A DNA stretch of 30,760 nt, from the IMG/VR virus record IMGVR_UViG_3300030101_002756, positions 1 to 30,760 of that record. One strand, written 5' to 3'. Position numbers and translations under genes: made by a program. Shown here in pieces: positions 1-30,760 of this stretch; position 1 is the stretch's first letter; every line of letters begins with the position of its first letter. The notes beneath the pieces are model-generated. The model saw only the letters and a program-made list of their open reading frames with translations. It did not search any database and was not told the origin of the DNA. This DNA is from a virus.

Positions 1-1574
1 CTATATATTTTGTTAGCATTAACCATTGCTTTACAAAATGTTCTTTCGCTTGTATGTTTTTTAGTTTTACCTGCATATCTATAGCGAACACGATATAAAT
101 TTAAATCATCATCAAATCCGTCTTGCTTGCTACCTCTTTTTCTTACTTCTCCTGTCCTGACAAAATTTACTTTATGGTTCAGTTCATTTAAGTTATGTTC
201 AAAATTAAAATCAGAGTGCTCGTCATCTAATTCTACTTCTTGCTCATCTATTAAATCCCAATTTTCGTCATCAGGATCTTCACCATATGTATTTATAAAA
301 TTATCTAATTCTGTTATTTCTAATGAACAACAAGTTTTATTAAACCTGCTATTTGCTTCTATCTCTTGTTCTAATGGCTCATAACCTAATTGTTCACGAA
401 TTTCATCTTGTGTGAGAACTTCTTTCAACACATCATTATCAAACATACTTGAAAGAGGTGAAATTTCACTCAACACAATTGGTAAGTTTATATTATTAGC
501 GTTTAAGACCATTTTAAGACCTTTTAAGACCAAATCTTTGTGTGGTTGAACAACCGTGTTAGAATACAACTCATAAGCTTGTAGAAGCTCGTTTCTTCCT
601 CCTAATTGTCCTTCGGTTTTTACACCTAATAACATTGGACTTGTTACTCTGTGCCCAATCATTATATTTTGTATACATAATTCGTTTAATACAGTGTATT
701 GTTTGTCTGCATCACTTAATTGTATAGCTTGTAGGTCTGGTGCGCTATTCGAGTCGTCAGAAAATGTCATAACGAATTTACCTGCGTTACCTGCACCTGC
801 GAATTTACCTGCAATTTGTTGCTCAATCTTAAATCTTTCTTCCTGTGTTGGCACTCCATTATTAAAGTTAATCCAATAAGACGGTGCAAAACCATTAGAA
901 ATGTTAGATAAATGAAATTCGCTTGTTAAGTGGTCTGTTAAAATCCAATTAGTAGAAGCTGTATAGTCAGGTGTAAAATAAGCTTCCATACCTGGACTAT
1001 AAATACCACAATAATATATTTGTGAAGCTTCACTACGATCTGCAGTATTGTATGCTGCTACTCTTCTTGGTGTGTATTCTTTCTTTCTGTATTGTGACCA
1101 ATCACTCGAAACATAGTATTCTTCTACAAAACCACTAACACCTGTTTTACCTACTCTAACTTGTTCAACAGGTATGTGATGTATTTCGGCTATTTTCGTT
1201 TTATCTTTAGACCATATAACATTCATTGCATAAGCACCAAATAACTTCAGGTCAAACGCAAATTTTGTTATTATATCGTGTGCTGTATCTCCGTTTCTGT
1301 TTACACTCGCTAAAAACTTCTTTAACTCAACGAACGCTTGTAGGTTGCCACCGTCTTCTTCAATTACTATTTCTTTACCTGCAATCATAGCTGCAGTTGC
1401 ATTCACAATAGCTGCGTGTGTTGCGCTTGAATTGTAAAGATCTATTAAAAAATTTGGGTATGTGTTACGATACTCACCGTCACCATAGTTTATCCAATCT
1501 TGGTTTGGTGTTTCAACAAATTTTGGTGCAGTTTGTTGTTCTAAATATACTTGTAATAATCTGTTATTATCCAT
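1..1574 (-). CDS. Phage portal protein, partial (C-terminus runs off position 1)
   Basis: I translated 524 codons plus two bases from the ATG at 1574. The portal forms the dodecameric ring at the capsid vertex through which DNA is packaged and to which the neck attaches. Support is the conserved block SPMLLGVKTEGQLGGRNELL followed by an AYELYSNTVVQPHK helix, as in portals of Bacteroidetes phages. The C-terminal part is acidic and then becomes an extension containing RVRYRYAGK and FCKAMVNANKIYR, which I recall as a conserved tail on these portals. The start overlaps the stop of the lectin-like gene (TAATG). The frame continues exactly into 30760-30601, giving a joined protein of 577 residues if the molecule is circular. 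Relatives, as I remember them, may carry about 40 more residues at this point, so a short gap cannot be excluded. Confidence 0.85.
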   Translation of the reverse strand, partial: MDNNRLLQVYLEQQTAPKFVETPNQDWINYGDGEYRNTYPNFLIDLYNSSATHAAIVNATAAMIAGKEIVIEEDGGNLQAFVELKKFLASVNRNGDTAHDIITKFAFDLKLFGAYAMNVIWSKDKTKIAEIHHIPVEQVRVGKTGVSGFVEEYYVSSDWSQYRKKEYTPRRVAAYNTADRSEASQIYYCGIYSPGMEAYFTPDYTASTNWILTDHLTSEFHLSNISNGFAPSYWINFNNGVPTQEERFKIEQQIAGKFAGAGNAGKFVMTFSDDSNSAPDLQAIQLSDADKQYTVLNELCIQNIMIGHRVTSPMLLGVKTEGQLGGRNELLQAYELYSNTVVQPHKDLVLKGLKMVLNANNINLPIVLSEISPLSSMFDNDVLKEVLTQDEIREQLGYEPLEQEIEANSRFNKTCCSLEITELDNFINTYGEDPDDENWDLIDEQEVELDDEHSDFNFEHNLNELNHKVNFVRTGEVRKRGSKQDGFDDDLNLYRVRYRYAGKTKKHTSERTFCKAMVNANKIY

Positions 1575-2353
1575 TATACTTTCCATTTTTTATGAAGTGC
1601 TTTTGCTACATTCTTTGCATTCGTTAATCCCAAGTCTCCTTTCCAAAGTGCCCATTCACAAATGTTACCGTCAACATAAAATGTATCATTTGCTAATTGC
1701 CCTAACTTGTTAAATTGTAAAGGTTCGTCTGTGTTTGCATCTGCAGCGTAATATGCAATAAAATCTCCATCTTTGTTATAGAAATACAGGTTATTATCAC
1801 CATCTCTTCTCATAACTAACACTTCAAGTATGTCAGTAAAAGTATATGAAATTGTGCTGTTATTAGTGTTGTTTGTAAACACTTGTATACCTGCATTAGA
1901 ACTTCCTGTTCCGTTGAATCTAACTAATATGCTGTTTGGACCTGCTATTACAATTCTATTTAATCCACCTGTTGTTCCTCCTAAAAGTGCTTCTTGGTCA
2001 GGACTACCAATCGCAAAAGCACAAGCAAAAGTAACTTCACCTGCTCGTTCAAATGCTGATGAAGTAGAAAAATGTTGATCTGTTCCGTCAAATGATACGC
2101 TTTCATATCTAACAAGCGCATTAGAAACATCATAAATAGGTTTGTCAGAACCTACTGTTTGTTTTAAATTAAAGGTTGTGCCCTCTCCACCTATATTTAG
2201 AACCTCTCCTACAGCATCACCATCAGCAAAATTAGAAGTCATCTGATGTGTATGCATATCATACCATAGTGCAGGCTCACCAAATGCATCTATAGGTGTG
2301 TATAATGCTGTTTTCTCTGTAGTAAGAGATTTTATATTAGATAGTGTTAACAT
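1574..2353 (-). CDS. Concanavalin/LamG-like lectin-fold structural protein
   Basis: This 259-residue protein probably decorates the virion and binds host-surface or environmental glycans. The middle holds a jelly-roll-like pattern: VSFDGTDQHFSTSS, then AGEVTFACAFAIGS, then DILEVLVMRRDGDNNLYFYNK and a final ICEWALWKGDL strand. This layout is typical of LamG/concanavalin A-like domains in phage structural proteins. A longer reading from 2464 is open, but I chose the ATG at 2353. That start overlaps the stop of the previous gene as TAATG, and the extra N-terminus is only the shadow of that gene. The stop in turn overlaps the portal start. The exact role (head fibre, tail fibre or decoration) is not visible; its position between the small structural genes and portal suggests a virion protein. 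Confidence 0.65.
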   Translation of the reverse strand: MLTLSNIKSLTTEKTALYTPIDAFGEPALWYDMHTHQMTSNFADGDAVGEVLNIGGEGTTFNLKQTVGSDKPIYDVSNALVRYESVSFDGTDQHFSTSSAFERAGEVTFACAFAIGSPDQEALLGGTTGGLNRIVIAGPNSILVRFNGTGSSNAGIQVFTNNTNNSTISYTFTDILEVLVMRRDGDNNLYFYNKDGDFIAYYAADANTDEPLQFNKLGQLANDTFYVDGNICEWALWKGDLGLTNAKNVAKALHKKWKV

Positions 2354-2613
2354 TAGTTGTTGTATCCTACACCTACACCACTTGTTAAAGTGATAGCAGT
2401 AATGTTCATAAACAATGTTGTTCCTGCTGACATCGTAGTGTGTAAAAAAGACGCTCCTGTGCAATTAGCAACAGTTATAGCTGAAATCACACTATCAACA
2501 GGAAAATAAACTGCGTAAAAATCTTTACTTGTTTGTGCTGCTGTTGTAAAAACTTCAACACTTCCTTTTTTACCTAACATTTCAGTTAAGTGGTCGTTTA
2601 CATTTTTTGCCAT
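2353..2613 (-). CDS. Small structural protein, decoration/head-fibre-like
   Basis: This 86-residue protein is mostly beta-prone, with a short helical N-terminus (MAKNVNDHLTEMLGKKGSVE) followed by DFYAVYFPVDSVISAITV and a Gly/Thr-rich C-terminus. Small proteins of this shape sit beside capsid and portal genes in Bacteroidetes phages and are often read as capsid decoration or fibre-attachment proteins. It lies one base downstream of the preceding structural gene (2615-3058), and its stop overlaps the next start as TAATG, so it is co-translated with the lectin-fold protein. No catalytic motif is visible. The specific role is inference. Confidence 0.6.
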   Translation of the reverse strand: MAKNVNDHLTEMLGKKGSVEVFTTAAQTSKDFYAVYFPVDSVISAITVANCTGASFLHTTMSAGTTLFMNITAITLTSGVGVGYNN

Positions 2614-2614
2614 T

Positions 2615-3058
2615 TTATATATTTATATATTGTGTATTATTAGTTGAATTACCATCATTAGGTGTGGTGTATGTCACCTCGCCGCCAAAAATATTGTCTG
2701 CATTATTGTGAGTTAACAATACCGAAGTGTTTAAATCGTCTAAATCACTATCAGGTATTGCAACCCTTATAACTCTTATTTTGCCTACTTCTACAATTTG
2801 TCCTGTAGCAGTAGTTATTCTATAACTGAAGCTTCCTTCGTTAGTACCGAAATCAAGGTTGGTAGGCTCTGTTAATACAAAACTTGATTTTCTCGCAGTA
2901 TGTGTAGGTGTAAAATTATAATTTATAGGAGCACTATTGTCTGGTGAGCCTTCCATATCAGACCATACCTTTATGTTATATGAGCCACTACTACCTGATG
3001 TAGCAGTTTCAGCAGTAAAATACAATGTGTTTGAAGCATTTTTACGAATATATAACAT
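2615..3058 (-). CDS. Structural protein of unknown role, beta-rich
   Basis: The 147-residue product has no motif that I recognise. It starts MLYIRKNASNTLYFTAET and is dominated by alternating hydrophobic and Ser/Thr residues, ending with repeated Asn/Thr (DGNSTNNTQYINI). This composition suits an immunoglobulin-like or beta-sandwich virion protein. It follows an intergenic gap of 123 bases that holds a terminator and the motif TATATTTACTA, which ends only about ten bases before this ATG. It may therefore begin a separate late transcript covering 3058 to the portal and beyond. Confidence 0.6.
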   Translation of the reverse strand: MLYIRKNASNTLYFTAETATSGSSGSYNIKVWSDMEGSPDNSAPINYNFTPTHTARKSSFVLTEPTNLDFGTNEGSFSYRITTATGQIVEVGKIRVIRVAIPDSDLDDLNTSVLLTHNNADNIFGGEVTYTTPNDGNSTNNTQYINI

Positions 3059-3068
3059 ACACCTTTTA

Positions 3069-3079
3069 TAGTAAATATA
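3069..3079 (-). promoter_or_regulatory. Candidate late promoter element, copy A
   Basis: On the minus strand the sequence is TATATTTACTA, followed by TAAAA. The same 11-mer occurs at 5892-5902 and 15735-15745, each in a gap directly upstream of a late gene. It resembles the Bacteroidetes -7 element TAnnTTTG with a final A, but no clear -33 TTG is present. The distance to the ATG at 3058 is about ten bases, so a transcript would be nearly leaderless. Confidence 0.4.
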
Positions 3080-3110
3080 AAAAAGTCGGTTTTATTACGC
3101 TTATATATAG

Positions 3111-3136
3111 AAAAAGGTGGAGTTTCCCCCACCTTT
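3111..3136 (-). terminator. Intrinsic terminator hairpin between tail-tube-like gene and next operon
   Basis: In the transcribed (minus) direction, an 8-bp stem AAAGGTGG / CCACCTTT encloses an 8-base loop and runs into TTTTT. This is the clearest factor-independent terminator in the window. It lies 45-70 bases after the stop of the gene at 3182-3733 and upstream of the candidate promoter at 3069, so it separates two late transcripts. The A-rich mirror side could also let it act on plus-strand transcripts. Confidence 0.7.
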
Positions 3137-3181
3137 AGCTCGAAAATCAAGTAATTATGTAATCCTTTATAAAGGAAATTT

Positions 3182-3733
3182 TTACGAGTTCGTAATTGTT
3201 ACTGTAAATGCTGCGTTATCAAACGGTGTTGTAGTATGGTCAGCTACTAACAAACAAGGTGCGCTTTCTGCTCCTGTGAATGTTAAGTTATAGCCGTTCA
3301 TATCTCCGAATGCTGCACCTGTTGCTGTAGTCCCTGCAGTCAATTCCATACCATTTTCCAAACCAAGACACCAAATGTTTGAGTGACCATTTGCAATAGT
3401 TGCATTAGTCTCAACAAAAATAATCAGCCTGTTTTGTGCTAACAATTTAATTTCATTACGATCTGCAACAGTCATTTTATGTAACATAATAGTTACTGCA
3501 GGCTCGTAAAACACTGTGCCGTTTTCAACACTTGGTTGTATTGTTTCTGTAAAACTACCTGTTCCTCTCGGTAAATCGTATTTGAACAAGTTAGTTGTCA
3601 AATCTATATCAGAAACGGAACCTGATGATGATGCAATTGTAGCGTCTGCGTGTTGAACAAAATAAACGGCTTTAATACCACCCATTATGTCCTTGCAATC
3701 AAGTCCACGTCCTTTGGTTAATTCACATGCCAT
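3182..3733 (-). CDS. Probable tail tube / major tail structural protein
   Basis: This 183-residue protein follows the major capsid gene. It starts MACELTKGRGLDCKDIMGGI and contains FTETIQPSVENGTVFYEPAV and a C-terminal GAAFGDMNGYNLTFTGAES segment. I associate this pattern (early Cys pair, an S.ENGT.FY block, then a D.NGY.L.F block) with an abundant structural protein of Bacteroidetes phages, most likely the tail tube. Placement beside the capsid fits an abundant virion protein expressed from the same transcript. The gene ends 45 bases before an intrinsic terminator, as expected for the last gene of a transcript. Tail tube versus head protein is inference. Confidence 0.55.
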   Translation of the reverse strand: MACELTKGRGLDCKDIMGGIKAVYFVQHADATIASSSGSVSDIDLTTNLFKYDLPRGTGSFTETIQPSVENGTVFYEPAVTIMLHKMTVADRNEIKLLAQNRLIIFVETNATIANGHSNIWCLGLENGMELTAGTTATGAAFGDMNGYNLTFTGAESAPCLLVADHTTTPFDNAAFTVTITNS

Positions 3734-3760
3734 ATGCGTATATTTTTTAGGTGCTTTTGA

Positions 3761-3783
3761 GGGTGCGCATTATTGCTACACCC
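3761..3783 (-). promoter_or_regulatory. Hairpin between capsid gene and downstream structural gene
   Basis: In the transcript, GGGTG-TA-GCA-ATAA-TGC-G-CACCC can fold into 5+3 base pairs with a four-base loop. No T-run follows, so it is not an ordinary terminator. It sits in the 68-base gap between the major capsid stop and the start at 3733 and could act in partial termination, RNA processing or message stability. It also overlaps a seven-codon reading frame starting at 3769 (MRTLKST). Confidence 0.35.
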
Positions 3784-3801
3784 CCATTAGCCGTTATTTA
3801 A

Positions 3802-4719
3802 TTAGTCTAATCTTACAATGTCGCTACCTTGTGCGTGTTGCACACCTGCAGTAAATTTAGCTACTACACGAATATTGTCAGAGCCGTCAAGTTCAGACAT
3901 ATCAAGCATTTTAATTGTAGTGTGGTCAGAAACCAAGTCAGTTCCGAAGAACAAGTTAGATTTTTGTGCAGCACACATCATATCATTAGCAATTCCAGGA
4001 CATACTGCAATTTTAATTCCTTCGAACATTGGAATATAGTCAGTTGACATATGGTATGCATTAACATATCCTAATGTAGACATTGCTTGAATGTATAATC
4101 TGTATACGCTTGTTGACATATAGATGTATAAATCATCTTTTCCTAACACTGCTGATGGAATAGCTGCAGCAATAGTTTGTAAGTCAGCAATTATAGATGC
4201 TGCTGTATATGCGTTACCTGCTCCAAGTGTGTTAGTAGCTTCTACGATAGCAGGATCGTTCTCAAAAGTTCCGTTACCTGCGTGTAAGAAACCTGTAAAT
4301 TCACCTGCATTAGAGTCAAGTCCGTTCCAAATGTTTGTTTCTACGTGGTCAGCAATTGTGTCAGATAAGTGCGACATAACAAACGCTGTAAAGTCGTTAG
4401 ACATTCCGTTGTTGTGTGCTCCTGCGCTCATTTGAGCAGCTTGCCAATCAGCTAATAAATCTTTTTTACAAAGGTCAACATTGATTTGTAATTCTTTTGG
4501 ATTAAGAACACGCTCTGTTAGAGTTAGTGTTCCTGCATCTGTAAAATCACAAGTTGCATCAGCAATCATACCTGTTGTAGCAACTTTTGAAATGTTTCTC
4601 TTAAATTTAATGTTCTCTAATACTGTTAAGTATTCTAAAGAATCTGCAGATTTTAGTGCAGCAGCAATATACTGTCCTGCGTGTTCACCTGCGTAGTTTG
4701 AAGTAATTGAAAATCCCAT
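3802..4719 (-). CDS. Major capsid protein (HK97-fold type)
   Basis: The 305-residue product builds the icosahedral head. Recognisable blocks are LENIKFKRNISKVATTGMI near residues 34-52, then ATCDFTDAGTLTLTERVLNP, and a conserved LCKKDLLADWQAAQMSAGAH segment. All match major capsid proteins of flavobacterial phages as I know them. The length is typical for a small HK97-fold capsid without a fused protease. It starts two bases after the acidic scaffold-like gene ends, and the protease lies further upstream, giving a protease-scaffold-capsid order. Upstream bases (AATTAAAAATG) are A-rich with no Shine-Dalgarno sequence although this should be one of the most strongly expressed genes. Confidence 0.88.
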   Translation of the reverse strand: MGFSITSNYAGEHAGQYIAAALKSADSLEYLTVLENIKFKRNISKVATTGMIADATCDFTDAGTLTLTERVLNPKELQINVDLCKKDLLADWQAAQMSAGAHNNGMSNDFTAFVMSHLSDTIADHVETNIWNGLDSNAGEFTGFLHAGNGTFENDPAIVEATNTLGAGNAYTAASIIADLQTIAAAIPSAVLGKDDLYIYMSTSVYRLYIQAMSTLGYVNAYHMSTDYIPMFEGIKIAVCPGIANDMMCAAQKSNLFFGTDLVSDHTTIKMLDMSELDGSDNIRVVAKFTAGVQHAQGSDIVRLD

Positions 4720-4721
4720 TT

Positions 4722-5351
4722 TTAATTATTTAGGTTATATATAAATTTTTCTTTTCTTGAAAGTCTATTATACTCTGAACGAGATAATGTAACTTTTTCT
4801 TTTTTGAATTTATTAAGCTTTACAGGATCTTCTGCAGGTTGTTCACCTAATTCTTTCACCTGTGCTGATAAATTTGTATTCTCTTCTTGAAGTTCTGCAA
4901 TGTTTTCGTCTTTACTCAAGTTCTCACCTCGTAGTTCGTCAAGTTCTGCAGTCAAACGTGAAATATCGTTTTTAACTTCTTCTAATAATTCTTTTACAAC
5001 AGAACCAATTTCATTGAATAGTTGTGCGTGCTCGTCTGACATTTCTTCTTTGTCATCTCCGTATTCTTCATCATCCTTGTCTTCTGCTTCTACCTCTTCT
5101 TCAACCATATTAGAAATAACACCCTCTTCTTCAACAACAAATTTTACACCGTCTTCTGTTTCATATTCTCCAACAGGAAGAGGTATTTGTGTGCCGTCTT
5201 CTACTAATACATTTACTGATACACCCTCTGCAAGTGCGTCAGCTTCTGAAACAATAATAGTGCCGTCTGCTAATTTTCCTTCGTATGCTAATTTAGTATC
5301 AGTTTCTTCTTCAATACCTAATGCTACTCTTATGCGTGTTTTAATATCCAT
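4722..5351 (-). CDS. Capsid scaffolding-like protein, acidic with coiled coil
   Basis: This 209-residue protein has three visible parts. Residues 1-80 form a small beta-prone domain (KLAYEGKLADGTIIVSEADA; PLPVGEYETEDGVKFVVEEE). Residues 80-105 are very acidic (EEEVEAEDKDDEEYGDDKEE). A long heptad-like coiled coil follows (VKELLEEVKNDISRLTAELDELR and onward), ending in a Lys-rich tail. Scaffolding proteins of dsDNA phages are typically acidic and coiled-coil with a basic C-terminus that contacts the capsid. Its place immediately before the major capsid gene (two-base gap) fits that role. The assignment rests on composition and position, not on a catalytic motif. Confidence 0.65.
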   Translation of the reverse strand: MDIKTRIRVALGIEEETDTKLAYEGKLADGTIIVSEADALAEGVSVNVLVEDGTQIPLPVGEYETEDGVKFVVEEEGVISNMVEEEVEAEDKDDEEYGDDKEEMSDEHAQLFNEIGSVVKELLEEVKNDISRLTAELDELRGENLSKDENIAELQEENTNLSAQVKELGEQPAEDPVKLNKFKKEKVTLSRSEYNRLSRKEKFIYNLNN

Positions 5352-5353
5352 AG

Positions 5354-5866
5354 TTATATATTATTAAGTTGTTTTTGAACTTTAGTTGCGTTTTGTATAT
5401 TCTTTTCTGCCATTTTGAATAGATTTTCACTTGATTTTAGGTTTCCACTTGCTATTCTCACTCTTTCAAACAATTCTACATAAACAGGTATATCAACAGG
5501 TTTGACACCTAAATCTTTTGCAGCATTTTTTATTTTATTCATTGCATCTTCTGCAAAAACGATCTTATCTTCTAATAATCCAAAATCTGTGCTGAATAAT
5601 CCACGCAAAGTCAACATTTCATCTATTACTTTGCCGAATCTGTCTTTTTGTTTTTTTATTAGTTGAAGTTCATCAGACAAATCTTGTCGTAACATACTTA
5701 AAACCTCATTTTTATCTTCTAACTCAACAAAAGTTGAATTGAATTCTTTCATTTCTTTTTCTAATTCTTTTTCTACTTTCGCAGCGTCAGCAACTACTGA
5801 TAACTCAACTTTTCTAAATTCGTTGTATCTTTTAGTGTCTAATTTATTGAAATATTGTTTTGTCAT
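5354..5866 (-). CDS. Coiled-coil protein of the capsid module, unknown function
   Basis: The 170-residue product is nearly all helical, with long runs of charged heptads (VADAAKVEKELEKEMKEFNS; VLSMLRQDLSDELQLIKKQK) and no enzyme motif. It sits between the protease fusion and the scaffold-like protein, so it may be a second assembly chaperone or an internal head protein. A TATATTTACTA element lies about 25 bases upstream of the ATG, in a 55-base gap, so this gene may be the first of the scaffold-capsid transcript. It ends two bases before the scaffold-like start. Confidence 0.6.
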   Translation of the reverse strand: MTKQYFNKLDTKRYNEFRKVELSVVADAAKVEKELEKEMKEFNSTFVELEDKNEVLSMLRQDLSDELQLIKKQKDRFGKVIDEMLTLRGLFSTDFGLLEDKIVFAEDAMNKIKNAAKDLGVKPVDIPVYVELFERVRIASGNLKSSENLFKMAEKNIQNATKVQKQLNNI

Positions 5867-5891
5867 CTCTTTTAAAAATTAGGTGTGTTTA

Positions 5892-5902
5892 TAGTAAATA
5901 TA
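5892..5902 (-). promoter_or_regulatory. Candidate late promoter element, copy B
   Basis: TATATTTACTA on the minus strand, followed by TAAAC, in the short gap between the protease fusion and the coiled-coil gene. It is identical over 11 bases to the elements at 3069-3079 and 15735-15745. It would drive scaffold and capsid genes at a higher level than read-through from the tail genes. Confidence 0.42.
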
Positions 5903-5921
5903 ATATATAATGTTTTGTTAC

Positions 5922-7103
5922 TTATTTGCTGTCAATTTCTTTCAATTTGCTCTGTGCCCAATTGATACCTGAAGATCCACCCCAAGCATCCCACATCAAA
6001 CCACCGCAACCCTCTGTATACGGCACATCCTTATTTTGTGCGTGTCTTGCAAATGAAGCCATTCTTGCAATAGTATCTCTTGAAATAGGCTTTCTGTTTG
6101 CTAATTGACTTGCTCTCGTCCAACCAACTCGTGTTCCACAACTACTTCCGTTCTCTTTTTTATACTTTATTGCTCTTTTTGCGTTATTTGTTGCACCTTG
6201 TGGATAGTCTGTGTAACTTTCTAACTCATCTTTTTTTTTTGCGTCAATTGGCACGCAGTTCGGCACTTTACGACCGTCTTTAATTTTGTGACCGTAAGGC
6301 TCGTAGCCACTCTGACAAGGGTTTGGTGATATGAGTTCTGTTTCTTTACACCCACAGTCTTCATTAAGTATTTCTTCTAAATTACTTATTATATCGTGGT
6401 CAGCACAAGGCATATATACAGTCTCACCGTCAAGTGTATGCTCGTGCACACCCTCGCAACCAAGTTCTTTAGCTGCAGCTAATGCTTCTTCCTTGTTGTC
6501 GTATAATGGTAAATCTATCTCACCGTCTTTACCCTCTGTGACCATAGATCCAACTCTTGCCATTTTCTCAACTTTGTCAATAAAATAACCCTCTATACTC
6601 AATCCTTTCAGTGTGCCGTCTTTTATTTGTTGCCAAATGTCTTCATTATTTATTCTCATACTCACCATCCAAGTGCCTTTTGGTAAATTAAAGCCGTATA
6701 ACTTGCTTTTATCCATTTCTGCGTCTTGTATTATCCAACTCTCAACAGTATGAACACCTGTAACCTTGTTTTCGTGTTGAAGTGTTGCGCTATTATTGTT
6801 ATTGTGTTTTAAATACATTTCAGAAGCTTGTTTTACTGTCTTTTCAGTAAAATAAACATAATACTCTTGATCTGTGTCAGCATCGTATCTGAATATTTGT
6901 TTGTTAGGTATTAGAGCAGGACTAACGAGTAATCTCTGTTCTTCATTTACTTTAGCAAAGGTTAAATTGTTTTTAGCTTTATTAAAGTATACAAAATCTT
7001 GCTCTATCGCAGGTTCTGTCACTAAACTTATGGCGTCAATTGCCAATTCTTCGTTATTTGAATCTATAACGAGTTCTACTATTTTTGTTGCTTTCTTTTC
7101 CAT
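5922..7103 (-). CDS. XkdF-like prohead serine protease fused to C-terminal phage domains
   Basis: The 393-residue protein appears to have several parts. Residues 20-180 match the XkdF-type capsid maturation protease: candidate catalytic His110 or His118 (TLQHENKVTGVHTVESWI) and Ser169 (TLKGLSIEGYF). Residues about 200-236 hold a small motif with GCEGVHEHTL and MPCADHD. Residues 261-285 read NPCQSGYEPYGHKIKDGRKV. The C-terminal 95 residues contain NNAKRAIKYKKENGSSCGTR, SRDTIARMASFARHAQNKDV and EGCGGLMWDAWGG, a domain I know from phage and mobile-element proteins of Bacteroidetes, function unknown. The linker is encoded by a run of ten A residues (6231-6240). The start overlaps the tape-measure stop (TAATG). 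Protease role: likely; role of the added domains: unknown. Confidence 0.78.
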   Translation of the reverse strand: MEKKATKIVELVIDSNNEELAIDAISLVTEPAIEQDFVYFNKAKNNLTFAKVNEEQRLLVSPALIPNKQIFRYDADTDQEYYVYFTEKTVKQASEMYLKHNNNNSATLQHENKVTGVHTVESWIIQDAEMDKSKLYGFNLPKGTWMVSMRINNEDIWQQIKDGTLKGLSIEGYFIDKVEKMARVGSMVTEGKDGEIDLPLYDNKEEALAAAKELGCEGVHEHTLDGETVYMPCADHDIISNLEEILNEDCGCKETELISPNPCQSGYEPYGHKIKDGRKVPNCVPIDAKKKDELESYTDYPQGATNNAKRAIKYKKENGSSCGTRVGWTRASQLANRKPISRDTIARMASFARHAQNKDVPYTEGCGGLMWDAWGGSSGINWAQSKLKEIDSK

Positions 7104-8881
7104 TATATTGTAGCTTTTCTTCTTATTTTTTGTAATTTATCTTGTTGGTTTGTAATATCGTCTGATACAACAAATGCTTTCACAACACCTGTTGTCATAC
7201 CACCACTTCCTTCGTCCATAGTGCCGTCAAAACCTCTTCCACCACCTGCTTGATTGATTGCAGATAATAAAGGTTTGAACATCCTCGTGCTTTTTGCGTT
7301 TATTACGCTCTCACCTCTGCTTAATCTTGTGTTTACGCTATCACTTGTGCCACTACCTGTGCCACCTACCATACCTCCTGTTGCCATACCTGCAGAAGTA
7401 TTAGGTGGAGGTGTTGATGCAATTTTTTGAACACTTGCCATACCTGCTGTAACTGCAAGACCTGCTGCAATTGCACCAAGTGCTGGTCCAACTATTGGTA
7501 TAGCCGACATACTTGCGTATGCTGCAGTTGCCGACTTGTGTGTGTTTATTATCGTTTCTGCTATGGCTGCTGCCTTACCAATAGCACTTTCTTTACCTGC
7601 AATAGCACTTAATTGTCCTAATGCATTCATAGCAAGATCCTGTTTAGCTGTAGTAATTGTTTGTTCTAAATCAATTTTCTCTTGCGCATTTTTTTTGTCT
7701 TCCGCATCTTCTGCTGCATCAAATTTGTCTCTAATCTTTTTTCTTTTGACCATATGTTGACGAAGAATTTCTAACTGCAATATATTCTTCCTTTCTTCAG
7801 ATGCTTTAGACCTATCGACCTCTTCCATTTGCCTTTGCATCTTCAACTCTAATCCTTTTATTTCTCTATCTTCTGCATTCTCTATGCCTTCCAACAATAT
7901 CTCTTCTCTTATATCTCTGCCTTGTTTAGCTAATGCTAAATCTGCATTAAGCACCTCTAACCTTTTTTGTTTCTCTTCTTCTAATCTCGCTAAATTTTCT
8001 TGGTGTCTTGCTTCTCTTTTTGCTGCGGCTTCTGCTTCAATAGAGTTTATTTTATTATTTAACTCAATAGATTTTCCCAAACTTTCTCCACGAATATCTG
8101 CGAGTCTAATCTCCTTTTCTGCAAGGTCGTCAAGATCTTCTGCCATAGCTTCACCCATAGAAATTCGCTCTTTAGCAATTCGAACGTCCTCTTCTGCTGC
8201 TGCAACTCTTTTATTCATCAACTCTTGCTCAATTGCAAATGCATCTTGTGCAGCTTTCATTCTTTCTTGTTCTGTTTTTGTTACATCCTCTGCAATAAGT
8301 TTCAAACCCTCAATCTCTGCTCTTCTTTGTGCAGTTTCAACATTTATTTCTCTTGTAGTATCTCTTAACTTTTGTGTAGCTTTTTCTAACTCTACAGCTA
8401 AAGACACCTCTCTTGCTATTTCGTCACCAAGACCTGAAAATGTTTTTTTAGCAGCGTCTACTGCACCTGATAAATCTCCTTTGAATATGCTTATGTATAT
8501 TTCAGCATATGAACTTATTCTATCAACTATTACGCTAATTGCAGCACCTAATCCTTTGAATACTTGTGATAACTTGTCCGCACCTCTTTGTGTTTGCGTA
8601 AAATATGTTATTAAAGATCCTACAGCAACTACAATAGCACCTATACCTGTTGACATCAATCCTGCCTTGATTGTTGTAAACATAGATTTGGCTATTGGTA
8701 TAACCTTACCAAAACCTTTCGTAATACTATTTATGCTCACACCAAATACACTAAAATCTTTCGCAGCATCTAATGCAGCATTACCTGTTTCTTTAGTGTC
8801 TTTCTTTACTTTTTCTAATTTCTTTGTTGCGTCTTTAGTATCTGCAACAAGCTTCATTCTTACCGTTTCTTCTTGTGCCAT
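7103..8881 (-). CDS. Tail tape measure protein
   Basis: The 592-residue protein sets tail length and carries hydrophobic segments used during DNA ejection. It begins with charged helices (KLVADTKDATKKLEKVKKDT), then has a hydrophobic stretch around IGAIVVAVGSLITYF, a long charged coiled-coil centre (repeats rich in Glu, Lys, Arg and Ala, about residues 165-430), then a Gly/Ala-rich hydrophobic segment (IPIVGPALGAIAAGLAVTAG) and a Gly/Ser-rich tail. At roughly 1.5 angstrom per residue this implies a short tail, about 90 nm or less. It overlaps the small upstream gene by 22 bases. It is the last tail gene before the head genes, an unusual place. Confidence 0.8.
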   Translation of the reverse strand: MAQEETVRMKLVADTKDATKKLEKVKKDTKETGNAALDAAKDFSVFGVSINSITKGFGKVIPIAKSMFTTIKAGLMSTGIGAIVVAVGSLITYFTQTQRGADKLSQVFKGLGAAISVIVDRISSYAEIYISIFKGDLSGAVDAAKKTFSGLGDEIAREVSLAVELEKATQKLRDTTREINVETAQRRAEIEGLKLIAEDVTKTEQERMKAAQDAFAIEQELMNKRVAAAEEDVRIAKERISMGEAMAEDLDDLAEKEIRLADIRGESLGKSIELNNKINSIEAEAAAKREARHQENLARLEEEKQKRLEVLNADLALAKQGRDIREEILLEGIENAEDREIKGLELKMQRQMEEVDRSKASEERKNILQLEILRQHMVKRKKIRDKFDAAEDAEDKKNAQEKIDLEQTITTAKQDLAMNALGQLSAIAGKESAIGKAAAIAETIINTHKSATAAYASMSAIPIVGPALGAIAAGLAVTAGMASVQKIASTPPPNTSAGMATGGMVGGTGSGTSDSVNTRLSRGESVINAKSTRMFKPLLSAINQAGGGRGFDGTMDEGSGGMTTGVVKAFVVSDDITNQQDKLQKIRRKATI

Positions 8882-9015
8882 TTGCCTAAAATTATATCGT
8901 TATTCTTGGTTTTGACTTTAATCTCTGTAAAGTATTGTAATGTGCCTTTCATAGCCATAAAACTTGTATGAATTGCACCACCTACTAATCTCAATGTTGC
9001 TATTTTTTCGTTCAT
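8860..9015 (-). CDS. Small protein before the tape measure, unknown
   Basis: The product is 51 residues, MNEKIATLRLVGGAIHTSFM followed by a basic C-terminus ending WHKKKR. A longer frame opens at 9063, but the ATG at 9015 overlaps the fibre gene stop as TAATG, which is the usual coupling in this genome, so I prefer the short form. It overlaps the tape measure start by 22 bases. Nothing in it points to an enzyme. It could be a tape-measure chaperone or tail-tip component, by position only. Confidence 0.55.
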   Translation of the reverse strand: MNEKIATLRLVGGAIHTSFMAMKGTLQYFTEIKVKTKNNDIILGKWHKKKR

Positions 9016-9869
9016 TAACTTAATGTTGTTCTTAATTCGTTTATATATAATATAACAGTCCAATCTATAGTAACACTTCTTGCTCCTGTAACATCTACTG
9101 TAATGTAGTCAGGTGTTGCGCTTGTAGCAGAAAAGCCATTATTCCAACCTGTTGCATTGTCTGTATGTAGTGACTCGCTATCTTGCCCTAACTCTGTCAA
9201 AACACCATTGTTAACTCTGTATGAAACGTGCTCAAAATGAGAATAAGCACCTGTGCTATATGAACCATTACGAAAAGTTACAGCCTTACCTAAACACCTT
9301 GCTGAAAAAGAAATAATGCCCTCAAAATTTTCGTCAACTATAAACCTTTCATTATCTATTCCACCTATAAAAATTTCTTGTCTTGCTGTTCCATCTGTTG
9401 TTCTACCTTGATACATCAATACACTCCTTTGCGCTCTTGCTCTATTTCCTACAGACACAGATTGTTGGTGTGGTGTTTGTGCGTGAACATATTCACTATA
9501 CCTAATTGCGCTACCACCATTGCCAATTACTGTTGCAAAATCTGCTGTAACTTCGTGGTTAGTTCCTTGCGTTTGTGCGTTGTTAGCATTAACATTTGAC
9601 TTTGTAGAATATACCTTATTGTTTTTGCCTGTAACATTATTGTGTCCACCAACTACTAAATTTCCTGTATTTGCTTTTTCATTACCACTTTGTATAAAAC
9701 ATTTGTTGTTCTCAAAGTTGTAGCCGTATGCTCTGCAATCTTCTCTTGTTCCTGCTACACCTGTATCAGATCCGTCATCAAAAGTCACCAAGCCTGTATT
9801 TACATCAATATCTTTTACAGGTTTCGGTGTAGTGTCTTGTTGATTTTTATCTCTTCCTAATGTTCTCAT
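9015..9869 (-). CDS. Tail fibre / receptor-binding-like protein with beta-roll repeats
   Basis: This 284-residue protein has an N-terminal attachment-like region, then short repeats of Asn/Gly-rich turns (NLVVGGHNNVTGKNNKVYST, then SNVNANNAQTQGTNHEVTAD, then FATVIGNGGSAI). These resemble the left-handed beta-roll of YadA-type adhesin heads and of some phage fibres. The rest is a beta-rich domain with SVSVGNRARAQRSVLMYQ and a C-terminal strand set (ITVDVTGARSVTIDWTVILY). Such proteins are usually trimeric host-recognition fibres. It follows the large tail protein by two bases. The receptor is unknown. Confidence 0.6.
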   Translation of the reverse strand: MRTLGRDKNQQDTTPKPVKDIDVNTGLVTFDDGSDTGVAGTREDCRAYGYNFENNKCFIQSGNEKANTGNLVVGGHNNVTGKNNKVYSTKSNVNANNAQTQGTNHEVTADFATVIGNGGSAIRYSEYVHAQTPHQQSVSVGNRARAQRSVLMYQGRTTDGTARQEIFIGGIDNERFIVDENFEGIISFSARCLGKAVTFRNGSYSTGAYSHFEHVSYRVNNGVLTELGQDSESLHTDNATGWNNGFSATSATPDYITVDVTGARSVTIDWTVILYINELRTTLS

Positions 9870-9871
9870 TC

Positions 9872-12007
9872 TTATATTTTATACAATTCTACTGTAGCTA
9901 ATTTTCGACTATTAGCTGTATAATCTATTGAGTTGACTCTATACTCTTGATTGTCAATTCTTATTTTGTCTTTAAAACTAAATCTATTTATATCAGTTGG
10001 TTTTAAGTATATTCTAACTTTCAATAAGTGTGTTAAATTGACATATCTTTCAATAACATAATTTCTCCAATATTTCTCGTAGAAAGTTTTAAGAGGTAAG
10101 GCATTAACTTCGTGATAGAGAAACCCTACATTACCAAATAATAATGTGCTATCTGCTGTTGTTAAAACACCTGTGCTATCTTCGTAATGGTGAGAGGTCG
10201 AATACTCTGTAACTTGAGCACCGAAAACACCCTCATAAATATCTGTTTGGTCAAATATGGCAAAACCTGCATTGTGTGTATCGAAGTTTTTGAACATCAA
10301 TCTTGGTGCACTGTCAAACCTTTCGAAGTTTATGCCGTCTTCACTACTTGTTATGACAGACATACTTGCGTAGGAGGGGTGTGTCTTGACTAATGCTGTT
10401 GGCGCAAATACATCTAATCGTATCTCTTCTTCTACGTCTGTTTCTACATCAATAAAAACCTCTTGTATGCCGTATTCTTTACCTATTGTTCTTTCATAGT
10501 CTTTTAGGTAGTAGTCATCGTCATCTTCTACCATAGCAAAAGTCAATTTGCGTGGTAAATCAAACATTGTTTGTGTCATTTCGCTACGATCTATTTTGCG
10601 TGTCCAATCGTGCGTAACACCACCTGCTACATAATCGTCAAACGGCTCAATATTAAGTTTTTTTGGGTTGTCTTTATCAGGCTCTATAATTAGGTTAAAC
10701 ATTTTAGTCAGGTCGCTTATTAAATCTGCTAATTTGACCTCTCTTCTGTTGTGTTGAAATATGTAGCCACCGTCTGTTCTATTATTAGTGTAGAAATAGT
10801 ATTTAGATATAAAAGTAAAAGGTGGTGAAGTTCCAGGAACAACAAACGAAGCATCAATTGTGCAATTAGATCCACTTGCTCTTATTTCCCAATTACAGGT
10901 TTCACCACTATTTAAATACACCTCTGCAGTTTGAAACACATTGATAGTAGTTCCTGTAGGTATAGTTTGTTGACCTGCAAAAATCGGTGATGTGGGTGCG
11001 CTTGTTGCAGTAGAGTTATGCACTAAACGAAAATAAATAGTTCTATTAGATCCACTTGTATTCGCTATAGCTAAACTTATAACAGCAGTTACACTTAAAT
11101 TGTCTTCAGGTGCAGTATATATACCTGTTGAGGTATTATGCAAGCCGTTAACATCTTGTAACTCTGTATTGAAAATAACATCAGCAAAAGAGGTGCTTAT
11201 ACTTAAATTTCCGCTTGGTTTTACTTCTACATCACCGTATTCAGTCACATTGGAAAATTGGTTATTACAACCACTATCCATATATATATTTTTAAACTCT
11301 GTCGTATTAAAAAAAGTGCTGTCAAACTGATAACCTGCAAAATCAAATAACTTATCAATAACATATTTCAATTGTATACAAGGTGGTAAATTATATCTGC
11401 TATCTATGTCTAATACATCAGTAGCTATAGTATCGTAACCGATCATACCGTCATCTACTAAAGGATACATAACTGCTGTGCTTGTTCCTCCTGCTGATAG
11501 TGTAACTCCTGTTGTAGTATTAGAAGCCTGTATATTTGCTATTGTAAAGTCGTGTTCTATATCTTCAAAGTTAAGGTCAGCAATTGTGCTTTCACCAAGT
11601 GCGTCTAATAATCCTACTGAAGTGCTAAAAATTGTTACATTATATGTATATTCATTTTGTTTCTCGTTTATACTATTCAGGAACATTACACCGTCTAATA
11701 TTAACGAGCCGTCTTCATATACTTGAACTTCGCAAGATTTGTAAGGGTTGAAATCTTTAAGACTCGTATATTGAGTCCCTTTCATATCATATGTAAGATC
11801 GTATATGTGATTAAAAAACTTGTTATTCTTTTTAGTTGCAGGTATATCATAATCTTTAGAATATGTGCTATTCTTGCTGTTCGCTTCACGAATATTGTCT
11901 ACCTCATATCTGATGCCTAAATTCTCATCACCGAATAAATCTAATTCAACTTGCTCTGTGTGAGAATAAAGGGAAAGGTTATATTGTGCGTGTGCAACTA
12001 TTCTCAT
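9872..12007 (-). CDS. Large tail/baseplate-like protein
   Basis: At 711 residues this is the largest protein in the genome. The N-terminal segment holds a conserved block, REANSKNSTYSKDYDIPATK followed by NNKFFNHIYDLTYD, which I recognise from large tail-associated proteins of Bacteroidetes phages. The middle is beta-rich with many Thr and Ser, and the end (RIDNQEYRVNSIDYTANSRK) resembles the closing beta-domain of tail-tip or baseplate hub proteins. It starts by an ATGA overlap with the previous tail gene. Distal tail, baseplate hub and tail-associated adhesin are all possible. I see no lysozyme or peptidase motif. Confidence 0.6.
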   Translation of the reverse strand: MRIVAHAQYNLSLYSHTEQVELDLFGDENLGIRYEVDNIREANSKNSTYSKDYDIPATKKNNKFFNHIYDLTYDMKGTQYTSLKDFNPYKSCEVQVYEDGSLILDGVMFLNSINEKQNEYTYNVTIFSTSVGLLDALGESTIADLNFEDIEHDFTIANIQASNTTTGVTLSAGGTSTAVMYPLVDDGMIGYDTIATDVLDIDSRYNLPPCIQLKYVIDKLFDFAGYQFDSTFFNTTEFKNIYMDSGCNNQFSNVTEYGDVEVKPSGNLSISTSFADVIFNTELQDVNGLHNTSTGIYTAPEDNLSVTAVISLAIANTSGSNRTIYFRLVHNSTATSAPTSPIFAGQQTIPTGTTINVFQTAEVYLNSGETCNWEIRASGSNCTIDASFVVPGTSPPFTFISKYYFYTNNRTDGGYIFQHNRREVKLADLISDLTKMFNLIIEPDKDNPKKLNIEPFDDYVAGGVTHDWTRKIDRSEMTQTMFDLPRKLTFAMVEDDDDYYLKDYERTIGKEYGIQEVFIDVETDVEEEIRLDVFAPTALVKTHPSYASMSVITSSEDGINFERFDSAPRLMFKNFDTHNAGFAIFDQTDIYEGVFGAQVTEYSTSHHYEDSTGVLTTADSTLLFGNVGFLYHEVNALPLKTFYEKYWRNYVIERYVNLTHLLKVRIYLKPTDINRFSFKDKIRIDNQEYRVNSIDYTANSRKLATVELYKI

Positions 12008-13425
12008 AGTCTTTGTCTTGGTATATTATTAGACTTCTCTATCTGTATAACATATTGTTTCAAGCCGTCATTTGCTGTCGTTTGTCTCTGATATGTTTTC
12101 TCTGTAACAACAACAGGGTAAAATTTAGGTGCAGAAAATACAACTGCATCTACATCCCCAACTAAATCTTGTAAATAAACTTGTGGACTTGTAAATAAGC
12201 TTTCTAATGCTCTTGCTTCCTCTTCTGTTATATAATCTGTGTTTGCTTCTATAACTTGAACAGAGTTGCTTCTATAAACTTGCGAACCACCCTCAAAACT
12301 GCTTCTCTGTGCGTATAAGTATTGTTGATTCACCTCGTTTTGTTTCATTAAACCTCTTTCAGTATTGACTGTTTTGATTGACTTCTTTGTGAAATTGTAA
12401 TAGTCCCAAGCACCTAATTTATTCAAGAACGCAAGTCGTATAGTTTCAAAACCTTTGCAATCATTATCTTGTAATTCAAATGTGTATAGTGCAGTAGTGT
12501 TAGTACTCGTTGCACTTTGACCACGAACAGTATAATAGCTTGTTGCAGCAGGAATAGATGCTCCTGAATTTGTTAGGTTCTTTGGTCCAACACCTGCATA
12601 TAATAGTCCTTCTGCTATATCATCTGCATCACTATACGAAACACCTTGTGGCAGAGCACCACCTGTTGCTGAATTATTTAACAATGTGTGTGTTCCTTGT
12701 GAAACTCCTGCACTATTAAAGAATTCAAATTTTAATTTAAATATATTAGAAGTTTGTGTGCTATTATTCGATTTTCTGAATTCGCCATTAGGGAATGCTA
12801 TTGTGTGATAATCTACACTTCTTACTTTCCTTGTTATGCTTGGCAAAAAATCTGACCAAAAACGACCATTAGCATCTTTACAAGCGTAAAAGCTGTCATT
12901 GAAAAAGTCGCCACCTGTATCTTGTGATAAACAACCATTAAAAAAATTGTATGTCCCTATTAAAGTATAATTTTGTCCTGCGAAATTAGAAGATCCTATA
13001 GTGTAGTTTTCATAAACAACAACAGCTACTCTAATCATATTAGAATACTGTTTTGATAATTCATCTACAATGTGTATTGGGTATCTCTGCTGTGCATTTA
13101 ATGTGTTTGGTGTGGTTCCGTCAAATGTAGAAGTGCTACCATTAACTGCATAAATCTCTGTATCGGTTGTGCAGTAATCTTGAACAACATTAGCTACATC
13201 GAAATAAGCATAACCTGCTGAATTAGGTTTGACAGAAAATTTGTGAAACTCAGTTACTGTATTTCCTAAAATATCTTCAAAACCTGCAAATACTTCGAAT
13301 ATAAATTTGAAATTGTTGTAATTATATACTGTGCTGCTTGTTTCTCCTACTACAAATAAGGTTTCTTCATTTGCGTATGCAGGATGAAAAAAGTCACTTG
13401 GCTGTTGATATACTTGTAAACTCAT
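12004..13425 (-). CDS. Minor tail structural protein, unknown role
   Basis: The 473-residue product is beta-rich. It opens MSLQVYQQPSDFFHPAYANE and contains KFIFEVFAGFEDILGNTVTE and a conserved-looking end with QTTANDGLKQYVIQIEKSNN. I recall similar N-termini in tail proteins of flavobacterial phages, but no function is established to my knowledge. ATGA overlaps on both sides (13422-13425 and 12004-12007) lock it between the HK97-gp10-like gene and the large tail protein, so it is probably a tail-tip or tail-sheath-like structural component. Confidence 0.55.
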   Translation of the reverse strand: MSLQVYQQPSDFFHPAYANEETLFVVGETSSTVYNYNNFKFIFEVFAGFEDILGNTVTEFHKFSVKPNSAGYAYFDVANVVQDYCTTDTEIYAVNGSTSTFDGTTPNTLNAQQRYPIHIVDELSKQYSNMIRVAVVVYENYTIGSSNFAGQNYTLIGTYNFFNGCLSQDTGGDFFNDSFYACKDANGRFWSDFLPSITRKVRSVDYHTIAFPNGEFRKSNNSTQTSNIFKLKFEFFNSAGVSQGTHTLLNNSATGGALPQGVSYSDADDIAEGLLYAGVGPKNLTNSGASIPAATSYYTVRGQSATSTNTTALYTFELQDNDCKGFETIRLAFLNKLGAWDYYNFTKKSIKTVNTERGLMKQNEVNQQYLYAQRSSFEGGSQVYRSNSVQVIEANTDYITEEEARALESLFTSPQVYLQDLVGDVDAVVFSAPKFYPVVVTEKTYQRQTTANDGLKQYVIQIEKSNNIPRQRL

Positions 13426-13946
13426 CTTACTATGTCTGCTGTTGTTTGTCTTAAAAATTTAGCTACATCACTTGCGTATGCTTTTATGAAATCTTTCGGT
13501 AAATTTCTGTAGTGTTGTCTGAAAGCATTACTAAAATATCTTGTTGCAGGTAAACCATATAATGCTATACTCCTACCTATAACAAATGCTAAAGATTGTC
13601 TTTTAATAAATCTACCTTTCTTATCTCTTCCTTGTATTCCTTTGCGTTTTATCCACTCTTCGACAACACCCTCTTTTATGTTCTTACCTTTAAACTTGTA
13701 TGGTGACTTGTATGCCTTTCTACCACTTTTGCTTCCTTTTACACCTTTGTCTTGAAACATCCCATACTGTGGCATTTTGAAATTTAATTCTAATGCACCA
13801 CTTGGATATACTTCAAGATCGTAGTCAAGGTTTTGCGCTAACTTACCTGTGTTGACTTTATTTTGTTTTTCAAGGTTGCGAATAGATTGTTTTATAACCT
13901 TATTCGCAAATAGCTTCATTATTCTATGTGTCTTGTCAAGTTTCAT
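13422..13946 (-). CDS. HK97 gp10-like neck/tail completion protein
   Basis: The 174-residue protein is basic. A central block, ELNFKMPQYGMFQDKGVKGS followed by KSGRKAYKSPYKFKG, resembles the YG.f.d.Gvkg pattern of HK97-gp10-type connector and tail-completion proteins. N-terminal helices precede it (IMKLFANKVIKQSIRNLEKQ). Such proteins join the head to the tail tube. The start overlaps the preceding stop (TAATG) and its own stop overlaps the next start (ATGA), which places it in the tail module although it is a head-tail junction type. Confidence 0.6.
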   Translation of the reverse strand: MKLDKTHRIMKLFANKVIKQSIRNLEKQNKVNTGKLAQNLDYDLEVYPSGALELNFKMPQYGMFQDKGVKGSKSGRKAYKSPYKFKGKNIKEGVVEEWIKRKGIQGRDKKGRFIKRQSLAFVIGRSIALYGLPATRYFSNAFRQHYRNLPKDFIKAYASDVAKFLRQTTADIVR

Positions 13947-14407
13947 TAAACTGATGCTGTAACTAACTCTATGTCTGTTTCGTTAGCTGATGTAGTCACA
14001 TAAATACTATCTACTACACTTGTTAAAGGTTGTGTTGTAATAGCACCACCTGTTGCATTACCTTCAATCTTGTCATCAAATAAAACAATAGAAGCACCTG
14101 CAATTAAGTTTAATGCTACTGCATCATTCCCTGCACTATTTATGCTTACTGTTACAGGGTTTGTATCATCTAAATTCGTTATGCGAATATACCTTACATC
14201 ATCACTATCGTGTGCTGATCCTGCAGGACTTGCTGCTGCTGTATACACAGCGTGGTTTCCACTTGCTGCTAACTGCATAACTCGAACGCTATATTGAGCA
14301 ATACTCGCTATGCTGTTCGTAGTAGTTTTATCATAAGTTATTCCGTTCAATGTAATGTTTTCTACTACATCTACCTGTAAAGTTGCTGTTGTTACTGTTG
14401 TTGCCAT
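13946..14407 (-). CDS. Small structural protein, beta-rich
   Basis: The product is 153 residues and rich in Thr, Val, Ala and Asn. The segment DDVRYIRITNLDDTNPVTVS and the later GASIVLFDDKIEGN resemble a small beta-sandwich seen in virion proteins of Bacteroidetes phages. There are no catalytic residues to point to. Upstream sequence is pure A/T (AATAAATAAATAAAATG). It lies 17 bases after the tail-completion-like gene and overlaps the next gene by TAATG. The role within the tail is inference from position. Confidence 0.55.
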   Translation of the reverse strand: MATTVTTATLQVDVVENITLNGITYDKTTTNSIASIAQYSVRVMQLAASGNHAVYTAAASPAGSAHDSDDVRYIRITNLDDTNPVTVSINSAGNDAVALNLIAGASIVLFDDKIEGNATGGAITTQPLTSVVDSIYVTTSANETDIELVTASV

Positions 14408-14424
14408 TTTATTTATTTATTATA

Positions 14425-14961
14425 TTATATTAAACCTGTGCACGCACCTCTTCCGAAGCTTACTGTGATTGTGAAGTTTGCTGCCCAACCTGATACCTGA
14501 CTATCAAAACGCTCTGTAAAAGGCTCACAAGTTACATCGTCAGATACTCTGAAGCCGTACTCTAAATCAAAATCCTGCACATTTGTTAGTGATGACTTAT
14601 CACCGTGTCGTAAAACAGAAAGGTAGTCGCCAACTATTTGTAATGTATCACTTAATACATCATTCTCGTTAGACACATTACGGTATTCTTCTTTACTTTT
14701 ATTTATGCTAACTAAATCCATAACATATAATCTGAAATCATATTGTAACTCGTTTATTTGATAATTTGCGCTTTCTAAAGTTAGAAAGGCAACAGGAAAA
14801 ATTTGGTTTGTGCTTATATCTAAATCAAATATATCACCAAAACCACCTTGATAAATTGAATCTAAATCGTGCACTATGTAATCGTGTAACTGAATAATGT
14901 TTTGTAGTGTAACATTCTTCTGTAATTTGTTGTTGTTTGCCGTGTGTATAAAGTCACTCAT
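14425..14961 (-). CDS. Tail completion/terminator-like protein, uncertain
   Basis: This 178-residue protein has the pattern NVSNENDVLSDTLQIVGDYL, then CEPFTERFDSQVSGWAANFT and a final beta strand TITVSFGRG. I recall it from a conserved family in Bacteroidetes phages next to the tail chaperone, of unproven function. Its predicted mix of a long helix and terminal strands would suit a tail terminator or neck protein. Its ATG at 14961 overlaps the stop of the -1-frame extension of the preceding gene (TAATG). That overlap is independent support that the extension is translated. Confidence 0.55.
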   Translation of the reverse strand: MSDFIHTANNNKLQKNVTLQNIIQLHDYIVHDLDSIYQGGFGDIFDLDISTNQIFPVAFLTLESANYQINELQYDFRLYVMDLVSINKSKEEYRNVSNENDVLSDTLQIVGDYLSVLRHGDKSSLTNVQDFDLEYGFRVSDDVTCEPFTERFDSQVSGWAANFTITVSFGRGACTGLI

Positions 14962-15266
14962 TATTGTATCGTTTCTAAATCTTTGCTATAACACAGGAAG
15001 GTTAAAACCTCATCTGCAGTTAAATTTAATATGTCATTTATTTTTGTAATATCACCGTCAGCTAAATTATATATCACTCCGTACCAACCCCACTTTTTGC
15101 TGAATTGTTGTTTGGTATCTCGATAGTCGACCTCCTCTTCCTGCTCTTCAAATAAGATTGCAAAATTATCAGATACTCCTGACCTATGTTCAAAAAAAAA
15201 GCTGCTGCACCATTCACAGTTGCTATGCTTAATTTGTCTTGAAACAACTTTGCATTCTGTAATGAA
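14961..15266 (-). CDS. -1-frame extension of the tail assembly chaperone (no own start codon)
   Basis: In the -1 frame relative to the gene at 15074-15715, an open frame of 101 codons runs from 15266 to a TAA at 14961. It has no ATG or GTG, but its product reads FEEQEEEVDYRDTKQQFSKK, then WGWYGVIYNLADGDITKIND, a compact and well-formed sequence. I recall a KWGWY..i..La.gd pattern at the C-terminus of tail proteins in related phages. The stop overlaps the next start as TAATG. Entry is probably by -1 frameshifting, either at a homopolymer T TTT TTT site (within 15192-15200) or nearer the overlap end at A AAA AGT (about 15092-15098). A sequencing indel in a single gene is the alternative. Confidence 0.6.
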   Translation of the reverse strand, partial: FITECKVVSRQIKHSNCEWCSSFFFEHRSGVSDNFAILFEEQEEEVDYRDTKQQFSKKWGWYGVIYNLADGDITKINDILNLTADEVLTFLCYSKDLETIQ

Positions 15267-15715
15267 TTAACACTATCATAAGGCACAATATCATAACCTT
15301 TCTTTTTCAAGTTGTTTATAGGTCTGTATAATACACCCATTATTTTGTGCAAATTTTCTAAAGGGTTTTCAAGATAATTGTCGAGATCTACAAATTCAGC
15401 AAATGTCATCTCTTTTAAATTAGGATGAAACCCATAATCAACATCGTCTATTGTTATTACCAAATTCAATGTTTCGTTTATTTTCGTTGTTGCAAGCTTC
15501 TCTAATGCATTTACAATTTCGTTAACATCACTTGCTTTGCATTTTTCAAGAACTTCGTGCTCCACACCTACAATTGCGTTTATAGCATTCATATTGCTCG
15601 TATGTTTTTCTAAATCTCCTGCGGTGTTTAGCATAAATTTTTGATAGCTTCCTAACTTAACCTGTGTCCACTTTTCAGGTATTACATATTCTTTTTTTCC
15701 GAGTGTTAATAACAT
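15074..15715 (-). CDS. Tail assembly chaperone-like protein (zero-frame product)
   Basis: The 213-residue product begins MLLTLGKKEYVIPEKWTQVK and contains NLKEMTFAEFVDLDNYLENP followed by LENLHKIMGVLYRP. These blocks I know from a conserved protein of Bacteroidetes phage tail modules placed where tail assembly chaperones are expected. Chaperones of this kind coat the tape measure before tail tube polymerisation and commonly come as a short form and a frameshifted long form. Its last 39 codons overlap an open -1 frame that encodes a plausible extension. It is the first gene after a 101-base gap carrying a TATATTTACTA element 19 bases upstream, so it probably opens the tail transcript. Confidence 0.6.
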   Translation of the reverse strand: MLLTLGKKEYVIPEKWTQVKLGSYQKFMLNTAGDLEKHTSNMNAINAIVGVEHEVLEKCKASDVNEIVNALEKLATTKINETLNLVITIDDVDYGFHPNLKEMTFAEFVDLDNYLENPLENLHKIMGVLYRPINNLKKKGYDIVPYDSVNSLQNAKLFQDKLSIATVNGAAAFFLNIGQEYLIILQSYLKSRKRRSTIEIPNNNSAKSGVGTE

Positions 15716-15734
15716 TTTCTTGTAGGTTATCTAT

Positions 15735-15745
15735 TAGTAAATATA
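15735..15745 (-). promoter_or_regulatory. Candidate late promoter element, copy C
   Basis: TATATTTACTA on the minus strand in the gap between terminase large subunit and the tail chaperone gene, 19 bases from the ATG at 15715. Identical to the elements at 3069-3079 and 5892-5902. The first half of the gap (15746-15816) shows no strong terminator. Confidence 0.42.
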
Positions 15746-15816
15746 AATTGTTTAGATTTGGTGCGTATTTGCTTTATAGAAGAGGGTAGTCATTTCATTG
15801 TTTAGGCTGCTCTCTT

Positions 15817-17130
15817 TTATTGTATATAGTATTTGCCGATGTTTGGTTTCAATTCGTAAAACATTCGCATCATCAATGCATCTGCGTAGTCAGGTGACCT
15901 ACCTAATACCTGTTTAACTTTTTCTTTAGGAAGTATAGCAAGCTTCGTGTCTTTATCAATCTTGTCTCTTCTAACTTGTTCTAACTCTTTTGTAAGATCG
16001 TCTTTTATTAGCGTATTGTTTGTTTGCAAATATAGTTTACCTGCATTTATATACTCTGCTAATTTGTAATAACATTGTGTTTTGAGGTTTTGGTAGTTCT
16101 CATTGTTTATTACTTTGCCGTTATTCACGAACCCTTTGCAGCGCAATATATCTCTAACACCACCACCAACACCGTCATCATCAACAATAATATTTCCAAG
16201 TTTGACGGATTCTGTTTGTTGTAATTCTCGTATTTCATTTGCAGCTTCTGTTATTGTGTTTGTGTCTAATACCTTTATTTTCTCTGCTCGCAAACCATTC
16301 CAATATATAATTACTGTTTTGTCTTTACCGAAACGAGCAATATCAGCACTTATATATTTATCACCTGTTTGTGTCGTTGTGTTGTCATACATATTTAAGA
16401 TAGCATTGTATTCAATCAACTTGTCTTCACTATCGTCATATTCCCAATTGCCGTATAACAATCTCTGTTTGCTAATTTCGTCAAGCTTCTGTAATTGTGT
16501 TTCGTAGTGTTTTGATATATGCACATTGTCGCTCGCAAGTGCTTGTATGAACTTCCTGTGTTTTGGTAATACACCTTGTTTGTTTGGTAGATAGAATTCG
16601 TTATACACCCAATTCTTTGCAGGGTTACAACTCATAAACAATTTCGGTATGAGTTTATATTCGTCTAACTTGTATCTTATTCTTGAAGAAAGAATTGCTT
16701 TAGCTTTTTGTGTAATCTGATTGCACTCGTCAATAAAAGCCATAGTAAGTTCCAAACTACCGAGACTATCATAATTAGCATCAGAAGGATAATGGAACAG
16801 ATCTTTAAGCATAACCTGTGAGCCATTGAAGAAAGTAATAATGTTAGACGCTCCGTTAAATTCATAGTCTTTATTTGCTCGTAGTCCCCAAGATTTGCAT
16901 ATCTCGAAGAAAGTATTGAGGGTTGTTTTCTTTAGGTTGTCAAGCTTGCTTCTTCCTATTAAACACCTAATACCTTTATAGCGTATGCAAGAGTAGATAA
17001 TCCAAGCACAACCAATATAAGATTTGCCACCACCTGCACCCCCACCAAATAATACCTCGCTTGTTTCATTATCGAATAGGTGTTTAATTGCTGTGCTTTG
17101 TTTAGGAGTAAATTCTAACTCAATCTTCAT
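15817..17130 (-). CDS. terL: Terminase large subunit (ATPase and nuclease)
   Basis: The 437-residue motor packages DNA into the prohead and cuts concatemers. The N-terminal ATPase has a Walker A at residues 30-37 (GGAGGGKS) and a Walker B at 130-135 (MAFIDE). A coupling-type SCNP motif is at 167-170. The C-terminal RNase H-like nuclease shows the expected acidic residues: D263 (YISADIARFGKD), D317-D319 (IIVDDDGVGGG) and D414/D417 (SPDYADALMM). All key residues are present and the length is normal. The ATG at 17130 overlaps the small subunit by 11 bases. Headful versus site-specific cutting cannot be read with certainty from this sequence. Confidence 0.95.
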   Translation of the reverse strand: MKIELEFTPKQSTAIKHLFDNETSEVLFGGGAGGGKSYIGCAWIIYSCIRYKGIRCLIGRSKLDNLKKTTLNTFFEICKSWGLRANKDYEFNGASNIITFFNGSQVMLKDLFHYPSDANYDSLGSLELTMAFIDECNQITQKAKAILSSRIRYKLDEYKLIPKLFMSCNPAKNWVYNEFYLPNKQGVLPKHRKFIQALASDNVHISKHYETQLQKLDEISKQRLLYGNWEYDDSEDKLIEYNAILNMYDNTTTQTGDKYISADIARFGKDKTVIIYWNGLRAEKIKVLDTNTITEAANEIRELQQTESVKLGNIIVDDDGVGGGVRDILRCKGFVNNGKVINNENYQNLKTQCYYKLAEYINAGKLYLQTNNTLIKDDLTKELEQVRRDKIDKDTKLAILPKEKVKQVLGRSPDYADALMMRMFYELKPNIGKYYIQ

Positions 17131-17470
17131 CAGTTAGTTTAATGTTAATTTGGATAGGCTCGTCATCTGTTGTCATATCCATTTGTTGCTTCTCCCAATA
17201 ACCTCGTTTCTTTCCTTTTGTTTTCAAATAGAATATAGTTGCAGTAACATTGTTGTCTGACATTTGCTCGAATAGTTTGCTCTCTGCAAAATCTAAACTT
17301 ACATTTTCAATATCTCTAACAGCCGTTGCGAACTCGCTATCTTCTTTCAACCATTTATAGAATGTGCTGCGTGGTATATTAGTTTTCTTACAAGCCGTTG
17401 TAACAACTCCTAAACTTTGCTCTAATGCCTTTAGCATTGCTTCCTTTTTTATGTGTCTACTTTTGTCCAT
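17120..17470 (-). CDS. terS: Terminase small subunit
   Basis: The 116-residue protein recognises phage DNA for packaging. It has an N-terminal helix-turn-helix (VVTTACKKTNIPRSTFYKWL) followed by helices with DIENVSLDFAESKLFEQMSD and a conserved TATIFYLKTKGKKRGYWEK block typical of this terminase small subunit group. The C-terminal tail is acidic. The start at 17470 overlaps the stop of the P-loop DNA kinase gene (TAATG), so packaging and the DNA-modification cassette are translationally linked. Confidence 0.88.
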   Translation of the reverse strand: MDKSRHIKKEAMLKALEQSLGVVTTACKKTNIPRSTFYKWLKEDSEFATAVRDIENVSLDFAESKLFEQMSDNNVTATIFYLKTKGKKRGYWEKQQMDMTTDDEPIQINIKLTDED

Positions 17471-17979
17471 TACTTGATAAGTTGTATAATGTGTTTTAAT
17501 GCTGCATTGTGTTCTTCTTGTGTGTCGTTATTTAGTATTGTAACACTATTGTTTTGCAGTATGTTTTGTATTTTGGTTTTCTTCGACTTCTTGAATTGCT
17601 CTGATTGACTGTCGTTACGCTTTTTGTGTCTTGCTTCTTTTGTTTCATCTGTTGTTTGTATTACGATCTTCTCGCAATTTACTTTATCAAACAAACTTTG
17701 ATTGAATAGCCTATCACCCTCAAATAATATAGTTGCTCCTGTTTTATTTGTAAAATTTATAAAGTCAGGTTGCACTGCCATACTTAATTTGTCTGTGCCA
17801 CTAAAAGTGCTATTATCGTATATGCCTATTATATACAGGTTTCTTTCTGCATTGTATAAGGCTCTAACAAGTCCGTAACGAACAGTCTTGAATGGTAATA
17901 GCTTTTTTATAAGCTTTCGCATTATTGTTGTCTTGCCACTTGCAGGCTCTCCACCTATTGCTATAATTCTGTTAGCCAT
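17470..17979 (-). CDS. P-loop kinase resembling 5-hydroxymethyluracil DNA kinase
   Basis: The 169-residue protein has a Walker A at residues 10-17 (GEPASGKT). Downstream are YIIGIYDNSTFSGTDKLSMA and ATILFEGDRLFN (about 82-93). The G.Y...fsGTD.LSMAvqP and EGDRLfN signatures are those I associate with phage kinases that phosphorylate 5-hydroxymethyluracil in DNA (HMUDK), the step that activates the base for amine attachment. It is short, with a Lys-rich region at 135-155. It overlaps the transferase-like gene by 19 bases and the terminase small subunit by one. A general nucleotide kinase is the alternative, but the company it keeps favours DNA modification. Confidence 0.72.
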   Translation of the reverse strand: MANRIIAIGGEPASGKTTIMRKLIKKLLPFKTVRYGLVRALYNAERNLYIIGIYDNSTFSGTDKLSMAVQPDFINFTNKTGATILFEGDRLFNQSLFDKVNCEKIVIQTTDETKEARHKKRNDSQSEQFKKSKKTKIQNILQNNSVTILNNDTQEEHNAALKHIIQLIK

Positions 17980-18833
17980 TTCTTATTATATGTTTCTTCT
18001 CTAAATTGCCACAACACGCTCCAATCAACACCCTCTGTTACGCTGCTCTGCATTTTCTCTATTTCTTTCTTTTGCCTTTCTATGTAATAACCTACATACC
18101 TCTTTCCTTTCTTGAATTTCTTATATGCACATAGCGTTGTTTCAATATTCCAAATGTTTGTGTGCTCTATGTTCATACCTTTTATCTCGTTCTTTAACTC
18201 TTTGAACTTATATTGCAGGTATGCTATATGTTTAGGTTGTAACCTTTTGTCGTTGCCGTGCGTATCTAATTCATATCTCCCCAAGTGATACACAAGTCCG
18301 TTTCTACAGCTTTCTGCATTTTTCAGATCCAAATATGTAGGCTCAAAATCGTAGCCTGTTAAAACATAAACCATTTCGAGATAAATAAACATAGTAAATC
18401 TGCCGAAGTTTTTAATTTGTGATAGGTTCTCATAGCAGTTATCATATGTCATTTGTTTTGTAGGCTGTTTGAGTGATTGGAAATAGTCATTTTGTGTCCT
18501 GTTTCCTATTAGGTTTTTATAGCTTACAAATGTTTCTACAAATTTATCTTGCGTCTTTACTCGTAGACGATCGGTTTGAAATAGTGTTTTGTGCTTGTTT
18601 GCTTCCCACCACCTTTGCAGTCTTGCTGTGTCTACATTTTCGTAGTCAGGGAATTCATTATACACATAATATACCATTGTTGCCGAGTAGCAAGTGCCGA
18701 ATAAAAATGCAAGCCAATAGCGTTGCTCAATATTTAATTCGAACCTATTCGCTACATATCGTAAACAATCGTTGCTCGGATCTATGTCTTTTGCTCTTGA
18801 ACTTAATATGTGATAGGTTATGTAGTCCACCAA
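17961..18833 (-). CDS. Putative amino-acid:DNA transferase (aGPT-Pplase/ADDT-like)
   Basis: The 290-residue, mostly helical protein has conserved-looking blocks: YWLAFLFGTCYSATMVYYVY then NEFPD (39-63), FQTDR (85-89), IKNFGRFTMFIYLEM (140-154), DLKNAESCRNGLVYHLG (169-185), LCAYKK (234-239) and RYVGYYIERQKKEIEKM (245-261). I recall the same order in the alpha-glutamyl/putrescinyl thymine pyrophosphorylase families described by Iyer and colleagues. Members were later shown to transfer amino acids onto phosphorylated 5-hydroxymethyluracil in DNA. The direct neighbour is a kinase of the type that would supply that substrate. Which clade it belongs to and which amino acid it uses cannot be read from sequence alone. 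Confidence 0.65.
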   Translation of the reverse strand: MVDYITYHILSSRAKDIDPSNDCLRYVANRFELNIEQRYWLAFLFGTCYSATMVYYVYNEFPDYENVDTARLQRWWEANKHKTLFQTDRLRVKTQDKFVETFVSYKNLIGNRTQNDYFQSLKQPTKQMTYDNCYENLSQIKNFGRFTMFIYLEMVYVLTGYDFEPTYLDLKNAESCRNGLVYHLGRYELDTHGNDKRLQPKHIAYLQYKFKELKNEIKGMNIEHTNIWNIETTLCAYKKFKKGKRYVGYYIERQKKEIEKMQSSVTEGVDWSVLWQFREETYNKKWLTEL

Positions 18834-19219
18834 ATGTTTTGTTTAACTCCTGACTTCGTTTGTGTCTTTCCTGCTAATGTCATTCCCATAGCTTCGTAGA
18901 ACTTATTTCCTACCTCATTATCTAAATTACATTTCAACATTAGAGGTTTTGGCAGGTATTCAAATAGCTTTCTTCCTACACCTTTTTGTTTGCTATCATT
19001 ATCTACTGCTATTTCATATAATACATATGCGTTGTATTTCTTCGAATAGCCGTATCTCATAAAACCACCGTTATCAATAACAACATATTTGTATTTGTTT
19101 TTGTTTATGTAATCGTCCCATATCCAAAACAGGTTAAAACCTCCTATGTGTTTCTTGTGTTGCTTGTGTAACTTTTTTATAAAGTCTTCGTCTTGTTTTA
19201 CTGCTGCTCTAACTTTCAT
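18818..19219 (-). CDS. GNAT-family N-acyltransferase
   Basis: The 133-residue protein has the GNAT core: strand 4 and the acetyl-CoA loop YEIAVDNDSKQKGVGRKLFE (68-87, with the K.KGVG turn at 77-82), then LKCNLDNEVGNKFYEAMGM (95-113), the C-terminal helix that packs on acyl-CoA. GNAT enzymes acylate primary amines. Overlaps of 11 bases with the amidotransferase and 16 with the DNA-transferase-like gene place it inside the hypermodification cassette. I infer that it may acylate an amine installed on the DNA base. A free nucleotide, polyamine or protein substrate is possible. Confidence 0.75.
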   Translation of the reverse strand: MKVRAAVKQDEDFIKKLHKQHKKHIGGFNLFWIWDDYINKNKYKYVVIDNGGFMRYGYSKKYNAYVLYEIAVDNDSKQKGVGRKLFEYLPKPLMLKCNLDNEVGNKFYEAMGMTLAGKTQTKSGVKQNIWWTT

Positions 19220-19820
19220 AAACTACATTAGTAAATAGTTGTTTTGGCTTGAAGTCCTTATTTGTTCTCTTGAATATATCTTCTGTTGAAGCGTAGAAAT
19301 GTGCTTCTTTATATTCTAATCTCCACAAAGGTCTGTTCGTATTTCTAACTGCATACATTTTATTATCTTCTGTCAACATCAATCCTGCAAAAGATCCTTT
19401 TGTGCTTGTAACGAATTCTCTTAATAACTTTATATCTTTTCCACACTTCAACAATACTATCTCACCGTCATTGTCGGTTTCCATTTGTATATTGTAATGC
19501 TCTTCCATTTCAGCTTTTGTTCTCATATCCAAAACACCATTGAATACTAATGCAGCATATTGTTTCGTTATAGGTTGATTGTTTCTATGCTCAATATAAT
19601 CGCCACTCGTTGAATATCTATTGTGAAATATAATCTTGTTTGACTTTGGTATTGTAAGTTCCTCTAAATTGTGGTATTTGCGTGTTACGAGTTCTTTATC
19701 GTAATATGTATAGCCGAAGCTATGCAAACCTCTAATTTTACTTTCTCTTAATAATCCTTGCAATATCTCATAGTGTTCTTCTATTGGATTATTGCTACTA
19801 TAACCTACTACACCACACAT
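19209..19820 (-). CDS. Class II glutamine amidotransferase domain protein
   Basis: The 203-residue Ntn-hydrolase-type domain starts MCGVVGYSS with Cys2 as the expected nucleophile after removal of Met1. Other landmarks fit the PurF/GlmS/AsnB glutaminase fold: RGLHSFGY (30-37), HNRYSTSGD (66-74), NQP (81-83), FNGVLD (93-98) and an acidic D117..E120. No synthetase or ammonia-using partner domain is fused to it, so released ammonia must be used by another protein. It sits between the JBP/TET-like dioxygenase (TGATG overlap) and the GNAT gene. Stand-alone class II amidotransferases are reported in phage base-modification loci, so I read it as a tailoring enzyme. Confidence 0.8.
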   Translation of the reverse strand: MCGVVGYSSNNPIEEHYEILQGLLRESKIRGLHSFGYTYYDKELVTRKYHNLEELTIPKSNKIIFHNRYSTSGDYIEHRNNQPITKQYAALVFNGVLDMRTKAEMEEHYNIQMETDNDGEIVLLKCGKDIKLLREFVTSTKGSFAGLMLTEDNKMYAVRNTNRPLWRLEYKEAHFYASTEDIFKRTNKDFKPKQLFTNVVYES

Positions 19821-20713
19821 CAGGTCAAGCTATCTCCAAGTTGTCTGTGTTTCGCTTTATCGACTTCTTCGTCTGCCGATCCACAATGTATCATATTCTT
19901 TCTGTAATACATCACTAAACTAATTCTTGTTGCGTCATCGTCAATTTTATTTATTGGTGTATTGCCGTGCCACTCGTGAACATTCACTAACAACAGGTCG
20001 CAATTCTGAACATCAAATGCTACACCCCATTTTGGCAACACAAAATAACCACCTGTATATTTACCTTTGCGTAATACTACAAGGTTTCCAAACCCTTTCT
20101 CAAAATCTCCTTTGTCTGTATGAACTGCTGTTTGCCAATTCTTGTTTACAGTTACTGTAGTAAATGCAGTATTTTTGATCACGAAATCTTGTGAAGTATT
20201 ATCAGCTTCATCTCTTTGTAACTTGTAGTGTTCAGGAACTAATTCTGCATACTTTGTGTCAACAAACTTTATAATTGGATAGGCTTGTTTGAACTTATTG
20301 AATTGTTTCTCGTTAAATGCAGTTTGTCTGCAATAAGGGAAACGAGCGTTGCGGTCAAAATAACCTATAATACCACTATTGACCATACCTGCGTGGTTTG
20401 TATTAGATAGTTTGCCGTCTTTCCTTACTGCGTATTGCGTTGCTTTTCCGTTCTCTTTCAATCCTGCACTTGCACCTCTGTTTGTTGATGCAACAGATAC
20501 TGTTTTTAAGTTTTCGTATGCAGCTTGTGCTATATTGCTCGGTATAATTTTCTTCCTAAACTTCGCTAACACCTTTCCTGTTTCTTCGCAATATACATCA
20601 GCATCATAAGTAATAAGTGTGTTGTAATCGTTATCACTTAACAATTGGCCTGCAAGATCTTTTGCAGCTTCGTCACTCATTCGTGGCTTGAATGTATGTT
20701 TTTTAATTTCCAT
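19820..20713 (-). CDS. JBP/TET-family Fe(II)/2-oxoglutarate DNA base dioxygenase
   Basis: The 297-residue enzyme carries all elements of the TET/JBP double-stranded beta-helix: TVNKNWQTAVHTDKGDFEKG with H198 and D200 as iron ligands, then FGNLVVLRKGKYTGGYFVLP, the distal His in VNVHEWHGNTPI (H249, or H246) and R263 in ATRISLVMYYR for 2-oxoglutarate. The V.KN..TA.H.D.GDF..GFGNL signature is the JBP-like style that hydroxylates thymine in kinetoplastids, as opposed to the form most familiar from vertebrate TET. An N-terminal region (residues 1-120) precedes the core. It overlaps the ParB-like gene by 11 bases. Predicted activity: oxidation of thymine (or 5-methylcytosine) in DNA to the 5-hydroxymethyl base. 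Confidence 0.85.
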   Translation of the reverse strand: MEIKKHTFKPRMSDEAAKDLAGQLLSDNDYNTLITYDADVYCEETGKVLAKFRKKIIPSNIAQAAYENLKTVSVASTNRGASAGLKENGKATQYAVRKDGKLSNTNHAGMVNSGIIGYFDRNARFPYCRQTAFNEKQFNKFKQAYPIIKFVDTKYAELVPEHYKLQRDEADNTSQDFVIKNTAFTTVTVNKNWQTAVHTDKGDFEKGFGNLVVLRKGKYTGGYFVLPKWGVAFDVQNCDLLLVNVHEWHGNTPINKIDDDATRISLVMYYRKNMIHCGSADEEVDKAKHRQLGDSLT

Positions 20714-21329
20714 AAATATCGGTGTATGCCTTTTTCATAACCTCGTATACTGTGTCAGTTAGGTTATCTGTTTTATACTCTTCACGAAGCTTCAATTCCC
20801 ATTCTTTGAATTGTGGCTCTGTCTGTGTATTCATAAATAACTGCACCATTTTTACGTGGCTTCCTTCCATTTCATCAACAGGGAAATCATAATCACCTGT
20901 GTCTTCTATCTCGCTATCGAATGAAGTATCTTCCCATTTAGGTATATCAAGTCCCCACTCTTTCAATGCGTCAACATTCCACTCGTTAGCTAACACATCC
21001 CAATCCCATTCACCAAAACTGCTATTGTCTTTAATAACTATTTCTTGGCAAACCTCTTCGTAAGTTTTTTTGTTGCCTGACTTCTCGTGCTCTTCTTTTG
21101 TGTATTGTATAATAGGCACTTCAGAAATACCTGCACGAACACAGGCTTGGTATCTCATATTACCACCTAATATCATCATATCTTCATCAACAATAATAGG
21201 TCTCATTTCTAACATTTGTGGTAGATCTTCTACACTTCGTATAAGTTTTTTGAATTTATAATCCTTTATAACTCTTGGATTATTTGGGTTTAGCTTTATG
21301 CTATTTCTTTTGACAACTTTAGCTTTCAT
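20703..21329 (-). CDS. ParB-like domain protein, first gene of the modification cassette
   Basis: The 208-residue protein has an N-terminal ParB/sulfiredoxin-like domain: IKLNPNNPRVIKDYKF (11-26), MRPIIVDEDMMILGGNMRYQ (42-61) and ACVRAGISEVPIIQ. The C-terminal half is acidic, with EWDWDVLANEWNVDALKEWG and a helical end. Phage ParB-like proteins of this form often sit beside DNA methylases or base-modifying enzymes, and ParB domains are recurrent neighbours of TET/JBP genes. It may target the modification enzymes to DNA or act as a CTP/ATP-dependent DNA-binding factor. Partitioning is unlikely because there is no ParA. Confidence 0.75.
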   Translation of the reverse strand: MKAKVVKRNSIKLNPNNPRVIKDYKFKKLIRSVEDLPQMLEMRPIIVDEDMMILGGNMRYQACVRAGISEVPIIQYTKEEHEKSGNKKTYEEVCQEIVIKDNSSFGEWDWDVLANEWNVDALKEWGLDIPKWEDTSFDSEIEDTGDYDFPVDEMEGSHVKMVQLFMNTQTEPQFKEWELKLREEYKTDNLTDTVYEVMKKAYTDIYGN

Positions 21330-21570
21330 TTTCTATATTATTTATTTCAAACTCTATATGTGCAATTGCTTTCTTCAAACAATCTATTGGTGTTTTGTGT
21401 TTGCGTTTTGACCTCAACAGATATGTGACTGCTGTTCCTACATTATAAGATAAATCAAACTCCCAACAAACATCTTTAGCATACATACCTTTGCGTCCTA
21501 CATAATATGCAGGTATTTTATTCTCGCAAGCTTCCTCTGTTTCGCACTCGCAATTTTTACAATTTTGCAT
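21319..21570 (-). CDS. DUF3310-like small protein
   Basis: The 83-residue product has an N-terminal Cys-rich start (MQNCKNCECETEEACEN) and then the DUF3310 pattern: VCWEFDLSYNVGTAVTYLLR and KHKTPIDCLKKAIAHIEFEI. DUF3310 proteins are common in phages and are annotated as nucleotide-kinase-like without clear proof. It overlaps the ParB-like gene by 11 bases and the upstream gene by 14, so it is co-expressed with the modification cassette. Confidence 0.65.
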   Translation of the reverse strand: MQNCKNCECETEEACENKIPAYYVGRKGMYAKDVCWEFDLSYNVGTAVTYLLRSKRKHKTPIDCLKKAIAHIEFEINNIENES

Positions 21571-21793
21571 TCTTCTTCTTTCTTTTCGGTTTTGTAACTA
21601 TACTCTCTACAAATCTTCTGCAGGTTTCTAAACAACTGCCACAACTTGTGGTTACTTTATAACTTGTAGTATTTAACTCGTTGTAGAATTTAATCATTTC
21701 TACTTTGTAGTGATGGTTTTTAGCTACACCTGTTTTAATGCCTTCCCAAATGTAGGCAGCTTTTTCTTTCTGTTCTTTTGTTAACTTGGCCAT
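21557..21793 (-). CDS. Small Cys-containing protein, unknown
   Basis: The 78-residue product has a basic helical N-terminus (MAKLTKEQKEKAAYIWEGIK), a TTSCGSCLETCRRFVESI motif with three Cys (CxxCxxxC) and a Lys-rich end. The Cys spacing could bind metal, but a fourth ligand is unclear. It overlaps the DUF3310-like gene by 14 bases. No function is assigned. Confidence 0.5.
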   Translation of the reverse strand: MAKLTKEQKEKAAYIWEGIKTGVAKNHHYKVEMIKFYNELNTTSYKVTTSCGSCLETCRRFVESIVTKPKRKKKNAKL

Positions 21794-21809
21794 ACGACTA
21801 TTATTTTCA

Positions 21810-22046
21810 TTACCATTTATTTTTAGGACAACTTTCTGTTTTCCATTTTGCTTTTGTTTCTATTGGACAACCACACACGCTGCACTCATATTCTACATAA
21901 TCAAATTTATCACACCTTGTGCAAGTGTGTATACGATCGTAGAAAGTAACCTCGTCTACATCTTTGAAACCTGATGCTGCTCTTTTATAACTTGCTTTCA
22001 GGAGGTTGTATGCCTTGACCATTAAGGTCGGTTTGTCTTCTGCCAT
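21810..22046 (-). CDS. Small zinc-ribbon protein
   Basis: This 78-residue protein carries Cys pairs typical of a zinc ribbon: HTCTRCDKFDYVEYECSVCG followed by CPIETKAKWKTESCPKNKW. I know this pattern from small phage and bacterial proteins of unknown function. The ATG at 22046 gives a 62-base overlap with the gene before. A later ATG at 22022 (MVKAYNLLKASYKRA) would shorten the overlap and look more like the family start as I remember it. Confidence 0.6.
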   Translation of the reverse strand: MAEDKPTLMVKAYNLLKASYKRAASGFKDVDEVTFYDRIHTCTRCDKFDYVEYECSVCGCPIETKAKWKTESCPKNKW

Positions 22047-22224
22047 TGTCTCTTTTTAATTTTACTATACCAAACGGCTCAAAATATCTGCCGTATACTA
22101 CATCAATATCGTCAAACTCAAATTCAGATAATGTAACAGAATATTCTAATTCACCGTATTCATTGTAGAACTCTATACAGGGTATGTCATATTCTGTATA
22201 CTTGATCAATTCTTTCAGATTCAT
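21985..22224 (-). CDS. Small acidic protein, unknown
   Basis: The 79-residue product starts MNLKELIKYTEYDIPCIEFY, contains an acidic stretch (FEFDDIDVVYGRYFEPFG) and ends with a polar tail. No motif is recognised. It overlaps the sigma-like gene by 38 bases and the zinc-ribbon gene by up to 62, which makes the exact borders less certain than usual. Confidence 0.45.
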   Translation of the reverse strand: MNLKELIKYTEYDIPCIEFYNEYGELEYSVTLSEFEFDDIDVVYGRYFEPFGIVKLKRDNGRRQTDLNGQGIQPPESKL

Positions 22225-22726
22225 TTATATTTTTTTTCAAATACTCTTTTACATTTTTTATTGTCGTAAATATACTGCGTCTACTAATGCCTGTTTTATC
22301 TGCTAAAGACTGCAATGTATATTTCTTTCCGTTGTTCTCTCCAAAAAAATAAAGCTTGAACATTTCTCTATCATACCAATACAAACGATCTAATAGACTC
22401 TCTATCAACTCAATCTTCTCTTGCTCTGCAGTATCATTAGTAAATATAAATTTTGACATTTTGGTGCAATCTTGTAATGTATGCTTGTCGTAAAACCTTG
22501 CTATCTGATAATAGTATTGACTTGTTTTGCTATGATACATATTTGCCATAATTCTTGCTACAAAAAAAAAGAGTTTACCGTCTTGTATGATAAACTCCAT
22601 TTTCTTTTTGTCATATTTCAGACACACTAATAATGCTTCGTGCAATAGATCTTCTGCGAAATCAGTTTTGCAAATGTTTTTTGCTATATCAAGCAACTTA
22701 TCATATTCTCGTTGTGTAAGTTCCAC
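22187..22726 (-). CDS. Sigma-70-like RNA polymerase factor
   Basis: The 179-residue protein looks like a minimal sigma factor. Residues 8-65 resemble region 2 (AEDLLHEALLVCLKY, then LFFFVARIMANMYHSK). Residues 135-165 form a region-4-type helix-turn-helix (YTLQSLADKTGISRRSIFTT). Related short sigma-like proteins are frequent in Bacteroidetes phages. It is the natural candidate to switch host polymerase to late genes. The start is GTG at 22726: an in-frame ATG upstream is cut off by a stop two codons later, and the GTG lies eight bases after a long hairpin. A run of nine T (22562-22570) encodes the FFF at 53-55. Confidence 0.68.
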   Translation of the reverse strand: MELTQREYDKLLDIAKNICKTDFAEDLLHEALLVCLKYDKKKMEFIIQDGKLFFFVARIMANMYHSKTSQYYYQIARFYDKHTLQDCTKMSKFIFTNDTAEQEKIELIESLLDRLYWYDREMFKLYFFGENNGKKYTLQSLADKTGISRRSIFTTIKNVKEYLKKNINESERIDQVYRI

Positions 22727-22734
22727 GACACAAT

Positions 22735-22777
22735 CTTACGACATATGCAAGTATAATTCTAATTATTTGCTCGTAAG
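22735..22777 (-). promoter_or_regulatory. Long leader hairpin just upstream of the sigma-like GTG start
   Basis: In the transcript, CTTACGA-GCAA-ATAATT pairs with AATTAT-(AC)-TTGC-(ATATG)-TCGTAAG, a potential 17-bp stem interrupted by two- and five-base bulges on one side. The terminal loop would be only two bases, so the last pairs probably open. The structure ends eight bases before the GTG, where a ribosome must bind, so it could limit or regulate sigma synthesis. As DNA it may also be a protein-binding site. Confidence 0.5.
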
Positions 22778-22780
22778 TTA

Positions 22781-22798
22781 TTAACAATCAATTGTTAA
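22781..22798. promoter_or_regulatory. Operator-like inverted repeat
   Basis: TTAACAATCAATTGTTAA: perfect 7-bp arms (TTAACAA/TTGTTAA) around a four-base centre. It overlaps the last codon and stop of the NinG-like gene and precedes the leader hairpin of the sigma-like gene. It suits a dimeric regulator site. No T-run follows, so a terminator is unlikely. Confidence 0.4.
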
Positions 22799-23193
22799 CC
22801 TGTCATTTCTTTGACTAATTTCTTATAGGTTTGTATGGCTTCTTCGTATTCTGTAACTGACCATTTCATTGTGCTTTTTGTAAGTCGTATAAGATCGTCA
22901 ACAGCATCTTCTCCTAAATCTGACTTGAGCCGTTCACCGAAAAGATATTGCTCACCTTGACTAAACATATTGCATTTTACACATTGAGGTCTGCAGTTGT
23001 TCTCGTCAAACCTTGTAGCGTGGTGTCTACGGCTTTGAAAATGACCATTTTGCATTTCTTTAACAGGTTTCTGCACACCACAGGTATAGCATTCGACATA
23101 ACCTGTATCGTCAGCATAATACCAACGAATATACAAGCTGAACCACTTATCGAGTTCTTTCTTTAATTTTGCTGCAGACTTTTTCTTTGCCAT
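22795..23193 (-). CDS. ninG: NinG-like recombination nuclease
   Basis: The 132-residue protein matches the NinG (Rap) group: VECYTCGVQKPVKEMQNGHF (33-52) followed by SRRHHATRFDENNCRPQCVK and CN, giving Cys35, Cys38, His51, Cys67, Cys71 and Cys74 as metal and active-site candidates in an HNH-like fold. The basic start (MAKKKSAAKLKKELDKWF) is usual. In lambda the protein acts on recombination intermediates with the annealing protein. It overlaps the preceding winged-helix gene by 31 bases. Key residues are intact. Confidence 0.82.
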   Translation of the reverse strand: MAKKKSAAKLKKELDKWFSLYIRWYYADDTGYVECYTCGVQKPVKEMQNGHFQSRRHHATRFDENNCRPQCVKCNMFSQGEQYLFGERLKSDLGEDAVDDLIRLTKSTMKWSVTEYEEAIQTYKKLVKEMTG

Positions 23194-23543
23194 AGTAATG
23201 CGTCAATAACTTTTATTTGTTGCGCTACTCTTTGTTCTAAACTTTCTATACAATCGTCTAATTCAACATTAGTAGCTGCTACATAATAACCTTTACTGCT
23301 GCTACAAAGAAACATAATTTTGCCTGACAATCTTATTGCTCCTATTATCTTGCGCAGTCTTGTAGGTTGTAATTTATACTTTCCAAAATACTGCTCTGCA
23401 TTTAATCGTTTGCAAATTTCTGTGCCACTTATAGCATTCTCTTTACCTATATACCTCATCAGACCTTTCACTAATGTTGGTAATACGGTTTCTTTCTCGT
23501 AATCTGTTAACTCATATGTGAGTTCTTCAAAGCTCTTTAACAT
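23163..23543 (-). CDS. Winged-helix-like DNA-binding protein
   Basis: The 126-residue product contains YELTDYEKETVLPTLVKGLM (9-28), a segment NAISGTEICKRLNAEQYFGK, then TRLRKIIGAIRLSGKIMFLC with SSKGYYVAATNVE. I recall this order from winged-helix proteins widespread in flavobacterial phages and mobile elements. The GYYVA wing and a C-terminal coiled segment are typical. It probably binds DNA in replication or regulation. It overlaps neighbours by 17 and 31 bases. Confidence 0.6.
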   Translation of the reverse strand: MLKSFEELTYELTDYEKETVLPTLVKGLMRYIGKENAISGTEICKRLNAEQYFGKYKLQPTRLRKIIGAIRLSGKIMFLCSSSKGYYVAATNVELDDCIESLEQRVAQQIKVIDALLWQRKSLQQN

Positions 23544-23745
23544 CGTTTATTTGTTTTTTTATGTATTTGTGTAATATGTCTGCTGCGTGATTTAAAAATT
23601 GATTATTAAATGAAGTCAACAACTCTTCAGTTGGTATTTCCATTGCATAAAATTTATCGTCATAATCTATAAATTCTAATGTTATTGTGTTTTCGTGCGC
23701 ACACATACCTGATATTTGTTTAATATCTAAAAATTGAGTTTTCAT
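23527..23745 (-). CDS. Small protein, unknown
   Basis: The 72-residue product reads MKTQFLDIKQISGMCAHENT and so on, with strands at the start and a helical, charged C-terminus (ILHKYIKKQINDVKEL). No motif is recognised. It is coupled to the gene before by a four-base ATGA overlap and to the winged-helix gene by 17 bases. Confidence 0.45.
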   Translation of the reverse strand: MKTQFLDIKQISGMCAHENTITLEFIDYDDKFYAMEIPTEELLTSFNNQFLNHAADILHKYIKKQINDVKEL

Positions 23746-24140
23746 TTTATTTGTTTTGCTTTAGTTATTGTATTTGCTATTTGCTTTTGGTTTTGCTCGT
23801 GTTTTTGATAATCTGTTATTAAATTTTGTTGTCGCTGCAACGCTTCTTTCTTCTTAAAGCTTCGCAGCCATACGTTCCAAGTCCTTGCATTTATGAAACA
23901 ACTTAACTCTTCACCGTCTCTTATACCTGTTTCTATTGCAAACCTTACGCAATCTATTGTCATTGTTGAATACTTTTGTATAAGATCCTCATACAATAGT
24001 TGTGACATTATTACAATTTGTTGTGCTTCAGGTTTTTGCCCTAACATAGTATAACACTTGCTTAATATATCAACACAATCTAACTTAAGTTGCTTTTGAT
24101 CTTTGTTATATCTATTCCAAATTTGGTTAGTTTTGTCCAT
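23742..24140 (-). CDS. Possible helicase-loader/replisome accessory protein
   Basis: The 132-residue helical protein follows the DnaD-like initiator. Its centre, MTIDCVRFAIETGIRDGEEL followed by SCFINARTWNVWLRSFKKKE, resembles a pattern seen in phage replisome accessory proteins (an alpha-helical region, then an INa.T...W...y..k block). The C-terminus is Gln/Lys-rich. Position directly after a replication initiator supports helicase loading, but that is inference. Overlap with the preceding gene is 14 bases. Confidence 0.45.
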   Translation of the reverse strand: MDKTNQIWNRYNKDQKQLKLDCVDILSKCYTMLGQKPEAQQIVIMSQLLYEDLIQKYSTMTIDCVRFAIETGIRDGEELSCFINARTWNVWLRSFKKKEALQRQQNLITDYQKHEQNQKQIANTITKAKQIK

Positions 24141-24726
24141 TGATTATTTGTCTTGCTTTTTGCCAATTATCAAGTTGCGTCTGCACCTTGCTTTCTTTCG
24201 GCTTTGTGTTATTATTCCAAGTATTCAATCTACGCTTCGTGTCCCAAGTTGGCTGTAACTCAAATCTCATTTTAGTCTTCGACTTGTTCTTTTCAGTCCA
24301 ATACGAAATAAAGCTATTTAAAACACTTTCATCATATTCTGATACATACACCCATACCTCTTCGAAAAAGTCGCTAAAACGCTCTTCAATAGGTTTTGAA
24401 GGTTTGTTGCCGTCTAATTGGTATTGTTTGAATTTCAAAACACTTACAATTGTGTATTTTGTTGTTGACTTTATTTTAATGTAGCCAAGTGTTTGAAGCT
24501 TCTTTAACCGATCGTGAACAGTAGAGGGTTTCATATGTAGTTCTTGCGATGCGCTTGAACGACCTGTTATGAATTGTCCTTGCTTTATTTTAGCGTTGTA
24601 TACATTCTTATCGTCTTGGCTTCTGTTTGCTCTTAATAAACACCAAATAAAAACCTTGAGAAGATTAGCGTCTGTAAACACGCCATTGTCCATTATTTTC
24701 CTGTGTAACTTTATCCAACCTTTCAC
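24127..24726 (-). CDS. DnaD-like phage replication initiator / replisome organiser
   Basis: The 199-residue protein opens MKGWIKLHRKIMDNGVFTDA, then FIWCLLRANRSQDDKN and KQGQFITGRSSASQELHMKP with STVHDRLKKLQTLGYIKIK, a winged helix-turn-helix typical of the N-terminal domain of phage replisome organisers. The C-terminal half includes SFISYWTEKNKSKTKMRFEL and TWDTKRRLNTW, a block recurrent in these proteins. The role is to bind the origin and recruit helicase with a loader. It follows the DnaA-like gene with a four-base overlap. Confidence 0.7.
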   Translation of the reverse strand: MKGWIKLHRKIMDNGVFTDANLLKVFIWCLLRANRSQDDKNVYNAKIKQGQFITGRSSASQELHMKPSTVHDRLKKLQTLGYIKIKSTTKYTIVSVLKFKQYQLDGNKPSKPIEERFSDFFEEVWVYVSEYDESVLNSFISYWTEKNKSKTKMRFELQPTWDTKRRLNTWNNNTKPKESKVQTQLDNWQKARQIINGQN

Positions 24727-25154
24727 GACAATATTTCTATTTCGTTTTGCAAATGCTCTTTGTATCTGTCTAATGTTTGTAACCTTGTTTCAACATCTGC
24801 TAATAATTCAAGCTTCCTGTTCTTTGTAACACCGTCAAACAATTTGTCATCGTCACTAAAGTATCGTAGCTTAATTCTTGTATACAGGTCGTTGTATTCA
24901 GGGTATATTTTGTCGTTAGACATATACGCTTCGTGCTTCTTTTTATAAAAATAAAATGAAGTCCTATCTCGCTTTATATGTTTAGCCAATGTTTCTTCTT
25001 TCAATCCAACCTCGAATTGTAGGAAGTTTGACATAATCATTCTTGCTAATACAACCTCTCTTTTTCTCGTTTTGCTATCTATAGCACCTGTTCGTATATT
25101 ACTTTCGTCCTCTGTAATATATTTTATTTTTCTAATTTCTTTTTCTAAATTCAT
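24723..25154 (-). CDS. DnaA C-terminal-like DNA-binding protein
   Basis: The 143-residue protein contains TRKREVVLARMIMSNFLQFE (29-48), then LKEETLAKHIKRDRTSFYFY and KKKHEAYM, the layout of DnaA domain IV (R.REvV.AR followed by a helix-turn-helix and RD.tt..yy.k.he). The C-terminal region is charged and helical. Stand-alone domains of this type occur in Bacteroidetes phages and may recognise DnaA-box-like sites at the phage origin. There is no AAA+ ATPase domain. Confidence 0.65.
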   Translation of the reverse strand: MNLEKEIRKIKYITEDESNIRTGAIDSKTRKREVVLARMIMSNFLQFEVGLKEETLAKHIKRDRTSFYFYKKKHEAYMSNDKIYPEYNDLYTRIKLRYFSDDDKLFDGVTKNRKLELLADVETRLQTLDRYKEHLQNEIEILS

Positions 25155-25480
25155 AATACTGCTTCTTTACAATGTTTACACCTGCCGTAGTCTTCTATAA
25201 TATCGGCTCCACAACAAGGACTAAACCTTTGTTCCCATTCTCTTAAAAAATCTCTTCTTGTAAACTTTTCGTATACAGAGTATTCAAGATCGTAGTAATC
25301 GTATGCAACATTGTTGTCGCTATCTTCTATGTATAGATCCATTTTGTCATTACCTAAAATCACATCAACTAAATTAAAGCCAAGTGCTTCTACATTTACT
25401 TTAATATCTTGTTCACACCATTCAAAAGGTGCTCTTGGGTGGTCGCTATCGCAATAGCCTATATCACTTCCTGCTCTCAT
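25151..25480 (-). CDS. Small protein with C-terminal zinc ribbon
   Basis: The 109-residue product begins with a Cys-containing acidic region and ends with FSPCCGADIIEDYGRCKHCK, two Cys pairs that would hold one zinc. The centre is acidic (DLYIEDSDNNVAYDYYDLEY). The function is unknown. TAATG overlap joins it to the gene before and a four-base overlap to the DnaA-like gene, so it belongs to the replication operon. Confidence 0.5.
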   Translation of the reverse strand: MRAGSDIGYCDSDHPRAPFEWCEQDIKVNVEALGFNLVDVILGNDKMDLYIEDSDNNVAYDYYDLEYSVYEKFTRRDFLREWEQRFSPCCGADIIEDYGRCKHCKEAVL

Positions 25481-25683
25481 TATTTATAAGTTTTATTTTC
25501 AAATTCAGGTTTATACTTTTCATTATCTTTCATATCAAGGTAATGTTTATAGTGTCTTGTAGCTTCCTCTAATGCTCTTTCGAGGTCTACAATTTCGTAG
25601 TCAAAAGAACTCGTCTGCATATGTTTAGATAATGCTGACAAGATCTTTATAACTCGTTTCTTATGGTTTTTATAGTGACTCAT
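25480..25683 (-). CDS. Small helical protein, unknown
   Basis: The 67-residue product is Lys-rich at both ends and predicted helical (RVIKILSALSKHMQTSSFDY; VDLERALEEATRHYKHYLDM). No motif is recognised. It begins two bases after the stop of the ssDNA-binding-like gene and overlaps the zinc-ribbon gene by one base (TAATG). Confidence 0.45.
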   Translation of the reverse strand: MSHYKNHKKRVIKILSALSKHMQTSSFDYEIVDLERALEEATRHYKHYLDMKDNEKYKPEFENKTYK

Positions 25684-25685
25684 AA

Positions 25686-26027
25686 TTAAAATGGTTGGTC
25701 AATGTCATCTTCACCTGATGGATAATAATTGTCAGCATATACAGGAACATTGGTTGATAATTTTTCTATTTTCCACGCTTGTGCTTGTGTATACCACCTT
25801 TCTTTGTATTCTCTGCTCGATAAATTGAAATGAACTTCTATTTCGTCACCGATAGAAACATTGTCTAATAAACTTACTTTATCTTTTCCAAAAAGAGTAA
25901 AACAAATTTCAGGATTATATTTTGCGTCTGTTTCAATAACAAAATCTTTTTTTACCCATTCTTTTCCGTTTGTGCTTTTTCCGTTTTGTGTATTTAACAC
26001 ATCAACTAACTTACCTGTTGTTTTCAT
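25686..26027 (-). CDS. DUF3127-like single-stranded DNA-binding protein
   Basis: The 113-residue protein looks like a single OB fold: KTTGKLVDVLNTQNG, then EWVKKDFVIETDAKYNPEIC, FTLFGKDKVSLLDNVSIGDE and IEVHFNLSSREYKERWYTQA. It ends in an acidic tail closing with EDDIDQPF, similar to the DDDIPF-type tips by which SSBs recruit partners. DUF3127 proteins are the usual SSB-like proteins of Bacteroidetes phages. It coats ssDNA in replication and recombination. Confidence 0.72.
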   Translation of the reverse strand: MKTTGKLVDVLNTQNGKSTNGKEWVKKDFVIETDAKYNPEICFTLFGKDKVSLLDNVSIGDEIEVHFNLSSREYKERWYTQAQAWKIEKLSTNVPVYADNYYPSGEDDIDQPF

Positions 26028-26032
26028 AATTA

Positions 26033-26497
26033 CTATTTATTTATAATTGATTTAATTGTTTCCAAATCTTTTTTTGGTATTTCTCTATACAGCCAAGCAG
26101 ATCCATATCTGTATGGTTGGTCAGGACTAAATTCTTTATCGTATAATAGATCTACTTTTTTAAGTTCTTCACACGCCCAATCGTAACTCTGATATTCTCC
26201 GAGTGAAGCAAGGTGTGCTGTTTGTTTTGGAGATCCTGCATTCATATCATTAAGATGATACTTCCTCCATAATTCAACAATAGTTATAACTTTTTTACTT
26301 TGCCACCACTTTTTAGCTATTGTTTCTAAACATTGCCCTGCACATTGATAATCCCACATTTTTGTGCTTCTACAATACTGATAGTCGTGTAATCCTGATG
26401 CGCTAAAACACCATCCTTTGTGAGTTTCTTTGAGTTCTATTTCTATAATAGAACTACCTTTTTTTTGCTCACCACCTAAATGAATTGTTTTTTTCAT
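26033..26497 (-). CDS. Conserved phage protein of unknown function
   Basis: The 154-residue product contains the pattern TIVELWRKYHLNDMNAGSPK (92-111) with QTAHLASLGEYQSYDWACEE and a closing YRYGSAWLYREIPKKDLETI. I recall the W..yHLNDM.AG.p.Q block and the YRYGtaWl.reiP end from conserved proteins in phages of several phyla. The function is not known to me. The Cys and Trp residues (YQCAGQCLETIAKKWWQ) may form a small structural site. It lies between the annealing-like and SSB-like genes. Confidence 0.6.
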   Translation of the reverse strand: MKKTIHLGGEQKKGSSIIEIELKETHKGWCFSASGLHDYQYCRSTKMWDYQCAGQCLETIAKKWWQSKKVITIVELWRKYHLNDMNAGSPKQTAHLASLGEYQSYDWACEELKKVDLLYDKEFSPDQPYRYGSAWLYREIPKKDLETIKSIINK

Positions 26498-26505
26498 AAT
26501 TGTAT

Positions 26506-26721
26506 TTACTTAAATATTCTTTTAAATTGTTCACGTGGATCTTTAGGGTTGTCGTTCTCGTATAAATCTTGTATAATTTCTTCAGCTTCTCTTTCTGTAA
26601 GCTTTACAAAATCTACATTGTCATACTTATGTGCAACTGATGAAGTTTGCATCAACGACTCTATTTTAGCCAATTGATACAAACTACATTCGTCATTTAA
26701 GAACTCATCAATCCAATCCAT
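26506..26721 (-). CDS. Small acidic protein, unknown
   Basis: The 71-residue product is acidic and helical (MDWIDEFLNDECSLYQLAKI; LTEREAEEIIQDLYENDNPK). No motif is recognised. The ATG overlaps the stop of the preceding gene (TAATG). By position it may help the recombination proteins. Confidence 0.5.
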   Translation of the reverse strand: MDWIDEFLNDECSLYQLAKIESLMQTSSVAHKYDNVDFVKLTEREAEEIIQDLYENDNPKDPREQFKRIFK

Positions 26722-27116
26722 TATTTCTTCTTAAAATCTTCGCTTTCATCCTCGCCAAATACTCCTGCTTGATAAAAACCTGTTAACTTCAATACGGCTC
26801 TGCTCATTGCTCGTTTCTCTGCCATTTCAATAACATACCAAGTGTTGCAGTTGCCGTCTTTAAAACCACCTCGCAAGGCACTTCCAAATGTTTGTATGTG
26901 CTTATCACCTAATGTTGCATAAGCTTTTACGACTGCGAAATCTTTTTCAGATTTTACAACCTCGTAATCTATGTTAATATCGTTATTGGCTTGGATCTTA
27001 TCAATACCTGCTCGTGTTATAATATTGAAGTGTCCACTCGGATGCTTGAATACATCCTCTTGTTCAAGTTGATTCTCTCTGAACAATCTGTTTAGAATTT
27101 CTTTTTTAGTTCCCAT
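26721..27116 (-). CDS. Possible ssDNA-annealing/recombination-type protein
   Basis: The 131-residue product has FKHPSGHFNIITRAGIDKIQ, a beta-rich centre, then GSALRGGFKDGNCNTWYVIE followed by MAEKRAMSRAVLKLTGFYQA and GVFGEDE. An aEkRA..RavLkl.G...vygEDE segment occurs in several phage single-strand annealing-like families, so I place it there tentatively. A longer frame from 27260 is open, but it is antisense to nothing useful and overlaps two real small genes. The ATG at 27116 follows the upstream small gene by two bases. Confidence 0.45.
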   Translation of the reverse strand: MGTKKEILNRLFRENQLEQEDVFKHPSGHFNIITRAGIDKIQANNDINIDYEVVKSEKDFAVVKAYATLGDKHIQTFGSALRGGFKDGNCNTWYVIEMAEKRAMSRAVLKLTGFYQAGVFGEDESEDFKKK

Positions 27117-27118
27117 AA

Positions 27119-27223
27119 TTACATTGTTATTACTATTCCGAATAATTTGCAAGTCATCACTATGACTGCTGCACCTATGAAACCTATCATAACTGCTATT
27201 GTATTTTCTGTTAATTTGCTCAT
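27119..27223 (-). CDS. 34-residue membrane protein
   Basis: The product is MSKLTENTIAVMIGFIGAAV followed by IVMTCKLFGIVITM: one hydrophobic helix of about 24 residues after a short polar N-terminus. The ATG overlaps the stop of the upstream gene as ATGA, and its TAA is two bases before the next ATG, so it fits exactly in the operon. The function is unknown. It could act at the membrane early in infection. Confidence 0.6.
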   Translation of the reverse strand: MSKLTENTIAVMIGFIGAAVIVMTCKLFGIVITM

Positions 27224-27486
27224 TTCGACAACTTTTTAATGTTTGAATACAAATGCTCAAAACACTCTAATGATTGCTTGTAAGCTTCTATTTTAGCCTG
27301 TGCAAATTCTCGTATTTCTTCGTTGCTTGATTGAACTATCCACTCTTCGTTTTTGCGAATAAGCTGCTCAATAATTAGTTTTTGACTTTCAATAGCGAAC
27401 ATAACATCGCCTAATTTAACTTTCTCGACTAATAGCGAGTTCTTTTGCAGGCTTTCTTGAAGCTGCGTGAAATAATCTAAATTCAT
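27220..27486 (-). CDS. First gene of the early operon, helical protein of unknown function
   Basis: The 88-residue product is almost entirely helical and charged (MNLDYFTQLQESLQKNSLLV; KLIIEQLIRKNEEWIVQSSN). No motif is recognised. It is the first gene after the AT-rich 200-base gap and so probably the first transcribed early gene. An anti-host or regulatory role is possible, but nothing in the sequence shows it. Confidence 0.5.
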   Translation of the reverse strand: MNLDYFTQLQESLQKNSLLVEKVKLGDVMFAIESQKLIIEQLIRKNEEWIVQSSNEEIREFAQAKIEAYKQSLECFEHLYSNIKKLSK

Positions 27487-27686
27487 TGTTTTTAATAATT
27501 GATTCGTTGGCTAATTTCTAAATAAAAAGTTTACAAGACAAACAAAAAGTTGATAAAGTTGTTTACTAATCAAGTAAAAAAAGTTTATAACCTTTATATA
27601 TATATAATATTATACTATACTAATAATATACTATTATAATATATACTTATTGTTTGTGTTGGTTTGTTGTTGGCTGATATGCCTAA
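27487..27686. other. Non-coding 200-base AT-rich region: candidate origin and early promoter region
   Basis: This gap separates the end of the lysis genes from the start of the early genes. It holds AAAAAGTT at 27524-27531, 27544-27551 and 27578-27585 and AAAGTT at 27555-27560, an inverted repeat TTACT-AATCA-AGTAA (27563-27577), and a nearly pure A/T tract (27590-27650) in which ATATTATA (27607-27614) and TATAATAT (27635-27642) can pair. Repeats beside an AT-rich unwinding tract suggest a replication origin. I could not pick out a clean TTG/TAnnTTTG promoter pair. Confidence 0.45.
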
Positions 27687-28355
27687 CTAACTCAAATTCA
27701 TAGGAATAACTATCGGTAATGTGCCGTTTTCTAAAACAACACCGCAACTGACAATATACTTTTTAGTAAAATTTCTTGCATAAGCCATTGCATAACTACG
27801 ATCGTCAACACCACAGCCGACCTGCATTGCGAATAATTTGTTATGTTTATTACAATACCAATCTACAAAAGCTTCTGTGTGTATATGACCTTGCACAATA
27901 GAGGTGTGCCACTCTCGTAATCTTTTTGTTGCACCTTTGCCACTCGATCCTGTGCCGTGAACATAGGTTACATTGTCTATAGTGTGTTCTTGTTTGAAGT
28001 CCCAACCCTTTGTGCCAAGAACTTCGTCATAATCTCTAATCCACCTATTTGAAATACCACTACTAAATGCCTTACGACATATTATAGCATCGTGGTTTCC
28101 AATACATACTTTTGCTTCAGGAAATTGTTTGTGCCAAGGTTGTATATGTGCTATTGCTCTGTCTAATTCTTCTCCTGCACCGTAGCCGTCAGGGTCAGGA
28201 TCGTGAAAACTTGAATAATGGTTGTCTATAATATCACCTATAAACACCACTTTGTTACAATTATACTTTTCGTAGACCTCAATGCAATGTTCTAAATAAC
28301 CTTTTCTAATGAAAGGTGAATGCAAATCTCCTACTACTAATACATTATTTACCAT
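27687..28355 (-). CDS. Calcineurin-like metallophosphoesterase
   Basis: The 222-residue enzyme has every motif of the family: GDLH (9-12), GDIIDNH (40-46), GNHD (86-89), VHG (132-134) and GHIH (156-159), which bind two metal ions. Members hydrolyse phosphodiesters or phosphomonoesters in nucleotides, nucleic acid or proteins; the substrate here is not evident. It is the last gene before the AT-rich gap and overlaps the holin gene by 11 bases, so it is expressed with lysis genes although it need not take part in lysis. Confidence 0.85.
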   Translation of the reverse strand: MVNNVLVVGDLHSPFIRKGYLEHCIEVYEKYNCNKVVFIGDIIDNHYSSFHDPDPDGYGAGEELDRAIAHIQPWHKQFPEAKVCIGNHDAIICRKAFSSGISNRWIRDYDEVLGTKGWDFKQEHTIDNVTYVHGTGSSGKGATKRLREWHTSIVQGHIHTEAFVDWYCNKHNKLFAMQVGCGVDDRSYAMAYARNFTKKYIVSCGVVLENGTLPIVIPMNLS

Positions 28356-28731
28356 TCTTTACTTTTTCAAGTCCACGACTACCGAAATAAGCACCTATAA
28401 CAGTAATCAATACTATTTGAAGCAAGTCTACCCAACTTTCTTTTACTTCAAAAGCTATAGCACCACTATCTATAAAAACGATCAATACAGTGCTAATTAC
28501 AAGAAACGCTAACACCATAGGTCTAATGTTTTTACTCAACCAACTATCACTATTCATATCAGACTGCCACCTTTTAGTGACTTCCTGTTCTATGACTGTT
28601 CTGTTTTCGTTGACTATTTTTTCAAACTCGTTTTTTAGCGTCAGTCTTTCTTCTTGCGAAGTTACGACCTCATCTATTATCTTTGAACTATCTCCTAAAA
28701 GTTTTGAAAAGAGGTTTGTTAATAAAGCCAT
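28345..28731 (-). CDS. Holin of the 3-TM superfamily
   Basis: The 128-residue protein has an amphipathic N-terminus (MALLTNLFSKLLGDSSKIID), the conserved lead VTKRWQSDMNSDSWLSKNIR (51-70) and two clear hydrophobic segments (about 71-88 and 102-116) ending YFGSRGLEKVK. This is the pattern of the Holin_3TMs group common in phages and gene transfer agents. It would open the inner membrane to release or activate the endolysin. It overlaps the endolysin gene by 13 bases. Confidence 0.82.
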   Translation of the reverse strand: MALLTNLFSKLLGDSSKIIDEVVTSQEERLTLKNEFEKIVNENRTVIEQEVTKRWQSDMNSDSWLSKNIRPMVLAFLVISTVLIVFIDSGAIAFEVKESWVDLLQIVLITVIGAYFGSRGLEKVKNGK

Positions 28732-29069
28732 ATTGCGTTAGGTTTGGAGTTATCACAATCTGTGTGTATGAAGGTCTCTGCTATGCCGATCCTTCTGAAT
28801 CCTGCCTGTATAAGTGCTGCTACAATCTTCGATCTATTTGCTGAATTATTACAATGCAGGTCTGCTGCGCAACCTTTTAAATGGCTGCTTCCTAATCGTC
28901 CACCGACACGCTGATTCCAAGCTACAGACCTCATACCACTATTTATTTTAAATGGTATACCTGCTATATCTCTCGCTCTGTCTATCATTTCTAAAAAGTC
29001 AGGACACATATTTGCGCCACTTCCAACTTCGTCAGGACTATCAAATTCTTCTATTTTGAAATACTTCAT
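28719..29069 (-). CDS. Endolysin, M15-type zinc peptidase
   Basis: The 116-residue protein cleaves peptide stems of the cell wall. Ligands and catalytic residues of the M15 (VanY/D-Ala-D-Ala carboxypeptidase-like) fold are visible: INSGMRSVAWNQRVGG (42-57), SSHLKGCAAD with His63 and Asp70, and FIHTD with His102 and Asp104. Length matches compact single-domain phage peptidases. There is no signal peptide, so export depends on the holin. It follows a 204-base gap with inverted repeats and may have its own promoter. Confidence 0.85.
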   Translation of the reverse strand: MKYFKIEEFDSPDEVGSGANMCPDFLEMIDRARDIAGIPFKINSGMRSVAWNQRVGGRLGSSHLKGCAADLHCNNSANRSKIVAALIQAGFRRIGIAETFIHTDCDNSKPNAIWLY

Positions 29070-29273
29070 ATCGCTGAAATTTATGTTTTTTGTGTATTTG
29101 CTTGTTTAATTCGAAATTGTTTTAGACACAATTACAAGCTATTTTTAGGGACTTTTATGTGTCTAACAAACGCTTATACCTTTTTTCATTGTTCTTCAAA
29201 CTGCACAAAATTACTTGATTACAAATTTGACTAATTTTTGTTGTCAAAGTTTTTGTTAATTTGTTTGTATAAA
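29070..29273. other. Non-coding 204-base gap with two inverted repeats
   Basis: The gap before the endolysin holds a 9-bp perfect inverted repeat, TTAGACACA (29122-29130) and TGTGTCTAA (29158-29166), and a 6-bp one, TTTGAC (29226-29231) and GTCAAA (29243-29248). TTGAC followed by a TTTG-containing element in the minus strand near 29226-29247 may be a Bacteroidetes-type promoter for lysis genes, but the match is weak. Only very short reading frames occur here (for example eight codons near 29191). Confidence 0.45.
29122..29166. repeat. 9-bp inverted repeat upstream of endolysin
   Basis: TTAGACACA and its exact reverse complement TGTGTCTAA, 27 bases apart, 53-97 bases before the endolysin ATG. 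It could be a regulator site or a stem in a 5' leader. Neither arm extends further. Confidence 0.5.
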
Positions 29274-29492
29274 CTATAATTTTGACTCTACTTTTTTTAT
29301 AAATTCTAAAATAGTGCCAATTTTTGCCTTAATGTGCTGCATATCTTTTGCGTTATTTTCGTGATATTTTGAAAATTGACCTTTCACTTCATAAATTGAA
29401 AAAACGAAAAATTTGTAAAGTGCGTAACAACTTCCTAATAATAAAACTAATGTTATACCGTAAGTTTCTACTAATTTTAATATATCTTCCAT
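29274..29492 (-). CDS. Small membrane-anchored protein of the lysis region
   Basis: The 72-residue product has an N-terminal hydrophobic helix (YGITLVLLLGSCYALYKFFV, 10-29) and a charged C-terminal helix (YHENNAKDMQHIKAKIGTIL). This one-TM plus coiled-coil shape is frequent next to phage lysis genes and may be a holin-like or antiholin-like protein. It is joined to the upstream gene by one-base overlap. Confidence 0.55.
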   Translation of the reverse strand: MEDILKLVETYGITLVLLLGSCYALYKFFVFSIYEVKGQFSKYHENNAKDMQHIKAKIGTILEFIKKVESKL

Positions 29493-29710
29493 TATTTACA
29501 GCTTTTGTATCTTGCTAACTCTTTTTCTAATTCTACTATTCTATCTTCGCACTCATTTAATACTTTGATTTTCTTTTCAAGTCGTTTTTCTAATACAAGT
29601 ATATCTTCATCAAGTTGTGCAATTTGGCTATAGGCTATACCCATTGTAAAGATAATACCAACTATCCAAATTATGTTGCCAACCGATAATGTCAAATCTT
29701 TTTGTATCAT
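29492..29710 (-). CDS. Small membrane-anchored coiled-coil protein, spanin-like candidate
   Basis: The 72-residue product begins with a hydrophobic helix (VGNIIWIVGIIFTMGIAY, 10-27) and continues as a strong coiled coil (LDEDILVLEKRLEKKIKVLN). This is the shape of an i-spanin, the inner-membrane half of the outer-membrane disruption complex in Gram-negative hosts. I did not find a lipobox partner, so the role is unproven. The ATG overlaps the stop of the small basic gene (ATGA). Confidence 0.5.
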   Translation of the reverse strand: MIQKDLTLSVGNIIWIVGIIFTMGIAYSQIAQLDEDILVLEKRLEKKIKVLNECEDRIVELEKELARYKSCK

Positions 29711-29829
29711 CTTCCTTGACCTCTGTATTTCTTTTTATATCCTTTTTGCCCTTTAGAAGCATTTTTAGAGTGTTTTTTACGCTTTACTTTTGGTTTTGAT
29801 ACAAAACTACTTACTACCTTTCTTGCCAT
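29707..29829 (-). CDS. 40-residue very basic protein
   Basis: The product is MARKVVSSFVSKPKVKRKKH followed by SKNASKGQKGYKKKYRGQGR. I recall short basic proteins ending in YKK.YRGQGR near lysis and head genes of Bacteroidetes phages; their function is unknown (a head-internal, nucleic-acid-binding role is a guess). It overlaps the holin-like gene by 23 bases and the next gene by ATGA. Confidence 0.65.
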   Translation of the reverse strand: MARKVVSSFVSKPKVKRKKHSKNASKGQKGYKKKYRGQGR

Positions 29830-29980
29830 TCTTATAGTCAATAAATCGTTGTGCTGTATATAGTATAGACAACAGCAATAGTATAATCTGTAATATTTGC
29901 TCGACCTCTGTAAATGAAATAAATAGCGTTATACTATTTAGTCCGAGCACATCTGCGTTTTGTGTTATTAGATCTTTCAT
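29807..29980 (-). CDS. 57-residue holin-like membrane protein
   Basis: The product starts MKDLITQNADVLGLNSITLF and contains one long hydrophobic segment (VEQILQIILLLLSILYTAQR, about 26-45) followed by a basic end (NGKKGSK). Size and topology fit a class III-type holin or a small accessory membrane protein. It overlaps the short ORF before it by 47 bases and the basic gene after it by 23. Confidence 0.58.
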   Translation of the reverse strand: MKDLITQNADVLGLNSITLFISFTEVEQILQIILLLLSILYTAQRFIDYKNGKKGSK

Positions 29981-30038
29981 CTTTTTTATCTAAATATGCT
30001 TTCAGTTTTCTTATGTTTTTTTCTTTCGGCTTATACAT
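29934..30038 (-). CDS. 34-codon basic ORF, uncertain gene
   Basis: The product is MYKPKEKNIRKLKAYLDKKD followed by ERSNNTKRRCARTK. The ATG overlaps the stop of the connector gene in the TAATG pattern used throughout this genome, which supports translation. Against it stand its shortness and the 47-base overlap with the holin-like gene. It could mainly serve to hand ribosomes on to the next gene. Confidence 0.4.
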   Translation of the reverse strand: MYKPKEKNIRKLKAYLDKKDERSNNTKRRCARTK

Positions 30039-30601
30039 TAGTCAATACTCAAATCAGGTGTTAGAAAATCGTCTAATGTAATACCTCTTCTTTTAGGCAC
30101 ATTATCTACATTCATTCCTGAATAGTAATTAGCTTTTGTAGGTGCTAAATCTTCATTTGTATTAGTATTATATTCAGGCACCAAACTATTATTATGTCTT
30201 AACCAATCTATAAGTCTTTCTGTATACCACTCTGCAGTATTACGCACAACCTCTCTTAAGTAATTTAATTCTTCTAAACTTGCATTTTCAGAAGTTTCAC
30301 TTGTTTTGCGCACAATATTAGCGTTCATAATTTTATAACCAAGAAATGGTAAACATTCATATAGTGTCCAATGAACTAATGCGTCTGCTATATAGTTATC
30401 AACAAGTGTTTCGTAATTACCTGCCAACGAGCCACCTTGAATATCACTCTGTAGCTTGTTATACAAGTCTGTTCCAAGTTTAGGGTGTATATGTAGATCT
30501 TGTGCTACTTTCAAATATGGTCGTAACAATTGCGCATCAACATTACCATTTATTGTTGTTGACTTTCTTAATCTTCCTTCTGATATAAATAATACTGGCA
30601 T
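30038..30601 (-). CDS. DUF6712-like head-tail connector protein
   Basis: The 187-residue product reads MPVLFISEGRLRKSTTINGN, then LLRPYLKVAQDLHIHPKLGT followed by DLYNKLQ, and NYIADALVHWTLYECLPFL. I recognise this order (start on an i.e.dlk..t.i.gnvd segment, then HI.p.LGt.ly.kl) from proteins beside the portal in Bacteroidetes phages, likely neck or connector proteins. Its ATG overlaps the portal stop (TAATG), which supports the reading of the C-terminal fragment at 30601-30760 as portal. Confidence 0.65.
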   Translation of the reverse strand: MPVLFISEGRLRKSTTINGNVDAQLLRPYLKVAQDLHIHPKLGTDLYNKLQSDIQGGSLAGNYETLVDNYIADALVHWTLYECLPFLGYKIMNANIVRKTSETSENASLEELNYLREVVRNTAEWYTERLIDWLRHNNSLVPEYNTNTNEDLAPTKANYYSGMNVDNVPKRRGITLDDFLTPDLSID

Positions 30602-30760
30602 TATAGTCTTCCTTGTTTGGGCATATCAATAGGTGCTTGATAAATCCTTTGATCGTTATCTTCAGGTCTAAACCCTCTTGCTCGTGCCTTTGTTTTGTTA
30701 ATTACCTCGTCTGTATCGTAGTTTGGTTTTCCTGTTCCAAACTTTCTAAAATATATTTCT
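30601..30760 (-). CDS. C-terminal end of the portal gene (other part at 1-1574)
   Basis: The minus-strand frame from 30760 reads EIYFRKFGTGKPNYDTDEVI, then KTKARARGFRPEDNDQRIYQ and APIDMPKQGRL before a TAA at 30601. I recall a closing pattern KA...GF.P..ND..vy..PiDMP..G at the end of portals with this extension. The 160 bases are one base plus 53 codons and position 1 leaves two bases over, so joining the two ends keeps the frame and yields AGA at the junction. No start codon lies inside the fragment in this frame that would make it a gene on its own apart from an internal ATG near the end. Confidence 0.8.
   Translation of the reverse strand, partial: EIYFRKFGTGKPNYDTDEVINKTKARARGFRPEDNDQRIYQAPIDMPKQGRL

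Follow-up and report, generated by a model that had tools for sequence, protein, structure and literature searches.

Pseudomonas phage PaMx11 makes 5-AcNmdU by glycine transfer, a flavin lyase and acetylation; its genes encode the PUGT glycinyltransferase gp46, the flavin-dependent lyase gp47, the acetyltransferase gp48, the kinase gp49 and the thymidylate synthase-like protein gp51. The locus described here, located in the 30,760-base IMG/VR virus record of a small marine phage, analyzed over its whole length (the window), resembles PaMx11 in its kinase superfamily, its kind of acetyltransferase (gp48) and its transferase fold (Z 19.0). In contrast, the PUGT-type transferase and flavin lyase of PaMx11 are both lacking from the window, which carries a class II glutamine amidotransferase (GAT) and a ViI-like transferase of the ADDT family. 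The hydroxymethyl group is supplied by a thymidylate-synthase-type enzyme in PaMx11, whereas in the window the predicted source is a TET dioxygenase acting in DNA. The closest isolated-phage relatives of the window's ADDT are found in ViI and other Ackermannviridae phages (about 28% identity, with FGR, ESxRNG and ETxxC motifs common to both), but these phages have no GAT or TET beside the ADDT. Base-J-like TET-TAGT glycosyltransferase loci are also comparable: five related contigs open the slot with the same ParB-TET pair, and a glycosyltransferase takes the place of the kinase and transferase. Rhodococcus phage Tonitrus shares the logic and order of the window's cassette (ParB, TET, transferase, kinase) but has no GAT or GNAT; its transferase belongs to a PUGT-like clade, and function is only predicted there too (PMC11955845). 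The CmoX/CmoY carboxymethylcytosine system provides a published precedent, in which a glutamine amidase domain is linked to the use of ammonia for modifying phage DNA; glutamine-derived ammonia is likewise proposed to aminate a phage DNA base, but this system differs in acting on the carboxyl of a modified cytosine and in having a fused amidase domain and an unrelated transferase (PMC12783734).

The cassette occupies positions 17470-21329 on the minus strand, as do all features given below, and consists of six overlapping ORFs that encode, in transcription order, a ParB-like protein, a TET/JBP dioxygenase, the GAT, a GNAT, the ADDT and a P-loop kinase, with successive overlaps of 11, 1, 11, 16 and 19 bases. 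A sequence-only reading had proposed these coordinates, strand, order and overlaps of 1-19 bases, all of which matched the ORF calls, and its six family assignments all held when compared with Pfam, PHROG and fold matches. The terminase small subunit gene (TerS; 17120-17470, phrog_309, 5e-10) lies directly downstream and ends the slot. The terminase large subunit (TerL; 15817-17130) was most similar to that of Flavobacterium phage 11b (55% identity), followed by Cellulophaga, Bacteroides and Polaribacter phages, which supports the earlier guess of a Bacteroidetes-type host. No exact terminal repeat was found in the 30,760 bases, hence whole-genome status is unproven. Dozens of further viral contigs share this gene order, at approximately 50-80% protein identity to the window's cassette, and this recurrence excludes a chance origin. 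A DNA-level search of isolated phages gave short TET matches only.

Analysis of the first gene (20703-21329, 208 aa) revealed PHROG matches to phrog_17622 (4e-20) and phrog_620 (3e-18) and a ParB_N score of 21.7 bits, which is below the Pfam cut-off. Almost every relative has this ParB-N-like gene upstream of TET, as do phage Tonitrus and Pelagibacter phage HTVC112P; its product may partner TET in DNA binding or targeting. The TET/JBP Fe(II)/2-oxoglutarate dioxygenase (19820-20713, 297 aa) matched Tet_JBP well above the cut-off (PF12851, E = 9e-29; 100.2 bits versus 34.9). Its iron triad H198/D200/H249 and 2OG-binding R263, previously read as intact, were borne out as invariant in 19 homologues, and its sequence predicts hydroxylation of the thymine methyl group in DNA.

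The P-loop kinase (17470-17979, 169 aa) matched phrog_800 (E = 6e-12), and matches to AAA_18 and Ploopntkinase3 in Pfam were both below the cut-off. An AF2 model (pLDDT 93.5; Walker A GGEPASGKTT) retrieved NMP/nucleoside-kinase-type folds by Foldseek (E about 4e-4), and comparison of the sequence with the PDB gave P-loop matches only, mainly RecA. The family HMM linked the kinase to Cr30 gp114 (4e-38), the Tonitrus 5hmU kinase (2e-13) and PaMx11 gp49 (2e-5). The earlier assignment to the P-loop kinases stands on phrog_800, the Walker A motif and the nucleoside-kinase-type fold; kinship to phage 5hmdU kinases is suggested by the HMM matches, but Ploopntkinase3 fell below its cut-off. From sequence and model, the protein is predicted to be a 5-hydroxymethyl-dU DNA kinase. 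TET and a kinase of the same family also occur with an HhaI-like cytosine methylase in Methylophilales phage Melnitz, and action on cytosine is possible elsewhere.

The 290-residue ADDT-family transferase (17961-18833, TTG start), a member of a GAT-linked clade, passed the cut-off for PF18724 (E = 4e-19; 69.6 bits versus 26.2) and scored barely above that for aGPT-Pplase3. Searching the PDB with the sequence alone gave spurious matches only, but alignment and fold searches worked. The AF2 model (pLDDT 90.7) matched PUGT structures 8z2m and 8z2n by Foldseek, and VIA-align superimposed it on 8z2m, the PaMx11 5-PmdU glycinyltransferase, with Z 19.0 and an rmsd of 3.2 over 247 residues; DUF2419 (Z 9.7) and DNA glycosylases came next. 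The absence of other folds from the fold searches was given no weight as evidence. The PF18724 and PUGT fold matches uphold the earlier aGPT-Pplase/ADDT-like label, and sequence and model together predict a reaction in which an amine displaces the 5-phosphomethyl-dU phosphate. The window's ADDT clade is nearer the ViI-like Ackermannviridae transferases, so an amino-acid donor is possible; the ViI-like enzymes use serine.

The stand-alone GAT (Ntn, PurF-like; 19209-19820, 203 aa) passed the Pfam cut-off for GATase_7 (E = 3.5e-7). A single-sequence search found no relatives, but an alignment-based search succeeded. The Cys2 of the sequence-only reading was confirmed as invariant in 12 homologues and then in 15 more diverse ones, in which the other glutamine-hydrolysis residues, Arg68, Asn94-Gly95 and Asp118, were also invariant. 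The nearest solved structures were PurF amidophosphoribosyltransferases, with which the GAT aligns; a weak match to TIGR03442 (EgtC) was also detected. In PurF chemistry, ammonia displaces a pyrophosphate. The GAT has no fused synthase domain, and no amidoligase match was detected among the window proteins scanned, which rejected a GAT and amidoligase pairing of the type seen in Arthrobacter phages. The GAT is predicted to be the ammonia source for the cassette, and its linkage to ADDT suggests that ammonia, not an amino acid, is the donor used by ADDT. No GAT-ADDT fusion was found, so it is gene linkage that points to this hand-over.

The GNAT acetyltransferase (18818-19219, 133 aa), which is optional in the cassette, passed the cut-off for Acetyltransf_7 (E = 4e-6). 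Among 50,697 phage records, its only matches were to PaMx11-group acetyltransferases and two uncultured-phage records, and its closest named phage relatives are acetyltransferases that adjoin the flavin lyase in PaMx11-group phages. The family HMM matched PaMx11 gp48 (1e-10), with 27% identity, which is modest for a very large superfamily. The GNAT and the kinase are the window families that link to PaMx11 proteins by HMM, and the GNAT is predicted to acetylate a 5-aminomethyl group.

To compare what lies between TET and the packaging genes, we examined 115 distinct viral contigs. This slot held GAT-(GNAT)-ADDT-kinase in 88 contigs; in 18 it held a kinase and a PaMx11-type glycinyltransferase, with flavin lyase as an optional third gene, and in 5 a glycosyltransferase without kinase; none of the 115 mixed GAT and ADDT with the PUGT-type transferase. 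The ADDT always adjoined the GAT or sat one gene away, and the sole GAT-less ADDT of the clade and the sole ADDT-less GAT were both truncated by contig ends. Searches begun from GAT or from ADDT revealed the same linkage, even where TET was divergent or placed after the kinase, and in the very divergent loci L153 and L154. The GNAT was found only alongside GAT-ADDT and was cleanly absent from L029 compared with L011. In near-identical phages (93-96% DNA identity; pairs L009/L032 and L051/L047), the transferase modules replaced each other exactly from the TET stop to the kinase start, with TET and kinase unchanged. The exchanged module corresponds to PaMx11 gp46 (8z2m, 1e-7) and the flavin-dependent lyase (8z2o, 6e-7), so that the gp46-gp47 pair is one module variant among the window's relatives. 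Trees required 6-7 switches from one transferase module to the other, and 5 changes in GNAT. The role of the GAT, its strict pairing with ADDTs of this clade and the module swapping are new relative to the sequence-only reading; the gene set may have been mentioned before.

With confidence evenly balanced, we read the locus as a post-replicative thymine-hypermodification cassette. TET would convert thymine in phage DNA to 5-hydroxymethyluracil, the kinase would phosphorylate the hydroxyl to give 5-phosphomethyl-dU, and the ADDT, with its DNA-glycosylase-like fold, would put an amine in place of the phosphate. For this clade the most likely amine would be ammonia from glutamine, supplied by the adjoining PurF-like GAT to give 5-aminomethyl-dU (5-NmdU), which the GNAT would convert to 5-acetylaminomethyl-dU, the PaMx11 end product reached by another route; DNA modified in this way would be protected from host nucleases. 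We infer all four of the thymine substrate, ammonia nucleophile, acetylated product and protection. Slightly short of an even chance, we also propose that GAT and ADDT together act as a glutamine-dependent aminase of DNA bases with PurF-like chemistry, which would attach ammonia directly to 5-phosphomethyl-dU and yield 5-NmdU in one step without glycine transfer or a flavin lyase, and that phages switch routes by clean module replacement between a constant TET and kinase.

A route that is the same as far as 5-phosphomethyl-dU, after which ADDT adds an entire amino acid, be it glutamine, glutamate, serine or glycine, the GAT works on that added group either as an Ntn-type amidase or by donating an amide, and the GNAT caps the remaining amine, is unlikely but survives best among the alternatives. 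The ADDT family comprises amino acid:DNA transferases, the nearest isolated-phage relatives are of the ViI/Vibrio type at 28% identity, and class II GAT folds include gamma-glutamyl-bond hydrolases, to which the weak EgtC match points. However, the nearest structures to the GAT are PurF and not EgtC, its PurF-type hydrolysis residues are invariant, the unit is without the ATP-dependent synthetase that amidation needs, and the GNAT resembles one adjoining a lyase whose product carries an aminomethyl group.

Sequence and models give good support for thymine as the target, through homology with the 5-PmdU enzymes of PaMx11 and because neither a thymidylate-synthase-type gene nor a C5-cytosine methylase was detected in the window; this part of the earlier claim of thymine hypermodification was supported, while the modified base itself is one that we infer. 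A thymidylate-synthase-type source of hydroxymethyl-dU was rejected, since neither the window nor 18 relatives gave a PF00303 match, as was base-J-like glycosylation in the window, where no TAGT match was found. It is improbable that TET instead oxidises host- or phage-made 5-methylcytosine, with the kinase and transferase acting on 5hmC. Characterised phage TETs do act on 5mC, Melnitz phages have the HhaI-like methylase beside TET and this kinase, and a C5-methylase match above cut-off was present in 3 of 19 family records, but none was detected at E<=0.001 in the window or in 14 of 18 relatives, and the transferase, the lyase and the acetyltransferase are related to 5-PmdU/thymidine enzymes that can be exchanged while TET and kinase stay the same.

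Slightly more improbable is a hypermodified thymine serving mainly packaging or gene timing. The cassette adjoins TerS, which shares its conservation (among relatives the median identity of TerS is about 55%, compared with approximately 20% for TerL and about 20-30% for TerL and portal), and ParB-like proteins travel with TET; however, the known thymine hypermodifications stop many restriction enzymes from cutting (PMC6449724), and frequent chemical switching is more readily expected from an arms race than from a constant role in packaging. Very improbable is an ordinary TET, kinase and transferase cassette with GAT and GNAT as loosely associated accessories of unrelated function, since the GAT is never without ADDT, nor this clade's ADDT without GAT, save at contig ends and including divergent L153 and L154, although a ParB-TET-aGPT-Pplase2-kinase cassette is reported in Tonitrus (PMC11955845).

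If true, the proposed glutamine-dependent route would be a new way to place an amine on a DNA base, with ammonia drawn from glutamine. The phage group keeps the predicted activation steps of TET and kinase and swaps the finishing chemistry, as predicted modules for an amine, a glycine-derived amine or a sugar. The compact enzyme sets may be usable for programmable DNA modification, and matched phage pairs would allow each modification to be tested against host defences, making the swapped modules a natural experiment in the ways that viruses alter their DNA chemistry.

The six overlapping minus-strand ORFs that the sequence-only reading had placed at 17470-21329 were recovered at the same positions, with overlaps of 11, 1, 11, 16 and 19 bases. 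In transcription order they encode a ParB-like protein, a TET/JBP enzyme (TET), a class II glutamine amidotransferase (GAT), a GNAT, an amino acid:DNA transferase family member (ADDT) and a P-loop kinase. Pfam and PHROG searches supported these families; the assignments of ParB and the kinase rest on PHROG matches, since both scored below the cut-off in Pfam. The catalytic site of TET was intact as described, with iron and 2-oxoglutarate residues invariant in 19 homologues. GAT was closest to PurF, and its Cys2 (nucleophile), Arg68, Asn94-Gly95 and Asp118 were invariant across 15 diverse homologues; from a PurF alignment and what is established for PurF, we take these to be the residues of PurF-type glutamine hydrolysis. 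No exact repeat was found at the ends of the 30.8-kb IMG/VR virus record. A Bacteroidetes host, as suggested earlier, is likely because the large terminase subunit (TerL) is closest to that of Flavobacterium phage 11b (55%), followed by Cellulophaga, Bacteroides and Polaribacter phages. The cassette is well supported as real and conserved, with a predicted function in DNA hypermodification.

An AlphaFold2 model of the 290-aa ADDT (17961-18833, minus strand; pLDDT 90.7) matched the solved structure of PUGT, the PaMx11 gp46 glycinyltransferase (substrate 5-phosphomethyl-dU, taken from the title of structure 8z2m), by Foldseek (E = 0.002, probability 1.00), with no further confident match. VIA-align gave Z 19.0 for PUGT (rmsd 3.2, 247 residues); next came DUF2419, an enzyme of queuine salvage, at 9.7 and DNA glycosylases at 8.5 or lower. 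The modelled fold is PUGT-like, and the kinship to amino acid:DNA transferases is as the first assignment had anticipated; the sequence is nearer the ViI/Ackermannviridae type. The kinase model (pLDDT 93.5) displayed a nucleotide/nucleoside-kinase fold, and its family profile matched Caulobacter phage Cr30 gp114, Methylophilales phage Melnitz, the Tonitrus 5hmU kinase and PaMx11 gp49. Annotations of PHROG 800, PaMx11 gp49 and Cr30 gp114 label this family 'terminase small subunit'. These proteins (17470-17979 in the window; PaMx11 gp49; Cr30 gp114) are P-loop kinases; in the window, the terminase small subunit (TerS) is encoded separately, by the next gene (17120-17470). Among 50,697 phage records, the sole matches to GNAT were PaMx11/Ab18-group acetyltransferases, whose genes immediately follow that of the flavin lyase, and a single locus present in two records of uncultured phages.

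Compared with PaMx11, the cassette has a PaMx11-like acetyltransferase (GNAT), but carries GAT-ADDT in place of the glycinyltransferase-lyase pair (gp46-gp47). In PaMx11, glycine transfer, a flavin lyase and acetylation reportedly lead to 5-acetylaminomethyl-dU, in the account of Lee et al. This replacement, together with the PaMx11-like GNAT, suggests by analogy that GAT-ADDT, like the pair, would give 5-aminomethyl-dU, most simply with glutamine-derived ammonia. In PurF, ammonia displaces pyrophosphate, the same kind of displacement as proposed here. For the ammonia step and the product, both specific proposals, the chances are about evenly balanced. A published study (PMC12783734) proposed the use of ammonia from glutamine by a cluster of phage DNA-modifying enzymes that includes an amidase domain. 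The hydroxymethyl group probably comes from TET, because a search revealed no thymidylate-synthase-type enzyme. Thymine is favoured over cytosine as the target, given the PaMx11-type relatives and because neither the window nor most relatives yielded a match to a C5-methylase. In Melnitz (L004, 4010-8090), an HhaI-like C5-cytosine methylase, TET, a 427-aa protein and a member of the cassette's kinase family lie one after another, which may represent a hydroxymethylcytosine kinase route. By analogy with known thymine hypermodifications (PMC6449724), the modification would protect the DNA against host nucleases.

A TET protein search yielded 80 viral contigs, in which the slot between TET and TerS was compared. 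The slot held GAT-GNAT-ADDT-kinase, GAT-ADDT-kinase, a PUGT-like transferase (240 aa) with a flavin protein (262 aa) and kinase, the PUGT-like transferase and kinase without the flavin protein, or a TET-associated glycosyltransferase without kinase. Among solved structures, the 240-aa protein matched PUGT (8z2m, 1e-7) and a second amino acid:DNA transferase (25qc, 6e-13); the 262-aa protein matched the flavin-dependent lyases 8z2o and 8z79, and also PaMx11 gp47. If the lyase-lacking set (L067-L069) is active, the glycyl-methyl group would remain on the base. In L079-L084, kinase and transferase are replaced by a TET-associated or other glycosyltransferase after TET, a predicted base-J-like alternative for the same slot.

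GAT-first and ADDT-first searches brought the final count to 115 distinct viral contigs. GAT and ADDT were present in 88 (GNAT also in 66 of these) and the PUGT-like transferase in 18 (flavin lyase in 15); none of the 115 combined GAT-ADDT with the PUGT-like transferase, and GNAT never accompanied the PUGT-like set. The other nine comprised five glycosyltransferase loci, three with modules truncated by contig ends (L026, L190, L193) and one that stops inside TET (L082). GAT-ADDT linkage was kept despite highly divergent TET (L137-L143), where TET comes after the kinase (L148-L150, L152), in L203, where a non-orthologous P-loop kinase apparently substitutes, and in the MAG contigs L153 and L154, where no nearby TET was detected. 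The kinase, like the central module, may be replaceable, since in L203 a different P-loop ATPase/kinase-like gene (3107-3622) precedes GAT-ADDT-TET and the usual kinase was not detected. Of the MAG contigs, L153 (Sulfuricaulis bin, 7409-9925) has GAT-ADDT followed by an amidoligase-like ORF, and L154 (Prevotella bin, 5851-11115) has ParB-ParB-GAT-ADDT-kinase-GNAT followed by a radical SAM-like ORF, both ORFs judged by eye.

Cassette and TerS may travel together, because TerS (17120-17470) is conserved along with the cassette in relatives (~55% median identity), whereas TerL and neighbouring head genes (9872-17130) show only ~20-30%. Maximum-likelihood trees, in which many branches are weakly supported, revealed at least 7 (TET) and at least 6 (kinase) switches between GAT-ADDT and PUGT-like modules, and 5 changes in GNAT presence; for the PUGT-like plus lyase group, starred branches alone require at least 5 and at least 3 changes, respectively. 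At the DNA level, L009 and L032 share 93% identity until 5 bases beyond the TET stop and 96% identity from 14 bases ahead of the kinase start; the modules enclosed are unrelated. L051 versus L047 displayed the same pattern, and GNAT was cleanly absent from L029 in comparison with L011. TET-kinase-transferase cassettes have been predicted before, Rhodococcus phage Tonitrus (PMC11955845) being one case, and thymidine hypermodification has been discussed for marine pelagiphages (PMC9599517). A literature search, with the main specialist papers outside its scope, found no description of a GAT-linked ADDT unit or base-pair-level module exchange, and priority for both is unproven. The DNA-level swaps in near-identical pairs provide direct evidence, at the level of sequence, that TET and the kinase are shared steps and that the central module sets the predicted final chemistry.
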